DNA from: Thermaerobacter marianensis DSM 12885
GTDB lineage: Bacteria > Bacillota > Sulfobacillia > Thermaerobacterales > Thermaerobacteraceae
Direction of reading: 5' to 3'
NCBI RefSeq assembly: GCF_000184705.1
Contig: NC_014831.1
Coordinates: 2,232,001-2,296,000, forward strand
Length of the DNA: 64,000 nucleotides
Shown: in pieces, positions 1 through 64,000 of the stretch
How positions within the stretch are numbered: position 1 is the first letter of the stretch
Layout: each line of letters begins with the position of its first letter
Program-made: the position numbers and the translations under genes
The notes under the pieces: model-generated
What the model was told of the DNA's origin: nothing
The model's input: only the letters and a program-made list of their open reading frames with translations
Databases searched by the model: none

Positions 1-230
1 GGCGAGGTGGCGGCGACACAATGAGCCGGGAGATAGTAGAGGATGCCCGCCGCGAGGGGGCGGTACGGGAGCGAAAGGCCGTGGCACTCGATGATCTCGA
101 CGCCCCGGACAGGCCGGTCAAGCCCTCCCGCGCCGGCGAGCACGGTCACCCCGGCCAGCCCCTCTTGCTGCAACAAGTCGCGCAGGACAATGTCCAGGAT
201 GGGCCACCTCCTTTCACCCCGCGTCGTCAC
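1..230 (-). CDS. PucR-type transcriptional regulator, N-terminal part (runs off the window)
   Basis: Only the first ~65 residues are present. They show the pattern of the PucR N-terminal domain: VLRDLL, then VLAGAGGLDRPVRGVEIIE. PucR-family proteins usually continue into a C-terminal HTH and regulate purine, amino-acid or amine catabolism; that half lies outside the window. The start is unusual. An in-frame GTG lies at 230-228, but the only good ribosome binding site (AAAGGAGG, 214-207) lies inside that frame and points to a non-ATG start, CTG at 197-195, with 9-base spacing. PucR domains normally begin within a few residues of the (V)RDLL motif, which favours the inner start. It faces away from the alcohol dehydrogenase operon only in that 318 empty bases separate them; both are on the minus strand. 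Confidence 0.55.
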   Translation of the reverse strand, partial: MTTRGERRWPILDIVLRDLLQQEGLAGVTVLAGAGGLDRPVRGVEIIECHGLSLPYRPLAAGILYYLPAHCVAATS

Positions 231-548
231 GAGCGCGGAGCACCGCGGGTAGGCGGTGTAGGCGCTTCGCCCCTCGTCACCAAGAAGTCCTCCAATTGGG
301 CCACATCTTCCACCATCGTAACCACGGCCTCGGGCCTCGTGCCGAGCGGAGGGCGGCTCAGTTTCAGGCGCCCAGCCCCACAAGGTTCGCTCCCTGCACG
401 GTGGAACCAAGGACCTCGATCCGGTACGACACACGCACAAGGGCGACCGGCTCGCCCGGCCGCCCCCGATTTGCCTCTCATCACGTAGTATCTACCGACC
501 AGACAACCACCGCACCGGTGGTGGTTCGTCCTTCCTCTCGTCTCCCCC
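231..548. other. Intergenic stretch with an inverted repeat
   Basis: No convincing gene. The only structure is the inverted repeat AACCACC...GGTGGTT at 505-526, 23 bases past the alcohol dehydrogenase stop. It could be a weak terminator for that minus-strand operon, but no T-run follows it. Confidence 0.4.
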
Positions 549-1577
549 TCACGCCGGCACCAGCACGGCCCGCCCGTTGACCTGCCCGTGCTCCAGGCGC
601 TCGAGCACCGCGTTCACCTCGTCCAGGGCGTAGCGGCTGGTGTGCAGCTTGACCTTTCCCTGGGCGTGGAGTTGCATGAGCTCCCAGAGCTCGCTGTAGT
701 TGCCGACCAGGTTCCCCACGATGGTGAACTCGTTGTTGATCATGGCCAGGGACGGGACGGAGAGCTGGCCGCCGTAGCCGACGATGGAGTACGTCCCGCC
801 CTTGCGCAGCATCTCGACACCCTGCCGGTGGGTCACGTCACTGCCCACGAAGTCGATAACGATGTCCGCGCCGCGCCCGCCGGTCAGGCTGCGGACGCTG
901 GACACCGCCTTCTCGCCCGCGCGGACGGCGTGGGCCGCGCCGAGCTCGAGCGCCATGCCGAGGCGCCCCTCATGCGTATCGACGGCGATGATCGTCGCGT
1001 TGCCCAGCTCCCGCAGGAGCTGCACGGCGATGTGGCCGAGCCCGCCGACGCCGACGACCACCGCAGTCGTGCCCGGTCGCGCCAGGGGCGCCACCTTGCG
1101 TACCGCCCGGTACGCCGTGATGCCTGCATCGGCGTAGGGGGCCACGTCGGCGGGGTCGACCCCAGGCGGCAGCTTGATCAGCGCCCGCTCGTTGGTCTTG
1201 AGGTACTCGGCGAACCCGCCGTCCACCGTCAGTCCCGGGAAGACCAGGTTCTCGCAGTGCATATCCTCGCCCCGCCGGCAGGCCAGGCACGTGCCACAGC
1301 TCATGACGGGATGCACGATGACCGGGTCCCCCACCTGAACGGTGGTCACGGCCGCACCGACGGCGTGGACCCACCCGGCGTTCTCGTGCCCCAGGGTATA
1401 CGGGAGGTCGACCCCCAGCGTCTCCGCCCACACCCCCTGGATGAGGTGCAGGTCCGTGTGACACACCCCCGCACCTCCGATCTTCACGATCACGTCATGG
1501 GGCCCGGTGATCTCCGGCTCGGCCACCTCCTCCAGGCGGAGCCGCTGGTTGTACGCTACCAGGCGTGCGGCTTTCAT
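549..1577 (-). CDS. Zinc-dependent NAD alcohol dehydrogenase (MDR family)
   Basis: A 342-residue medium-chain alcohol dehydrogenase that should interconvert an alcohol and an aldehyde or ketone with NAD(H). Catalytic zinc ligands are visible as Cys39 (GVCHTD) and His64 (TLGHE). The structural zinc site is Cys94, Cys97, Cys100 and Cys108. The Rossmann motif GVGGLG lies near 176-181, and Asp200 at the end of the second strand favours NAD over NADP. The start at 1577 is chosen because AGGAGG lies just upstream; an in-frame ATG at 1604 precedes that site. It is last in a minus-strand set with a DUF59 protein and an amidohydrolase. This combination is known beside propane/acetone monooxygenases, where the dehydrogenase oxidises the alcohol product. 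The substrate is therefore plausibly a short secondary or primary alcohol, but the monooxygenase is absent. Confidence 0.9.
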   Translation of the reverse strand: MKAARLVAYNQRLRLEEVAEPEITGPHDVIVKIGGAGVCHTDLHLIQGVWAETLGVDLPYTLGHENAGWVHAVGAAVTTVQVGDPVIVHPVMSCGTCLACRRGEDMHCENLVFPGLTVDGGFAEYLKTNERALIKLPPGVDPADVAPYADAGITAYRAVRKVAPLARPGTTAVVVGVGGLGHIAVQLLRELGNATIIAVDTHEGRLGMALELGAAHAVRAGEKAVSSVRSLTGGRGADIVIDFVGSDVTHRQGVEMLRKGGTYSIVGYGGQLSVPSLAMINNEFTIVGNLVGNYSELWELMQLHAQGKVKLHTSRYALDEVNAVLERLEHGQVNGRAVLVPA

Positions 1578-1836
1578 GGCCCGCCCCTCCTTCCCCCAGA
1601 ACATGCTCGGTGCGACGAGGCACCCAATTCGCGTCGCGCCACCCGGCTGGCCTTAGCACCCGGAACCTTTGGCGCGCCGAGCCCCTATTATTTCCATCCC
1701 CTCGACTGTGAGTCACCGGCGCATGGAGTGCCTGCACCTTCATCAACCCACGCCCACGCGACGCAGCGCGTCCATGTCCAGCTGCGCTTCGCTCTCCGGT
1801 GCCTGCACCTCCCGGAACCCACCCGACCGACCGTGC

Positions 1837-2997
1837 TCATCCGCAGCTGGACGTCCCCCGGTGGGGCACGCCCCGATCGGGTGTCCCTGCCGGCGAGGGT
1901 GGCGCGATGTCCCTTTCACCCAGTCCGTAGCGGGTCCGCAGCAACCCCGCACAGAAGGCCGCGTTGAACTCCATGGCAAGCCGTGTCCGGGCGGCGTCAT
2001 GCAGATGCGATGGGAAGCGTTCCCGGGTCAACGGCTCGCCTAGGGGGTCCACCAGGGCCGGGGCTCCGAGTTCGTCCCCGAAACCCCGCTCACGTAGCGC
2101 CTCGAGGTAGGCGCCCACGACAGCGCCGTCCCCCATCCCACGATTGGAGGCACCGGTGGTGGCAGGGTCTCCGGCACCTCCCGCGGCCTCCGGCACCGCC
2201 CTGTCTTGGCGCCCGGGGCCCGCCGGCCCGGGACCCGCCAGCTCATCCTGCAGCTGCACCAGGTCACCCACCCGCAGCCGGAGGATGGCCTCCTGGTTCC
2301 ACCCGCGATCCAGGAGCCACCGCACCAACCGCTCCTGCCGACGGAGGAAAGCCTTGATCCTGAAGGCCTCGGCCAGTTCCTCCAGCCCGGCGGTGGCCAG
2401 ATCGGGAAAGGCCTGGTGGAAGGGCAGTCCGCGATTGACCCCCTGATTGATCTCGTCCGCGAAGAAGTGGTCCGCCAGCCGGACCTCCACCCGTTCGACC
2501 CAGGGGAGGACCCCAACCCGGTCGCAGATGTCGCTGGCCATCATGTAGGCGAAGTTGGCCGCACACCAGAAGGTGGGCAGGCGGAGGTGGACCACCACGG
2601 TACCCCCGTCCACCTCGACGCCGCCGATGAAGCCCAGTTGCGTCAGAGGCTCATCCAGCTCCGGGTCGTAGACGCGGTCGAGCTGGCGAAAGACCTCGCG
2701 CACCCGTTCAGCCGGTGTCCCGCCGTGGCCGTCCGGGGAGACCCCGTCCATCTCGGGTCCCTGCGCGGGCGAACCGTCCATCGGGAGTCCCTGCCCGGCT
2801 GAGCGGCTCCTGGGAAGTGCCTGCCCGGGCATCTTGCCCGCCATTGCCGTGTGGCCGGCCATGGCGTGCACCGCCTGTGGTGCGTGGGCCGTCGCACGCG
2901 TGAGCACCGGCCAATCCGTGCCATCCGCGGCGGGCCCGCTGGAGGTGGGGACTACACCGGCCGGCTTCCCATGGTCGCTGGAGAACACCATGGCCAC
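1837..2997 (-). CDS. DUF59/MIP18-family iron-sulfur assembly protein with long disordered N-terminus
   Basis: A 386-residue protein. A DUF59 (FeS_assembly_P) domain begins near residue 99 (REVFRQLDRVYDPELDEP) and includes the family's PTFWCAANFAY segment with Cys145. A helical C-terminal extension follows. Residues 1-95 are Gly/Pro/Met/Asp-rich and low-complexity, with repeats like MDGSPAQGPEMDG, unusual for the family. Homologues sit in propane/ketone monooxygenase clusters between the amidohydrolase and the alcohol dehydrogenase, which is exactly the order here, and are thought to help metal-centre assembly. The start is GTG at 2997 or ATG at 2991; neither has a clear ribosome binding site, but the gene begins 6 bases past the amidohydrolase stop, so it is probably translationally coupled. 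Confidence 0.75.
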   Translation of the reverse strand: MAMVFSSDHGKPAGVVPTSSGPAADGTDWPVLTRATAHAPQAVHAMAGHTAMAGKMPGQALPRSRSAGQGLPMDGSPAQGPEMDGVSPDGHGGTPAERVREVFRQLDRVYDPELDEPLTQLGFIGGVEVDGGTVVVHLRLPTFWCAANFAYMMASDICDRVGVLPWVERVEVRLADHFFADEINQGVNRGLPFHQAFPDLATAGLEELAEAFRIKAFLRRQERLVRWLLDRGWNQEAILRLRVGDLVQLQDELAGPGPAGPGRQDRAVPEAAGGAGDPATTGASNRGMGDGAVVGAYLEALRERGFGDELGAPALVDPLGEPLTRERFPSHLHDAARTRLAMEFNAAFCAGLLRTRYGLGERDIAPPSPAGTPDRGVPHRGTSSCG

Positions 2998-3003
2998 CGC
3001 GTC

Positions 3004-4013
3004 TTACCGCCCGGTGCCCGGCGCGCCCAACCCGTCCCGGGCCAGCTTGGCCTTCTGCGCCTCGATGTCGATCCCATAAAGGCGGGCCGCGTTCTCTCCG
3101 AGGATCTTCTTCTTGACCGCCAGTGTCAGCTCGAACCCGAACTCTTCCTTGATGTCCTCGGGGAAGTCGAAGGCCATGAACTTCTCGACCAGCCAGCGGG
3201 GATGCCAGATGGCATAGTCACTGGCAAAGAGCAACTTGTCCTCGCCCACCCACCAGAGCAGGTTAGCCAGCACCTCGGCGAAGTAGCGCGGCCGGCTGTG
3301 GATGAAGGGCATCACGACGGCGAGGCCGCCGTAGACGTTGGGTTCCTGGGTGGCGATCCAGCAGAAGTCTTCGACCCGTGGCAGCCCGCAGTGCTCGACG
3401 ATGAAGTTGAGGTGGGGGAAGGCGGAAGCGGCTTCGTCCACGTCGGCGACGTCGAAGGCGTCGCGGTTGAGCGGCCAGATGGTGGGCCCCTTGTGCACGT
3501 GGATGTTCTGGGTGCCGAGTTCCTCACACTTCTCGAGGTAGCGGTACGCCCAGGGATCGGTGAGCTTCCAGCCCTTCGAGTTCAAAGCTTGACGCCGCGG
3601 ATGCCGTAGTTCTCGACCAGTGCCTCCAGGTACTCGAGCCCGGCCTCGCCGTCCCGAGGATCAAAGGCCCCGTTGAGAATGAAGCGTTCCGGATACATGT
3701 CCTTGAGGACGGCATTCTGCTCCGTGGTGTTGAAGCCGCGGCGGTAGAACTCCTTGAGGTAGGTGGGTTGGAAGATGGCCATGTCGACGTAACCCTCGAC
3801 GAACAGGTCGCGGGACATCCTCTCCGGCCCGTACTGGGCGAAGACATCGCGATCCCAAAGGTACTCGGAGGGGCTCAGGTTGCGGTGATAGTCGTAGAAG
3901 CAGGCGATGAACCCCTCGCCGTACTTGTTGAGGATGTTCTCCGGGCTGGCATCCCACAGGTGTACGTGCCCGTCAATGATGAAGATCTCCTCACCGGTAT
4001 CGGTGCGGTACAT
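3004..4013 (-). pseudogene. Amidohydrolase-2 family protein, frameshifted (monooxygenase-cluster type)
   Basis: Two frames encode one protein. The N-terminal part (3582-4013) has the metal-binding DGHVHLWD motif and ends ...GIRGVKL before a TGA. The C-terminal part resumes at SKGWKLTDPW and carries HVHKGP, EHCGLP and FASDYAIWHP. Between them the bases CTT TG AAC replace what in this family is normally a few codons linking VKL to a tryptophan-rich segment. I read this as a deletion of about 13 bases that also shifts the frame; the size is inferred from family memory. Members of this family are conserved next to propane and acetone monooxygenases in actinobacteria. The start is ATG 4013, or GTG 4022 nine bases upstream. 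If the break is real the first gene of the operon is dead while both downstream genes look intact. Confidence 0.75.
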
Positions 4014-4702
4014 CCGGTACACCCCCCTGCGCCGGCGGCACGAGCATGACCCCCCACCGGCAGATACCGCCGCAGTGGACAACGTGACGTTGAACTACGT
4101 CATGCATGGATCGCGCTTGGATCGCGGCCCCTGGTCGTCTGCAAGGGTGGCAGCGCGAACGCCACCCACCAGATGGTCAACGCCAGGGTGCTCGCCCCTC
4201 CCCTCCCCTCCTGCCCGGTGCGGGCTTGAGCTTCTGGTCTTGTCTACGCGGAACGTGGTGCCGGTATGCCACCTCGACGTCCGTCGACATTCCGTTTCCA
4301 GTGCTTCCCGGTCCAAGAGCCTATTCACAGGTCTGCAGGAGGGGAGACTTCGGCATCGAAGGCAATTTAGTTCGCATTGCGATGTCACGTCGGCCGACGA
4401 GTTCCCGTCACCGGACAGGCGCGGGGGGCAGTGGTGCCGTCCAAGTACGATCGTAGTTACGCAGGCTACCCGACTACGGCCGGACCGTGTTCATCCGGGA
4501 ACGGGGCACCGCTCCGGACGTGCCCCGACAGCACCTCATTCCCGAACCCGGGGCCCGGCAGGCGTCGGAAGAGACCTGGAGCGTGACCCGTTATCACGCC
4601 TGCCGTCAGGCCCGTGCGGACATGATCGCCCAGGCGTGCACGGACCTGCTCGACCGACTCGGGCGAAGCGAGTCCCGTTATGCCAGGGAGGGAGAGCTGT
4701 CG
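4014..4702. other. Intergenic region between divergent operons
   Basis: I see no gene with homology or coding character here. A frame continuous with the next plus-strand gene is open from 4487, but the ribosome binding site lies at about 4685. Promoters for both the amidohydrolase operon (minus) and the 4703 gene (plus) should lie here; I could not define them. A monooxygenase expected next to this operon is not present. Confidence 0.5.
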
Positions 4703-5407
4703 ATGGAGCCCGCACCCGACTTCATCATCCGCTGTCCGCGCGAGGGCTGCACGGCCCACTACCGGGTCCGGCGGTACGCCTCGGGCAACACCCTAGGTGC
4801 ACGGGTGTGGACCGACGGGCGGATAGCAGCACCCATGTGGCCCGAGGAACCAGAGATCACCCGCTGCGATGCGTGCGGCGCCTACTTCTGGTTGGACCAG
4901 GCGCCCAAAGTCGCGGTCGCGGAGCCCATCGTCGAGGACTACGACGCGGAAGGACGGCGGGTCGGGCGGGACGCCGGCGAGTGGGACGTACCTGACGTCA
5001 GGTTCCTCAGCCCGAGGGAACACCTGGAGGCGCTGGCCTCGGGGGACCTGTGCGCCACCCCTGAGCAGGAGCGGCGCCTCCGCTGGCTCCTCTGGTGGGC
5101 GGACAACGACCGCTACCGCCAGGACGAGCCCCTCGTCGCGGCACGCAGCAGCGGGGATTGGCTTGACGAGGAGCAGGTTCGGAAGAACCGGCTGCGCCTG
5201 TACGATCTCCTCGACGAGCGGCAGCCGGTTCAGCGCCTGGCCAAAGCCGAGCCCGCCCGCCAGCTGGGGTGGTTCGCCCACGCGCGCGAGCTGCTCGACT
5301 GGCCGTGGTTGGACGAACACCGCGAGTTCGCGGAGCGCATCCGGCAGCTTGCCGAGGCCGGGGACCCGGCGGTGCGCGAGGTCACGAGGCCCCCACGCCG
5401 GGCCTAG
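4703..5407 (+). CDS. Uncharacterised zinc-ribbon-like protein
   Basis: A 234-residue protein I do not recognise. The N-terminus has two cysteine pairs, CPREGC (about residues 10-15) and CDACG (about 56-60), separated by a segment rich in basic and aromatic residues. This is consistent with a small zinc ribbon. The remainder is charged, Arg/Glu/Trp-rich and helical (ERRLRWLLWWADNDRYRQDE, HARELLDWPWLDEHREFAERIRQL), without membrane segments. The start at 4703 is supported by GGGAGGGAG 9 bases upstream. It stands alone between the oxidation operon and IS256 copy 1. Confidence 0.65.
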   Translation: MEPAPDFIIRCPREGCTAHYRVRRYASGNTLGARVWTDGRIAAPMWPEEPEITRCDACGAYFWLDQAPKVAVAEPIVEDYDAEGRRVGRDAGEWDVPDVRFLSPREHLEALASGDLCATPEQERRLRWLLWWADNDRYRQDEPLVAARSSGDWLDEEQVRKNRLRLYDLLDERQPVQRLAKAEPARQLGWFAHARELLDWPWLDEHREFAERIRQLAEAGDPAVREVTRPPRRA

Positions 5408-5500
5408 CAAGCCACTGCGCAGCACGCCGGATACGGCCTGGCCCGGTGACAACCTTGAGCCGTCCCGGAACTACAGGAGTTTCTCGTCGAGTTTCCCCTG

Positions 5501-6910
5501 CTAGAGTCCCAGGTGGTGGTGGAAAAGTTCGCGGCCGGACCGGCCGGCCCTGGTGACCCTTGACAAAAGAGGTCACCGGTGGCTCCCCTTCGGGTTGGAC
5601 AAGACCGCTTGAAGGGAGGGCAGCCACCGGTGACCGCCGACTTTAAGATGGCACTTCTCGAGCTTTTGCGCAAACACCAAGGCGAGCCCGAAGCCGATGC
5701 CTTGCGGGAAGGATTGCGCTGGCTGGCCCAAGCGCTCATGGAGCTTGAGGTGAGCGAGCTTGTGGGCGCCGAACGGTACGAGCGCACCGAAACACTCAAG
5801 ACCTACCGGAACGGGTATCGGGTCCGCCCCTGGGAGACCCGCCTCGGCTCCATCGAGCTGAAGATCCCCAAGCTTCGCAAAGGGTCCTACTTCCCCAGCC
5901 TGCTGGAGCGGCGCCGGCGCGCCGAGAAGGCCCTGGTGGCCGTCATTCAAGAGGCCTACGTCCATGGGGTGAGTACCCGGAAGGTCGACGAGCTGGTGCG
6001 GGCCCTGGGGCTGGATGGGGTCAGCAAGAGCGAGGTCTCTCGGCTCTGTGCCGAACTGGACGAGCGGATGGAGCGCTTTCGCAACCGCCCGTTGGAAGGC
6101 GAATACCCCTACCTCTGGCTCGACGCCAAGGCCATCAAGGTCCGCCAGGACGGCCGGGTGGTGAACATGGCCGCCGTGGTGGCCCTTGGGGTGAAGGCGA
6201 GCGGCGAGCGGGAGGTGCTGGGCGTTGACGTGGGGGCGGTGGAGACGTACGAGTTCTGGCAGGCCTTTCTGCGGAGCCTGGTGGCGCGGGGGCTACGGGG
6301 CGTGCGGCTGGCGATCTCCGACGCCCACGAGGGCCTGAAGCGGGCCATTGCTGACGTGCTGACGGGGGCCAGCTGGCCGCGGTGCCGGGTTCACTTCATG
6401 CGGAACCTCCTGGCCCGGGTCCCCAAGCATGCCCAGCCGGCGGTGGCCGCCCAGGTCCGCAGCATCTTCGCCCAGCCCGACGCCCCCACGGCCCGGCAGC
6501 GGCTCCAGCAGGTGGCCGACGAACTGGGGACACGGTACCCCAAGGTCGCAGCGTTGTTGCACGAGGCCGAGGACGACGTCTTGGCCTACATGGCCTTCCC
6601 GGCCGAACATTGGCGACGGATCCACTCGACCAACGTCCTGGAGCGCTTGAACCGGGAACTGGCGCGACGGTGTGACGTCGTGGGGATCTTCCCGAACGTG
6701 GCTGCCGCGTTGTGACTCCTGGGAGCCGTCCTCGAAGAGCAGCACGACGAATGGATCGCCTCCCGAAAGTACTTCAGTCCCGCATCGATGGCGAAGCTGG
6801 CGCCAGCGGACCCGTCTACGGAAAGGGACATCCTGGAGGAGGTGGTGAAGGGTTCCTGACATCACCCAACCCGACGGGGAGCGCATTTACACCCCTTGAC
6901 AGGACGTGAT
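5501..6910 (+). mobile_element. IS256-family insertion sequence, copy 1 (inactive)
   Basis: Left tip CTAGAGTCCCAGGTGGTGG at 5501 is repeated at 62503 (copy 2) and, inverted, at 10889 and near 42335. The right end is placed at about 6910 because the following bases belong to an IS1634-type element that begins exactly at its transposase ATG (complement 6912-6914). The terminal repeats are imperfect, and I could not confirm a target duplication. Confidence 0.75.
5630..6859 (+). pseudogene. IS256-family transposase with internal stop
   Basis: A 409-codon Transposase_mut reading frame with one internal TGA at 6713-6715. The equivalent codon in copy 2 is CGA, so this is a single C-to-T change truncating the protein after 361 residues. 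DDE residues are visible in LWLDAKAIK, LAISDAHEG and STNVLERLNRE. The last 47 codons after the stop remain in frame (LLGAVLEEQHDEWIASRKYF...). GTG at 5630 follows GGGAGGGC and is equivalent to the GTG of copy 2. Because the catalytic glutamate precedes the stop, partial activity cannot be excluded, but the C-terminus is missing. Confidence 0.85.
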
Positions 6911-7090
6911 CCATGGCACAACCATCATAGCACTCCCATGCCTACTCTATACAAGTGTTTCACGAATACACGTGGCACTACACTTTTGACCCAAAAGAAC
7001 CGCCGCCCTATGAAAACCCTTTGATTCATGCGGGTTCTTGGGGCTGCGTGGCACCGAGAAGGGCCGTCAACTGTCAAACCGGAGTCTGAC
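6911..7090 (-). mobile_element. 5' end of an IS1634-family element (relic)
   Basis: Closely similar to 48505-48680, the 5' end of the intact IS1634 copy: start codon (CATGGCACAACC on the plus strand), the stretch CACGAATACACGTGGCACTAC, the hairpin block and the tip GTCAACTGTCAAACCGGAGTC. No transposase follows on the minus strand, because IS256 copy 1 abuts immediately after the ATG. Confidence 0.8.
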
Positions 7091-7156
7091 TAGCGGAGGG
7101 CATGTCAGCTGACCGTAGAAGCAACCTCATTTCTGACAGCGCTATACCTTCTGTCG

Positions 7157-8599
7157 TTAGACCAGGCCGAAGGTAGCGGCCACGTACATTTCGATGACCA
7201 ACAACACGATCCATACCAGGGAGACCACAAAGCCGGGTTTGATCATATCCGGGAACGTCCAGTACCTATAGTGGTACGTCGTAAGAGGAATCGGATCCAG
7301 CGGCACTAGGAAAACACAGGACGCGGTAAACCCGAGGGGAATGGCGAAGAGAGCCGGATTGATCCCCATCTTGACTGCCAGCCCGCTAAGCACAGGAATG
7401 GTAACCGCTAGCGTGGCACCGGCGACGGGTAGGACCAGGTGCGAGAAAATGCCGAATGAAACAACCACCAGCAGTGCAGTAATCACCCCGGCCGGGGCCA
7501 GCCCGCCGAGCAGGGAGTTGGCGATCCAGGTCGCTGCCTTGGTGTTCCAAAGGGCCATGGCCAAGCTATTGGCAGCGCCGAGGAGCATGAGCACGTCCCA
7601 GCTAATCCGCCCCTTCACGTCATCCCACGTGAGGAGGTCGATGCCGGGCAGGAAAAAGAGGGTCGCGGCGCAGATGGCGACTACGGCGAGATCGATCTTG
7701 TTCCAGGGCTGGGTGAACCAGAGCACCAGGGCGGCGCCGAATATTATGAGGAACATCTTCTCCTGTTTGGTTATGGCCCCTTGATCCTGCCGGGTCCTAG
7801 CTATGTCTTCTAGTCCCGCTATGGTCTCCATCTCCGGCGGGTAGAATCTTAGCAAGATCCACCAGGCAACAAGCGTGAGCACCATAGCCAACGGGAGACC
7901 GATGACCGTCCACTGTATGAAGTTGATTTCAACCTGGGCCGTGCTCTTGAGTAGGGAAATGGCCAGCACATTTAGGCCGCTACCCGCCGGCGTGCCAATC
8001 CCGCCAATGGCTGCTGCCATCGGGATCCCGAGCATCATGGCCTTACCAAAGTTGGAGCGGCCCGGTTCACAACCATTCTTAACCAAGAGAGGATAGGCGA
8101 TGCTGCTGAAGATTACCGCCGTCGGGATGTCCGTCAACACGGTGGAGACGGCCGCCGTGGGCAGCATGAAACTAAGCAGCACCCGATCTGGTCGGTTGCC
8201 AAACATGCCACTTACCAGCAGGGAGACCCGGTTGCCAAGCCCGACCTTGATAAAGCAAGTGGCAACAATAAACGCTGATAAGATAAACAGGAGAGTGGGT
8301 GTCATGAAGTTTGCCATGGCATCTTTATTAGGAACGATCTTCAATGGCCCCATGAGCAGAACCAGTAACGCCGAGGAGACGGCTAAGGGCACCACCTCAA
8401 ACATCCAGAGGATGAGTGCTGCAACCATGAAAGCGATGGCCCGTAAACCCTCGGGGGTGAGGCCAGAGGGTAAGGGCAGATGGCTCAGAATGAGGTACAC
8501 CGCCACAGCCCCACCCCCGACCCAGAGCTTGGCATGGCTGGACTTTGGGGTAATATGTTCCGCCTGCTGCTGAAGAGCGCGTCCAACGGACACTTGCAT
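7157..8599 (-). CDS. SLC13/DASS-family anion (di/tricarboxylate-type) transporter
   Basis: A 480-residue membrane protein with about 12 hydrophobic segments, typical of CitT/SLC13 divalent-anion:Na+ symporters. Visible family features are a first-half loop LTDIPTAVIFSSIAYPLLVK (SNT-like carboxylate site region), GTPAGSGLN, and the second-half motif TASCVFLVPLDPIPLTTYHY. It should import a dicarboxylate, tricarboxylate, sulfonate or similar anion. The start at 8599 is preceded by AAGGAGGAG. It follows the ThDP enzyme gene by 45 bases on the same strand, so the two form an operon: import of an organic acid, then decarboxylation or C-C cleavage. Its base composition is less GC-rich than neighbouring genes. 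Confidence 0.85.
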   Translation of the reverse strand: MQVSVGRALQQQAEHITPKSSHAKLWVGGGAVAVYLILSHLPLPSGLTPEGLRAIAFMVAALILWMFEVVPLAVSSALLVLLMGPLKIVPNKDAMANFMTPTLLFILSAFIVATCFIKVGLGNRVSLLVSGMFGNRPDRVLLSFMLPTAAVSTVLTDIPTAVIFSSIAYPLLVKNGCEPGRSNFGKAMMLGIPMAAAIGGIGTPAGSGLNVLAISLLKSTAQVEINFIQWTVIGLPLAMVLTLVAWWILLRFYPPEMETIAGLEDIARTRQDQGAITKQEKMFLIIFGAALVLWFTQPWNKIDLAVVAICAATLFFLPGIDLLTWDDVKGRISWDVLMLLGAANSLAMALWNTKAATWIANSLLGGLAPAGVITALLVVVSFGIFSHLVLPVAGATLAVTIPVLSGLAVKMGINPALFAIPLGFTASCVFLVPLDPIPLTTYHYRYWTFPDMIKPGFVVSLVWIVLLVIEMYVAATFGLV

Positions 8600-8644
8600 A
8601 ACGATTTCTCCTCCTTAACTCATAAGCATCTCTGATGTCTGCTC

Positions 8645-10381
8645 CTACTCTGCCAAATTCACGCTCGGCTGAATGCGCACATCTATGACTGCTGACCTTC
8701 CGCGTCTCACCCATTGGAGTCCGGTAGTTAACACGTCGAGCAGCTCAGACGGAGACTGGACAGTATGTGCATAGGCGCCGCCAGCGGCCTCGGCGACCTT
8801 TGCCAGATCGGCTGGCGGGGTGAGGACAGACCAAAAATTCGGTGTCCGACTTGCGTAGCCCCTTGAATGAATGCTTAAGGTCGATAGCTGAGGCGCCCTC
8901 CAACCGCCATTGTTATAGATCACAGTTAGAAATGGTGTACAGTACTTTCGCGCCATCCAATAGACCGTCGTCGGGTTGCTAAAAAGATATGAGCCGTCAC
9001 CCGTGAGACTTACGACAGTTGCCTCTGGTACTGCCAATTTAACACCAATAGCTGCGCCGCCACTCCAGCCGAGAGAACTCGCACCACTGGCAAAAAGCGT
9101 GCCGGGTTTGTTCCTTGGCAAGTGCTTACTTACAACTTCATAGTTTGTTATTGTCTCCGTGAGCACAATGGTCTCATCGTCGATCACTTCGCGAATACAA
9201 GCTGTAAGAAATTCCGGTGAAATCGCACTGTTGTCCGCAGGCTTCTCGTGGAGCTTCCATTCGCGTCTTTGGCGGCTGTGGATGTCAGAAACATACTTGA
9301 ACCGTGCCGACACCATCTCTGCATCTACAGGGACAGACTCCAGGTAGGCATTCAGTTGTCGCAAGGCAACCAGAGAATCTACCCTGTAGTAGCGAAGCGC
9401 AGGAATATACCAAAGAGGTGTTTTCTCCTTGAGGGGATCGATATCAATGCAGTAGACAGTGCAGTTTGTGCGTGGCCTGTTATAAAGAGGAATCCAAGGA
9501 ATATCGCTGTCCATAACTAGGATAAAGTCTGCCTCGATGAGCATTGGATGCGCACTTGGACTATTCCATAGGTAGCCGACGTGCATCACATGATTTGCAG
9601 GAAAGTTAACATAATTTGGCACAGATTCTAAAACCGGAATTGCTAGTCTTTCACTCAATTTCACAAGCTCAGCGACCGCCTCAACATTCCGTCCAAGATA
9701 GGACGTCACAATTAGGGGCCGCTTCGCTTGAACGAGATGCTGTCCAATTTCAGTAACCTGCTCGGGTGAAAGTGCGCTAGGGGCTATGGGATCCCAGTAC
9801 TGTGGTTCAACGTCTGCCCGAACGGTTTCTTCCTCCAGTACTTCGCGTGGGGCAAGAAGGTAAACAGGCCCCTTTGGCTCGCTTTTGGCGATTTGGAGGG
9901 CGCGAAGAACGAGTTGCTTTACGTTCTTGCCTGTTCGGATTTCGTTGTTATATTTCATATACTCACGTACTATACCACGCTGGTCGAAGACATCCTGAAG
10001 CCAATGGATGTGCTCATTACGGGTCCCACGCCGTTCTCCTTCTTGCGTGTAAGGGGCAGCACCAGCCAGGATTAGAACGGGGATTCGGCCTTTTGCAGCG
10101 TTGTGCACGGCACCGCCCAGGTTTTGGGTTCCACAGTCTACGTGAACAAGGACTGCCTGCGGCCGGCCGGTGACCTGCGCATACCCATGCGCGGCACTGA
10201 GAGCGACCATTTCGTGAGGAGAGATCACTACTTTGGGAGCGGAAGCGTTGTTTGCGCGTGTTCGGGCCCAGCTTTCAATGATGGCGGTGTGATCACTACC
10301 AAGGTTGGCGAAGATGTAAGAAACGCCGCCTTCGAGCAGCGCCTCCATTAGGGCGTCGGCGGTAGTATAGCCACGCGACAT
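8645..10381 (-). CDS. Thiamine-diphosphate-dependent decarboxylase/lyase-like enzyme
   Basis: A 578-residue protein of the acetolactate synthase/benzoylformate decarboxylase superfamily with its usual three-domain length. The N-terminal Pyr domain carries the activating glutamate in SPHEMVALSAAHGYA (about residue 57). The central domain is present (about 190-330). The C-terminal PP domain has the ThDP-Mg signature GDGSYLF ... NNGGW (about 462-495). The residue pattern is not that of true acetolactate synthase, so I do not assign a substrate. A 2-oxo acid, sulfo- or phosphono-pyruvate-like compound would fit the SLC13 partner downstream. The start is ATG 10381 after GAAGGGAG. GC content is lower than the flanking operons, suggesting acquisition. 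Confidence 0.75.
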   Translation of the reverse strand: MSRGYTTADALMEALLEGGVSYIFANLGSDHTAIIESWARTRANNASAPKVVISPHEMVALSAAHGYAQVTGRPQAVLVHVDCGTQNLGGAVHNAAKGRIPVLILAGAAPYTQEGERRGTRNEHIHWLQDVFDQRGIVREYMKYNNEIRTGKNVKQLVLRALQIAKSEPKGPVYLLAPREVLEEETVRADVEPQYWDPIAPSALSPEQVTEIGQHLVQAKRPLIVTSYLGRNVEAVAELVKLSERLAIPVLESVPNYVNFPANHVMHVGYLWNSPSAHPMLIEADFILVMDSDIPWIPLYNRPRTNCTVYCIDIDPLKEKTPLWYIPALRYYRVDSLVALRQLNAYLESVPVDAEMVSARFKYVSDIHSRQRREWKLHEKPADNSAISPEFLTACIREVIDDETIVLTETITNYEVVSKHLPRNKPGTLFASGASSLGWSGGAAIGVKLAVPEATVVSLTGDGSYLFSNPTTVYWMARKYCTPFLTVIYNNGGWRAPQLSTLSIHSRGYASRTPNFWSVLTPPADLAKVAEAAGGAYAHTVQSPSELLDVLTTGLQWVRRGRSAVIDVRIQPSVNLAE

Positions 10382-10614
10382 TACTTAGCCCACTCCCTTC
10401 AACTTTAATCAAGTTAGGGCTTCTCTGGCATGTGGTAAGGGTCACACCGTACCAGTCGCACGGTGTGGTTCGACGGCGAAATTCAAGACTTCCACCGGAT
10501 AGGCTCCATTATAGCGGCCTGTCCATGAAGGTGTTAGGAAATGGCGATTTTCATCAGCCTGTTGCGTTACTCTTTGAGGTTTATAGCTTCTTGTACTCAT
10601 CATTATTCCATTAG

Positions 10615-10889
10615 TCGGAACAGAGGTTGCTTTTCCGGCGAGCCTCGGACCCAGTTCTTGGCGGTGTCCCGGACCTAGCCCTTTGATCGCGGTGAGTGTA
10701 ATAGCGTGATCCTCAACCGTAACCGGGTAGCTAGCCGGGGACCCCGCCCCTTCTTCCCCTTGCCGTGCCCTCCCTTCGAGCCAGTGCGTGTCCAACCCGA
10801 AGGTGAGCCGCCGGTGACCTCTTTTGTCAAGGACCACCAGGGCGGGCTGGTCCAGCCCTGAACTTTTACACCATCACGAGGGACTCTAG
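10615..10889 (-). mobile_element. IS256 left-end remnant
   Basis: Reads inward from the tip CTAGAGTCC (complement 10889-10881) through the leader shared with copies 1 and 2 (TTGACAAAAGAGGTCACCGG) into a heavily decayed transposase start (VTVEDHAITL where intact copies have VTADFKMALL). Only about the first 60 codons remain and they are full of changes. Confidence 0.7.
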
Positions 10890-10914
10890 CTACGGAAGAA
10901 CCGCGCCTGTCACC

Positions 10915-11297
10915 ATGTCAACTGTGATCGAAGTCAGGTCCCCAGTGATCAGCCGCCTTTTCGTCGGCGGCCTGTCCTCTTGGATTTGTCGGCCAGAGCT
11001 GCTGGCTCACGGTCTTCCAGCCTACGACAGCCCGCGGCTCCTCGAACAGGCGCCGGCGTTTCTGCTTCACGAGCAACAGCTTGGCGACCCGATCCGGCTG
11101 GCCCGTGAGAAGCATCCGCCAATTGATAATCAAGAGGTCGTGGGCCAGGGCCACCGCGGTCCTTGTGACGCCCTATTTGCCGCTGTTGCCGGTGGTACAA
11201 CGCACCCAAGGGGCGCCGGCCGTGACGCACCACAGAATGGGCCGTTTGGACCACCTCGATGCGGAGCAGTTGCTCCCATTCCGGCTGATGCGCCCCT
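10915..11297 (-). pseudogene. IS110-family transposase C-terminal remnant
   Basis: The minus strand reads AVALAHDLLIINWRMLLTGQP, matching the conserved C-terminal helix of IS110/IS116 transposases (usually VAHKLLVIIWHLL). Upstream pieces (AHSVVRHGRRPLGALYHRQQRQ) lie in another frame. No complete domain remains. Confidence 0.5.
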
Positions 11298-12110
11298 CTA
11301 TTGAATTCTCTTGGCTTCCGGCGGCCCCAGCTTAGTGTCAATCTCCGGATTCTCGCAACAGGCGCCCATGCCTTTCCCGAAGCCTAACATAACAACAGTA
11401 ACATCATCCAAGAGCTGCTCGCATTCCGTTAGGTCTCGAATTCGGTGCAGTAGAGAGACTGAATGACCCCACGCCGGTTGAACATGGCGCCGGTTAAGGG
11501 CCAATGCTACCTCCTGCGTTGAGCTAATCCCTCGTCGTCTGAGCACAAGCTCTCCGAACCCGTCCGAATAAAATAGAACAACATCACCTGGGTGTAGCGA
11601 AATGGTCACGTCACCAACACCTCCGCCGCTACCCCCGAGCCCAAGCGCACGCCCCCCACCCCTGGTCACTGGCCGCCACACGTTACCTCTCCAAAGGACA
11701 GGTCCATGGTGCCCGGCGGTAAGTATGCGTATTCGATGACTAGACGGCCAATAGCGTGCAAGAAGCAACGTGGCGAATGGACGGAGTGTCGACATTCCCG
11801 ATGAAACCATCGTGTCAAGCCACTGCAACATTCGCGGACCGAAAGGTTGTCGCTTCCACGCTTCACGGATGTATACGAGTAAGATCGATCTCCAGATAGC
11901 AGCTCCAACGCCCTTGCCCGTAACATCGCCGACCGCTAAGCCCCAGGAACCCTCCGGAAGGTGAGTGAAGTCGTATAGGTCACCACTCACCTGCTTGGCA
12001 GGAATTGTGGTTCCACTTATCGCCAGACCATCTCGCTGGATGCACATCGCTACCACGTCAAGGCCGGGCACTTTCTGCGCAGCACCGTGGTGGATCCCGA
12101 TCATACTCAA
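11298..12110 (-). CDS. SpoIIE/RsbU-type PP2C serine phosphatase
   Basis: A 270-residue PPM-type phosphatase domain. Metal-binding motifs are present: VSGDLYDF (about residue 41), GDVTGKG (about 60) and SDGFGE (about 180), followed by LLDDVTVVML near the end. Such proteins dephosphorylate anti-anti-sigma factors or similar partners. It has no attached sensor domain, so input must come from another protein; the adjacent HD-GYP gene is the obvious candidate. The TTG start at 12110 overlaps the HD-GYP stop (TTGA), with an in-frame ATG two codons later, so the pair is translationally coupled. Confidence 0.85.
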   Translation of the reverse strand: MSMIGIHHGAAQKVPGLDVVAMCIQRDGLAISGTTIPAKQVSGDLYDFTHLPEGSWGLAVGDVTGKGVGAAIWRSILLVYIREAWKRQPFGPRMLQWLDTMVSSGMSTLRPFATLLLARYWPSSHRIRILTAGHHGPVLWRGNVWRPVTRGGGRALGLGGSGGGVGDVTISLHPGDVVLFYSDGFGELVLRRRGISSTQEVALALNRRHVQPAWGHSVSLLHRIRDLTECEQLLDDVTVVMLGFGKGMGACCENPEIDTKLGPPEAKRIQ

Positions 12111-12727
12111 TCGCCACCCAATTGACTGGGAGGAAACATCTTGGCTAACGTCCGGCCTTCTCTCCGTACCATGGAAATAAATAGGTCGGCAAGTTCGGGA
12201 TCAAACTGAGCGCCCGCCCCCCGTTCGATTTCCTCCAAAGCCATTTTGATCGTTCGCCGCGACCTGTGATACGGCCTGCCGTCAAGCATGGCATCAAAAG
12301 CGTCTACAACTGACAGGATGCGCGCCTGGAGCGGTATGGAGTCGCTCGCTATCCCGTCTGGGTATCCATTGCCGTCCCAGCGCTCATGGTGGGACCGCAC
12401 CCACGCCGCCATACTGGTCGACCCGGTCACACGTCGGACCAATTGTTCCCCCACGATCGGGTGCCTGCAAATAGCCTCCCACTCTTCACGAGCAAGGCGA
12501 CCAGGTTTCTCAAGGATTGCAGGATCCACCGCGAGCTTTCCCACATCGTGGAGCAATCCGAAAATGCATAGAAGACGGAGAGAATCACCCCTCCATCCCA
12601 ACTCATAGCCGACCCGGCGAGCCATGACAGACACGCGTCGACTGTGCAGGAAAGTCGGAAGATGATACAGGCGCAGCACATTGAGGAGGTTTCGTATGCC
12701 TGTTACGCATGCTATCGTGTAAGCCAT
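12107..12727 (-). CDS. HD-GYP domain cyclic-di-GMP phosphodiesterase-like protein
   Basis: A 206-residue stand-alone HD-GYP domain. The HDVGK motif lies at residues 60-64 and HHERWDGNGYPDG at about 113-125, so both the HD metal site and the GYP signature are intact. It should hydrolyse cyclic di-GMP (or a related cyclic dinucleotide), linking this cluster to motility and surface behaviour. The start at 12727 is preceded by GAGGGA; an upstream ATG at 12817 is in frame but has no such site. No receiver domain is attached, unlike many family members. Confidence 0.85.
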   Translation of the reverse strand: MAYTIACVTGIRNLLNVLRLYHLPTFLHSRRVSVMARRVGYELGWRGDSLRLLCIFGLLHDVGKLAVDPAILEKPGRLAREEWEAICRHPIVGEQLVRRVTGSTSMAAWVRSHHERWDGNGYPDGIASDSIPLQARILSVVDAFDAMLDGRPYHRSRRTIKMALEEIERGAGAQFDPELADLFISMVRREGRTLAKMFPPSQLGGD

Positions 12728-12947
12728 CTGATCTTCCCTCGGCCTCTTGCTTTCTTCACTAACGTTGCACAAGATTATAACTCCACGTGTACTCAGATCT
12801 CTTTTTAGGGAGATCATTCAATGTTTGGTAGACCAAAGCTCTTTTCGGAGGGATCTTCATAGTTCGTGAGCCATCTTCATAGTCCTGGTCGTGAAAACTC
12901 TCCCGGAATGCTAAACCCGAAACTCGTGCTTCCCCAGATGATGCGGG

Positions 12948-13556
12948 CTAGAGCACTTGGACGTGGCCACGTGTAACACACACCTCAAGGGCGCCCGTAG
13001 CAGGGAAGAAGCGAACGGTCCGGCTTTCGGTACCACCGACGTCGAAGGCACCCACCGCGATGCCGGCGTCGCGCAAGGCTGAGAAGACCGCTTGGACGTT
13101 GCAGTTCCCGATGTCGGATAACATCGGCGCCGTCAGGACTCTGGCTCCCCCGGCCCCCTTAGCAACGAGCTCCGGTGGCCCTGCGCCAAACTGGCTCAGG
13201 GCTACAACCGCCCACTGTACCGCCCAGTCGGCATACCAGGCAGGTTGGGTCGGATTAACGGGTTGGTTACAGGACTCGGGGAGCACAATGTGGCACAGCG
13301 CGCCGATACGCAACCGGCGACTCCACAGTGCCAAGGCGATGCAGGACCCTAGCCCCGCCACCACCAGGATGTCATCGACTCCGCCAACAACCGCCTCTCC
13401 CAACCCAACCGTGTACACTCGTGTTCCCGAATGCACGCCGGAGCGGTCAGCGGAACGCGGTACGAAGGTCCTTCCGGAAGGCGAGTTGGGGACAGGAGCG
13501 ACCGCTGCGTGGTTCCCCACAGGTGGGGGCAGATTCTTGGGAGCAGGCGTGAACAT
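12948..13556 (-). CDS. cheD: Chemoreceptor glutamine deamidase CheD
   Basis: A 202-residue protein. The first ~45 residues are a Pro/Ser-rich extension, then the CheD fold. The catalytic Cys72 is in GLGSCIALALW and the His89 in GALCHIVLP, followed by a conserved Thr/Gly-rich segment. CheD deamidates glutamines on chemoreceptors and in Bacillus-type systems is itself regulated by CheC-like phosphatases. It begins 2 bases after the cheA stop, last in the MCP-cheW-cheA-cheD run. The CheX-type phosphatase at 18645-19127 may serve as its partner. No CheB or CheR is present in the window. Confidence 0.9.
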   Translation of the reverse strand: MFTPAPKNLPPPVGNHAAVAPVPNSPSGRTFVPRSADRSGVHSGTRVYTVGLGEAVVGGVDDILVVAGLGSCIALALWSRRLRIGALCHIVLPESCNQPVNPTQPAWYADWAVQWAVVALSQFGAGPPELVAKGAGGARVLTAPMLSDIGNCNVQAVFSALRDAGIAVGAFDVGGTESRTVRFFPATGALEVCVTRGHVQVL

Positions 13557-13558
13557 AC

Positions 13559-15622
13559 TCAGGCCACCACCTCGGCACTTGTTACGAACTCGTGGGGGGC
13601 CCCGATCCGGCTTCCCTGCCCTGCCCGTTGAACTCTGTGCCGTCGTCCTTCGTCCGCCAGTAACGCGATCAATCCAGGCACGTCGAGAATAAGCGCCAAG
13701 CCGCCGTCACCGAGGATGGTCACGCCACTCATCCCGCGCACGCCCGCAAACAACCGGGGCAGCCCCTTCACCACGATCTCCTGCTCTCCAAGCAGTCGGT
13801 CCACGACCAGGCCGACCTGCATGCTCTGGTGGTGAACAAGGACCGCCAGCAGGACACCCTCGGGACGGGGCAACGTTAACTGAGGCTGGGCGTAACGTCG
13901 CAGGAATAGAAGCGGCACCACCCGGCCGCGTACGATGGTGGCCCAGCCAGTGTGAACGGAGGAGACCTGATCAGGTCTTACGTGCAGCACTTCGGCCACC
14001 GACCCCAGGGGCAAAGCGTATGTGTCCGCCCCCACCCGGACCAGGAGCGCCCGGATCGTGGTGAGGGTGAGAGGGAGGATAAGCGCGAAGGTGGTGCCAC
14101 GGCCAGGAGTGCTTTCCACCTCGACCCGCCCGCCGGAGCCTTCGATGTTCTGGCGCACGACGTCGAGCCCGACGCCCCGGCCGGAGATGTCGGTTACCGT
14201 CTCAGCCGTGCTGAACCCGGGTGCAAAGAGCAACTCCAGCGCTTCGCGGTCACTCAGCTCCGCCGCTCGTTCGCGGCTAACGAGTCCCTTGCGGATTGCG
14301 GCGGCCCGAATGCGGTCGGGGTCGATCCCCCGGCCGTCATCTTCGATGCGCACCACCACATGGTTTCCTTCGTGGCCCGCAACTAGGCGAAGGCGTCCCG
14401 GGCGCGGTTTGCCAGCCTTGATCCGTTCTTCAGGAGGCTCAATGCCGTGATCGAGCGCGTTACGGACCAGGTGGACAAGCGGATCGGCGATGACCTCCAG
14501 CAAGGAGCGGTCCAGCTCCGTGTCTTCGCCCACCAATTCGAGCTCGACTTCCTTTCCTAGCTGTGCGGCCAGATCATGAACGAGGCGAGGGATCCGCCGG
14601 AAGACCCGGGCGATCGGCAACATGCGTGCCTTGAGCACGACCTCCTGCAGTGTCCCCGTCACCCGCCCCAGATGGGTGGTCACTTGGCTGAGCTCCTCAG
14701 CCAAATCATGGACGCCCGGGCGCTCCCCGAGACGCTCGCCCACGCGGCTCAGGCGTCCCCGGTCGATGACCAGCTCGCCCACCAGATTCATCAACCGGTC
14801 CAGCAGCTCCACATCGATGCGGATGCTGCGATCCTCAACCTGGCGGGTGGCGGTTCCAGTGGGCGTTGCGGAGGCGGAACGGGCTTGCTGGATGGTGACC
14901 CGGACGAGTTCCGGCACGTGCCTGAGTGCAGCCAGCACGGCGTCGCGATCCGCCCCTGTACGTAGCCAGACCTGCAGAGAGCGACCGACCTTCTCGGCCT
15001 CAATGAGTTCGCGAGAGGGATCGGATGCAACGATCTCACCAAGGGGCTCCAGAGCGAGGAGTACCTGGAGCGCCCGTACGGCAGGCATCGGGCAATCGGA
15101 GTCGAACGCCACGTCGATCCGCCAACTCGCATTCGCCGGGGGAAGGGCGGAATGAACCGCCCTTTCCCCCGGCCCCGCACCGCTAGCCCCGCCTGCCGCA
15201 CCTCCCGCTATGGCTTCAATCGCCGCCAGAAGTTCGGCAGGCGGGTTGCCGGGCGCTCGTCCTTCAGCCGCCTCTGCGAGCTGTCCACGCACCGTGTCCA
15301 CTGCGTCCAGCAACAACTTAACCTCTGCCGGACCAGGGACGAGACGGCCCCCGCGCATGGCGTCGAAGAGGTTTTCCATGGCATGGGTCAGTTTGGCGAT
15401 ACCCTCAAACCCCGCGGTAGCAGCAGACCCCTTGATGGTATGGGCGGCCCGGAAGATCTGATCGATCCGTTCAGGGTCCGAATGCCCGCCCTCCAAGGCG
15501 AGCAAATGATCTTCCAGCTCATCTAGAAGTTCCTCAGTCTCGGTGATAAACAGGCGAAGCTCCTCATCTCCTAGTTCCACGACGCCCTTCACTTCAGCTG
15601 GCCCCCTCTGGGACAGAGCCAT
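13559..15622 (-). CDS. cheA: Chemotaxis histidine kinase CheA
   Basis: A 687-residue kinase. Domains in order: Hpt (His61 in RAAHTIKGSA), a regulator-docking-like segment (about 165-255), dimerisation helices, HATPase_c (N box HLVRNALDHG, then DDGRGIDPD and GRGVGLDVV), and a C-terminal CheW-like domain. It autophosphorylates and passes phosphate to CheY. The first codons overlap the 3' end of cheW by 29 bases. A purine-rich stretch sits almost on the ATG, so a slightly later GTG start is possible. Confidence 0.95.
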   Translation of the reverse strand: MALSQRGPAEVKGVVELGDEELRLFITETEELLDELEDHLLALEGGHSDPERIDQIFRAAHTIKGSAATAGFEGIAKLTHAMENLFDAMRGGRLVPGPAEVKLLLDAVDTVRGQLAEAAEGRAPGNPPAELLAAIEAIAGGAAGGASGAGPGERAVHSALPPANASWRIDVAFDSDCPMPAVRALQVLLALEPLGEIVASDPSRELIEAEKVGRSLQVWLRTGADRDAVLAALRHVPELVRVTIQQARSASATPTGTATRQVEDRSIRIDVELLDRLMNLVGELVIDRGRLSRVGERLGERPGVHDLAEELSQVTTHLGRVTGTLQEVVLKARMLPIARVFRRIPRLVHDLAAQLGKEVELELVGEDTELDRSLLEVIADPLVHLVRNALDHGIEPPEERIKAGKPRPGRLRLVAGHEGNHVVVRIEDDGRGIDPDRIRAAAIRKGLVSRERAAELSDREALELLFAPGFSTAETVTDISGRGVGLDVVRQNIEGSGGRVEVESTPGRGTTFALILPLTLTTIRALLVRVGADTYALPLGSVAEVLHVRPDQVSSVHTGWATIVRGRVVPLLFLRRYAQPQLTLPRPEGVLLAVLVHHQSMQVGLVVDRLLGEQEIVVKGLPRLFAGVRGMSGVTILGDGGLALILDVPGLIALLADEGRRHRVQRAGQGSRIGAPHEFVTSAEVVA

Positions 15623-16124
15623 CCCCTTCCGTTTCTGCGGAGATGATCTCCTGTTGAACTTCTACGAGGGTTTCCTGTTCCGTCCGTTCCAGAATGCGCT
15701 CGGGATTGAGAAGAATGATGAGCTGCTGGTCAAGCCGGGCAATGCCTCGGATGAACTCCGAGCTGACGCCTGCGATGATATCCGACGGAGGTTCAATGGC
15801 ATCTTCCGGGATGCGAATGACCTCTGACACTGCGTCGACCACGAAGCCCACCGTCATCTCCCCGATTTCAACCACCACGATCCGGGTCGTACGCCCCCGT
15901 GCTTCGGCCGGCAAGCCGAACCGCCGGCGAAGGTCAATCACGGGGATGACGTGTCCTCGCAAATTGATGATGCCTTCCATAAATTCCGGGGTACGAGGAA
16001 CCCGGGTGACAGGTTGCCAGACGATGATTTCCTGAACAGCGCCGATATCAAGACCGTACGTTTCCTCACCCAGCCGGAAAACCACAAATTGTTCCTCGCG
16101 GCCGGTTGAGCTGGTCCCCGCCAT
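15594..16124 (-). CDS. cheW: Chemotaxis coupling protein CheW
   Basis: A 176-residue single CheW domain (FVVFRLGEETYGLDIGAVQEII, INLRGHVIPVIDLRRRFGL), with an acidic tail of about 25 residues. It bridges the chemoreceptor and CheA. It begins one base after the chemoreceptor stop, with GGAGGAAG inside the end of that gene serving as ribosome binding site, so translation is coupled. Confidence 0.95.
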   Translation of the reverse strand: MAGTSSTGREEQFVVFRLGEETYGLDIGAVQEIIVWQPVTRVPRTPEFMEGIINLRGHVIPVIDLRRRFGLPAEARGRTTRIVVVEIGEMTVGFVVDAVSEVIRIPEDAIEPPSDIIAGVSSEFIRGIARLDQQLIILLNPERILERTEQETLVEVQQEIISAETEGDGSVPEGAS

Positions 16125-16125
16125 C

Positions 16126-18012
16126 TTAGGCCACTTCCTCCCCCACCACCGTCTCTACGCGAAATCGTGTCACGTGGCTCTCTAGGTCCTCCATGGCCCG
16201 GTTGAGCTGCTCCGCCAGCTCGGCCATTTGGGCAGCGGCGGACCGCAGCTGTTCAACATTGGCCGAGACTTGCTCCGCGGCGGCGGCGTTCTCCTGAGTA
16301 ACGGCCGCGACCTGTTCCACCGACTTGCTGACCTGGGTGGCGCTAGCTGCCATCTCTTCGGTCGCCGCCGTGTTCTCTTCGGCTACGGCAGCCACGGTAT
16401 CGAAGGTGCGCACCACTTGCTCGGTGCTCGCGCGCAGCTCCTTAACGGCACTCGCGATACTTTCCATATCCGCAGTGACACCTTGAACAGAACTAATGAT
16501 TTCCTGTAAAGCTGTACCTGTCTGACCGGCTAGCGCTGCACCGTGTTCGACCTCGGACATCACAGCGTCCGTCGAGCGAACAGCTTCTGAGGTGGCGCTT
16601 TGGATTTGGTCAATCAACTCGGCGATTTCCCGAGCGGATGCCGCCGAACGTTCTGCGAGCTTACGAACCTCATCGGCGACTACCGCAAAGCCCCGACCGT
16701 ACTCGCCTGCGCGCGCTGCCTCGATGGCTGCATTCAGGGCCAGCAGGTTGGTCTGCTCGGCGATGTCGGAGATCACTTCGGTGATCTGACCGATTTGCGC
16801 GGAGAGTTGCCCCAGCCCACGGATCCGCTCCGCAGTTTGCTGTGCAGCCGCGCGGATGCGATTGATGCCTTCCAACGTTTGTTGGATCACTTCTCCACCG
16901 CGGCGCGCCGTGGCCGCAGCTTCTTCAGCGCGTTCATCGGTGCGCTCAGCATCTGTGGCGACGCTCTCTACGACTTGGGCGACGCGTTCCAGCAACTGCT
17001 GGGTGGTCTGCATTTCGTTGGCCGTCTGCTGGGCACCCGCGGCGATTTGCCCGATGGTCTGACGCAGTTGCTCGATGGCCTGGCGAACCTCCTCCGACGC
17101 CTGGGCTTGCTCATTGACACCCGATGCCACCTGCCCCACTGCCGCAGCAACTTCCGAGGTGCCGGAGGCGGTTTGCCTGGACGTCTGGGTCAAATCCCCG
17201 GCGATCGCCCTCACGGAACGAATGGAGGTACCCATTGCCGCAACGACTTGTTTGAAATTCGCCAGCATGGCATTGATGGCCGAAGCCGTATCCCCGACCT
17301 CGTCCCGGTTGCGCACGTACAGGTCGGAGACCGTTAGATCACCACTCGCCACGCGCTCGGCCATCTTCGCCATGTTGCGGAGGGGCGGGACAATGGAACG
17401 CAACAACAGTAGGATTCCGCCGATGCTTACGAGGAGGGCAACAAGGCTACCGATGAGCAACGTTCGCCACGCTCGCGTCTGGACCACCATCTGCTGGCTC
17501 CTGACTTCGTTGATTCGGACATCACCGAAGTCGGCCGATTGCTGAGTCAACTCTCTGAGTAGATTGCGTGGCTCTTCCAAAGTCGCAATTACCTGCCTCG
17601 CCTCTTCGGGTGATAAGCTAGATCGATTAAACACGGGCTTGATTAACGTTTGATAACGTTCGTTGGCGTCAGCGATGGCATTGGCGAGTTCTTTCCCTTT
17701 TTGGGCGCGAGCTTGGCTTTCCATCTCCTTGGCAAGATTGTCAAGCTCCGCAGCGGCTTGATTAGCGGTTTCCTGGTACTTTCGGTCACCCGTAAGAAGG
17801 TAATTGCTTACGGACTCAAACAAGATCTGTGCTTGGAGCTGGGCCTCCTGCGCTGTACCTTTCACCTGAAGAATTCGTGCCACCTCCTGGCTAATGCCAG
17901 CAAGTTCCCGCATACCACTAATCCCCAGGTACGTTACCCCACCAGCCAACGCGACAACCATGCCAAACACGAGAATAAGCTTCGTCGCAATGCCAAAACG
18001 CTTCTTTCGCAT
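16126..18012 (-). CDS. Methyl-accepting chemotaxis protein with periplasmic-type helical sensor
   Basis: A 628-residue chemoreceptor. TM1 spans about residues 9-31, an all-helical extracellular sensor (4HB/CHASE3-like) follows to about 183, TM2 spans 184-207, then HAMP (208-260) and a long cytoplasmic signalling coiled coil. The hairpin tip has the family signature NLLALNAAIEAARAGEYGRGFAVVADEVRKLAERS. Gln/Glu pairs flanking the tip are candidate methylation/deamidation sites for the downstream CheD. The ligand cannot be read from sequence. It is first in the MCP-cheW-cheA-cheD operon; 171 bases separate it from cheY. Confidence 0.95.
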   Translation of the reverse strand: MRKKRFGIATKLILVFGMVVALAGGVTYLGISGMRELAGISQEVARILQVKGTAQEAQLQAQILFESVSNYLLTGDRKYQETANQAAAELDNLAKEMESQARAQKGKELANAIADANERYQTLIKPVFNRSSLSPEEARQVIATLEEPRNLLRELTQQSADFGDVRINEVRSQQMVVQTRAWRTLLIGSLVALLVSIGGILLLLRSIVPPLRNMAKMAERVASGDLTVSDLYVRNRDEVGDTASAINAMLANFKQVVAAMGTSIRSVRAIAGDLTQTSRQTASGTSEVAAAVGQVASGVNEQAQASEEVRQAIEQLRQTIGQIAAGAQQTANEMQTTQQLLERVAQVVESVATDAERTDERAEEAAATARRGGEVIQQTLEGINRIRAAAQQTAERIRGLGQLSAQIGQITEVISDIAEQTNLLALNAAIEAARAGEYGRGFAVVADEVRKLAERSAASAREIAELIDQIQSATSEAVRSTDAVMSEVEHGAALAGQTGTALQEIISSVQGVTADMESIASAVKELRASTEQVVRTFDTVAAVAEENTAATEEMAASATQVSKSVEQVAAVTQENAAAAEQVSANVEQLRSAAAQMAELAEQLNRAMEDLESHVTRFRVETVVGEEVA

Positions 18013-18183
18013 TTCCTACCATCCTCCGTCGCGTCTGAAAAGGACTATGATGAAGCATGTTGCAGTAGCTGTGATAACCAACGTTAACTGCGTCCTCCGC
18101 ATGGGGGGGAGCTCGGCCACGGAGCGATAATGATTTGCAAAGTGTTATCCCGTTCGCGATCCGGTACTTATTGAGCAAGCCTA

Positions 18184-18558
18184 TCAACTACCCCCTTCAT
18201 TTCCGCTCAATACTCGTTCCACGGCTGCGACGACACGTTCTGGTTGGAAAGGCTTCACCACAAAGTCCTTAGCTCCGGCGCGAATGGCCTGAAGTACAAT
18301 CGATTGCTGCCCAAGTGAACTACAGACGATAATGCGGGCCTTGGGGTCCAGGTGAAGAATGGCTTCCATCGCCGCCAAGCCGTCCATCACCGGCATGGTT
18401 ATATCCAGAATGACAAGATCCGGGTGTTCCTTTTGGTACGTTTCCACAGCTTCCGCTCCGTTTGCGGCCTCGAGGACCGTATGACCGGCCTCTTTGAGTA
18501 ACGTTCCCAGGCGGAGACGCATGAAGGACGCATCGTCCGCGATTAAGATCCGCGCCAC
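18184..18558 (-). CDS. cheY: CheY-type single-domain response regulator
   Basis: A 124-residue receiver domain with all switch residues: Asp8/Asp9 (metal), Asp52 (phosphoacceptor, LDITMP), Ser80 (switch, CSSLGQ) and Lys102 (VKPF). It should be phosphorylated by the CheA encoded downstream and act on the flagellar motor or another output. It lies between cheX and the chemoreceptor gene on the same strand. Confidence 0.92.
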   Translation of the reverse strand: MARILIADDASFMRLRLGTLLKEAGHTVLEAANGAEAVETYQKEHPDLVILDITMPVMDGLAAMEAILHLDPKARIIVCSSLGQQSIVLQAIRAGAKDFVVKPFQPERVVAAVERVLSGNEGGS

Positions 18559-18644
18559 GGGGAGCAGCCCCCTTTTCGGGCGTGCGGGTAGTTGGGATTG
18601 GCATCTTGCCGAATTCAGCGATGTCGTGAGTAAAGCAAGATCGC

Positions 18645-19127
18645 TTAACTGGGACTACTATTGCCCGCCGCCCGAATCGCGGTAGCCAGCTGTATGTCTC
18701 CCAAGGGTGTGCGAAGCGGGACGATCAGTCGCTCCAGCTTGACGTTGGAGATAAGGGTCCCTCGACCTATAACCACGGTGGGTGGAGAAATGTTGCAGTG
18801 GATGCCCGATTGCTCGAAAAGGACGGAGGCCCGACCCGAAACAACGTTGGCAAACTCAGCAAAGGCGCTTTCAGCCATCTCGTCAAATACGGGTGGCAAA
18901 TTGCCCGTTACAGCTTGCACCATCCGGCGGGCAGTGGTAAATGATGTCCCATACATAGCAGTTCCTTCCACGTCACCTGCGATTCCGATCAGCGTAGTGA
19001 CATCCTCCGTCGTGTAATGGTTCGCCTCGATGGATAATTGCCCACGTTCGACCTGTTCCACTCCAAAGTCGACGCGGAGGACTTCTAAAGCGGCCGCGAT
19101 AAACGGCCGAATATAGTCCGCCTTCAT
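18645..19127 (-). CDS. cheX: CheX-type CheY-P phosphatase
   Basis: A 160-residue CheC/CheX-family protein. The phosphatase signature ExxN is visible at Glu91-Asn94 (FAEFANVVSGRA), one copy as in CheX rather than two as in CheC. It should dephosphorylate CheY-P and reset the pathway. GGAGGT lies just upstream of the ATG at 19127; the open frame continues upstream but without coding character. It is the first gene of the chemotaxis block, 86 bases before cheY. Confidence 0.85.
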   Translation of the reverse strand: MKADYIRPFIAAALEVLRVDFGVEQVERGQLSIEANHYTTEDVTTLIGIAGDVEGTAMYGTSFTTARRMVQAVTGNLPPVFDEMAESAFAEFANVVSGRASVLFEQSGIHCNISPPTVVIGRGTLISNVKLERLIVPLRTPLGDIQLATAIRAAGNSSPS

Positions 19128-19809
19128 GGGTTCCGACCTCCATTGCAATGAGACAAACCGGAAATGGTGAAAAATAGGATACATGCATCCGGTCTCCGAC
19201 AGTGACTTCCCCCGTGGAGCGGTTGGGGCGAAATGGCGGTTTGCGTCGGAGAGGCGGACTACGGATGCACCTGGGCAGACGAGGAGAGGGCGGCTTAGAC
19301 CTTGGGGAATTGCCGCCTTGCCATTAATTAGGACAACAGGGGGGGGGTAGAACCTTCCAGAGCAGCGGAGGCAAGCACCGAACGCTGCCACCCGGTGATG
19401 AACGAGAGCACGCCAGCCCCCGCTCCGGTGGCAAACAGGCTCCGGTTCACAAACACGTAACAAGCAGCGTCTACGCTCTCGCCTACACGGATCCCGCGTT
19501 CCCCGCCCAGGCTCGGGCTCGAGCAGGATTGCCCGCCAGCACCGGTCGTCCCGGAGCTCCGGCGCCCTTTGGCGGAGGGACTCCGGAATCGCCCCGCCTG
19601 GGTTGGTAAAAGACGCGCCATTGATCCTCGCAATGTTTGGACGCGGGCGCTGCTGCGACGTCCTGGTAGCTGGTAAGCGACCAAAGCCTTCTTCCTCCAC
19701 CCGCGGTCAACTTGCATGCAGCCATGCACCAGCGACCAGCGACCCACACACCAGGTGTCGCTGGCTTACCGGTTTCCCTTCAGGGTTATCGAGCGAGCGT
19801 CCCGGGCGT
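19128..19809. other. Region without a supported gene
   Basis: Several overlapping open frames on the minus strand but none with recognisable motifs. It should carry the promoter of the cheX-cheY block near its left end. Frequent partial frames and a G9 run at 19337-19345 suggest decayed sequence. Confidence 0.4.
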
Positions 19810-20440
19810 TTAGCGTGGTTTGAGCGGAGCCCAATTCCTACGGGTTGACACGGCAGTCCAGCACGTCCAGCTCGTGAATTTGCCGCGGGGGCTTGGCCCC
19901 GTAACGGAACGCCGCCAGCGTCTTCCGAAAGGAGAGCTGCCCCGGTTTGGCCGCGGTGGCCGGCTAGCAGCGGGGCTGCATCGCCTGCGTCGGTCCGTAA
20001 CAGGTTGAGGAGGAAAACCGGTTTCGCTCGTGTGGACCACGTAGCGACTGCTGTAGCGCCAGGGCACGCCCTGGGGGCTGCCGCCGTAGTGGACGTACCG
20101 GTCGCATCTCACCCGGTGTTTAGACGAGAGCTCTGAAAAATGGGCCTTTTCCGAGCGAGCCTGCCGCGACTTCCCGCGGGCGGGGAGTTGTCTGAGCCGG
20201 AGCGCTGTGTAATGCCGCGGCGGCAGCGATCCCTGGCCCGCGCTTGTTCCACCAGCCCGGACGCCCTCTCGAGGTCGCTCGCGTTCCCCGCCGTCACTAC
20301 CGACGCCAGCACGAAGCCGGTCTCATCCGTCGCCACGTGCATCGTGTAGCTTGTAGCCGAAAAAAGGCTTCCCTCGCCGCTGATGCGCCCAACACGCTTC
20401 CGGGCCGGCATCGCTCGCCACCCGTTCGTCCTTAAGCACC
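19810..20440 (-). pseudogene. IS5/IS1182-like transposase remnant
   Basis: The minus strand at 20109-20411 reads HVATDETGFVLASVVTAGNASDLERASGLVEQA (key part ATDETGFVLA), a DDE-transposase segment of IS5/IS1182-type elements. A related scrap recurs at 52650-53170 (GDGETGFLPAAVVTAG). The rest is shuffled across frames. No ends identified. Confidence 0.6.
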
Positions 20441-20509
20441 CGCTCCAATTATTTCCGCACGCCCGTACCGCCGGCGCCGGGGCCGGTTACCGGGACGTGA
20501 TCACCGTCA

Positions 20510-21250
20510 TCAAGGCCTGCGTCCGCTCCTCTTCCGCTTGCAGCAGAGGATCCTGATGCTCGCAAGACGGACTGCATCAAGCTTCGGTAGGCGGATCCCC
20601 CCGACCCATGTTCCGGTTACGCCACAGAAAGGCCGGCGAGGTGCCGCAGCGCCGTCACCCACTCGCGGTCCGCATGCGGCCCGTGGAGCGCCGGGATCCG
20701 CACCCGCAGCCACTGGGCGACATCCTCCACGTCGCGCCGGCTCAGGCGCTGCCCGAACAGCCGGCCTGGCGGGGTCGAGGCCACCGGGGGCCCTTGGCGG
20801 CGCTGCCAGACCGGGCGCGCGTAGCGGTCGAGTTCCCCATTCGCCCCGCGCGTCCGTCGCCTTGCCCTCATACGCCAGCGCATGCATCAGAGCGATCCGC
20901 TCTTTCTGCCCATCCGGCCCGCGCCGCCGGCCCCGCACCAACAGCTCGTCAAACTCCAGGTCGACGGCGGCCGCCGGCCGGCTCCCGGGCGGGATCTCGC
21001 CCCGCTCAAACACCGCCTCCCGCTGCACCTTCGCCGCTTCGTCCGCCCGGGCCCCGGCCGCCTCCACGTCCGCCCACAAGGCCATGGCGCTCAGCCGCAC
21101 GGCCCCGCATGTCACCCACTCCAGCCAGTCCGCCGCCGCTGCCGCAAACGGCACTTGGGTTCACACCGGAATCCCGAACTCCTGCACCAGCGGCGAGTAC
21201 CGCTGCCGCGGCTGCAACCCTAGCACCTCATCCAGCAAGAACCGCCGTGC
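20510..21250 (-). pseudogene. ISLre2-family (UPF0236) transposase remnant
   Basis: Reading the minus strand from 21250: DEVLGLQPRQRYSPLVQEFG, a TGA, then EWVTCGAVRLSAMALWADVEAAG, LEFDELLVRGRRRG and ALAYEGKATDARGEW. A frameshift follows near 20830 and the frame resumes with QWLRVRIPALHGPHADREWV. These are successive conserved blocks of ISLre2 transposases. At least one stop and one frameshift, and both ends are missing. Confidence 0.7.
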
Positions 21251-21256
21251 CCCGGC

Positions 21257-22405
21257 CTACCCTGCGCCGCCCGCGCCCCCCGCCGCCTCCACGGCCCGGC
21301 GGGCCACCGCCAGGGCGGCAACCCCGGCGTCCAGCGGCGCCAGGGGCCGCCCCCGCCCGGCCGCGGCGGCCAGCAGCGCCCGGAACCCTGCCCGCACCAT
21401 CTCCCGGTACGCCTCCTCCCGGTCGGGCAGGCGGGCGGCCACCCGCACCGCGTCACCGGGACCGGCCGTCACATCGACCAGCGGGTCGCCCTCCAGGGCC
21501 TTCCGGCCGTCCGGGTCCAGGCGCAGCTCTCCCTCCAGCCGCTCGGGAATCCATCCGGCGATGCGCAACCACCCGTTCCGGAAGCCCAGCTCCCGCACCT
21601 GGTGTTCCCGCCCCTCCGGGCGCACGAAGGCGTGGTAGAAGGAGGCCGCTAGATGCCAGCCCCCGCCACCCGGCAGCGCGCCCTCGTACTCCACCACCGC
21701 CAGGCAGCGCGCCATGGCGCCCGGCAGGCAAGGATGGGGCCAGGCCCGGCTCCACGCCGGTCCCGGCGTGGCGTCCAGTACCCAAGTCACCTCGTCTAGA
21801 AAATGGACGCCGTGCTCCACCATCACCCCGCCGCTCCGGGCGGGATCCCAGAACCAGTGGCCGGCGGGCAGCTCGCCGCCGGCCCAGTTCTCCACGTGCC
21901 AGCGCTCCGGCGTCCCAAGCCAGCCGGCACGGTACCAGGACCGCACCCGCTCCAGGAGGGGGCTCGCCCGCATGACGAAGTCCATGGCGGCGGGGACGCC
22001 GCGTTCCTCCGCCAGCCGGGCCACCTCTGCCAGGTCCGCGGGGCGCAGGGCGCCCGGCTTCTCGAGGAAGACGGGCTTGCCGGCGGCGACGGCCGCCCGC
22101 GCGACCTCCGGCTGCAGGTCCGGCGGCGTCGCCACCGCCACCACGTCCACGGCGGGATGGCGGCAGAGGTCGCGGGCGTCCTCCACCTCCGCCACGTCGC
22201 CGGCGGGCAAGCCAGCGGCCCGGCGGGCGTCGGCCCAGCGCCGGATGGCGGCCTGCCGGCGGGCCGGCGTGCGCGCCGCCACCGCCGCCAGGGTGACCTC
22301 CGGGAGGGGTGCCAGGGCTTCCAGGATGAAGGCCCCGAAGGCCCCGGCGCCCGCGAGGCCCAGCCGCCAGGAAGCCGCGCGCTCCCCTGCCACGGCCGCG
22401 CTCAC
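21257..22405 (-). CDS. Gfo/Idh/MocA-family NAD(P) oxidoreductase
   Basis: A 382-residue protein. The N-terminal Rossmann motif is GLAGAGAFGAFI (about residue 15), followed by VAVATPPDLQ and the family signature VFLEKPGAL (EKP). The C-terminal half is the usual mixed-sheet dimerisation domain with GGVMVEHGVHFLDEV. These enzymes oxidise or reduce sugars or cyclitols. GTG at 22405 overlaps the phosphohexomutase stop (GTGA), so it is the last gene of a coupled five-gene operon and may modify the sugar or polyol product. The substrate is not determinable. Confidence 0.85.
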   Translation of the reverse strand: MSAAVAGERAASWRLGLAGAGAFGAFILEALAPLPEVTLAAVAARTPARRQAAIRRWADARRAAGLPAGDVAEVEDARDLCRHPAVDVVAVATPPDLQPEVARAAVAAGKPVFLEKPGALRPADLAEVARLAEERGVPAAMDFVMRASPLLERVRSWYRAGWLGTPERWHVENWAGGELPAGHWFWDPARSGGVMVEHGVHFLDEVTWVLDATPGPAWSRAWPHPCLPGAMARCLAVVEYEGALPGGGGWHLAASFYHAFVRPEGREHQVRELGFRNGWLRIAGWIPERLEGELRLDPDGRKALEGDPLVDVTAGPGDAVRVAARLPDREEAYREMVRAGFRALLAAAAGRGRPLAPLDAGVAALAVARRAVEAAGGAGGAG

Positions 22406-24129
22406 TCCCACCTCACCGGCCCCACGTCGGGGAAGCGCCGCAGGACCGCCTCCATCTCCGCCTTGATCCGCTCCAGGTCGCCCTCGGTCCGGCCCTCGCA
22501 CCGCACCACGAGGACCGGCTGGGTGTTGGAGGCCCGCACCAGCCCCCACCCGCCGGGAAAGAGGACGCGGGCGCCGTCCACGTCGATGACCGGGTAGCGG
22601 TCCTTGAAGTGGGCCCGTACCGCGGCCACCACTTCCTGCTTGCGCTCGTCCGGGCAGGGGACCCGCACCTCCGGCGTCGAGGGATAGCGGGGCACGTCGG
22701 CCCACAGGGCGCTGAGAGGCTCGCCCGCGCGGGCCACCAGGCGCAGCAGGCGTGCACCGGCGTAGAGGGCGTCGTCGAAGCCGTGGTACTCGTCGGCGAA
22801 GAACAGGTGGCCCGACATCTCGCCCGTGAAGGGCGCCCCCGTTTCCTTGAGCTTGGCCTTGATGTACGAGTGGCCCGTGCGGTAAAAGAAGGGCTTGCCG
22901 CCCAGCCGCTCGATCTCCTCCACCAGCGCCTGGGAGCACTTGACCTCGACGATGGCCGGGGTGCCGGGGAAGCGCGGCAGGATCTCCCGCCAGAAGAGGA
23001 TCATCAACTGGTCGCCCCAGAGGATCTGGCCCCGGTCGTCTACCACGCCCAAGCGGTCGGCGTCGCCGTCGAAGGCCAGGCCCAGGTCCGCCCCGGTGTC
23101 CCGCACGGCGCGGATCAGGTCCTGCAGGTTCTCGGGCCGCACGGGGTCCGGGTGGTGATGGGGGAAGGTGGAATCGGACTCGCAGTACAGCTCCACCACC
23201 TCGCACCCCAGCCGCCGGTACAGGGCCGGCGCGATGGGCCCGGCACTGCCGTTGCCGGCGTCCACCACCACCTTCAGCGGCCGGTCCAGGGCGATGCGCC
23301 CGGCGATCATCTCGATGTAGGCCGGGATCGGGTTCAGCAGGCGCACCCGGCCCGGCGTGCGGGCGGGCGCCATCGACCGGGCCGCCCGCGCGCGCCGGTA
23401 CAGGTCCTGGATCGCCTCCCCGTAGAGGGTGCCCGGCCCCAGGGCGACCTTGAAGCCGTTCTCATCCGGCGGGTTGTGGCTCGCCGTCACCATCACCGCC
23501 GGGTCGATGCCGTAGAAGATCCGCGCCCAGTAGAGGACGGGCGTGACCACTTGGCCGATGTCGGCCACGTCCACCCCGGCCTCGCACAGCCCGCGGATCA
23601 GGGCCCGGGCCAGGGCGGGCGACGACAGCCGGTTGTCCCGCCCCACCAGCACCTGCCGGTGGCCCTGCTCCCGGGCCAGGGTGCCGAAGGCGCGGCCCAC
23701 CAGCAGGGCCGTCTCCTCCGTCAGGGTCTTGCCGTAGACGCCGCGGATGTCATACTCCCGGAAGATCCCCCGGGGCAGCGCGGCCTCCTCCCCGCCCGCG
23801 CCACCGCCGCCCGGTTCTTCTCCGGGCTCCAGGGCCGAGAGCTTCAGGACCTCCAGGTCCGTGGCCGCCTCGATGCGGTAGGGCGCGCCCGCCTCGACGG
23901 TGACCGCCAGCCCGGGCTCGATGGCGAGCACCCGCTCGCCGAGGACCAGCTTGCCGGAGCCCTTGCGGAAGTACAGGCTCTCCCGCCCGTGCCGGCCGTC
24001 CTCCGGGCCGAGGGCGTGCCCCGCCCGCACCTCCAGGATCTTGCCGGCATACCGCCCGTTCACCGCGTACCGGATCTCGCGCCCCCACTCCCGTTCCACC
24101 ACTTCGGGCGCCTGCGTCTCCGTAGCCAG
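22402..24129 (-). CDS. Cupin-phosphomannomutase/phosphoglucomutase fusion
   Basis: An N-terminal cupin-like domain (first ~90 residues; RAGHALGPEDGRHGRESLYF, then VTVEAGAPYRIEA) resembles the phosphomannose-isomerase type II/GMP cupin. It is joined through an acidic-Gly linker to a complete alpha-D-phosphohexomutase: TASHNPP with the catalytic Ser, GDADR metal loop, GEMSGH sugar-binding loop, and a C-terminal RASNTQP phosphate-binding loop. It should interconvert mannose/glucose 6- and 1-phosphate, feeding the nucleotidyltransferase of the operon. The start is notable. AGGAGG lies at 24139-24144 and the only in-frame initiation-type codon at normal spacing is CTG at 24129; GTG codons at 24105 and 24102 lack a good site. 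Confidence 0.85.
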   Translation of the reverse strand: MATETQAPEVVEREWGREIRYAVNGRYAGKILEVRAGHALGPEDGRHGRESLYFRKGSGKLVLGERVLAIEPGLAVTVEAGAPYRIEAATDLEVLKLSALEPGEEPGGGGAGGEEAALPRGIFREYDIRGVYGKTLTEETALLVGRAFGTLAREQGHRQVLVGRDNRLSSPALARALIRGLCEAGVDVADIGQVVTPVLYWARIFYGIDPAVMVTASHNPPDENGFKVALGPGTLYGEAIQDLYRRARAARSMAPARTPGRVRLLNPIPAYIEMIAGRIALDRPLKVVVDAGNGSAGPIAPALYRRLGCEVVELYCESDSTFPHHHPDPVRPENLQDLIRAVRDTGADLGLAFDGDADRLGVVDDRGQILWGDQLMILFWREILPRFPGTPAIVEVKCSQALVEEIERLGGKPFFYRTGHSYIKAKLKETGAPFTGEMSGHLFFADEYHGFDDALYAGARLLRLVARAGEPLSALWADVPRYPSTPEVRVPCPDERKQEVVAAVRAHFKDRYPVIDVDGARVLFPGGWGLVRASNTQPVLVVRCEGRTEGDLERIKAEMEAVLRRFPDVGPVRWE

Positions 24130-24135
24130 GGCCGA

Positions 24136-25245
24136 TCACCTCCTTGCCGGTTGGGTGGTGGGCAGCGGCTGCGCGTGAAGGGCGTAGGCGGCCCAGAGCC
24201 ACGCCAGCGTCGACTCCGCTCCCTGGTTCGGGTTGGTGTCGCGCTCGCGCAGCCCGTCGCGGCAGCCGCCGGTGTCGGGGTCGTAGAGGGAGAGCCCCAG
24301 GGCGTTGCGGCCGGTGAACCAGCGCCCGGCCTCGACGGCCCGCTGGGCCCACCGGGGGTCGCCGGTGAGCCGCCACGCCTCCAGGCAGGCCAGCACCGTC
24401 GTGCCGGCCTCCACGGGCTGCTGGTCGAAGGGAGCAGGCTGGCCCCCGCGCGGGTACCAGCCCTTGTTGCCCACGGGCCAGAAGAGGCCGTTGCGGAAGG
24501 TGGCTCCCGCCAGGAACTGGAGCGTCACCAGGCCCGCCTCCCGGTAGCGCCGGTCGCCCGTCACCCGCGCCGCGCGGAGGAGGGCGTAGGGCAGGAGGGC
24601 GTTGTCATACGTCAGGGCGTCCTCGAACCACTCCCACCCGGGCCCCCGGCAGGCCTCCCAGGCCCGCAGCAGGGCGCCTGCCGCCTGCCGCAGCAGGTCC
24701 TCCACGGCCGCCCGGGGCGGGCCCTCGGAGGGGGAACCCGCGCCTTCCTCGCCGCCCAGCCACTCCGCCAGGGCGATGACCAGGTTGGCCTGCCCGCGGA
24801 CGTGGCGCAGGCGGGGGGCCGCCGCCAGTCCTTGCTGGAAGAACCGGGCGGCGGCGCGGCCCTGGGACGTGCCGGCCCAGTGCCGGGCGGCCGCGGCCAG
24901 CGCCCAGAGGCACCGCCCCTGGCAGTCCTCCGAGGGGTCTTCCGGGAGGGGGCGCCGGTCGTAGGAGAAGTTGTTGTGGAACCAGCCGTCCGGCCCCAGC
25001 GCCCAGGCCAGGAAGGCCAGGTAGGTCCCGGCCAGTTCCTCCGCCTCCCGGTCCCCCGCCCGGATCGCCTCCAGGCAGACCAGCAGGGCGCGGGCGTTGT
25101 CGTCGGATGTATAGCCTGTGGCCCGGTTGGGCACGGGCCCCAGGGCGTGCTGGATCATGCCCGTGTCGTCCGTCAGGCGACGCAGGTGGCCCAGGTGGGG
25201 CCGGGGCACCGGCGCCACCGGCGCGGCCGCGTCAGCGGCGGGCAA
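24136..25245 (-). CDS. Six-hairpin glycosidase-like protein of a mannosyl operon
   Basis: A 369-residue all-helical protein with repeated (alpha/alpha)6-barrel elements: GYTSDDNARALL near the N-terminus, GPDGWFHNNFSYD, a middle TYDNALLPYALLRAARVTG repeat, and GAESTLAWLWAAYALH at the end. It resembles six-hairpin proteins found fused to or beside glycosyltransferases in GDP-mannose clusters. It may process or trim an oligosaccharide, but catalytic residues are not certain. TTG at 25245 follows GGAGG with 9-base spacing and overlaps the glycosyltransferase gene by 14 bases. Confidence 0.7.
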   Translation of the reverse strand: MPAADAAAPVAPVPRPHLGHLRRLTDDTGMIQHALGPVPNRATGYTSDDNARALLVCLEAIRAGDREAEELAGTYLAFLAWALGPDGWFHNNFSYDRRPLPEDPSEDCQGRCLWALAAAARHWAGTSQGRAAARFFQQGLAAAPRLRHVRGQANLVIALAEWLGGEEGAGSPSEGPPRAAVEDLLRQAAGALLRAWEACRGPGWEWFEDALTYDNALLPYALLRAARVTGDRRYREAGLVTLQFLAGATFRNGLFWPVGNKGWYPRGGQPAPFDQQPVEAGTTVLACLEAWRLTGDPRWAQRAVEAGRWFTGRNALGLSLYDPDTGGCRDGLRERDTNPNQGAESTLAWLWAAYALHAQPLPTTQPARR

Positions 25246-26392
25246 CGGCCCTCACCTCCCTGCGGCCCAGGCTTTCCACCAGCTCCAGGTAGCGGGCGCC
25301 CACCTCGGGCCAGGCGAATCCCCTGGCCCGCTCCCTCGCCCGCCGCCCCAGGCCGGCCCGCAGCTCGGGGTTGCGGGCCAGGGCCACCAGCGCGCGGGCA
25401 AGGGCCGCCGCGTCCCCGAAGGGCACCAGCCAGCCCGCCCCGCCACCGAGGAGTTCCTCCGCGTAGGCGTAGGGCGTGGAGATCACCGCCTTGCCGATGG
25501 CGACGGCGTAGGTGAGGGTGCCGCTGCTGATCTGCTGCGGCTCCTGGTAGGGCGTGATGTAGATGTCGCACGCCGCCAGGTAGCCGAGGAGTTCCTCCTC
25601 GTCCAGGTAGCGGTTGACGAACCGCACGTGCCCGTCGAGGCCCAGGCGCCGCACCCGTTCTTCCAGCCCCTGGCGGTACGACTCGCCCGACGCGCGGGCG
25701 ATGTCGGGATGGGTGGCCCCCACCACCAGGTACAGGAGGTCGGGGCACCGGGGGGCCGCCTCGGCCATGGCATCCAGCGCCAGCTCGATCCCCTTGCCGG
25801 GACCGATGAGGCCGAAGGTCATGGCCACCGTCCGCCCCGCTAGGCCCAGCCGCTCCTTCCAGCCCTCCGGCGTCCCCGGCGGCGGCGCGGGCACCCCGTG
25901 GGGGATGTGCACGATCTTCTCCGGCGGCGCCCCGTACACGTCGCGGAGGAGGTGGACGGCGCGCCCCGCCATGGCCACCACCGCCCGCGACGCCCGGATG
26001 ACCCGCTGCAGCACGGCGCGCTGCTCGGGGCCGGGGCGGCTGAGCACCGTATGCAGGGTGGTGATCACCGGCACCGACAGCGAGGAGAGCAGCTGCAGCA
26101 CCATGCGCCCCACCTCGCCGCCGAAGATGCCGAACTCGTGCTGGAGCAGGACGGCGTCGACGCCGCTGCGGTTGAGGTAACGGGCCGCCTCCACGTAGGC
26201 CCAGTCCTCATCCTGGGGCAGGGTCATCACCACCTCCGGTGGCCAGGAGCCGCCGGGCTCCCGGACCACGGCCACGACGGGCACCTCCGCGGCGCCCGCC
26301 TCCAGCAGGCCCTGCCGCAGGTGGGCGGCAAAGCTGGCCAGGCCGCAGCGGCGGGGCGGGTACGTGCTGACGATGGCGGCTCGGACGCTCAC
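25232..26392 (-). CDS. GT4-family glycosyltransferase (GT-B fold)
   Basis: A 386-residue glycosyltransferase. The N-terminal half begins with STYPPRRCGLASF and includes LLQHEFGIFGGEVG. The C-terminal nucleotide-sugar half has TFGLIGPGKGIELALDAM, the YLDEEELLGYLAACDIYITPY segment and the E-x7-E-like region EPQQISSGTLTYAVAIGKAVIS. GDP-mannose is the likely donor because the first gene of the operon is a mannose-1-phosphate guanylyltransferase-type enzyme. GTG at 26392 follows GGGAGG by 8 bases; the frame stays open upstream, but that part is antisense-like overlap with the previous gene. Confidence 0.88.
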   Translation of the reverse strand: MSVRAAIVSTYPPRRCGLASFAAHLRQGLLEAGAAEVPVVAVVREPGGSWPPEVVMTLPQDEDWAYVEAARYLNRSGVDAVLLQHEFGIFGGEVGRMVLQLLSSLSVPVITTLHTVLSRPGPEQRAVLQRVIRASRAVVAMAGRAVHLLRDVYGAPPEKIVHIPHGVPAPPPGTPEGWKERLGLAGRTVAMTFGLIGPGKGIELALDAMAEAAPRCPDLLYLVVGATHPDIARASGESYRQGLEERVRRLGLDGHVRFVNRYLDEEELLGYLAACDIYITPYQEPQQISSGTLTYAVAIGKAVISTPYAYAEELLGGGAGWLVPFGDAAALARALVALARNPELRAGLGRRARERARGFAWPEVGARYLELVESLGRREVRAVARR

Positions 26393-26397
26393 GGCCG

Positions 26398-27441
26398 TCA
26401 CCTCCCCTCGGCGGCGATCAGCGCTTCCTCCACCACGCCGCCGCCCACGCGGGTACCGAAACCCAACACGGAGCGGCGCAACACCACCCGGGCGCCCACC
26501 TGCGCCCGGTCCCACAGCACCGCCTCCGACACCTGGGCGCCGGCGCCGATGCGGCAGCCGGCCCCGGTGACCACCCACGGGCCGAGCCGCGCGCCTTCCT
26601 CCACGGCGGTACCTGCTCCCAGCACGACGGGCGGGACGAGCTGGGCGGAGGGAGGCACGGTCACGCCCTCGCTCAGCCACACGCCCGGCCGGGCGGACGT
26701 GCCAGGGACGGGCAGGGGACAGCGGCCGGCCAGCACGTCCCGGTGCAGCTCGAGGTAGCGCTGCCGCGTGCCGATGTCCTTCCAGTAGCCCTGGCAGGCG
26801 CAACCGTACACCTTGAGTCCCGCGGCCACCAGGGCGGGGAAGGTCTCGCGCTCCACGGACACCTCCCGGCCCGGCGGGATCCAGCGGAGGACCTCCGGCT
26901 CGAAGACGTAGATCCCGGCGTTGACCAGCCGGCTCGTCGTCTCGCCGGGGCGGGGTTTCTCCACGAAGCGCAGGACCCGGCCCTCGGCGTCCAGCTCCAC
27001 CGCGCCGTAGGCCGAGGGGTCCTCCACCTCCACCAGGGCGATGGTCACGTGGGCCCGCCGCTGCCGGTGGAAGGCCAGGAGGCCGCGGGTGTCAAAGGTC
27101 TGGACGACGTCGGCGTTGAACACCAGGAAGGGACCGTCATCGCCTGCAACGGCGCCGGCCGCGAACCGGATGGCGCCTCCCGTCCCCAGCGGCAGCGGTT
27201 CCACGGCGTAGCGGAGCCGCACGCCGCGGGGCGGGTTGCTGCTGAAGTGCTCCACCACCACATCCTTGCCGTGCCGGAGGCTGAGGACGATGTCGGCGAT
27301 GCCGGCCTCGGCCAGCCGCTCGATGAGGTGTTCGAGCCACGGGCGGCCGAGAACGGGCACCATGGGTTTCGGCAACTCCTGCGTCAGCGGGTGCAGCCGC
27401 GTCCCCAGGCCGCCGGCCAGCAGGATGGCCCGGGTCGTCAC
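26398..27441 (-). CDS. Sugar-1-phosphate nucleotidyltransferase (mannose-1-phosphate guanylyltransferase-like)
   Basis: A 347-residue enzyme. The N-terminal pyrophosphorylase domain shows the signature LLAGGLGTRLHPLT, PKPMVPVLGRPWLEHLI, FNADVV metal aspartate and VEKP. The C-terminal part (about 240-347) is a left-handed beta-helix of hexapeptide-type repeats (LGPWVVTGAGCRIGAGAQV). It should make GDP-mannose (or another NDP-sugar) from the sugar 1-phosphate supplied by the mutase. It is the first gene of the operon; the GTG start follows a G7 purine run. The CIRCE-like repeat lies about 105 bases upstream. Confidence 0.85.
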   Translation of the reverse strand: MTTRAILLAGGLGTRLHPLTQELPKPMVPVLGRPWLEHLIERLAEAGIADIVLSLRHGKDVVVEHFSSNPPRGVRLRYAVEPLPLGTGGAIRFAAGAVAGDDGPFLVFNADVVQTFDTRGLLAFHRQRRAHVTIALVEVEDPSAYGAVELDAEGRVLRFVEKPRPGETTSRLVNAGIYVFEPEVLRWIPPGREVSVERETFPALVAAGLKVYGCACQGYWKDIGTRQRYLELHRDVLAGRCPLPVPGTSARPGVWLSEGVTVPPSAQLVPPVVLGAGTAVEEGARLGPWVVTGAGCRIGAGAQVSEAVLWDRAQVGARVVLRRSVLGFGTRVGGGVVEEALIAAEGR

Positions 27442-27887
27442 AGGTTGCCCCCCCTTTCACGGGAACCCGTTGCCCACCGCTCATCGCCACTCGGTCTAGT
27501 CGGATTGTGTGGCTTGTGGCTCGTCGGCTCGTGGCTCGCTGCTTGTTAGCACTCGAAAATGGTGGATGCTAAGGCGGGCCAAAACTAGCTGGTACTACAT
27601 CTGTAACGGCAAGGCAAAATCAGGAGATCGGGAAGAACCGTTTGTCATGCGCCGCCTCCGGTCTTCTGGCGGGATTCTGACTTGTTGTCACAGTTTCCCT
27701 TTCCGGCGCCCCGTCTACCGCGATCACTCACCGGGGCCGCGCGGCCCGCTGCCGAATGGCCGGTCCAATGAACCCTACCGAACACGTCGGTACGGAAGAA
27801 CCGCCCGCGCTACGGAGGACCCGCCGTGCCAGAAGGCCGTGGGGCCGGCACGGCTCCCTCCCCGGTGCCGAACCGGCCCGCTCCCCG
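27442..27887. other. Intergenic region upstream of the nucleotidyltransferase operon
   Basis: Holds no supported gene. It carries the leader and promoter of the minus-strand nucleotidyltransferase operon, the CIRCE-like repeat at 27546-27572, and the 3' flank of the ABC ATPase gene. Tandem TGGCTYGT-like short repeats lie at 27508-27545. Confidence 0.5.
27546..27572. promoter_or_regulatory. CIRCE-like inverted repeat (possible HrcA operator)
   Basis: TTAGCACTC, exactly nine bases, then GGATGCTAA. The CIRCE consensus is TTAGCACTC-N9-GAGTGCTAA. The left half is perfect, the right half matches 7 of 9, and the spacer length is exact. It lies about 105 bases upstream of the mannosyl operon start. 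HrcA represses heat-shock operons through this element, so heat-inducible control of the operon is possible. No groE, dnaK or hrcA gene is visible nearby. Confidence 0.5.
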
Positions 27888-29075
27888 TCACCCCCGTCCC
27901 TCCGCGGCCCCTGCACCCAGGGCGAGCGCCGCCTCCCGGTGTGCCGTGCCGCCCTCGTCCGGATAGACCGCCGTCCCCGTTTCCGGGACGAAGAAGTATA
28001 GCTGCTCTTCCGGCACCAGAACGCTGACCGCCTCCCCCTCCGCCACCCGGCGATCGGACGGCACCAGGGCCTGGAGGCGCAGGTTCGTCCCTACCTCCAC
28101 GTGCACCACGACCTGCCCGCCGAGAAACTCGCAGAGGTGCACCCGCCCGGGCACCCTGAGAGCGGCCCTCTCCCCGGCACCCGGCCGGGGTTCGTTCGCC
28201 CGCTCCACGAAGACGGACTCGGGACGCACGCCCAGCAGCCATTCCTCGCGGCGATACCGCGCCAGGAAGGCAGCCCGGCGCTCCGGAAGCCGCAGGGAGT
28301 GATCGCCCAGCTGGACGTGCGTGCCGCGGATCCGGACCGGGACCAGGTTCATCGGCGGTGTCCCGACGAAGGTGGCCACGAAGGTGTTGACCGGCCGCCA
28401 GTAGATCCGCTCCGGTGTGTCCACCTGCTGGAGCCGCCCCTCCCGCAGGACCGCCACCCGATCGCCCAGAGTCAGGGCCTCCACCTGATCGTGGGTCACG
28501 TACAGCATGGTCGCGCCCCACCGGCGGTGCAGCTCGATCAACTCGGTCCGGAAGCGCACCCGGAGCTGGGCGTCCAGGTTGGAGAGGGGTTCGTCCATCA
28601 GAAGAATGCGGGCATCGCGCACCAGGGCCCGGCCCAGGGCCACCCGCTGCCGCTGGCCGCCCGACAGCTCCCGGGGCTTTCTCCGCAGCAGCTTGTCGAG
28701 CCCCAGCAGTTCCGTCACGCGCCCGACCCGCTGGCGGATCTCCGCCTCGGGCACCCGGCGCAGGCGAAGCCCGAAGGCGATGTTCTCGAACACATCGAGG
28801 TGGGGGTAGATGGCGTAGTTCTGGAAGACCATGGCCACGTCCCGCTCGCCCGGGGCCCAGCGGGACGCCGGGCGGCCGTCGATGTAGAGCTCGCCGTCCG
28901 TCAGTTCCTCGAGGCCCGCCACCAGGCGCAGCGCGGTGCTCTTGCCGCAGCCCGACGGCCCCAATAGCACCAGGCGCTCCCCGGGTTCGACGGTCAGGTC
29001 CAGGCGGTCCAGGGCGGTGACACCGTCGAACCGCTTCGTCGCACCCTCGAAACGGATGGCCCCTCGATCCTGCAT
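27888..29075 (-). CDS. ABC importer ATPase, MalK/UgpC type
   Basis: A 395-residue ATPase with a complete nucleotide-binding domain: Walker A GPSGCGKST, Q-loop MVFQNYAIYPH, signature LSGGQRQR, Walker B ILLMDEP, H-loop YVTHDQ. A C-terminal TOBE/OB regulatory domain follows (from about residue 235, GTPPMNLVPVRI). It energises the two permeases encoded just upstream. ATG at 29075 has GGAGG at 8 bases; the frame also opens at a GTG three codons earlier. It is last in the five-gene importer operon. Confidence 0.9.
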   Translation of the reverse strand: MQDRGAIRFEGATKRFDGVTALDRLDLTVEPGERLVLLGPSGCGKSTALRLVAGLEELTDGELYIDGRPASRWAPGERDVAMVFQNYAIYPHLDVFENIAFGLRLRRVPEAEIRQRVGRVTELLGLDKLLRRKPRELSGGQRQRVALGRALVRDARILLMDEPLSNLDAQLRVRFRTELIELHRRWGATMLYVTHDQVEALTLGDRVAVLREGRLQQVDTPERIYWRPVNTFVATFVGTPPMNLVPVRIRGTHVQLGDHSLRLPERRAAFLARYRREEWLLGVRPESVFVERANEPRPGAGERAALRVPGRVHLCEFLGGQVVVHVEVGTNLRLQALVPSDRRVAEGEAVSVLVPEEQLYFFVPETGTAVYPDEGGTAHREAALALGAGAAEGRG

Positions 29076-29088
29076 CGCATCCACCTCC

Positions 29089-29925
29089 TCAACCCTTGAT
29101 CCCCGCCGACAGGAACGTTTGGACCACGTAACGCTGGGCCACCCAGTAGGCCAGCAGCGGGGGCAGGGCCGCCAGCGTCGCGGCTGCCATCATGGGGCCC
29201 CAGGACGTGCCGCCCTCCTCGCTGACGAACAACTGCAGCGCCAGGGGCAGGGTGAACATGTTCTCGTCCTTGATGATCAGAAGCGGCCAGAGATACTCGT
29301 TCCAGGTGTTGATGAACACCAGGATGCCCAGGGCGATGAACACCGGGCGCAGGTTCGGGATGAAGACCTTGCGGATCACCTGCAGGTGGGTCGCCCCCTC
29401 CAAGCGGGCCGCCTCCACCAGACTGGCGGGTACCGAGCGAAAGGCTTGCCGCAACAAGAAGATGCCCATGGCCTCCGCCAGGTGGGGCGCCATGAGGCCC
29501 GCGTAGGAGTCGAGCCAGCCGAGCCGCGCCACCACCAGGTAGTTGGGCAGCATGGTCACCTGCACGGGCACCAACATGCTGGCGACCACCGCGTAGAACA
29601 GGAACTCCCGGCCGGGGAAGCGGAACTGGGTGAACCCGTAGGCCGCCAGCGTGGCGGTCACCAGCTGCGCCGCCGTCACCAGCGCCGCCACCACCAGGGA
29701 ATTGAAGAAGTACCGGGCGAAGGGAATCCGGTCCCAGACGTAGAGGAAGTTCGAGAGGGTCGGGCGGTGCGGGATCGGGCTGAGGAAGCTGGTGAAGATC
29801 TCGTCCTGGAACTTGAAGGCGGTGCCGACCATCCAGGCGATGGGCAACAGGCTGACGCCGCAAGCGACAATGAGCACCAGATGCCAGGGAAGTGCCTTCA
29901 AATGAACTTTTTGATCAGCTTTCAT
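29089..29925 (-). CDS. ABC importer permease, MalG/UgpE type
   Basis: A 278-residue inner-membrane permease with six predicted segments and the EAA loop EAARLEGATHLQVIRKVFIPNLRP, which contacts the ATPase. It overlaps the other permease gene by 11 bases. Together they form the channel for a sugar, polyol or glycerol-phosphate-type substrate. Confidence 0.9.
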   Translation of the reverse strand: MKADQKVHLKALPWHLVLIVACGVSLLPIAWMVGTAFKFQDEIFTSFLSPIPHRPTLSNFLYVWDRIPFARYFFNSLVVAALVTAAQLVTATLAAYGFTQFRFPGREFLFYAVVASMLVPVQVTMLPNYLVVARLGWLDSYAGLMAPHLAEAMGIFLLRQAFRSVPASLVEAARLEGATHLQVIRKVFIPNLRPVFIALGILVFINTWNEYLWPLLIIKDENMFTLPLALQLFVSEEGGTSWGPMMAAATLAALPPLLAYWVAQRYVVQTFLSAGIKG

Positions 29926-30790
29926 AGTGCACCCGCCTCTCCAACACCAGCGCCTGCAGCAGGATCAGGGGAAGGTAGAAGCCGAAGGCGAGGATCGCCA
30001 CGGCCGCCGCCTCGCCCACCCGGAAGAACTGGAAGGCGTACTGATAGGTCAGGTAGACCAGGTTGGTGCTGCTCTCATTGGGACCACCGCCCGTGAGCAT
30101 GTGCACGGGCACAAAGCTGTACTGCACCCCGGTGATGAGGGAGGTCACCACCAGGTACAGCAGGGTGGCCGAGGTCAGCGGCAACACGACGCGGCGGAAG
30201 ATCTGGCCCTCCCGGGCCTTTTCGACCCGGGCGGCCTCCACCAGCTCGCCGGGGACGGCCATGAGGCCCGCCAAGTACACGATGAAGCTGTAACCGAAGG
30301 CCTTCCAGGCCGTCACGCCGACCACCGCCCACAGCGCCCAGCGGTGGTCGCTCAGCCAGGCCGGCGGATCGAGGCCGAGGGCCCGCAGGCCGACGTTGAA
30401 GGCGCCGATCAGGGGGTTGTAGAGCCACAGGAAGATCACCGACGCCACGGCCAGGGAGATCACCGTGGGCGTGAAAAGGACGGAGCGATAGACGGCCTGC
30501 CATCGCCGGGGGACCTGCATGATTCCGTAAGCCAGGAGCACGGGCACCGCGACGTTGGCCAGCAGAAGCCCTGCCCCGTAGAGCAGGGTGTTCCCCACGG
30601 CCACCCAGAACTCGCCGCTCCCCAGGATCTCCCGGTAGTTGCCGGCACCCGCCCAGTCCCGTTCCGGGCTCACCAGGTTCCAGTCGAACAGGCTGAGGGA
30701 GAAGGTCACCGCCAGGGGCCGGAAGACGAAGACCAGCAGCGGCAGCAGGGCCGGCAAGATGAACAGGTAGGGGGTCAGATGTCGCCTCAT
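29915..30790 (-). CDS. ABC importer permease, MalF/UgpA type
   Basis: A 291-residue permease with six predicted segments. The EAA loop reads EAARVEKAREGQIFRRVVLPL. The N-terminal segment PYLFILPALLPLLVFVFRPL is typical of UgpA-like proteins. ATG at 30790 follows AAAGGGG. Confidence 0.9.
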   Translation of the reverse strand: MRRHLTPYLFILPALLPLLVFVFRPLAVTFSLSLFDWNLVSPERDWAGAGNYREILGSGEFWVAVGNTLLYGAGLLLANVAVPVLLAYGIMQVPRRWQAVYRSVLFTPTVISLAVASVIFLWLYNPLIGAFNVGLRALGLDPPAWLSDHRWALWAVVGVTAWKAFGYSFIVYLAGLMAVPGELVEAARVEKAREGQIFRRVVLPLTSATLLYLVVTSLITGVQYSFVPVHMLTGGGPNESSTNLVYLTYQYAFQFFRVGEAAAVAILAFGFYLPLILLQALVLERRVHYES

Positions 30791-30805
30791 GCTCCACGAC
30801 CCCTT

Positions 30806-31816
30806 TCACGTCCCCTGCCGGCCGCACGGTCCCCAGGCCGCGCCCCTGGCGCTCGCCGCGGCCCCCACTGCGCCGCCACCGGCGCCACCGGCGGGGCCTT
30901 CCACCCCATCGCCGGCGGGCACCACCGGCGAATGGGCCCCGTCCCTGGCGGATATCGCGAGCCCTTCCGCCTCATCGCGGTCGGCCGTTGCACCGCCTCC
31001 GCCCCGGTCGGGGCCGGACAGCCAGGCGCCGATCCGCAGGGCGTCGTAGACCTGCCGCGACACCGGCGTCCCCGGAGCGTACTCCAGGACCAGCACCGGC
31101 GGTCGCGGGAGCTGTCGGAGGGCCTGCCAGACCGGCTGCCAGTCGATGGTCCCCTCGCCCACCGGCAAGTGCTCGTCGGCCCGGCCGTGGTTGTCGTGCA
31201 CGTGGAGGGCGTACAGCCGGGGGCCGAGGGCGGCGATGGTCTCCGCCAGCGGCCAGCCGTTGAGGTGGGCATGCCCCACATCCAGCAAGGCCACGGCCCC
31301 CGGTACCTCCGTGAAGAGAGCGACAAATTCGTCCCGGTCGAAGAGGGAGAACTCGCCCACCCCGATGTTCTCCACCGCCAGGCGCACGCCGCGGCCCGCC
31401 GCCTCCTCCGCCAGGATCCGCAGTGCCGACAGCACCCGCTCACGGGCCGCCGCCCGGTCGAAGAGGGGCGCGGCGGTGTCGTGGGTGTGGACCACGACGA
31501 ACTCGGCCCCACCCGCCGCTGCGATCCGCACCACTTGCCGCAAGACCTCCACGGACCAACGGGCGCGGTCAGGGAAGGGCGAGGCGAGGTTGAGCTCCCA
31601 GAAGGGGGCGTGGACGCTGCGCGGCCCCTCCCACCGTTCGAGGCAGGCCGCCAACCGGCGGAGAGCTTCCTCCGGGTCCGACCAGAGGGAACCCTCGGCG
31701 AAGATCTCCAGGCCTCCCGACCAGGACCGGGTCGAGCGGTAAGGCTCGTCCCACGCGCCAGACGCCGCCGCGCCGTACAAGATGGGAAGCGTACTCAACC
31801 ACATCCTGTCCAACAC
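30806..31816 (-). CDS. TIM-barrel sugar isomerase/epimerase-like protein (AP endonuclease 2 superfamily)
   Basis: A 336-residue protein of the xylose-isomerase-like TIM-barrel superfamily. Candidate metal ligands appear in order: VVHTHDT, RLAVENIG (Glu), LLDVGHAHLNG (Asp/His), ALHVHDNHG (His) and LVLEYAPG (Glu). It probably isomerises, epimerises or cleaves the imported substrate. A C-terminal Gly/Ala/Arg-rich tail of about 60 residues looks unstructured. GTG at 31816 is preceded by GGAGGAGG. It is embedded between the binding-protein and permease genes, so its substrate should be that of the transporter. There is no glycerophosphodiesterase motif, which argues against UgpQ. Confidence 0.8.
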   Translation of the reverse strand: MLDRMWLSTLPILYGAAASGAWDEPYRSTRSWSGGLEIFAEGSLWSDPEEALRRLAACLERWEGPRSVHAPFWELNLASPFPDRARWSVEVLRQVVRIAAAGGAEFVVVHTHDTAAPLFDRAAARERVLSALRILAEEAAGRGVRLAVENIGVGEFSLFDRDEFVALFTEVPGAVALLDVGHAHLNGWPLAETIAALGPRLYALHVHDNHGRADEHLPVGEGTIDWQPVWQALRQLPRPPVLVLEYAPGTPVSRQVYDALRIGAWLSGPDRGGGGATADRDEAEGLAISARDGAHSPVVPAGDGVEGPAGGAGGGAVGAAASARGAAWGPCGRQGT

Positions 31817-31860
31817 AGACCCTCCTCCTCTCGCTCACGCCGGGGTCCGGCGGATCCCCT

Positions 31861-33201
31861 TCACTGTCCGGTGCGGCTCAACAGGTCGTTGATACGCCGG
31901 GCCGCATCCGGCAACGCCTCTTCCGGTTCCCGCCGGCCACCCAGAATGTCGTCGCGGGTGTTGAGCAAGATCTCCACGATCTGGAGACCGGACTCCCCGG
32001 GGAAGCTGGTCCAGGGCACCACGTCGGGCAACTGCTCGAGGGCCGGCTTCATCAAGGGGTTCTCCCGCAGGAAGGGACCCAGGTAGGCCTCTTGCGTGGC
32101 GTCCTTGTGGGGCGGCAGGTAACCCGTGCCCTTGACCCAGATGGTCAGCGCCTCAGGCGAGACCATGTACTTGATGAACTCCCAGGCCGCCTCCTGCTGG
32201 CGCGGGTCCTGGGCCAGGATGAAGAGGGCGTTGCCCCCCGCGGGAACCCGGCGGGGCTTCGAGCCGAAGGTGGGAAACTTGGCCGTGCGCAGGTCGAACG
32301 TGCTGTTCTCCTCGAAGTACGACCGCTTGGCAATGGTGGTGACCAGGATCCCGACGCGACCGGCCGCGAAGGCCTGGTTGCCCTCCTCCCACTTGGCGTG
32401 GAGGGCGGTCTTGTCCTTCAGCACCATGTCCGCGTACAGGCGGAAGGCCTCGATGGCTTCCGGGCTGCCGATCCCCGTCTCCCGCTTGCCGTTCTCGGAG
32501 ATCAGGAGCCGCGCCCCGTTGGATTCGATCAGGGCCTGCTCGATCCAGAAGTCCGGCGGCTGCTGCATGTAGAAGCCGTAGGCCCCGGTCTTTTCCTTGA
32601 TGATGCGGGCGTATTCCCGCACTTCCTCCCACGTGGCGGGGGGACGATCGGGGTCGAGCCCGGCCTGCCGGAAGAGGTCGGCGTTGTAATAGAGCACCGG
32701 GTTGGAGATGGAGAAGGGCATGCCTTCCAGCTTGCCCCCGACCCGGCCCAGGTCGAGCACCTGCGGCAGGAAATTCGACAGGAAGTCGGGGTCCTTGGTG
32801 TCGCGACGGGCGGCCTCCTCCACGGGCAGGTGGGGCAGGTTCTGGGCCACGTAGTCCAGGAAGTTGTACCCCACCTGGATCACCGCCGGCGGCCGCCCCG
32901 CGGCGACGGCAGCCTGCACGTTCTCAATGATCCCTTTGTAGTTCCCCGGGATGAACTTGGCCTCCACCCGGATGCCCGGATGCGACTGGTTGAACCGCCG
33001 GACGATCTCGTCCGTGGCGGGACCGCCCCAGTCGGCCGAGTTGACGTGCCAGTACTCGATGGTCACCGGCCCCCCGGCCGAGGACCCGCCCCCGGAGGGG
33101 GAGGTCCGCACCCCGCCGCAGCCGGCCGTCACCGTCGCGACCAGCATCGCCATGGCGAGTCCCGCCCCCGCAGCCCAGCGCCGGTACCCGGCCCCCTTCA
33201 T
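31861..33201 (-). CDS. ABC importer substrate-binding lipoprotein (UgpB-like)
   Basis: A 446-residue solute-binding protein. A basic start, hydrophobic segment and lipobox TAGC (Cys28) mark a lipoprotein. The mature part is a family-1 binding protein (TIEYWHVNSADWGGPATDEIVRRFNQSHPGI, VLYYNADLFRQAGLD, WEFIKYMVSPEA). First gene of the operon and presumably the best expressed. The ligand is probably a sugar, oligosaccharide or glycerol-phosphate-like compound. Confidence 0.9.
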   Translation of the reverse strand: MKGAGYRRWAAGAGLAMAMLVATVTAGCGGVRTSPSGGGSSAGGPVTIEYWHVNSADWGGPATDEIVRRFNQSHPGIRVEAKFIPGNYKGIIENVQAAVAAGRPPAVIQVGYNFLDYVAQNLPHLPVEEAARRDTKDPDFLSNFLPQVLDLGRVGGKLEGMPFSISNPVLYYNADLFRQAGLDPDRPPATWEEVREYARIIKEKTGAYGFYMQQPPDFWIEQALIESNGARLLISENGKRETGIGSPEAIEAFRLYADMVLKDKTALHAKWEEGNQAFAAGRVGILVTTIAKRSYFEENSTFDLRTAKFPTFGSKPRRVPAGGNALFILAQDPRQQEAAWEFIKYMVSPEALTIWVKGTGYLPPHKDATQEAYLGPFLRENPLMKPALEQLPDVVPWTSFPGESGLQIVEILLNTRDDILGGRREPEEALPDAARRINDLLSRTGQ

Positions 33202-33504
33202 GCGGTGTCCCTCCCCTCATGACGAACCGGCCAAACGGAGCCAGCACCACGCCGGCCCAGCACCCGCCGCACCGGCGAGATGGAAGGATCCAACATGTTT
33301 TCAACACCTCCGTTCCATAGGGTTCACGACGGCGCAATGCCGGGGGTTATCGTCTTGTTATAGGCGGGTTAAGATGATGCTAGGGATCGGTGGATATGCC
33401 TCATTCTGTCGTATATTTCCATATGGGTTGTATTTGTAATTGCGCTGGAAGGCGAACCGGAACCTAGCGACCGAGTGGGTGAGAGAACGTGGCAGGATCT
33501 AGGG
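33202..33504. other. Importer operon upstream region
   Basis: Non-coding by inspection, less GC-rich than its surroundings around 33340-33440. It should carry the importer operon promoter on the minus strand. I did not find a confident -35/-10 pair or operator. Confidence 0.4.
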
Positions 33505-33940
33505 TCATGTCGCTTTAACTGCAGTAAAAACCAGCGGGCGTTTCCGGAAACGCTCCATCCGTTCGTCCAACTCAGCGGCAGAGCCGCGACACCTCGCTCT
33601 TGCTGATCCCGTCCAGACCCAACGCCCGCACCAGGTCGGCGACCTTGCGGGTGCTGACACCCTGGGCCGTACGCTTCCTGCACCACAGCCACCAGGGCCT
33701 TCTCGGGGCCGCTCCAACAGGCTCGGAAACTAGCTCCCCTGGCTCAATTTCGGAATCCGTAACTCGATGGTGCCTACGCGAGTATCCCAGGGCCGGGAGG
33801 GGTAACCGTTCCGATACGCTTTGCGCGTTGGCGCGCGCTCGTAGCGGTCGGCGCCGGTCTCCTCGATCACCTCGAGCTCCATGAGCTGCTGAGCCAGTCA
33901 GCGCAGTCCTTCCCTCAGGGCATCGAGTTCTGGCTCCCGT
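33505..33940 (-). pseudogene. IS256-family transposase fragment
   Basis: Minus-strand pieces in different frames match the N-terminal third of the IS256 transposases elsewhere in the window: VSTRKVADLVRALGLDGISKSEVSRLC, LDERMERFRKRPL, and upstream RVGTIELRIPKLS. No catalytic core and no ends. Confidence 0.75.
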
Positions 33941-34285
33941 CCACGGCAAGATTCGCGCGGTTTGCATCGACCTGAAGGAGGGCCGGCGACGCGCCGTGCA
34001 GCGGGCTTTGCCGGGCGTGCTCGTGGTGACCGGTCCCTTTCACGTCATCCAGGACGCTAATCGGCGGGTGGACGACGCCCGTCGCGTGGAACAGGCGGTG
34101 ACCTACCGGCCAGGGCATCCCGTGGTGGTCGCTGGTGAAGAACGAGGAGAACCTCACCGACCAACAGGCCGCCCAACGGGCGCCCATCCGCAAGCGACTA
34201 GAACGTGGCCCACTTTCACTGGGTCAAGGAGCAATTGCGGGACGTCTACCGCGCGTCCAGCCGGGAGGAGGCCGCGGCGATTCTG
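33941..34285 (+). pseudogene. ISL3-family transposase fragment
   Basis: Plus-strand frames read [42 protein letters not shown], then [10 protein letters not shown] and [17 protein letters not shown], which are successive blocks of the ISL3 DDE domain (usually VxDxFHV). At least two frameshifts. The 3' part is replaced by an IS3 fragment at about 34286. Confidence 0.65.
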
Positions 34286-34786
34286 GCTGTACCTGGCCAC
34301 GGTGGTGGACGGCTTCTCCCGCGCCGTGGTGGGCTGGGCCATGGGCGACCGGCCCGTGGCGGAGTTAGTGGTGGACGCCGCCACCATGGCGGTGCGGCGG
34401 CCGGCCGGGGCCCGGCTTGATCCGCCACTTCGACCATGGGGCACGGTACACCTCGCTGGCATTCACCCGCCGCTTGGAGGCCCTGGGCATCGCCGGATCG
34501 ATGGGTTCCATGGGCGATGCGCTGGACAACGCTCTGGCGGAGCGTTTCTACGCGACCCTGCAATCGGGAGTTCCTCGACCGCCAAACCTGGGCCACACGG
34601 GATCAACTGCGCATGGCGATCTTTGAGTACGTCGACCGGTTCTACAACCGGCGGCGGCGTCACTCGGCACTTGGTTACCTCTCTCCCTACGAGTAGGAGG
34701 AGCGTTGGGACCCGGAGCGAAAGGTTCAGCCCCAGGAAGGGGTTGTCGCGTGAGCCTCAACCTGTCCACGCAAGCGGGTCAACTTC
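34286..34786 (+). pseudogene. IS3-family OrfB C-terminal fragment with right terminal repeat
   Basis: Frames carry [50 protein letters not shown] and [22 protein letters not shown], the C-terminal half of an IS3-type integrase, with frameshifts. The terminal repeat TGTCCACGCAAGCGGGTCAAC ends at 34786 and matches the ends of the IS3 element at 51355-52646. Confidence 0.8.
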
Positions 34787-34919
34787 ACCCCACACGGGAC
34801 GCCCTGACTCCACAAACCGGACGAGACAAGGAATGCCCCCGACCGGAGGCAGCGTGGCTTGTCCCGCCTTCGGCTCCGACCGATCCCGACGTGAGTCCGT
34901 TCACCAAGGGGGAGATGAC

Positions 34920-36716
34920 ATGTCCACGCAACGGTATTCTGTGACACCCCACCCCATCGAAACCTTGCTCGCCTGGGTCAAGTCGGGAGAGATCGCCATT
35001 CCTGAGATCCAGCGGCCCTTCGTCTGGAGTGCGACTAAGGTTCGCGACTTCCTGGATTCCCTCTACCGGGGCTACCCCGTTGGCTACCTCATCGCCTGGC
35101 GCAATCCCACCGTCCGGTTGAAGGACGGCACCCTGTCGGCCGGAAAGCGGATCCTCATCGACGGGCAACAGCGGGTTACAGCCCTGCGGGCCGCCCTCCT
35201 GGGCGAGGAGGTGTTGGACGAAAACTACGCCCGGAAACGCATCCACATCGCCTTCAACCCCCAGGAGGAGCGCTTTGAAGTCCGTAACTCCGCCATCGCC
35301 AGGGACCCGGCCTGGATCGACGACATCAGTCGCCTGTTCGCCCCGGATGCCTATCTGGGGGACTTCGTCGACGACTACGTAGAAAAGAATCCGGATACCG
35401 ATCGCAAGCAGGTGGGCCGGATCCTAGAACGGCTGAAGAAGATCGTGAACAACCACATCGGCCTGATCGAGCTGGCGGAAGACCTTGACATCGAGACTGT
35501 CACCGAGATCTTCATCCGGGTGAACTCGGCCGGGGTGGAACTGTCCCAGGCCGACTTCGCCATGTCCAAGATCGCCGTCAACGAGACCTATGGCGGGCAC
35601 CTTCTGCGGAAGGCCATCGACTACTTCTGCCACCTGGCCCGGAACCCGGAATTCTACATCCACATTGAGAAGAACGATACCGAGTTCGCCCGGAGCGAGT
35701 TCTGGCCCAAGATGAAGTGGCTCAAGGACTTCAACGACGACCTCTACGACCCGGATTACACGGATATGCTGCGGGTCGCCTTCACCACCCGGTTCGGCCG
35801 GGGCAGGCTGCAGGACCTAGTCGCCCTGCTGTCGGGTCGCAACTTTGAGACCCGGCAGTACGAGGAAGCCATCGTTGAGGATTCCTTTGCCAGGCTCAAG
35901 GACGGCATCCACGCATTCATCAACGAGACCCACTTCAAGCGCTTCGTGATGATCCTCCGCTCAGCAGGCTTCATCACGGGCAACATGATCACCAGTCACA
36001 ACGCGGTGAACTTCGCCTACATCCTGTACCTGCGGGGTCGGTCCGAGGGCATTGCGGCCGATGAGCTGGAACGCATTGTGCGACGATGGTATGCGATGTC
36101 CATCCTGACAGGACGGTATACAACTCACCCAGAGACAGTCTTCGATCTCGACATTCGTCAAATCGAGAGCCATGGCATCGCGCGCTACACGGAAGCCGTC
36201 CTGAGCAGCGAGCTCTCCGACAGCTTTTGGACCACGCTTCTTCCTCAACTGATGGAAACCTCTTCACTGCAAAGTCCCTATTTCGTCGCCTTTAAGGCGG
36301 CGCAAGTTTGCCTTGGCGACAGGGGATTTCTTTCCACCAACATCACCGTTCGGGATCTTATCCTCAATCATGGTGATCACCATCACATCTTCCCGAGGAA
36401 GTACCTGCAGCAGCTCGGGCTGAGCCGGGGCCGCTACAACCAGATCGCCAACTTCGTCATCGCCCAGAGTGAGATTAATATTGCCATCGGCGATACCCCA
36501 CCCCACATCTACTTCAAGGAGTTGTGGGACCAGGTCAACGGCGGCCCCAAGAAGTACGGTGGCATCACAGATCCAGAGACACTGGGGAGGAATCTTGAGG
36601 AAAATTGCATCCCCCTGGCCGTGCTGGACGGCGATGTGCCGGATTATGATTCGTTCCTGGCTGAGCGTCGCCGCTTGATGGCGCTTCGAATCAAGCAATG
36701 GTTTGAGAGACTATAG
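34920..36716 (+). CDS. DUF262-DUF1524 (HNH-like) protein, GmrSD/SspE-like putative antiphage nuclease
   Basis: A 598-residue protein. The N-terminal DUF262 (ParB-like/GmrS_N) domain has [10 protein letters not shown] (27-36) and the nucleotide-binding motif DGQQR at 81-85. A long helical middle follows. Near the C-terminus is an HNH-like His-Ile-Phe-Pro motif (HHHIFP, 487-492) with a following Asn in YNQIANFVI, typical of DUF1524/GmrSD_C. This domain pair is that of GmrSD type IV restriction enzymes and of SspE, which cleave modified DNA or use NTPs to sense phosphorothioate DNA. Whether the target is modified phage DNA is inference. ATG at 34920 follows AAGGGGGAG. It stands alone, 133 bases past an IS3 end, with no Ssp or Dnd modification genes in view. 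Confidence 0.85.
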
Positions 36717-36769
36717 AGCAACTATTGCCGCCCTTTCACGGAAGGGCCAGGTCCACCTGTCCCCGCCCC

Positions 36770-36816
36770 CATGTCGGCCCTAGGGTGGGCGGAGTCGCCG
36801 CCCAGGCGCCGACATG
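36770..36816. repeat. Nested inverted repeat downstream of the DUF262-DUF1524 gene
   Basis: CATGTCGGC (36770-36778) pairs with GCCGACATG (36808-36816), and inside it GGGCGG pairs with CCGCCC around a 5-base loop. It lies 54 bases past the stop. There is no T-run, so terminator function is uncertain; it may instead belong to the IS21 end that follows. Confidence 0.5.
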
Positions 36817-36849
36817 GCCGATGGGGGAGGATTTGGTTCCGCCCCGCTT

Positions 36850-37485
36850 GTCAACGCCGACTTAGAAGTGACCCACTTGGCGCCGGTTGGAAACTGATCC
36901 ACCCCTTTGGGTCACTTACTCCGCAGAGCCGTCCTGTGGCATCACCTCCCTTCGGGGTGGGGTCCCGCCGAACAGTCCTGCCCGCTTCTTCTCCCGAAGC
37001 CGGTAGCTCTCGCCCCGGATGTTGATGACGTGGCTGTGGTGAAGCAACCGGTCGAGGATGGCAGTGGCGATCACCGAATCGCCCAACACTTCGCCCCACT
37101 CCGCAAAGCCCTTGTTACTGGTCAAGATGATGCTGCCCCGTTCATAACGGGCCGAGATCAGGGCGAACAGGGCGGTCGCCGCAGCCCGGTCGTAGGGCCA
37201 GACCCCGAATTCGTCGATGATCAGCACCTTGGGGGCCAGGTAGACTCGCATCCGCCGGTCGAGCCGGTGCTCGGCTTGGGCGCGGCGCAGGTCTTCGAGC
37301 AGCTCGTGAGCTCGCACGAAGTACACCCCATAGCCGGCCTCGATCGCCTTGATCCCGAGAGCCACACTCAGGTGGGTTACCATGGCAATAGGCTTCCGCC
37401 TGGAATCCTTGGAGCGGACGGGGACAAAAGGAGCATCAGCACCCCCACTGGAGGGCGTGGGCTGGGGATTCCTCTCATTAGGCAA
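36850..37485 (-). pseudogene. istB: IS21-family istB (ATPase) fragment with element end
   Basis: The frame at 36916-37390 encodes the IstB AAA+ helper from just after Walker A: THLSVALGIKAIEAGYGVYFVRAHELLEDL, Walker B KVLIIDEFGV, sensor IILTSNKGFAEWGEVLGD. The expected GPPGVGKT is replaced by unrelated sequence (SKDSRRKPIAMV), so the ATPase is N-terminally truncated and IstA is missing. The right end at 36850-36920 holds inverted GTGACCCA/TGGGTCAC copies of the element's terminal motif. Confidence 0.8.
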
Positions 37486-37486
37486 C

Positions 37487-38780
37487 CTAAGCCGTTGTCT
37501 TCACCCCCATGTGTCTCCAGAGCTTGGCCGGGTCATAGGGTTCGCGGCGTCGCATGCATACGTACATCACCGTGACGAGCTTGGACGCCACATGGCCGAG
37601 GGCCGAGGGCCACCTTCGGTACCTTGGGCGTGGGGTTACGCCGCAGAAGGCGCCGGTAATAGTGCCGGAACGGGTTGTCCTGGGTTTGCTCCTTGATGAA
37701 CTGCATCGCCATCAGGTAGAGTTCTCGGCGCGTACCGCGGTACCCGCCCCGGCCGAGGCGGGAGCGCGTGCGTGCACCCGACTGCTCGATCTCCACGTAC
37801 CATCCCCACTGCTTCCGCAAGGCCCGGTCGTTGGGAAACGCGTCAATCGGAGCCCCCATTCCGGCTAGCAACGTGGCAATCCGACGAGCGGACATGGAGG
37901 GGAAAGTACGTAGGATCGCGGTCTCCGGGAATTCCTCCACTGCGGCTTCAATCCGGGCCTCGAGGTCCACCAGGGAACCCTGCAAGTCGTGGAGCTGCTG
38001 GATCAGCCACCCCTGGGCCAGCTCCAGCACGTCCCGGCCTTCACGGGCTCCGACGCTGGTCTGGGCCAGCCGGCGGAGTTCAGACACGGCGGTTTGATGG
38101 CGTAGGCTGCGGGCCTCGTTGACCAGGACGTGGCGTAGATTCTGCTCGGACGCGGCGGCGATGGCCTGCACCGTCGAGAAACGGCGGAGGAGATGGAGCG
38201 GCGTCGGGCGTGTGGTTCCCTTCCGGAAGATCTGCCGCATCTCGGGAAACAGCACGTCCAGCACCTGCATCAGTTGGTTCGATGCCCGCCGGTGCGCTTG
38301 CACCTGTTTCCAACGCAGCTCCACGAGGAGACGAAGGTTTCGGTAGGGTGCACTCCCCGTGTGGGCCACCTGGAACGCGTACTCCTTGCCGATCGCCTCG
38401 CGGAGATAGAGCAACCGGGCAATGAGCCGTGCGTCTTCCGCGTCGGTCTTCGATCGGCGACCGTACAGCGTTTCCCGCAGGTCATGCACGGCCTGGTTCT
38501 TGACCCAGAGGACCTCGAAACCGTGGTGCTTGAGGGCCTGGAAGATGGGCTGTGAGTAGTAGCCGCCGGTCGGTTCCAGTGCGCACACGGTGTTGGCAGG
38601 CGTGGCGCCCGCTGCGTGGAGAGCATCGAAGAACTCGCGGAAACCGTCGGTGTCCGCCGTAAAGGCGAGCACCGGGGCGTGCTCCCACCCGTGCATGGCT
38701 CGCCCGATGGGCAAGATCGCAGCCCGGCGACGCCGCCGCCCGACATCGATGCCTACATAGGTACGGGGAGCATTGTCCAT
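37487..38780 (-). pseudogene. IS110-family transposase with a 7-base duplication frameshift
   Basis: The frame from ATG 38780 (ribosome site GGGAGGGAG) encodes the DEDD domain (YVGIDVG, CALEPTGGYY, SKTDAEDARLIARLL) and the C-terminal Transposase_20 domain with its serine region (LRTFPSMSARRIATLLAG). Near 37603 the bases CCTCGGC occur twice in tandem. Removing one copy restores ...KVALGHVASKLVTVMYVCMRRREPYDPAKLW to a TAG at 37487, the normal end. As it stands the last ~40 residues are out of frame and the frame stops at 37533. Confidence 0.85.
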
Positions 38781-39039
38781 CCTCTCCCTCCCGGTCAGGA
38801 CCCGAGGAGACCGCCCCGGGCCGCGCCCAGGTCACCGATGAGGGCTCACGGCCACGGCCGGTCCCATTGGTCGTTTGTGTGGGGCTTGCTGCCCGAGACG
38901 GCCGCCTCGGCTCCCGACCCCGTCGGCGCCACATCACCATCAAGGCTCTCGGCCCACCGGTCTGTTCGACGTTCGACCCGCTGCTCGAACGGCCTAGCTC
39001 ACATCTTGCCCAGGGTTTCGTAGCCCCCAAACTCACTTC

Positions 39040-39890
39040 AGAGCTTGAGACCGTTCGTGCAGCAGGGCCGGGAGCGCGGCCGCACAGGCCCGTCCCTACG
39101 CCCGGCTGGTCGGCCACCTGCCGCGCAATCTCCGCTTCCACGGCCTGGAGGTCGGCGTCCACAGCCTCCAGCTGCCGGAGCGTGCTGAGGAGGATGACGC
39201 GTTCGGCCTGCGGCAACTGGGTCAGGGCTTCTCGGTCCAGCCACTGCCGGGAGTCCACCTTCCACGGGATGGGCAGCCCGTGTCGCTGGAACACGGACTT
39301 GGCCTGGGTCAGGTACCGCCGCCGGTTCCGGACCAACCGGTCCCGGTATTGCAAAAGGTACCGAACCTCGCGTACCGCCGGCGGTGGCACCCACACGGCC
39401 GGCACCATCCCCAGGGCCAGCATCTTGGCCAGGCGTTCGGCATCGACGCGATCCGTGTGCCGGCCTGCTCCCAAGCGCTTCAGCTCCAAGGGGGTTGGCC
39501 AGCAGGACCTTACCGGCGTACGACGAAAACAAGTCGTGCACGTTGAAGGCGTTTCCGGTGACCTCGAGGGCGATCTCGTCATCAGCACGCAGTTGCTCAA
39601 CGAAGGTCGCCTACCCGGCTTCCGAATGGGGGAACCGGAAATGCCTTCCCTTTTGCGCGTCCACCTGCCATTCGCAGCCGTGGGCTCTTGGGGCGCAGAC
39701 GGCCATCGCAGCGCACTCACCTGTCCGGGCTGTCGGCCGAAGCCGCGCCCATGGAGGCGGTTCGCAGGAGGGGGCCGACCAGACAACTCATAGAGCTCGA
39801 AGCCCACGACACGGCGCGGCCGTCCCTCCTGCCTGCGCCCCGCCAAGGGGCCGCCTACCGGATCTGGACACACCCTTACCGAGGCGACCA
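39040..39890 (-). pseudogene. IS110-family transposase fragment (second type)
   Basis: Minus-strand frames encode ADDEIALEVTGNAFNVHDLFSSYAGKVLLANPL and, after a frameshift near 39490, RHTDRVDAERLAKMLALGMVPAVWVPPPAVREVRYLLQYRDRLVR through QAVEAEIARQVADQPGV. The first ~70 residues are degraded and the C-terminal domain is missing. Confidence 0.75.
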
Positions 39891-39932
39891 CGTTTGTCCT
39901 GCCGCCCGCTGGGGGCTTGTACTTCGATCACC

Positions 39933-41297
39933 TATGAAAGGGATGCAAGCCCTACGCCCCTCTCAGAGCAGCCACCACCTCCTCCACACCAGGGTCGAGC
40001 CGATCGCTGCCCCAGAAGTCCTTGCAGACGTACGCTAGGCCTTCCCGCGCGAGGCGCCGTTCCTTGATCCGCCGGAGATCCTCCCGCCCGTCCAGGTACT
40101 CCGTGTCACGAACCAGCACGAGCCACATGAAGGCCAGCAATTTCCGGGCTGCGGCCACGATCGCCACGTGGTGCCCTTTCTTGGCCCGAAGGCGGAGATC
40201 GAAGCGCTGCAACCGGCCGGGGCTCCTCACCGCCTTCTGCGCCGCCTGCACCAGCACCCAGCGCAGATGCCGGCGGCCGGCCTTGGTGATCGAGCCGGTG
40301 TACCGCACGCTCCCGGATTGGTGCACCGACGGCACCAGGCCGGCGTAACTCGTCACATGCTTCGGCGACGGGAACCGGCTCGCATCACCGAGTTCGGCGA
40401 TCACCATCAGCGCGGTGAACACGTCCACTCCGGGAATGGCAAGCAGCTTCCGCACCCCGGGGACCGATTGGGCTCGCCGGTACAGTTCCCTCCGGAGCGC
40501 CTCCAGTTGCGCTTCCACCCGGTCGAGCACCTGCAGCGCCGAGTCGACGATGATCTGTTCCGCCTCCGGGAGCTGCCCGCGTATGCGCTGCAGGTAAGCC
40601 CGACCGCCCCGCCCAAAAAGGTCCGTGAACGGGCAACGGAGCCCCTGCCGCATCAGCACGCCGTGCACCTGGTTCTTGAGCACCGTCTTCTGCTTGACCA
40701 GGCAGCACCAGTGTCCCAGCAGGCTCCGTAGCTCCCGCACCGGCTTCGGGGGTACCCACACCCGAGCCACGAAGTCGGCCTTGAGCAACCGGGCCAGGAT
40801 CTCGGCATCGATCTTGTCGGTCTTGATCCTCGCCTCGGCGATGGCCCGGGTCTTCAGCGGGTGAGCCACCACGACCTCCCGGGCACGGCCAGCGAGCAGG
40901 TCGTAGATCCAGAAGGCGTTGCCCGTGGCCTCAAGGCACACGGCGGCGTCCCGGTCCAGGGAGGCGGCAAAGCGTTGCCATGCCTCCGGCGTGTTGCGAA
41001 ACCGGAAGCGCCTGACAGTCGTCTCGCCGTCCCGAAGCTCGGCCGCCTCGACGGAGGTACGGTGGATGTCCAGCCCGATCCATCGCATGGCTGATCCCTC
41101 CCCATCGGGGTGGGTGCAGGCAGGGAGGAGTGCGACACTCACCTATCCGGGGTCTACGCCCCACTTGGGCGGGTCGAGGGGCGGCCACACATGCCGTCGG
41201 GCTTTCTCGCCCAGATCGAATCCCGGCCGCCCTGACCTGCACCCGCATGTTCCCCCTGCCCGCTACCCACCTTCGATGGGCTTGCATCCCTTTCATA
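39933..41297 (-). mobile_element. IS110/IS1111-type insertion sequence with 20-bp inverted repeats
   Basis: TATGAAAGGGATGCAAGCCC at 39933-39952 is the exact reverse complement of 41278-41297. Inverted repeats near the ends are the mark of the IS1111 subgroup within IS110. The element encloses one apparently intact transposase, and its right side cuts an IS256 transposase gene. True tips may lie a few bases outside the repeats. Confidence 0.8.
39952..41088 (-). CDS. IS1111-type IS110-family transposase (intact)
   Basis: A 378-residue transposase. The N-terminal DEDD motifs are GLDIHRTS, CLEATGNAF and IKTDKIDAEILARLL. A coiled middle follows, then a C-terminal Transposase_20 domain (RKLLAIPGVDVFTALMVIAELG, FPSPKHVTSYAGLVPS, GSVRYTGSITKAGRRHLRW) with the catalytic Ser region. 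No stop or frameshift, so it is one of only two intact transposases here. ATG at 41088 follows GGGGAGGG. Confidence 0.88.
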   Translation of the reverse strand: MRWIGLDIHRTSVEAAELRDGETTVRRFRFRNTPEAWQRFAASLDRDAAVCLEATGNAFWIYDLLAGRAREVVVAHPLKTRAIAEARIKTDKIDAEILARLLKADFVARVWVPPKPVRELRSLLGHWCCLVKQKTVLKNQVHGVLMRQGLRCPFTDLFGRGGRAYLQRIRGQLPEAEQIIVDSALQVLDRVEAQLEALRRELYRRAQSVPGVRKLLAIPGVDVFTALMVIAELGDASRFPSPKHVTSYAGLVPSVHQSGSVRYTGSITKAGRRHLRWVLVQAAQKAVRSPGRLQRFDLRLRAKKGHHVAIVAAARKLLAFMWLVLVRDTEYLDGREDLRRIKERRLAREGLAYVCKDFWGSDRLDPGVEEVVAALRGA

Positions 41298-42335
41298 CCC
41301 ACATGCCGACAAAATTTGACCGGCCTTGACAGTCCAGTTGCTCCCGGGCAGACGCCAGGTCGGGGTGAGCAAAGATCATTCGCACCAGGGCTGCGACGAT
41401 CGGCTGGGCGTGCTTGGGCACCCGGGCCAGCAGGTTCCGCATGAAGTGCACCCGGCACCCCTGCCAGCTGGCGCCCGCCAGCACCTCGCTTATGGCACGC
41501 TTGAGCCCGTCGAGAGCATCGGAGATCACCAGCCGAACGCCCTTGAGCCCGTGGGCCACCAGGTAGCGAAGGAACTCCAGCCAGAACTCGTACGTCTCGA
41601 CGGCGCCTATGTCAAAGCCCGGCACCTCGCGCTCTGCGTTTCACTTCGCCCCGACGGCAATGACTGCGGCCATGTTCACCACCCGCTGGTTCTGACGCAC
41701 CCTGATTGGCTTGGCATCGAGCCACACGTAGGGGTACTCGCCTTCCAGGGGGCGGTTGCGGAGGCGCTCCACCGCTCGTCCAGTTCCGCACAGAGCCGGG
41801 AGACTTCGCTTTTACTGATGCGGTACAGGCCCAAGGCCCGGACCAGGTCGTCGACTTTGCGGGTGCTGACCCCCTGCACATACGCCTCCTGTACCACGGC
41901 GACCAGGGCCCGTTCCGCCCGCCGGCGTGGCTCCAGCAGGCTTGGAAAGTAGCTGCCCCGGTGGAGTTTGGGGATCCGCAGCTCGCTGGTGCCCACCCGT
42001 GTATCCGAGGGCCGGGACCGATAGCCGTTCCGCTGCGTTTTCCGGCTCTCCGTGCGTTCGGACCGCTGAGCGCCGATTAGCTCACTGACGACGAGCTCCA
42101 TGAGCTTTTGAGCAAATCAGCACAATCCTTCCCGCAGGGTATCGACTTCTGGCTCCCCCTGGTGTTTGCGCAGAAGTTCGAGAAGTGCCACCCTAAAATC
42201 ATCGGTTACCGTTGAGCGGACCTCTCTTCGAGCCGGTCCTTGCCCAACCGACGGGGAGCAACCGGTGACCTTTCTTGTCAAGGGCCACCAGGCCCGGACC
42301 CTACAGTCCGCCGAATTCCACCACCACCTGGGACA
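41298..42335 (-). pseudogene. IS256-family element truncated by the IS1111-type insertion
   Basis: Left tip at about 42335 (GTGTCCCAGGTGGTGGTGGAA). The transposase is read on the minus strand as MELVVSELIGAQRSERTESRKTQRN through SKSEVSRLCAELDE, a frameshift near 41780, and then FDIGAVETYEFWLEFLRYLVAHGLKGVRLVISDALDGLKRAI, ending at about 41330. The C-terminal third with the catalytic Glu is missing at the IS1111 junction. Confidence 0.85.
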
Positions 42336-42501
42336 CTAACCTGATGTGGGTCGGGGACAATCGCCGGGAACAACTGTAACCTACAGGGTGACATCCATAC
42401 TTGACGGAACCCTGAAACACTCGCCTCAACCTCGCCGCAGGGCCGGACCCACAAGGCTTCCCAGCACACCATTTTCAAGTACGGTAGCCTTACCCAGGAG
42501 G

Positions 42502-42544
42502 TATTCCAAAGGAAGTGTCGTACCTTATATTCCAAAGGAGGTGT
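42502..42544 (+). repeat. Duplicated ribosome-binding segment upstream of the DUF262-AlbA_2 gene
   Basis: TATTCCAAAGGAAGTGT (42502-42518) and TATTCCAAAGGAGGTGT (42528-42544) are 16/17 identical direct repeats with 26-base periodicity. The second copy is the ribosome binding site of the ATG at 42547. A third AGGAGG lies at 42497-42502. Confidence 0.75.
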
Positions 42545-42546
42545 AT

Positions 42547-44355
42547 ATGTTGTCCAACCCAACCATCGATCTCAACATTCGAGGCGAGAATGTTCAGGAG
42601 CTCTATTCATGGTACCTGGAAGGTCGCCTGGTCGTTAACCGGCGCTACCAGCGAAAGCTTGTCTGGACAAAAGAAGAGAAAGTGCATCTGATCGACACAA
42701 TGTTGCGCAGATACCCTATGCCACTGATTCTATTAGCGGAAATTGAAATAGATGGCATCCCAAAGTACGAGATTATTGATGGCATGCAAAGACTTAATGC
42801 GATCTTTAGTTTCATCGAAAACAAATTTCAAGTTCGTGGAACATATTTTGATCTAGCTACGATGGCATCAGCTAAGCAGCTACTCGACGAAGGTTTGTTA
42901 GTACAGAAGACGCCCATAATGGGACGAAATCTGTGTGTCCAGTTTGCAAATTATAAGATCCCAATATCAACATATAAAATTGACAGGGACGAGGACATTG
43001 AGGAAATTTTCAGACGAATTAACGCCTATGGTCGGAGACTATCCAATCAAGAAATAAGACAAGCTGGGGTTACAGGCCCATTTGCCGACTTGGTGAGAGA
43101 CCTCGCCGCAGAGATTAGAGGTGATGTTTCACACAATCAGGTGTTGCTTCTGAATGACATGGATAAGATTAGCATCACGAACAGAGAACTTGACTACGGT
43201 ATCAAAGTTGAAGATGTTTATTGGGTTACTAACGGAATCCTTCGCAAAGAAGATGTCCGTGACAGCCGTGACGAAGAAATTATCGCTGATCTTATAGCTT
43301 TTATCGCGCATCCCCCAGACGACAAGCCGCCAAGCCATAGCCAGTTACTTGACGAATACTATGGTCGGCCAGTTGATTCTTCCGATGCAGCCGCAAAACG
43401 TGCGCAGGAAAGAAAAAGGAATATCGATCTCCTGGTCAGCCGAGTTGGAACTCAGTTGTTAAAAGATCGTTTTCTCAGTACACATGACTTTATTTCTAAT
43501 GTGCTTACGACAGCGCAGCAGGGTTTTAAGGACCTCGTACGCGGCCAAGGCACGAATGATCGTCTTCCAAGGTATTATCAGGTTATATTTTGGGCTATTT
43601 ACGAACTGCTCTTTGTTGACCGAAAGAGGTGTGTTGATATCAACGGTCTGATTAAGACACTAGGAGGAATTGATCGACACATTAGGATTACCAGTGGCGG
43701 CAAATGGAGCCGTCAAAACCGGACACAAAATGTCAATTCAGTTAAGGGCATGTTAGACCCGTTCTTTGCCTATAACCCTGACGACCCTGTCGCCGTTACA
43801 GGTGTACGAGAGTTGGAGAATTTATTGACCAGATCAACAACCGAAGCTGCTAGTTACGACTTTAAGCAGGGACTTCATCGCTTAGACGAATCTAAAGCCT
43901 TTGACCACGATGCATTCGAAAAGATCCTTGAAACTATCTGCGCAATGGCCAATTTAGGCAAGAACAAAGTCGGTTATATCGTGCTCGGGGTTGCCGACAA
44001 GGAAGCAGATGCGAGGAGGGTCAGAGCACTTTACGGTGTTGATCCGATTCAGGTCGGACATTTCTTCGTCGTCGGTGTGGATAGGGAGGCCATGCTGTTT
44101 CATACAAATGTCGATAAGTATCTGCAGCTCATCTCCAATAAAATCATCCAAAGTCAGCTTTCGGATGAGATCCGCTTAAAAGTAGCATCTTCGATCGAAG
44201 CCATAGATTACAACGGACGCACTGTTTTTATTATCAAAGTTGAAGCTGGAACACGAGAATGTTTCATCGGCGATAGGATGTACAAACGTGTTGGCTCTCA
44301 GACTGTTGCGGTGTCGCCAAGGGAAATCCCCCATATTGCTAGATTGTTTCAGTAA
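42547..44355 (+). CDS. DUF262-AlbA_2 (Schlafen-type) fusion protein
   Basis: A 602-residue protein. The N-terminal DUF262/ParB-like domain shows NRRYQRKLVW (31-40) and IDGMQRLNAI (77-86), where the usual DGQQR is DGMQR. A central helical part spans about 200-420. The C-terminal domain (about 425-595) fits AlbA_2/Schlafen: TEAASYDFKQG with Phe439, then ICAMANLGKNKVGYIVLGVAD, and a late DRMYKRVGSQTVAVSPREI typical of this domain. No HNH nuclease motif is present, unlike the 34920 protein. AlbA_2 domains occur in Schlafen-like nucleases and in antiphage or regulatory proteins, so a defence role is plausible but unproven. The gene is markedly AT-richer than the genome, flanked by IS pieces, and followed by a terminator at 44418. 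ATG 42547 is set by AAAGGAGG. Confidence 0.8.
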   Translation: MLSNPTIDLNIRGENVQELYSWYLEGRLVVNRRYQRKLVWTKEEKVHLIDTMLRRYPMPLILLAEIEIDGIPKYEIIDGMQRLNAIFSFIENKFQVRGTYFDLATMASAKQLLDEGLLVQKTPIMGRNLCVQFANYKIPISTYKIDRDEDIEEIFRRINAYGRRLSNQEIRQAGVTGPFADLVRDLAAEIRGDVSHNQVLLLNDMDKISITNRELDYGIKVEDVYWVTNGILRKEDVRDSRDEEIIADLIAFIAHPPDDKPPSHSQLLDEYYGRPVDSSDAAAKRAQERKRNIDLLVSRVGTQLLKDRFLSTHDFISNVLTTAQQGFKDLVRGQGTNDRLPRYYQVIFWAIYELLFVDRKRCVDINGLIKTLGGIDRHIRITSGGKWSRQNRTQNVNSVKGMLDPFFAYNPDDPVAVTGVRELENLLTRSTTEAASYDFKQGLHRLDESKAFDHDAFEKILETICAMANLGKNKVGYIVLGVADKEADARRVRALYGVDPIQVGHFFVVGVDREAMLFHTNVDKYLQLISNKIIQSQLSDEIRLKVASSIEAIDYNGRTVFIIKVEAGTRECFIGDRMYKRVGSQTVAVSPREIPHIARLFQ

Positions 44356-44417
44356 GTCCAGCACGGTGATCGCTACGGACTTCGGGCAGGCTCGTTGACG
44401 GCACCTCTCGGTACCGC

Positions 44418-44473
44418 GCCGCCTCAGAAACCCGCATCAACTAAGGGTTTCCATGAGGCGGCGGTTCTTTTTG
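44418..44473 (+). terminator. Rho-independent-type terminator within an IS1634 5' end
   Basis: GCCGCCTCA (44418-44426) pairs with TGAGGCGGC (44454-44462), GAAACCC pairs with GGGTTTC inside it, and a TTCTTTTT run follows. It lies 63 bases past the DUF262-AlbA_2 stop and just upstream of the IS1634 fragment start codon, so it can end transcription entering the element from outside. Equivalent hairpins occur at 48598-48645 and about 6999-7050. Confidence 0.7.
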
Positions 44474-44546
44474 GTCAAGAGCAATGCCATTTTCACGTTT
44501 TTCGGATAGGGTCTTGCCAACGGTTCTGGCTCTATGCGATTGTGCC

Positions 44547-44741
44547 ATGTTAATCCGTCAGAAGACCTTCGACAACAAAGACGGAACCGCCCGCACCTAC
44601 CTCCAGCTCATCGACAAGGCGGCCGACGTCCGCCATGGGTTGGTCTCTACCCTGGGCTGGCTGAAGGATCGACAGGACAAGCTCCTGGATACCCTCATCG
44701 AGAACCTGGCCCACTTCCCATCATCGTTTGTTTATGTTTAA
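44547..44741 (+). pseudogene. IS1634-family transposase, N-terminal fragment
   Basis: Encodes MLIRQKTFDNKDGTARTYLQ... about 60 residues aligned with the start of the intact transposase (MFIRQKTFKNKDGSTRTYLQ). It then breaks off at a short AT-rich direct repeat (TTTATTCCCCA twice, 44741-44770). Confidence 0.8.
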
Positions 44742-44915
44742 TTTATTCCCCATGTTTATTTTATTCCCCACCAATGAGCTTCAGGGCGATCACCTTGCTT
44801 GAGCACACGGCGACTGCATGCCACTACGCTATCCGGCGGGGTCCTGGCGGGACGTGGCCAGCGGCTGCACCCGCGCCGGCGGTCGCAGACCTACGGCTTT
44901 GAAGGCTTCGTAGGC

Positions 44916-45885
44916 TTAGCCCACCAGCTCGGTCCGGGTGAGGTAGGTCTCACCGTCGAGTTCCACCGCCGCGGCATGGAGCTGGGCGAGGTCGCTCAGC
45001 ACGTCCTCGCAGCTCGCCTCGGGGTTTTGCTGGCGGAGCTTGCGCAACAAGAGGCTCTCCAGCACCAGCGCCAGGAAACCGACCATGACGTGCCCCCGGA
45101 CCCGCCATTCCATCCAGTGGAACATGGGCCGAAGGTCGAGGGCGGACTTGAGGGTGCGGAAGGCGCGCTCGACCCGCCAGAGGTCCATGTAGGCTCGGAC
45201 CACAGCCTCCGGTTCCAGGTCGGTGTTGGTGCGGAGCAGGTACTTGCCGTCGTAACGGGCCGCCCGCTGGATGGCCTCCGAATCCACGACCAGGGCGCCC
45301 TGGGGTAGCGTCTTGAGGTAGCGGGCTACGAGGCGGTTGCAGAGCAGCTGCTTGGCTTCCCCGCGCTCAATCCGGTGCTGGAGGACCTCAAGTACGGTCA
45401 CGCGGGCCTGGCGGTCGTGCTCGGCCTGGAGGGGATTGTGGGAGAGGATGTCGCGCTGGCCCTGGTGGATCACCTGCTTGATGCGGAGCTGCTCGTCGAT
45501 CACCCGATAACGCCCCGGCTGGCTCAGGACGGCCTCGGCCTCGCGGTGGCGACGCAAGGGCATGCCCAGGATGGACTCGGCGCGCAGGATCCGGCGGCTG
45601 ACCATCCCCCGGTCGGCCACGAAGATGACCCGGTGCAGGTGAAAGCGCCGCTTGAGGACATCTAGCACGCTCGCCACCGTCGCACGGTCGGCAGTGTCGC
45701 CCGGGAAGACCTCGTGGGCGATGGGGTAGCCGTCCCGGGTCATGAGCACGCCGACCACCAGCTGGGGCCGGTCCGGCCGCTTGTCCCGGGAATACCCGTA
45801 GGCCGCCAAACCCTCGGGCCCCCGGCCTTCGAAGTAGCTGGATGTACAGTCCGGTATGACAACATGGAGTGGGTCGGTCAAGAAG
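44916..45885 (-). pseudogene. IS1634-family transposase, C-terminal fragment
   Basis: Minus-strand frame from CTSSYFEGRGPEGLAAYGYSRDKRPD through the Asp in VIFVADRGMVS and the Glu in WRVERAFRTLKS to the normal end. About 190 N-terminal residues are missing; the break is an IS110 fragment on the opposite strand. The sequence is about 90% like the intact copy by eye. A short deletion removes the IEEAGMEYI segment. Confidence 0.85.
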
Positions 45886-46084
45886 AAGTCCAATCTTCCC
45901 GGCCGTAGGGAACGGCGGGGAGGGTAAGGCTCGTACGTGTCCTGCCGACCCCTTGGGGTGAAGGCTTCTGTGTGCGGGCCACCCTCCCCGTCCGCCCCGG
46001 CTGGTGACGAGAGAGCGCTGCGTCCAACGCTGATACCTGAGCGCACCGGCCGGGCACCACGAATCCTTGCGGGAAGGGACGCCC

Positions 46085-46834
46085 GTGGTCCAGCGGATCC
46101 TCGCGGTGGGGATTGACCCCGCCAAACGGGCCCACCATGCCGTGGCCGTGTTGTACCCGGACCGGGTGGTGCTTGACGAAGCGATTCCCAACGAACCGTC
46201 GGCGTTTTCGCGCTTTGATGACAAGGTCGCGCACTTGGCCCGTCAGTACCGCGCCCGAATTGTCTATGGCGTCGAGGATCACCGTCGGTACAGCCAGGCC
46301 CTGGTGGAAGCCTTGCAGGCGCGTGGGCGGACGGTGCGGGTCGTCAACCCCCTGTGGACGCACCGCCAGAAGGATTTCTACGGCCAGGACAAGGATGACC
46401 GTGTGGATGCGCGGGCGATCGCGGCCGTGGTGCTCCGCCGGGGCGACACCCTGCCCGACGCAACGGAAGCAAGTCGTTTGGTTACATCGATCCGGGAGAC
46501 GGCCCGCATGTTACAGGATTTGGCGCGGCAGCGGACCCGAGCGCTCAACCGGCTCCACCGGCAGTTGTCCGACACCTACCTGCCCGCCTACGAGACGTTC
46601 TTCGGCAAGCTCGGACGGCCGTGGGCGCTCCGGTTCTTCGCCCGGTTCCCCCTGCCGCAGATGCTACGCGGATTCACTCCCGAAGCGCTGGCTGAGGTGC
46701 TCGAGGAGTTGGCAGGCGGCAAGACGGGACCGGTGCGACGCCACCGGCGTCGTGAGCAACTCCAGCAGGCCGCCAAAATCCTGACGGCCACAGCAGAGCT
46801 CCAGAGCCGGCCTTGCTCGACTTTGACACCGTGA
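46085..46834 (+). pseudogene. IS110-family transposase, N-terminal fragment (third type)
   Basis: Encodes about 245 residues: LAVGIDPAKRAHHAVAVLY, YGVEDHRRYSQALVEAL, YGQDKDDRVDARAIAAVVL (DEDD), then SDTYLPAYETFFGKLGRPWALRFFARFP. It ends in unrelated sequence before the Transposase_20 domain, about 60 bases from the IS1634 copy. The start is GTG 46085 after GGGAAGGG. Confidence 0.75.
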
Positions 46835-46895
46835 TCCTTGAGAACCCTTGAAACACAAGACTTTCTTGGACACACGGGGGCCGCGTACCACTACA

Positions 46896-48512
46896 CTACC
46901 CGGCGGGGGTCGTGGCGGGACGTGGCATCGGCTGCACCCGAGCCGGCGGCCGCAGACCTACGGCTTTGAAGGCTTCGTAGGCTTGTCCTACCAGCTCGGT
47001 CCGGGTGAGGTAGGTCTCGCCATCGAGTTCGACGGCCACGGCATGGAGCTGGGCAAGGTGGCTCATAACGTCCTCGTAGCTCGCCTCGGGGTTTTGCTGA
47101 CGGAGTTTGCGCAACAAGAGGCTCTCCAGGACCAGCGCCAGGAAGCAGACCATCACGTGCCCCCGGACTCGTCGCTCCGTCCAGTGGAACATCGGCCGCA
47201 AGTCCAGGGCGGACTTGAGGGTGCGGAAGGCGCGCTCGACCCGCCAGAGATCCTTGTACGCCCGCACCACGGCCTCCGGATCGAGGTCGGTGTTGGTCCG
47301 CAGCAGGTACTTCCCATCGTAGCGGGCGGCCCGTTTCAAAACGTCCGCGTCAACCACCAACGCGCCCTGGGGCAGGGCCTTGAGGTAACGGGCCATGAGG
47401 CGGTTCCGCAGGAGCTCCTTGGCTTGGCCGCGCTCGATCCGCTGCTTCAGGGGCGCGAGGACCGCCTCCCGGGCCTGGCGGTCGTGCTCGGCCTGGAGGG
47501 GATTGTGGCAGAGGATGTAGCGCTGGCCCTGGTGGATCACCTGCTTGATGCGGAGCTGCTCGTCGATCACCCGATAACGCCCCGGCTGGCTCAGGACGGC
47601 CTCGGCCTCCCGGTGGCGCCGCAGGGGCATGCCGACGATGTACTCCATCCCGGCTTCCTCGATGGCCCACAGGATCTGACGGCTAACCATGCCCCGGTCG
47701 GCGACGAAGATCACCCGGCGCAGGTGGAAACGCCGCTTAAGCGCGTCCAGGACGGTCTCGACCGTCGCCTTGTCGGCGGTATCGCCCGGGAAGACCTCGT
47801 GGGCGATGGGGTAGCCGTCCCGGGTCATGAGCACGCCGACCACTAGTTGGGGCCGGTCCGGGCGCTTGTCGCGGGAATAGCCGTAAGCGGCCAAGCCCTC
47901 GGGTCCTCGGCCTTCGAAGTAACTGGATGTCGTGTCCCAAAGGACGACGTCGACCTCGGCCCAGAACAGGTCGCGGGCGCGGGCGAAGAGGCGATCCTCG
48001 ATCGCCTCCTTGTGCTCGGCCAACACATCCAGGGCGCGGTAGTAGTGGTGCAGTTCCAACTGCTCGGCCTGGGGCCGGTAGACGCCCTGCAGCCACTGCC
48101 GGACGAGGCCGCGCTTGGAGCAGGGGTCGGTGAGGCGGTTGAGGACCATGGTGAAGACGGCCTCGGCGACATCGAAGGCCAGCTGGCGATCTTGCAGGAG
48201 GGCCTCGAAGGCTTTGTCCAGTTCGGCCTCTCGCCACAGCCGTTCGAAGATCAGCGCCGGACCCCACTGCTTGGACCAGCGGACGTTCAAGCGTTCCGCC
48301 TGTTCTTCGAGCCGCCGCCAGCTGCTCTGGGAGAAGCGGGTCAGACTCTCGATGAGGGCATCGAGCCGGCCGTCCTGGAGATCCTCCAGCCGGCCTAGGG
48401 TGGCGACCACCCGCTGGCGGACGCGGCCGCCCTGGCGCACGCTCTCGACGAGCTGGAGGTAGGTGCGGGTGGAGCCGTCTTTGTTCTTGAAGGTCTTCTG
48501 CCGGATGAACAT
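46896..48512 (-). CDS. IS1634-family transposase (intact)
   Basis: A 538-residue IS4-superfamily DDE transposase with no stops. Catalytic residues are in VVLWDTTSSYFEG (Asp), VIFVADRGMVSRQI (Asp) and the Y/E-type helix DLWRVERAFRTLKSALDLRP (Glu). It is the only intact member of four IS1634 pieces in the window. The element's 5' tip runs to about 48685, inside the end of the MFS gene. Between tip and ATG lies a terminator-like hairpin. Confidence 0.9.
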   Translation of the reverse strand: MFIRQKTFKNKDGSTRTYLQLVESVRQGGRVRQRVVATLGRLEDLQDGRLDALIESLTRFSQSSWRRLEEQAERLNVRWSKQWGPALIFERLWREAELDKAFEALLQDRQLAFDVAEAVFTMVLNRLTDPCSKRGLVRQWLQGVYRPQAEQLELHHYYRALDVLAEHKEAIEDRLFARARDLFWAEVDVVLWDTTSSYFEGRGPEGLAAYGYSRDKRPDRPQLVVGVLMTRDGYPIAHEVFPGDTADKATVETVLDALKRRFHLRRVIFVADRGMVSRQILWAIEEAGMEYIVGMPLRRHREAEAVLSQPGRYRVIDEQLRIKQVIHQGQRYILCHNPLQAEHDRQAREAVLAPLKQRIERGQAKELLRNRLMARYLKALPQGALVVDADVLKRAARYDGKYLLRTNTDLDPEAVVRAYKDLWRVERAFRTLKSALDLRPMFHWTERRVRGHVMVCFLALVLESLLLRKLRQQNPEASYEDVMSHLAQLHAVAVELDGETYLTRTELVGQAYEAFKAVGLRPPARVQPMPRPATTPAG

Positions 48513-48597
48513 GGCACAACCATAATAGCACGTTCGTACTTAGTTATACAAGTGCTTCACGAATACACGTGGCACTACACTTTTGACCCAAAAGAAC

Positions 48598-48645
48598 CGC
48601 CGCCCCATGCAAACCCCTTGATTCATGCGGGTTCGTGGGGCGGCG
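48598..48645 (-). terminator. Inward-facing terminator hairpin of the intact IS1634 copy
   Basis: CGCCGCCCCA (48598-48607) pairs with TGGGGCGGCG (48636-48645), with an inner AACCC/GGGTT pair. On the minus strand, reading toward the transposase, the stem is followed by GTTCTTTTGG. It should stop transcripts coming from the MFS gene before they reach the transposase. Confidence 0.65.
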
Positions 48646-48670
48646 CGGCACCCACAAGGGGGGTCAACTG

Positions 48671-49921
48671 TTAAACCCGAGTCATACCCGGGTTTCCAGC
48701 ATCAAACGGTCGAAACACGCCCACCGCAACACCGCACAACAACAACAACCCACCGAAAACGCCTAATGCGGCACTTGCACTAACATTCTCGGTTATAACA
48801 CCAGCAATAGCGGCCCCGACGGGGCGCAGAACACTCAATACCGCATATACAATACCCACTGTTAATCCACGCACCTCTTCGCTAAGTCGCAACTGCCAAC
48901 ATGTATCCGCAAAAATCGATACCCAGACCAACATTACACCGCTTAAGACGGCGCCGGCAACCAAAGGCAACATCCCGCCCGCTAAAGCAATCCCCCAATA
49001 TGCCATCGCCATCCCGAGCAAACCAACGCTGATGGTCAATGAACTATTCCCAATTTTTCGGGCGAGCCCACATATCCCCAAAAAAACTCCGGCAACCAAC
49101 ATACCTCCTTGATAAGCCGCCTGCAACAATCCGTAAAATGTAATGTTTTCCCCCGACACCTCAATGGACCGAAATGGGATTGCAACCGAAAAGGCTTGAA
49201 TACTTCCATTAGCCAATGCACCTACAACAACATATGCCAAAACTACGGAATTATAAAGCATATTCCTGACAATTACCCTACGTTCTCTTAGCCCAACTTT
49301 TTGGATTTGTGTCGGAGGTACTCGTTTTAATAACATCCACGCAGATGTGGCACAGATCGCAAGCACAACCCCGTACGATGCGACACTCGATAATATGCCG
49401 AACCGCGCCACCAAAAACGCTCCGATGACCGGGCCAATGCTCCGCCCAGCGTTGCGCAACAACTGTACGGTCCCGTTAAACCGAGATAAATGTTCGCTTG
49501 GTACAACGCCTGGCAAAATCGTCGCGACACCAACATCGTTGACTCGACCGACACCCGCTACGATAGCAAGGATAACCACAGCAGCCAGTATGTCGGCATA
49601 CCTCCACCCAAACGCACCAATAGTCGTGACTCCCGCCGCCATGACCACGATTGCGGCAACCACAAACACCTTCGATATGGTCAACCCTCTGTTCCGGTTG
49701 TCCAGAAGGAATCCGATACTGGGCGCAACTGCAACTCCAACCACGGTAGGAACCATCAACACAAAACTAGCTGCTACGGCCGACTGTGTACGTTCCACTA
49801 CACGCCAAACCGCAGAAGTGGTTATGAGACGATCACCCACTGCTAGGAGCAATGTCGTAGTCATCAACAGGAAAACCGGCCGAATATCCATCCTGGGTCG
49901 ATCAGCGGTTGGTGTATTCAC
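48671..49921 (-). CDS. MFS transporter with IS-derived C-terminus
   Basis: A 416-residue protein with about 12 hydrophobic segments and an MFS-type loop after TM2 (FLLDNRNRGLT). It is probably an efflux or metabolite exporter; no substrate can be assigned. Base composition is clearly less GC-rich than the surroundings, with many AT-ended codons. GTG at 49921 follows GGAGG by 9 bases and overlaps the preceding gene by 20 bases. The final codons ACT CGG GTT TAA coincide with the IS1634 terminal sequence seen at 7065-7090, so the insertion has replaced the natural end of the gene. Confidence 0.8.
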   Translation of the reverse strand: MNTPTADRPRMDIRPVFLLMTTTLLLAVGDRLITTSAVWRVVERTQSAVAASFVLMVPTVVGVAVAPSIGFLLDNRNRGLTISKVFVVAAIVVMAAGVTTIGAFGWRYADILAAVVILAIVAGVGRVNDVGVATILPGVVPSEHLSRFNGTVQLLRNAGRSIGPVIGAFLVARFGILSSVASYGVVLAICATSAWMLLKRVPPTQIQKVGLRERRVIVRNMLYNSVVLAYVVVGALANGSIQAFSVAIPFRSIEVSGENITFYGLLQAAYQGGMLVAGVFLGICGLARKIGNSSLTISVGLLGMAMAYWGIALAGGMLPLVAGAVLSGVMLVWVSIFADTCWQLRLSEEVRGLTVGIVYAVLSVLRPVGAAIAGVITENVSASAALGVFGGLLLLCGVAVGVFRPFDAGNPGMTRV

Positions 49922-50290
49922 AGAGGAAATCCTCCCACCTGCCTGCGAACGACCTCATGGCGGACAGCATAGGTACTACGTCTACTTGATCCGGTTGCTG
50001 ACGAGCTATTACCGTCGCATAAAATATGGTCGCAGTTAAAACTGCACGAGGAGAGAGTTCCCACGAGGTCGGAAGCGAATCCAATTCCATCCTTAACCTC
50101 TGAAGTCCGCTATAGCATGCATACGGCAGCCCACGCTTCGGCCGTTCCGCTATTTTCTCCAACGCCCGTACGCCGAGCTCCCGCGCAGCCGCCTTTATAT
50201 CGAGCGTAACCCCATCGCGCATGCAGTAATCCATAACGATCTCGCCACGCTCTTTGATGTAACAGGGGTCGTTGAGCCTGACACCAAACA
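49902..50290 (-). pseudogene. Fragment of an unidentified gene coupled to the MFS gene
   Basis: From about 50190 downward the frame reads ELGVRALEKIAERPKRGLPYACYSGLQRLRMELDSLPTSW to ...WEDFLCEYTNR. I do not recognise it. It is joined in frame to a piece of the OLD-like ATPase (FGVRLNDPCYIKERGEIVMDYCMRDGVTLDI), so it looks like the 3' end of a gene fused by deletion. It overlaps the MFS start, which suggests the two once formed an operon. Confidence 0.5.
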
Positions 50291-50292
50291 GC

Positions 50293-50946
50293 TCACACGC
50301 GCTCAACGATCTTCTGCCATTTTTCCCGTCCGTTCTTGGACTCCAGCACGTGCCAGCACAGGTTTCGCAGCACTTGCGCCGTTTGCCCCTCGCCGAGTCG
50401 CGCGTTAATCGCACCCATTTCAAGCTTCTCCTCGCGGGGCGCAAGACCAGACATGGGTGGCAGGTAAGCCAGGCGAAGCTCGGCAAGATGCGCAGGAACT
50501 TCCATGCGACGACCACCGGCGGTGCGCATAGGGCGGCAGTAGAAGGATTCCTCATTGGCATAATCAAACTCCATGCCGCACTCCCATGTTCTTCCCTGGT
50601 CCACTCCCGCGACGTAAATCTCGATCAGCACGTTGTGCGTACGGATCTTTCCTTCCGTCCGTTGACTCTGGCGCACGCGCAGATCGCGCCAGAGCAAATT
50701 AGCAGCTGGGACAGGCACAGCAATAAGATCGCGCCGGTTAATGGTGACACCTGGCCGCTTCTGAGGCACGGGACCCCCACCGCGCTTTTCAAGCCAGCGT
50801 TTCGTCCCCAGGTCCCACACGGCCAGCGCCTGCAACGCCGACGTCTTGCCGGCGTTGTTCGGGCCGACGAAGACGACGCGCTCGGCGATCTCGATTTCGA
50901 CTTCCTCGAACAGCTTGAAGTTGCGAATCGTCAGCTTAGTCAGCAT
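50293..50946 (-). pseudogene. OLD-like AAA ATPase, N-terminal part (frameshifted, truncated)
   Basis: 217 residues: LTIRNFKLFEEVEIEIAERVVFVGPNNAGKTSALQ with Walker A GPNNAGKTS, then the family's RRDLIAVP and HLAELRLAYLPPMSGLAPREE blocks. A TGA at 50293 interrupts where the other frame continues with CELFGVRLNDPCYI, consistent with a 2-base loss. The signature, Walker B and Toprim parts are absent. OLD-family ATPases often act in antiphage systems. ATG 50946 follows AGGAAGGAG. Confidence 0.75.
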
Positions 50947-50959
50947 TAGTTACTCCTTC

Positions 50960-51142
50960 CTATGTTTTCGTCTCGGCCAACTCGTAGTTCACACCCGTCA
51001 CACCCCAAAATCCGGCTCTATCCGGCTCGCCCCGGAAGTGGACGTGCCCCCGTTTGGTGGACACCGCGATGTTTGGGGAGTAAGCCCCGGCGCACCGAAC
51101 ACGATCAATTCCAAATTGTTTTTGCGTTTTCTTCCCCCACAA
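50960..51142 (-). pseudogene. C-terminal remnant of an unidentified gene upstream of the ATPase
   Basis: About 60 codons ending 13 bases before the ATPase ATG: FGIDRVRCAGAYSPNIAVSTKRGHVHFRGEPDRAGFWGVTG and the tail ELAETKT. Composition and spacing look like the end of a real upstream partner gene cut by the IS5/IS1182-like remnant at about 51150. Function unknown. Confidence 0.4.
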
Positions 51143-51149
51143 CGAGGGA

Positions 51150-51345
51150 ACTAGAGCATGTTATGCGAGAGAAGCGGCAAGCTGAACCCATGGGACCGTA
51201 GGAAATTGCGAGCGATTGGATGGGATACCGTCCGTTCCCGCCCCCGGTAACGGCTTCTCACAAGTCCGTGCCACGCCTTGGCCTCCCCAAAGGTGCGCTC
51301 GATGACCTTCCGCACGCGCAAGCCCCATTTTAGCCCCCGCGGCCG
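51150..51345 (-). pseudogene. IS1182/IS5-like transposase C-terminal remnant
   Basis: The minus strand reads RKVIERTFGEAKAWHGLVRSRYRGRE, the conserved C-terminal block of IS1182/IS5-type transposases with the catalytic Glu (usually ERxFGEAKxWHG). Upstream sequence is replaced by the IS3 element. Confidence 0.65.
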
Positions 51346-51390
51346 GTTTGCTTCGGGGTTGACCCGCTTTCGTGGACAGGTTGAGGCTTA

Positions 51391-52330
51391 CGCGAAAACC
51401 CCTTCCTGGGGCTGAGCATTTCGCTCCTGGATCCAACGCTCCTCGTACTCGTAGGGCAAGAGGTAACCAAGTGCCGAGTGACGCCGCCGCCGGTTGTAGA
51501 ACCCTTCGACGTACTCGAAGATCGCCTTGCGCAGTTGGTCCCGCGTGGCCCAAGCTTGGCGGTCGAGGAGCTCCCGTTGTAGGGTCGCGTAGAAACTATC
51601 CGCCATCGCGTTGTCCAGCGCATCGCCTACGGAACCCATTGGTCCGGCGATACCCAGGACCTCCAAGCGACGGGTGAATGCCAGCGAGGCGTATTGCACG
51701 CCGTGGTCGGAGTGGTGAATCAGACCGGGTCCCGGCCGGCGACGCTGTACCGCCATGGTGACGGCGTCGGCCACCAACTCCGCCACGGGCCGGTCCCCCG
51801 TGGCCCAGCCCACCACGGCGCGGGAGAAGGTATCGACCACCGTAGCCAGGTACAGCCATCCTTCCCCCGTGCGATGCTACGTGAGGTCCGCCACCCCCAC
51901 CCGGTTGGGCGCATCGGGCACAAACTGGCGATGCAGCCGATCCGGATCGACGGGACGTCGCGGACCCCGGCAGGTCACCCCTAGGTTCCTGCGGCGGTAG
52001 ACCCCGGTGAGCCCCATGGACCGCATCAGCCGATCGATGCGCTTGCGCCCGCAACGGATGCCATGAACCAGCCGAAGTTCGGCGTGCACTCACGGAGCCC
52101 CGTAGGTGCCCCGGCTCGCGGTGTGGATGGCGCGGATGCGCCGGCTCAGTTCTGCGTCTTCGCGGGACCGCTGCGATATCCCGCGCCGTCGCCATTGCGT
52201 CGTAGCCGCTTGTCGAGACGCCCAGCACACGGCACAAGGTCGCCACATGGTGATGCTCCTTCTCCTGCTCGACGAACCAGAACACCGCTACCTGCTCCGG
52301 CGGGTCTTCCGAGCGAAGAAGGCGGCGGCT
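51391..52330 (-). pseudogene. IS3-family OrfB integrase, interrupted
   Basis: Blocks in order: KAAAFFA entry, VWFVEQEKEHHHVATLCRVLGVSTSGYDAM, a frameshift, RLVHGIRCGRKRIDRLMRSMGLTGVYRRRNLG, PNRVGVADLT, a TAG at about 51881, then [33 protein letters not shown] (Asp), MGSVGDALDNAMADSFYATLQRE (Glu) and [13 protein letters not shown]. One stop and at least one frameshift make it inactive. Confidence 0.85.
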
Positions 52331-52583
52331 TTTTTAGGATTGCACGCTCCTCCCGCAGGATCCGGTTCTCCCGCCGCAGCCGGTTCAGTTCCTCCCGTTC
52401 GGCCGTGGTCCACCCGGGGCGCTGCCCCGCATCGATGTCGGCTTGGCGGACCCACTTCCGCAGGCGGGCTTCCGAGACGCCGAGGTTAGCGGCAATCTGC
52501 TGGAGCTTCTTCCCGCTCTCCCGGACGAGGCGGACGGCTTCGGCCCGGAACTCGGGAGGGTACGGCGGCCTGGTGGCCGGCAT
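52146..52583 (-). CDS. IS3-family OrfA (HTH) with a frameshift site
   Basis: OrfA starts at ATG 52583: PPEFRAEAVRLVRESGKKLQQIAANLGVSEARLRKWVRQADID is the HTH_Tnp_1 domain, followed by the leucine-zipper segment ELNRLRRENRILREERAILKK. At 52332-52326 the slippery string AAAAAAG would shift ribosomes by -1 into orfB. The zero frame after it (to 52146) is non-native sequence. Confidence 0.8.
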   Translation of the reverse strand: MPATRPPYPPEFRAEAVRLVRESGKKLQQIAANLGVSEARLRKWVRQADIDAGQRPGWTTAEREELNRLRRENRILREERAILKKPPPSSLGRPAGAGSGVLVRRAGEGASPCGDLVPCAGRLDKRLRRNGDGAGYRSGPAKTQN

Positions 52584-52649
52584 GGGGATCACTCTTTCCG
52601 GGGCTTACGCCCTAAGCATCGGGGTGTCTACGAAAGCGGGGTAACTCCA

Positions 52650-53170
52650 ACAACACCTTCCACGTCCGGCTCCGGCTCAGACAATTCCCCGCCCGGGGGC
52701 AGCCGCGGCAGGCTCGCTCGGAAAAGTACACCAGCTATCCGCCGCACCGGTGCGGCTTCTGGCCGATGGAGCGGTGGCCCTCGGGACGGATCCATGGCCG
52801 GCGGCGCTTGTCGTACGTGAACCCTTGGTTCAGAAACCTCTGCCTCTGCGTTCACTGGGGAATATGCAGGCGAATGCCCTGCCGAACAAGATCGTGGCTC
52901 AGACCACTGGCGTCCTACGCCTTCTCTGCCACCAGCCGCCGCGGCCGCCAGTCCTGGGCACGCGCTTGTTCCACCAGCCCGGGCGCCCCCTCGAGGTCGC
53001 TCGCCTCCCCGCCGTCACCACCGCCGCTGGCAGAAAGCCGGTCTCACCGTCGCCAGGTGCATCTTGTACCCGAAAAAGCTTCTCCCTGCGCTGGTGTTCC
53101 CAACGCTCCTTGGGATCGGCATTAGACGTACGGAAGTCGGGCCGAGAACCGGTAGCACTTCCTTTCACGG
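52650..53170 (-). pseudogene. IS5/IS1182-like transposase remnant (second copy)
   Basis: The minus strand contains TSNADPKERWEHQRREKLF and GDGETGFLPAAVVTAG, homologous to the 20109-20411 scrap, plus shared 3' sequence (CGGCTCAGACAA...TCGCTCGGAAAA). No intact frame. Confidence 0.6.
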
Positions 53171-53290
53171 TTTGGCGGGAGCCATCCGGCGGCGGCTTTC
53201 GTGTCGATCCGCAACACTCGCCCCGGGGACAGTGTGCACCGCGGGCGATCCGCCCCGTCCGATCTACGCCCGCGGCCAGGGTGCGCCGGA

Positions 53291-54430
53291 CTACCCGAGG
53301 GCGCCCCCCTCCTCTACCTGCACACCATACAGTCCTGCTGCCGTGCGATGGAGCACCGCCTCCGCCCACACTATGGCCTGACTCGCGCTGAGGAAGCGGC
53401 GGCGGACCAGCTCCTCCAGGGCGCCGGCCAGTTCCTCGCGTCCGCCCAGGGCGCCGCTCCAGTGCAGCTCGGGAAGAATGTAGCCGTCCGAGCCGTACAT
53501 GACCTTATTGAGCGGTGCGAGGGCAAGCAGCTCCATCAGCGCCATTCGGGCAGGCGCCTGCGCGAAGGGGATCAGCTCCGAGAACTCGCAGTACACGTTG
53601 GGGTAGCAGTGCGCCATGTACCCCGCCTCGAAGGCGTATGGGTACCCCGCGTGCAGCAGAACCAGCCGCGTGCGACGAGCCTTGCCCGACTCAAGGACCT
53701 CCTTCAGCAGCACAGGGTTGTTGTTGACCACGCGGTTGTTGGACTCGCCGAACCCCGTGTGCACCTGCAGCGGCACATCCAGCCGCGCCGCTTCCTCCGC
53801 GGCCACCAGGAAGAAGTAATCACGCACGGGCTTCTCGTCACCGGCCGCGTAGGCTTCCCGCGCCCGCTCGCGTGTCACCGTGGGATCAACGGCCACGCCC
53901 GTCCGGTAACCGATAATGCTCTTCAGGCCCGCGAACCCTGGCTGACGGCCCGCGTCATCCAGTGCGCGGTGGAACTCGGCCTCTACCACATCCCAGGCCG
54001 GTCGGCGCCGCAGGAGCTCGTCCAGCACCGACTCGATCCGGAACAGGTACATCACCGGGCACGGAGCGAAGGTGCGGAACGCCTCCGGCTCGACGGCAGC
54101 TGGGCGGTAACCTGTGTCCACCACCAAGCCGCGGATCCGAGCGTGGGCGAACAGGTCCGCCACGTAGGCGCGGTAGCCGCGCCCGGCGCGCTCCATGCGG
54201 AACGTCCAGACCTGCTCGGGCTCCGCGTCCGGGTCGACCTCGAGGTACTCGGCCAGCAGCCGCGTGGTACGGAGGAACCAGAGCGTGCTCCGCCGCTGCT
54301 CTTCGGGGGGGTCGTGGAGCGACAGACAGAGCACGCCCGAGGGATCGCGCTCCTGCAGTTCCATGTCGAAGAAGTGGCAGTGCCCGTCGACGACCGGGAT
54401 CTCCGCGAGATCACGGCTTAGCATGTGCAC
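53291..54430 (-). CDS. Amidohydrolase (FluG N-terminal-like)
   Basis: A 379-residue metal-dependent hydrolase. DGHCHFFD gives the first metal ligands; LQVHTGFGESNN (His), LVLLHAGYPY (His) and MYGSDGY (Asp) follow as in amidohydrolase-2/FluG-N proteins, and Lys in FAGLKSIIGYR may be the bridging lysine. In FluG this domain is fused to a glutamine-synthetase-like domain; here that partner is a separate gene upstream. It might release glutamate or ammonia from a gamma-glutamyl-type intermediate. GTG at 54430 or ATG at 54424 follows the aminotransferase stump directly. Confidence 0.82.
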   Translation of the reverse strand: MHMLSRDLAEIPVVDGHCHFFDMELQERDPSGVLCLSLHDPPEEQRRSTLWFLRTTRLLAEYLEVDPDAEPEQVWTFRMERAGRGYRAYVADLFAHARIRGLVVDTGYRPAAVEPEAFRTFAPCPVMYLFRIESVLDELLRRRPAWDVVEAEFHRALDDAGRQPGFAGLKSIIGYRTGVAVDPTVTRERAREAYAAGDEKPVRDYFFLVAAEEAARLDVPLQVHTGFGESNNRVVNNNPVLLKEVLESGKARRTRLVLLHAGYPYAFEAGYMAHCYPNVYCEFSELIPFAQAPARMALMELLALAPLNKVMYGSDGYILPELHWSGALGGREELAGALEELVRRRFLSASQAIVWAEAVLHRTAAGLYGVQVEEGGALG

Positions 54431-54431
54431 A

Positions 54432-54581
54432 TCACCAGCCAGCGTAGTCCCGAAGAGCCTCGTCCGGGGCCCGCCCCTCCTCCACGTCAGTCAGGGCCCG
54501 GTTGAGGCCGTCGAGTGCGCGGTCCAGCTCATCCTGCGTGATGACCAGGGGCGGCGTCAGCTCAAGGACGTTGGAGTGTAG
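54432..54581 (-). pseudogene. C-terminal stump of a class-III (GABA/polyamine-type) aminotransferase
   Basis: The frame reads GLHSNVLELTPPLVITQDELDRALDGLNRALTDVEEG to a TGA at 54432. The block LxLTPPLVIT-x-(D/E)E(L/I)D-x-AL is the C-terminal signature of PLP class-III aminotransferases. The remaining ~400 residues are missing; the stump begins directly after the glutamine-synthetase-like stop. This looks like a deletion inside an operon that otherwise stays intact. Confidence 0.75.
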
Positions 54582-54586
54582 GCCTC

Positions 54587-55963
54587 TCAGAACGCCTTCA
54601 GGTAGCGCTCCAGCTCCCAGTCCGTCACGTGGGCCATGAACTCCGCCCAGTCGTGTCGCTTCATCTGGACGTACTCCTGGATGAACGCCTCCCCGAACAC
54701 CTCGTGGAACCAGGTGTCCTGCTCCAGGGCGGCCAGTGCCTCAGGTAGCGAGCCGGGTAGGCGCCGGATCCCTCGCTCCTCCCGCTCGGCTGGACGCAGG
54801 TCAGCGGGGTTCTCGGCCACCGGGTCGCCCGGCCGCAGGCCACGGCGGATGCCGTCGAGACCCGCCGCGACCACGGCAGCCACAGCCAGGTACGGGTTGC
54901 CGGCCGCATCCACCGCCTTGAACTCCACGCGCGTTGTCTTCCCCTTGCGGCCGTGTAAGGGCGACGGCACCCGAATGACGGCCTCGCGGTTGTCGATGCC
55001 GTAGCAGGCGAACACGGCCGCCCATGCATTGGGTGCCAGGCGGCGGTAGGAGTTGATGGACGCCGCAGTGAAGGCGCACACCGCCGGCGCGTGGGCGATC
55101 AGTCCGGCGATGAAGTGGTAGGCTACGTCACTGAGGCCGTGTGGGTCCTGCTCGTCGTAGAACACGTTTCGCTCGCCATCCCACAAGCTCAGGTGCATGT
55201 GCATTCCACTGCCTGCCTGGTCAGCGAACGGCTTGGGCATGAACGTAGCGACCAGCTGGTGCTGTTCGGCCACCGCCCGGATGGTTTCGCGGGCGAAAAT
55301 CTGCTCGTCACAGGCCAGGAGCGCATCGGCGTACCGGTAGGCGAACTCCTGCTGGCCGTGACCGTACTCCGGGTAATACGACTCGACCTCGATGCCCTGT
55401 TCCGCCAACTGGCGCACCACCTGCTCCACGAACCTGTGGTGCCGGTTCATGGCCGAGGTGTGGAAGCACAGCGCCTGGTCGGCCGGCACCCACCGGCCGT
55501 CCTCCCGGGTCACCAGGTAGAACTCATTCTCCAGGCCGACCTTGAGCGTCAAGCCGGTCTCCCGAGTCAGGCGATCCAGCACCCGCCGCAACTGCGTGCG
55601 TGCGCAAACCTCGGGCGCGGGCCGTAGGTCCAACGTGGCGAAGTCACACAGCACCGCCGCATGCCCGGGGGCATAGGGTAGCGCCCGCAGTGTCTCCGGC
55701 GCCGGCTTCAGCCGCCACTCGCCCGTGCACCCGTAACGGGTGCCCGGTACCAGGTGGTCGAACGCAGTGAAGAACGGCATGGCGAGTGCCACTGTCACCC
55801 CGTCCTGGAAGTCCTGAACGGCGTTCTCCACGCGACCGACGAAGCCCCGGATGACACCGTCGTTATCGACGTAAAGGTAGCGCAGCATCCGGATCCCGCG
55901 TGCCTGCAGGTCGGTGATGAGGCGCTCAAGCTCGTGTCCGGACACACCGATGCCCTCACGCAT
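54587..55963 (-). CDS. Glutamine-synthetase-like ligase (gamma-glutamyl-amine type)
   Basis: A 458-residue GSI-fold protein. Metal and substrate segments: KVGLENEFYLV, ESYYPEYGHGQQEFAYRYADAL (where GS has E-x-GPGQ-E), GSGMHMHLSLW, and NSYRRLAPNAWAAVFACYGIDNREAVIRVP. The GHGQQE variation and amine-type context suggest it ligates glutamate to an amine rather than to ammonia, as in PuuA or GlnA3-like enzymes. ATG 55963 follows GGGGGAGG at a rather long 12 bases. It sits between an APC permease and the aminotransferase stump. Confidence 0.82.
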   Translation of the reverse strand: MREGIGVSGHELERLITDLQARGIRMLRYLYVDNDGVIRGFVGRVENAVQDFQDGVTVALAMPFFTAFDHLVPGTRYGCTGEWRLKPAPETLRALPYAPGHAAVLCDFATLDLRPAPEVCARTQLRRVLDRLTRETGLTLKVGLENEFYLVTREDGRWVPADQALCFHTSAMNRHHRFVEQVVRQLAEQGIEVESYYPEYGHGQQEFAYRYADALLACDEQIFARETIRAVAEQHQLVATFMPKPFADQAGSGMHMHLSLWDGERNVFYDEQDPHGLSDVAYHFIAGLIAHAPAVCAFTAASINSYRRLAPNAWAAVFACYGIDNREAVIRVPSPLHGRKGKTTRVEFKAVDAAGNPYLAVAAVVAAGLDGIRRGLRPGDPVAENPADLRPAEREERGIRRLPGSLPEALAALEQDTWFHEVFGEAFIQEYVQMKRHDWAEFMAHVTDWELERYLKAF

Positions 55964-55983
55964 TTTGCCGAGTCGGCCTCCCC

Positions 55984-57357
55984 CTAGTTCCCCGCCGTGG
56001 CCGGGGGGCGTGACGGCACGCCCCGCGATCGCTGCACGTAGAATCGGTAGTACAGATACAACGCCACCAGCCAAATGGCCCCGTAGAGCGGTGCCTGCGG
56101 CGTGCCCACAAAGGTGCCATAGACGACCACCGCGATGCCCAGTACGCCCAACAGGGGGAACAGCGGATAGGCCGGCTGCCGCCAGGGCAACGCCGCCACC
56201 TCTTGCGGCGCCCGCGCGCGGTAGAGCACGGCCGCGATGACCGCCAGCAGCCACGACACCGACCAGGCCAGCACCAGCTGTAGCGACAGGTGCACGTAGA
56301 TCAGATCCGGGTTCTTCACGCCCAGTACGATGAGCAAGGAGGAAACCAGCCAGATAAAGGCGATTCCCCATACCGGCGTGCGGTAACGCGGGTGCAGGTA
56401 GCCGAAGAATCCGGGCAGGAGGCCCTCCCGCGCCTGAGCCCAGAATACCCGCGACGTGGCATACAGAGTGCCCATGTGTACGCACGTTGCCGCCGCCAAC
56501 CAGGCCGCCAAGTTCAGGATGATACCCCCCACTGGTCCGAACAAGACCTCCGCGGCCCGCGTGAACGGCGAGACGTCCATCGTGACCTCGTTCCAGGGGA
56601 CAATGCCCACCACCACGGCGTGTGCCAGCGTATAGAGGACGAGGAACGTCAGGCTGGACCAGATGAGCGCACGGGCCAGATCGACCGGCCGCTCGCACTC
56701 GCTACCCGCCGTGGTCAGCGTCACGGCGCCCAGGTAGGCGTACGTACCCAGCGGGATGGCCGCCCAGAACCCCGACCAGCCGTTGGGGAGCCAGGGGGAG
56801 TACAACGCCGGGTTGACGTCCTTGATGCCCACCAACCCGAAGACCAACATGATGGCCGTCAACGCCATGACCAGGTAGAGCTGCGTCCGCGCCGCGATGG
56901 CGCTGCCGTACACGTTGAGGACGGCGAAGATCGTCGTGAAGAGGATGCCGAAGAAAACCGCCCACCCGTCCGACTGCAGCCCGGGAGTGAAGTAGGTGGT
57001 GATCCGCCCCATGGCCAGCCCCACACTTCCGCCCGCAATGAGCCAACCCAACGCAAACGTGAACCCGGCGCAGAAGCCCCACCATCGGCCCATAAACCGC
57101 CGCACCCAGACGTCCATCGCACCCGCGTGCGGCATGCCCACGGCTAACTCCGCCAGGGCGATCATCAGAAACATCTGAAACAGGCCGGCCACCACGTAGG
57201 CCAGGATCGAGCTAGGTCCTGCTGTGGCGATGCCCTGGCCAATCAAGAGGAAGATGCCGTCGCCGATGACCGCCCCTACGCCCAACGCCCAGATGTGCCA
57301 AAAGCGAAGGTTGCGGAGGGGTTCCACCTGCAGCGGCTCCGGGGGCAATCCTGCCAT
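55984..57357 (-). CDS. APC-superfamily amino acid/amine permease
   Basis: A 457-residue membrane protein with about 12 hydrophobic segments. The N-terminal WALGVGAVIGDGIFLLIGQG corresponds to the substrate-binding TM1 motif of APC transporters (GxGIF). Likely imports an amino acid or amine for the downstream ligase. ATG 57357 is preceded by GGGAGGAG; the open frame extends 22 codons further without a site. First gene of the amine module, 20 bases before the ligase ATG. Confidence 0.88.
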   Translation of the reverse strand: MAGLPPEPLQVEPLRNLRFWHIWALGVGAVIGDGIFLLIGQGIATAGPSSILAYVVAGLFQMFLMIALAELAVGMPHAGAMDVWVRRFMGRWWGFCAGFTFALGWLIAGGSVGLAMGRITTYFTPGLQSDGWAVFFGILFTTIFAVLNVYGSAIAARTQLYLVMALTAIMLVFGLVGIKDVNPALYSPWLPNGWSGFWAAIPLGTYAYLGAVTLTTAGSECERPVDLARALIWSSLTFLVLYTLAHAVVVGIVPWNEVTMDVSPFTRAAEVLFGPVGGIILNLAAWLAAATCVHMGTLYATSRVFWAQAREGLLPGFFGYLHPRYRTPVWGIAFIWLVSSLLIVLGVKNPDLIYVHLSLQLVLAWSVSWLLAVIAAVLYRARAPQEVAALPWRQPAYPLFPLLGVLGIAVVVYGTFVGTPQAPLYGAIWLVALYLYYRFYVQRSRGVPSRPPATAGN

Positions 57358-57642
57358 GACGCGTCTCCTCCCCCGCGGAATTTGGCGCAGATCTTCGTCG
57401 GCCTGCCGCCGCGCTCCTTCCACCGCTGGGCGCGCGGGCCGCCACCGGGACTGGAGGGATAGGCCGAAGGGTCCTGGGCGACACCACTCGGACAGTGAGC
57501 ACCGTCGTATCCAGTGGCGTCCAGGCGGGCGAGCGCTTACTCCACCGAATCCCCGACTGGTGCTAGCAGCCCGTGTTAGTAATCACCGTTGATGTCGGGC
57601 TCCCTTACGGCCGTTGCTCCTTGATAAGCTGAAGGATGGGCC

Positions 57643-58913
57643 TCATGCCGGAAGGGAGAAGCCCCCTCGCTTCAGCAGGTCGCCATGGCGTCCGCTCGGC
57701 GGCCCATCGCTTGCTTCCAGTGGCGCCAAAGCTTCAGGAGGTTGAAGGCTGCACAGGCGAACAGCCACTTGAAACGAGCTTTCGAAAGCCCGCGGAGCAA
57801 GAACTGCCGAAGCCCATGGCCTCTTTGATGTGCCCGATGACGGGCTCAAAGGAACACTACCGCAGTTTGTAACCTTGGCGCCCTCGGATCGTGCGCAGTT
57901 TGCGACACCGAGGTTGGCTTCACTGTAATAACCGGCGTCGGCGGAAAGTTCCCTGGGGTAGCGCCCCGTGTTCGCCTCGACTTGCTCCGGCTGGCGCACC
58001 AAATGGGGCGTGCCGGTGGCCTGGTTCGTCAGCTCCGCCGCCACGATGACGTGGGTGTCCGCGTCCACGGTCATCTGAGCGTTGTACCCCTGGATGAAGG
58101 CTTTGCCGGCACTGCGCAGGATCCGCGACTCGGGGTCGGTGAAGTTGATCCGGTCCTTGTCCGCCAGGCGCGGTTCGGCGGCGGCCTGCTTTCGGCGTGC
58201 GCGACGCCCCTTCTTCGCCGCCTCCGCTTCCCGCGCCGCTTCCTCGGCTTCGGCCTCGGACCGGGCCCGCTGCTCAAGCCGGGCCCGTGCCTCCCGAATC
58301 GCCTTGAGCCGCTTTCCCGCCGTGGCCCGCTCAGGCGGCAGCCGCCAGCCGCTGTACGGGACCGTGTTCTTCATCCTCCGCCCGGTCAGCAGCCTCGACC
58401 TCGTCCAAGTAGCACCGGATCTCCTCCATCAGGCATCACTCCTCGTCCTTCATCCGGTTTCATCCGGCCGCTGGTCATGGCGCTGTGCTTGGAGGCGGGG
58501 GCACTGAGCTTGGTCCCGTCCACCGCCACGTGCCGGAGCTTCACCAGCCCCGCCTCCTGGGACAGGCGGACCGACTGGACAAACAGCCGGGCCAGGGCCG
58601 CATGATGCCGGCGCCGGAAGTTCGATAGAGCGTCCATTGGTCGGGCTGCTGGTTCGCAGAAAGCACCCGGAAGCCCACGTCTTCGTACACGGCTCGCTCC
58701 AGGCGCCGCGAAGAGCGGATGCGCCGCATATAGTCGCATATACACGTGCAACCACACCTTGACCGTCATGCGGGGTTCATACGGCGGCTGGCCCCAGCGC
58801 TCGGTGTAGTCGTTGTAGATCGCCGACAGATCCGGCTGGTCCACCACCTGGCGGATGAAGTGGACCGGATGGTCCTCTGGCAGCCACTCATTCAAGGCAG
58901 GTGGCAGGATCAT
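57643..58913 (-). pseudogene. IS1182-family transposase, broken
   Basis: The N-terminal half (from 58913) reads LPPALNEWLPEDHPVHFIRQVVDQPDL and MTVKVWLHVYMRL, then a frameshift, GVMPDG and an out-of-frame second half (58374-57643: DKDRINFTDPESRILRSAGKAFIQGYNAQMTVDADTHVIVAAELTNQATG, then ELSADAGYYSEANL) with the catalytic Asp region. Several frameshifts; the C-terminal Glu block is decayed. The 285 bases upstream toward the permease hold no gene. Confidence 0.85.
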
Positions 58914-59062
58914 GAGCTAATGGGGTTGGTCGTCGCGAAACTTCTTCGCGTTCATGGCGTTAGAGGCTTTCGCCATTTTCGTCCAAACTACTGCCAACAG
59001 CCTGGTTTATGCAGTTTTATTCACACGGGCTGCTAGGAGTTGCCGAAGCCTCTCGGCGGCAG

Positions 59063-60076
59063 TTAGAGGCTCTCCAGGGTGCGGAGAAGTTCGTCAATGT
59101 CGGCCATCGCGAACACCGTTGTGTTATAACGGTGATCGAGTCCTAAGCGACGGATTCGGTTCCGCATACGACGATCCGTTACGACTACCGCGGCATAGGG
59201 GAGGACCGCTCCGAGATGCTCGATGTCCATGACATCGCCCTGTTCGATCTCGGCACCACCGGTAAGGATGTCTGCCCAGAGGTGGGCACGGATCTGCAAA
59301 TAGGGAAGGCTGCGGTAGGCATCGGACTCCATAAAGCGAAAAAGGCCCTCAAGTGTTGGCGGGTTGCCCCCTTTGTCCTTCCAGATCCTCAGGGGAATAC
59401 CCACTAGCGTGGCATACTTCCGGATGGTCTCGAGGTGAGGCTCCGTACCGGTCTCAAGTGCCGATTGAACGTCACCCAGCACTTTCAGCATGGCCTCTTT
59501 CTGATCGCGTAGTTCCGTCTCGAGGTGTTGTTCAAAGGTAATTCCTTCGGCACGAAGTCTGGCACGAAGGCAACGGACGTCGGCAAGTGTTCTCTGCCTG
59601 CGCATTTGCCTGCGTTCAATTTCTTCGGAATCCGGCTCCCTCCATCCGTAGACAATCCACGGCTCCTCCAGTTGTTGCTCTACGTCCGACGGGGTGATGA
59701 CCTCGCTGGTTGGAAGGACGACCTCTCTTTGACCGAAGATATAGGCGTCCATGCCTCTAGCAAGTTGGTATTGCTCGATGTCGAGACGATGGAGGAACCG
59801 GATGCCTCGCGATAGGACTGCCTGAACCCTGCGGCCCTGCCCGACCAGGCGCTCGCCCATCTCAATCTCCTCGAACTGGTCGCCTTCAGGACAAATGAGG
59901 CGCCGGGCCGCGATGCCGCGTTCCAGGCAGGAGACGAGTTCCTTCAAGCGCTCTGCATCCTGGGCAGGGATTCGCTCGCCGGCCTGGAGTTTCGCGAGCT
60001 TCACGTAGATCGAGGTATCCAACCATACGATGGGTATGTCGATAGGAACGATTCGAACACGCACTTTCTCACCCAC
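59063..60076 (-). CDS. PIN-like domain protein (putative nuclease)
   Basis: A 337-residue protein. The N-terminal IPIVWLDTSIYVKLAKL puts Asp20 where PIN domains hold their first metal ligand. The C-terminal GDVMDIEHLGAVLPYAAVVVTDRRM supplies Asp284 and Asp301 in the typical closing pattern (D-x-x-H, TD). The ~220-residue middle is charged and helical, much longer than in toxin-type VapC proteins. It resembles large PIN-like proteins of unknown role rather than a toxin-antitoxin toxin. It is divergent from the 60309 gene with 232 bases between starts. Confidence 0.6.
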   Translation of the reverse strand: MGEKVRVRIVPIDIPIVWLDTSIYVKLAKLQAGERIPAQDAERLKELVSCLERGIAARRLICPEGDQFEEIEMGERLVGQGRRVQAVLSRGIRFLHRLDIEQYQLARGMDAYIFGQREVVLPTSEVITPSDVEQQLEEPWIVYGWREPDSEEIERRQMRRQRTLADVRCLRARLRAEGITFEQHLETELRDQKEAMLKVLGDVQSALETGTEPHLETIRKYATLVGIPLRIWKDKGGNPPTLEGLFRFMESDAYRSLPYLQIRAHLWADILTGGAEIEQGDVMDIEHLGAVLPYAAVVVTDRRMRNRIRRLGLDHRYNTTVFAMADIDELLRTLESL

Positions 60077-60308
60077 CAGTGAGTTTGACAGCGTACGCGT
60101 GCCGCTCCACCGCTACTATATGCCATGTTAACACCGTCTCCCACCAGCGCTAAATGTCAAGAGAAATTGGGATAGGAGTAGCTGGCCAGTTAGCTTGGAC
60201 ACGTGTGCGGGCTTGGAAGGCGGGCGCGTTCCTTACTGGACCCCTGATGCCGCTACTCTTGTTGTTGTAGGCTTCCCCCGATTAGACTATAGACTAGAAT
60301 TAAGAAGC
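60077..60308. promoter_or_regulatory. Shared divergent promoter region of the PIN-like/sigma-like pair
   Basis: AT-richer than the flanks. A possible plus-strand promoter is TTGTAG at about 60267, 17 bases, then TATAGA at about 60290, giving a very short leader to the ATG at 60309. The -35 match is weak (3 of 6). Confidence 0.35.
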
Positions 60309-61853
60309 ATGTCGGCACAGAGCCGGGATGTGGTTCTGGTTGGCCGCTTGGAATGCCTAATGCTGGGACGCAAAGGGGGAGCGAAGCCGGTGCCGGAGCA
60401 GGAGTTCGGCTCGGAGCCCACCGTGAGCAAGGACAGTACCGACACGGCTCACTGCTCAACGGTACCGACGGAGCCAAGGCAGCCGTATCAGGAAAGTGCA
60501 TCTGCGTCCGATCATACTGCCGACGACTCCCTGAATCCTCTTGACCTTTCGCCGAGCCCCGAAGGCGCAGAGCAGATTGAGAAAGTGCGTGCACTTCTCC
60601 GGGCAACCATAGAGCCGCTGCACACAAGTCTTCAAAGTGCGGTGAAACGGCTACTCGCACCATCACTCAGCGTGCAGGATGCGGTACGGAGGATGTTGGC
60701 GCCGTCGCAGGCTATGCTGGCCGGGGCGCACTTCAGGCTTCTTGAAAGTGTCGCTGAGACCGCTCGTGCACGGACCGAGATCATGGATACGCTCACGCGA
60801 GCTGTTCAGGTGGAGACCGCTCTTAGCCTGCCGTGCCTAACTTCTGTCGAGGGCTCGCTGCTACGTACGGAGCACTTGGTCCGGCAAATGACCCCTGTCG
60901 CGAAGCGTGCTCAGATCGAGACGGTGTCCAATATTACGCGCATGCTTGGCAAGACGGAAATGGCTCGGCGATTGCTAGTCGAGCGCCTTACGTTGACCTC
61001 GCTAGGCATTACGGCCGTTGCCGAGCAGGCGGCCTTGCGGCTGCTTAGAGAGGTTACGCTGCACGCTGTGGAACTGGCCAGAGCTTCCCTGGAGCACCTA
61101 CGCCACCTTGACTCGCTAGCCTTTGCCACGGCGAGAATTCATGAAATGCTCGTGAGCGTTGCCAGAGCGGCCGCTTCCTCTCTTAGGCGGTCCATCTGGC
61201 AGGATCTTGACCCCCGGATTTGGTGGCGCCTTGAGCTTCGTTTCATGCTCAGCGCTGTCGAGGAGGGGCATCCGGAGGCGCTCGAGTTCACTTTCCGCCG
61301 CCTGGGCATTCGTAACCCCCGGCCGGAGCACGTGGTGGCTCTGCGCCGCGTGTTGCGACAAAGAGCGGTCTGGGAAGTGTCTCAACGCCAGCATCCCCTG
61401 CCCTACTTGCGTACGGCCGTCTGGCGGGAGGCCAAGCGTGTTGCTCGCGATATCAAGGTGGACGACAAGGAACTATGGCGACCAAACCCCAAGTTGGGAA
61501 TTGAAGTCCTGCCGCTTGATGCGGTGCTCGACGACGAGGGCAAGGTAGTACTCGCCGACACGCTCCCCGCGGATCCGCTCCTTACCGGCGCTCCGCCCAC
61601 TGCCTGGGACCCGGTTGCGGCGTTGGAGGCCGCTGAAGATCGCGAGTTCGTTGCATGGATCGCGAGTCAGTTGACGCCGGAGGAGCGCCGCGTATGGATG
61701 TTATACGCCCTGGCAGACTTTACCCGTCGTGAAGCCGTCCGTGCGGTTTTCCCCGGGCTGGACGGCCCGAGTGCAGATGGCAAGTGGAAGGCCCTCCAGA
61801 AACGTCTTCGTAACGCCGTCGAGGGACGCACTCGTCGCTCCCGCCGCCGCTGA
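60309..61853 (+). CDS. Long helical protein with sigma-70-like C-terminal domain
   Basis: 514 residues from ATG 60309 (the frame also opens at TTG 60195 and at ATG 60360; none has a good ribosome site). Residues to about 80 are low-complexity and Ser/Thr/Glu-rich; 85-350 is a long Ala/Leu/Arg/Glu helical region with little similarity I can name. The C-terminus looks like an ECF-type sigma factor: HPLPYLRTAVWREAKRVARD as region 2, then DREFVAWIASQLTPEERRVWMLYALADFTRREAVRAVF as region 4 with a helix-turn-helix. It may be a DNA-binding regulator rather than a true sigma factor. Divergent from the PIN-like gene. Confidence 0.6.
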   Translation: MSAQSRDVVLVGRLECLMLGRKGGAKPVPEQEFGSEPTVSKDSTDTAHCSTVPTEPRQPYQESASASDHTADDSLNPLDLSPSPEGAEQIEKVRALLRATIEPLHTSLQSAVKRLLAPSLSVQDAVRRMLAPSQAMLAGAHFRLLESVAETARARTEIMDTLTRAVQVETALSLPCLTSVEGSLLRTEHLVRQMTPVAKRAQIETVSNITRMLGKTEMARRLLVERLTLTSLGITAVAEQAALRLLREVTLHAVELARASLEHLRHLDSLAFATARIHEMLVSVARAAASSLRRSIWQDLDPRIWWRLELRFMLSAVEEGHPEALEFTFRRLGIRNPRPEHVVALRRVLRQRAVWEVSQRQHPLPYLRTAVWREAKRVARDIKVDDKELWRPNPKLGIEVLPLDAVLDDEGKVVLADTLPADPLLTGAPPTAWDPVAALEAAEDREFVAWIASQLTPEERRVWMLYALADFTRREAVRAVFPGLDGPSADGKWKALQKRLRNAVEGRTRRSRRR

Positions 61854-61976
61854 CCCCGAAAAATTCTCCCGCCGTAAGGTCCAGTTTTGCTCCCAACTGC
61901 TGCCTTTACGTAGTGGAGAACCGCTACGTGGAGGTGGCGTTGGGTGTTGTGCTTTTCATCCCGCCTGTCTCCGCGG

Positions 61977-62255
61977 ATGAGATGGCTAAGCGTTGCAGTC
62001 GTGTTGCTATCCACCCGGCGATTGGACGCAGGAAGGCGTTCTCCTGGACCTCCGTCTGGGCTGGTAGTCCCGGTTTCCGAGGCGGATGTGTGGGTTGATT
62101 GGCCGTCTGGCCGGGCGATCCGAAGTCGGTACAGGCTCGACGAGCGGGAGGCGATTGGCGTTGCTGACACCTGTACCACAGGTAGGCAGAGGCTTGGGGG
62201 CGCTCCTCAGATACGCCGTGGGGAAGCGTCAGTACTTCTTATCCCGCTTGAGTGA
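61977..62255 (+). CDS. Possible small protein of unknown function
   Basis: A 92-codon frame. The N-terminus MRWLSVAVVLLS is mildly hydrophobic, and the second half (EADVWVDWPSGRAIRSRYRLDEREAIGVADTC) has protein-like composition. There is no clear ribosome binding site and no recognised domain. It precedes the 62285 peptide by 29 bases. It could equally be chance. Confidence 0.25.
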   Translation: MRWLSVAVVLLSTRRLDAGRRSPGPPSGLVVPVSEADVWVDWPSGRAIRSRYRLDEREAIGVADTCTTGRQRLGGAPQIRRGEASVLLIPLE

Positions 62256-62284
62256 GAACTATCCGCAAAAGGAGGGGGATAATT

Positions 62285-62419
62285 TTGCTTGATGCCATTC
62301 TGAATGCTTTGTGGGGACTTGTGCATGATACGTGGGTCGCCATCGCGCCTGCTGTCGTGACCTACTACCTGCGGCGACGCGAGAAAAACCCGTGGCGCAG
62401 GCGCCCCGGGCTCCGTTGA
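62285..62419 (+). CDS. 44-residue small membrane peptide
   Basis: TTG at 62285 is preceded by AAAAGGAGGGGG, one of the strongest ribosome binding sites in the window. The peptide has an amphipathic-hydrophobic N-terminal part (LDAILNALWGLVHDTWVAIA, then PAVVTYYL), followed by a strongly basic tail RRREKNPWRRRPGLR. Length and charge pattern resemble type I toxin or holin-like small membrane proteins. No antisense RNA or partner was identified. It lies 83 bases left of IS256 copy 2. Confidence 0.5.
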   Translation: MLDAILNALWGLVHDTWVAIAPAVVTYYLRRREKNPWRRRPGLR

Positions 62420-62502
62420 GACAAGCACCACCGGTAGAGTCGGCTCCTCTACCGATGCAGGAGCCCGGACGTAAGCCCATCCAGCCTCCACCTCCGCAGT
62501 CG

Positions 62503-63922
62503 CTAGAGTCCCAGGTGGTGGTGGAAAAGTTCAGGGCCGAACCGACCGGCCCTGGTGACCCTGGACAAAAGAGGTCACCGGTGGCTCCCCTTCCGGTTGG
62601 ACGAGACCGCTCGAAGGGAGGGCACGCACCGGTGACCGCTGATTTGAGAGTGGCATTGCTCGAGCTTCTGCGCAAACACCAAGGCGAACCGGAAGCGGAT
62701 GCTTTGCGTGAAGGTCTCGCCTGGCTGGCCTAAGCGCTCATGGAGCTTGAGGTGAGCGAGCTTGTGGGCGCCGAACGGTACGAGCGCACCGAAACGCGCA
62801 AGACCTACCGGAATGGGTATCGGGTCCGGCCCTGGGAGACCCGCCTGGGTTCCATCGCGCTGAAGATCCCCAAGCTTCGCAAAGGGTCCTACTTCCCCAG
62901 CCTGCTGGAGCGGCGCCGGCGCGCCGAGAAGGCCCTGGTGGCCGTCATTCAAGAGGCCTACGTCCACGGGGTGAGCACCCGGAAGGTCGACGAGCCGGTG
63001 CGGGCCCTGGGGCTCGATGGGGTCAGCAAGAGCGAGGTCTCCCGGCTCTGTGCCGAACTGGACGAGCGGATGGAGCGCTTTCGCAACCGCCCGTTGGATG
63101 ACGAATACCCCTACCTCTGGCTCGACGCCAAGGCGATCAAGGTCCGCCAGGACGGCCGGGTGGTGAACATGGCCGCCGTAGTGGCCGTTGGGGTGAAGGC
63201 GAGCGGCGAGCGAGAGGTGCTGGGCTTCGACGTGGGGGCGGCGGAGACGTACGAGTTCTGGCAGGCCTTTTTGCGGAGCCTGGTGGCGCGGGGGCTGGGG
63301 GGCGTGCGGCTCGCCATCTCCGACGCCCACGAGGGCCTGAAGCGGGCCATTGCCGACGTGCTGACGGGGGCCAGCTGGCAGCGGTGCCGGGTCCACTTCA
63401 TGCGGAACCTCCTGGCCCGGGTCCCCAAGCACGCCCAGCCGGCGGTGGCCGCCCAGGTCCGCAGCATCTTCGCCCAGCCCGACGCCACCACGGCCCGGCA
63501 GCGGCTCCAGCAGGTGGCCGATGAACTGGGGGCACGGTACCCCAAGGTCGCAGCGTTGTTGCACGAGGCCGAGGACGACGTCTTGGCCTACATGGCCTTC
63601 CCAGCCGAACACTGGCGACGGATCCACTCAACCAACGTCCTGGAGCGCTTGAACCGGGAACTGGCGCGACGGTGTGACGTCGTGGGGATCTTCCCGAACG
63701 TGGCTGCCGCGTTGCGACTCCTGGGGGCGGTCCTCGAAGAGCAGGACGACGAATGGATCGCATCCCGGAAGTACTTCAGTCCCGAATCGATGGCCAAGGT
63801 CCACGCGACCCAGGATGCAAACAACCCATGCCCGTGTTCCCGAATCCCTGGACACGGGTTCCTGACCCCAACCAACCGGGGGCGGCGAATCTCCCACCAT
63901 TTTACGGGACGTGGTCCGTCCC
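62503..63922 (+). mobile_element. IS256-family insertion sequence, copy 2 (inactive)
   Basis: Left tip CTAGAGTCCC at 62503, identical for long stretches to copy 1. The right end is less clear; similarity to copy 1 fades after the conserved SMAK codons and is last seen at GGGACGTGGTCC (about 63905-63916). The remaining bases to 64000 hold nothing I recognise. Confidence 0.7.
62632..63865 (+). pseudogene. IS256-family transposase with internal stop and 3' frameshift
   Basis: GTG 62632 starts the same frame as copy 1. At 62731 a TAA replaces the CAA of copy 1 (Gln34), another single C-to-T change. The rest of the DDE domain is open (LWLDAKAIK, LAISDAHEG, VLERLNRE); translation could restart at ATG 62740. 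The last ~25 codons differ from copy 1 and are shifted by one base relative to its stop. Confidence 0.85.
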
Positions 63923-64000
63923 GAAGGAACGATCCTTCACCCAACGTTTGGAATCGAGTCCTGGTGGTGGGGGTTGTTGTGATTTGTGGCGTAACATTGG

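Follow-up and report, generated by a model that had tools for sequence, protein, structure and literature searches.

The window analysed here, a 64-kb stretch of a complete 2,844,696-bp genome, contains two genes encoding DUF262 proteins. One encodes a fusion of a DUF262 domain to a Schlafen-type AlbA_2 domain and is the subject of this study; the other is a GmrSD-type gene that was overlooked in the original prediction for this locus. Their features are as follows (conservation refers to the family of 97 members described below):

34920..36716, + strand: canonical GmrSD-type gene, 598 aa, the second DUF262 gene, outside the fusion gene (motifs, PADLOC, BrxU match)
42534..42541, + strand: ribosome-binding site AAAGGAGG, 5 nt ahead of the ATG (read from the sequence)
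42547..44355, + strand: coding sequence of the DUF262 - helical middle - SLFN_AlbA_2 fusion protein, 602 aa (ORF reading, Pfam, model)
42631..43065, + strand: DUF262 / GmrSD_N domain, residues 29-173, ParB/Srx fold (Pfam E 6.9e-23, structural matches)
42778..42792, + strand: DGMQR, putative nucleotide-binding motif, residues 78-82 (D, G, Q and R invariant in 97 members; role by analogy with DGQQR)
43066..43785, + strand: helical middle region, residues 174-413 (models, structure searches)
43786..44352, + strand: Schlafen AlbA_2 domain with lead-in, residues 414-602 (Pfam E 3.3e-11, structural matches)
43843..43872, + strand: predicted catalytic signature E433-x4-D438-x-K440-x-G442 (alignment of 97; match to SLFN ExxxxExK)
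43996..43998, + strand: D484, candidate third carboxylate (D or E in 96/97)
44287..44289, + strand: R581, invariant arginine close to the end of the AlbA_2 domain (alignment of 97)

The fusion gene reads from an ATG at 42547 to a stop codon ending at 44355, and its ribosome-binding site is strong. As originally described, it is AT-rich (44.8% GC vs. 64.0% for the window) and lies among insertion sequence (IS) remnants and seemingly complete transposases of the IS110, Mutator/IS256, and DDE_Tnp_1 types. The contrast first drawn between an intact gene and surroundings that are almost all broken was overstated, however: a Mutator-type transposase (41293-42101) and some other transposase copies are indeed broken, but an IS110 transposase (39952-41142), a DDE transposase of 538 aa (46896-48512), an MFS transporter (48671-49921), and the second DUF262 gene all appear to be full length. 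Selection inferred from intactness among wreckage is thus a weak argument, as the resident GmrSD-type gene nearby is also intact. An IS3-type transposase fragment occurs in two copies of opposite orientation (85-89%), at 34284-34802 and 51339-51858; they enclose about 16.5 kb including both DUF262 genes, an arrangement resembling a decayed composite element. Elsewhere in the window, a chemotaxis-type cluster on the minus strand (11301-19700) encodes CheX/CheC, MCP, CheW, CheA, and CheD, accompanied by HD-domain and SpoIIE-phosphatase genes.

The GmrSD-type gene, which precedes the fusion gene by 6 kb, carries an IDGQQR motif and an HNH-like HHIFP motif (HHIFPRKY), and its product matches BrxU (1.6e-8). 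One window ORF matches the PADLOC model HEC-05 (E 3.9e-30), and we assign this match to the GmrSD-type gene because no other window ORF was found to contain DGQQR. The gene is present in all four genomes of the genus (91-97%), unlike the fusion gene, which is absent from the other three. The locus therefore holds a resident GmrSD-type gene and a newly acquired fusion gene side by side.

The domain order read earlier from the sequence, with an N-terminal DUF262 core (RYQRKLVW and IDGMQR), a helical centre, and a C-terminal AlbA_2 block, was borne out throughout. Both the GmrSD_N and the SLFN_AlbA_2 matches (the latter at residues 434-589) exceed the Pfam gathering thresholds, and the absence of the usual HNH/DUF1524 half also held, as there is no Pfam match to DUF1524 and the C-terminus is AlbA_2; among the family members, an HNH-like [HD]H..P pattern occurs in only 1 of 97. 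An AlphaFold model built from 70 family sequences reached a mean pLDDT of 91.9. In VIA-align comparisons, its C-terminal domain (the last 185 residues), which models as AlbA_2 as proposed, matched DIP2311 (Z 10.4, 129 aligned, rmsd 3.0), SAMD9 (Z 9.9 and 9.3), SLFN5 (Z 8.9), SLFN14 (Z 7.4), and SLFN11 (Z 7.1), while the N-terminal half matched SspE (residues 3-162, Z 8.4), ParB/Noc (Z ~7), and DndI (Z 5.9); a Z of 6 to 8 is not decisive by itself, but the Pfam matches and the conserved motifs point the same way. Residues 9-405 together matched BrxU (Z 8.6, 281 aligned) with an rmsd of 11.3, and the relative placement of the subdomains therefore differs between the fusion model and BrxU. The helical middle, modelled separately with a pLDDT of 92, retrieved no trustworthy solved relative in structure searches (best Z 2.7). 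No model or chain spans the whole fusion protein in PADLOC, NCBIfam, or a phmmer search against the PDB; PADLOC 2.0 models match one half only, with NsnA and PD-T4-2_A covering just the N-terminal 190-250 residues. A blue-light photoreceptor chain (2mwg), the top match of the PDB profile searches, was discarded as spurious. The family profile also gave a weak AlbA_2-like match to CbCash (PDB 9ylu/9ylv/9ylx, E 0.17), which may be a further Schlafen-type protein of bacteria.

We collected 108 full-length relatives, all spanning both domains and mostly 585-613 aa long, and scored conservation over the 97 that remained at <90% mutual identity, which are 30-65% identical to the window protein. In the DUF262 half, NRRYQRK is nearly invariant, and D78, G79, Q81, R82, F155, R157, N159, and S166 are invariant (97/97); residue 80 in DGxQR is M in 71 members, L in 25, and T in one, and never Q. 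In SspE, the arginine of the corresponding DGQQR is essential to GTP hydrolysis and defence (PMC13251355). In the AlbA_2 half, E433, K440, G442, G481, G510, and R581 are likewise invariant (97/97), and residue 438 is D in 71 members and E in 26. The resulting Exxxx(E/D)xK signature has the same spacing (5 and 2) as Schlafen ExxxxExK, of which each residue in SLFN11 (E209, E214, and K216) is required for tRNA cleavage (PMC9482658) and which is the critical core motif in SLFN14 (PMC12215978). A third carboxylate is present in both the fusion family and SLFNs, being of lesser importance in the latter. These conserved Schlafen and DGxQR motifs suggest that both halves are catalytically competent. 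The original prediction had the nuclease half replaced by a nucleic-acid/NTP domain; the HNH half is indeed gone, but because the C-terminal domain keeps the signature needed by active Schlafen RNases, the nuclease has been swapped rather than lost.

The fusion had also been put forward as a possible new defence effector. The architecture is real, but it extends beyond this genome to a wide family already annotated in RefSeq, as "GmrSD restriction endonuclease domain-containing" or "DUF262 domain-containing" proteins. The architecture survey that had been called for places the 97 non-redundant members in eight phyla, including one archaeon. Full-length relatives include proteins from an Azotobacter plasmid (42.5%), an E. 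coli prophage (38.6%), and enterobacterial plasmids (36%), and 145 plasmid records span 80% or more of the query. When GTDB genomes were scanned with a profile, 241 stretches with a relative emerged; the best 80 of these were taken further and come from Bacillota, Pseudomonadota, Cyanobacteriota, Bacteroidota, Actinomycetota, Acidobacteriota, Myxococcota, and one archaeon, with the closest in Cohnella (65%), Nannocystis (60%), and Duganella (58%). A five-member alignment retrieved 32 relatives from IMG/VR, where a single-sequence query gave no match, and the GenBank phage collection contained no full-length match.

The family is rare yet widely scattered, and patchy within taxa: at least 80% of the gene is present in 132 of 5,426 E. 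coli genomes, and a Pseudomonadota sample contained it in 2 of 398 genomes, one being the chosen centre. The GC content of the fusion gene is below that of its flanks at 89 of 91 loci (median -11 points), and the protein tree mixes phyla, requiring 18 phylum changes against a minimum of 7. The gene is horizontally transferred and mobile. Such a distribution, down to one of four genomes in the genus here, argues against a regulatory or other non-defence role in which the AlbA_2 half would be merely a nucleic-acid-binding module. AlbA_2 is frequently annotated as RNA or DNA binding and catalysis by this family is a prediction from sequence, but given the strong mobility and a catalytic signature conserved in every member, we regard such a role as very improbable.

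Across 96 loci, in a survey of flanking genes that covered any phosphorothioation genes among them, no conserved partner gene or operon was found; the recurrent neighbour families are mainly P2 structural genes. A same-strand neighbour lies within 50 bp upstream at only 4 of 91 loci and downstream at 3 of 92. The gene acts alone, as had been supposed. On bacterial chromosomes, its immediate neighbours are mostly ordinary genes, only a minority being defence genes (retron RT, RM, Eco47II); it is thus often a lone islet, and for the same reason we dropped "defence island" as the only evidence. On 10 P2-like viral contigs, the gene directly adjoins the portal gene gpQ. For a subset of these the opposite flank was scanned as well, and it contained matches to the replication (origin-nicking) gene. 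The gpA-gpQ interval is an experimentally validated defence hotspot (PMC9122126; also PMC9519451), where P2 itself carries old and tin (PMC9122126). At three further loci (L019, L102, and L134, the last from E. coli XH988), the gene sits in the P2 interval between V and S, with the late genes on the other strand, and at L114 gene V is on one side and the sequence stops inside the fusion gene. With these four loci, the V-S interval emerges as a further cargo site of P2-like prophages besides gpA-gpQ.

Hundreds of copies or remnants reside on conjugative enterobacterial plasmids, adjoining pemIK and a CPBP protease gene. On IncFII plasmids, the gene comes after repA, the CPBP protease gene, and pemIK, and in many of them it is interrupted at around codon 440 by a segment that has IS1 at its borders and contains TEM-1 or CTX-M genes; both the 5' and the 3' part of the gene adjoin an IS1 remnant. 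What remains of the gene after this multiresistance insertion, on hundreds of plasmids, is the 5' part, ending at about codon 440, and an AlbA_2 remnant from the 3' end, the latter often named "RNA-binding domain-containing protein" in RefSeq; examples of split genes are L135 (NZ_CP028484.1, 6001-7438) and L154 (NZ_CP032991.1, 4921-5499). On one plasmid, TIR and Lit-family genes lie near the fusion gene, and one copy sits within a MOBH conjugation cluster. The plasmid abundance and the MOBH copy would suit a gene for competition between mobile elements, acting by exclusion or incompatibility against other plasmids or conjugation rather than against phages, and a Pseudomonas study reportedly linked a DUF262 gene to plasmid fitness cost. 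Since defence hotspots of P2-like prophages carry the gene too, and it forms single chromosomal islets in many phyla, we consider plasmid competition improbable as its function. The defence role first suggested is supported as likely by the hotspot locations, the mobility, and the absence of a conserved partner.

Our favoured reading, held with modest confidence, is that the fusion gene spread by horizontal transfer and works as a one-gene antiphage defence: its DUF262 NTPase sensor would control a Schlafen-type RNase where an HNH DNase is usually found. The architecture, the fold, the conservation of both active-site signatures, the stand-alone status, the mobility, and the hotspot location are observed; the NTPase activity, the trigger, RNA as the substrate, and an abortive outcome are what we infer. 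SspE and BrxU couple NTP turnover by DUF262 to a C-terminal HNH-type nuclease, and the AlbA_2 domains of Schlafens and SAMD9 cleave tRNA. As a DUF262-Schlafen fusion carried as defence-hotspot cargo, the protein therefore probably stops infections by cutting RNA, not DNA. Sensing and switching would fall to the DUF262 domain and helical middle, as in BrxU and SspE; what they read is probably some feature of incoming DNA. NTP turnover or an oligomer rearrangement may then free or pair the C-terminal AlbA_2 domains, which would form a Schlafen-type metal-dependent RNase; two protomers, each with one AlbA_2 lobe where Schlafens have two, could pair to complete the RNA cleft. The RNA cut would most likely be tRNA (or rRNA), leading to a translation halt and an aborted infection. 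This more specific scheme, a rewired restriction-enzyme sensor that recognises invading DNA and drives a two-protomer Schlafen-type tRNase, thereby converting DNA recognition into translational shutdown, is put forward tentatively. Three observations count against the favoured view: on bacterial chromosomes the gene mostly has ordinary neighbours, AlbA_2 domains occur in DNA-binding proteins too, and IncFII plasmids tolerate disruption of the gene.

A DNA-acting enzyme of the type IV restriction kind, in which DUF262 recognises modified or foreign DNA and AlbA_2 cuts or nicks it, seems unlikely to us, although the characterised DUF262 effectors in the literature consulted do act on DNA, the SLFN catalytic centre is described as restriction-endonuclease-like (PMC12215978), which fits an AlbA_2 domain cutting DNA, and the SAMD9 and SLFN5 entries carry a DNA-binding annotation as well. 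In the same literature, the characterised AlbA_2 nucleases with ExxxxExK (SLFN11, SLFN13, and SLFN14), and also the SAMD9 tRNase domain, are RNases, and the structural matches of the C-terminal domain include those SLFN/SAMD9 RNase domains.

If the sensor-gated RNase proposed here is correct, it shows that a DUF262 sensor can be linked to an effector that cuts RNA, and the fusion would offer a compact one-gene system to ask what DUF262 proteins sense, apart from DNA cleavage. It would also give a likely function to a gene present, whole or broken, on many IncF plasmids, and add to the relatives of the antiviral RNases of humans, Schlafen and SAMD9, a bacterial protein whose attached sensor can be recognised; SLFN11/14 and SAMD9 use the same type of catalytic domain against viruses. 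The literature consulted contained no published activity for any family member and no paper combining DUF262 with AlbA_2; the main text of a survey of enterobacterial DUF262 clusters (PMC12373910) gives only HNH or DUF1524 effectors.

Among known systems, BrxU and GmrSD share with the fusion protein the N-terminal ParB-like DUF262, the helical middle, and the status of a single-gene effector on mobile elements. They possess DUF1524/HNH and DGQQR, whereas the fusion has DGMQR or DGLQR and a Schlafen AlbA_2 nuclease; with DUF1524 tested for and absent, it is not a GmrSD. The phosphorothioate-sensing SspE and DndI share the DUF262 NTPase fold and the sensor-switch-effector layout, but the fusion lacks both an HNH domain and conserved neighbouring genes of any sort. 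PD-T4-2, Menshen, and Dazbog also have a DUF262 without DUF1524, paired with a different effector, although they are multi-component by description and the fusion is a single gene. On the other side, bacterial Schlafens have been placed in defence (Taboada et al., 2025, bioRxiv 10.1101/2025.07.24.666596, as cited in PMC12839542); these proteins and the BREX-linked Schlafen-kinase-wHTH proteins reportedly likewise combine a Schlafen RNase as abortive effector with another module, and the set of Taboada et al. could include a DUF262 fusion. The Schlafen RNases (SLFN11/13/14) and the SAMD9 tRNase domain share the AlbA_2 fold, and SLFNs also share the ExxxxExK catalytic signature with equal spacing, except that most fusion members have D as the second E. 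The Schlafen core has two lobes that form the tRNA groove, whereas Pfam and the model reveal a single AlbA_2 domain per fusion protein, which is thus not a full Schlafen core; and while the SLFN/SAMD9 domain is joined to a helicase or STAND-type region, the AlbA_2 domain of the fusion is joined to a bacterial DUF262 module.
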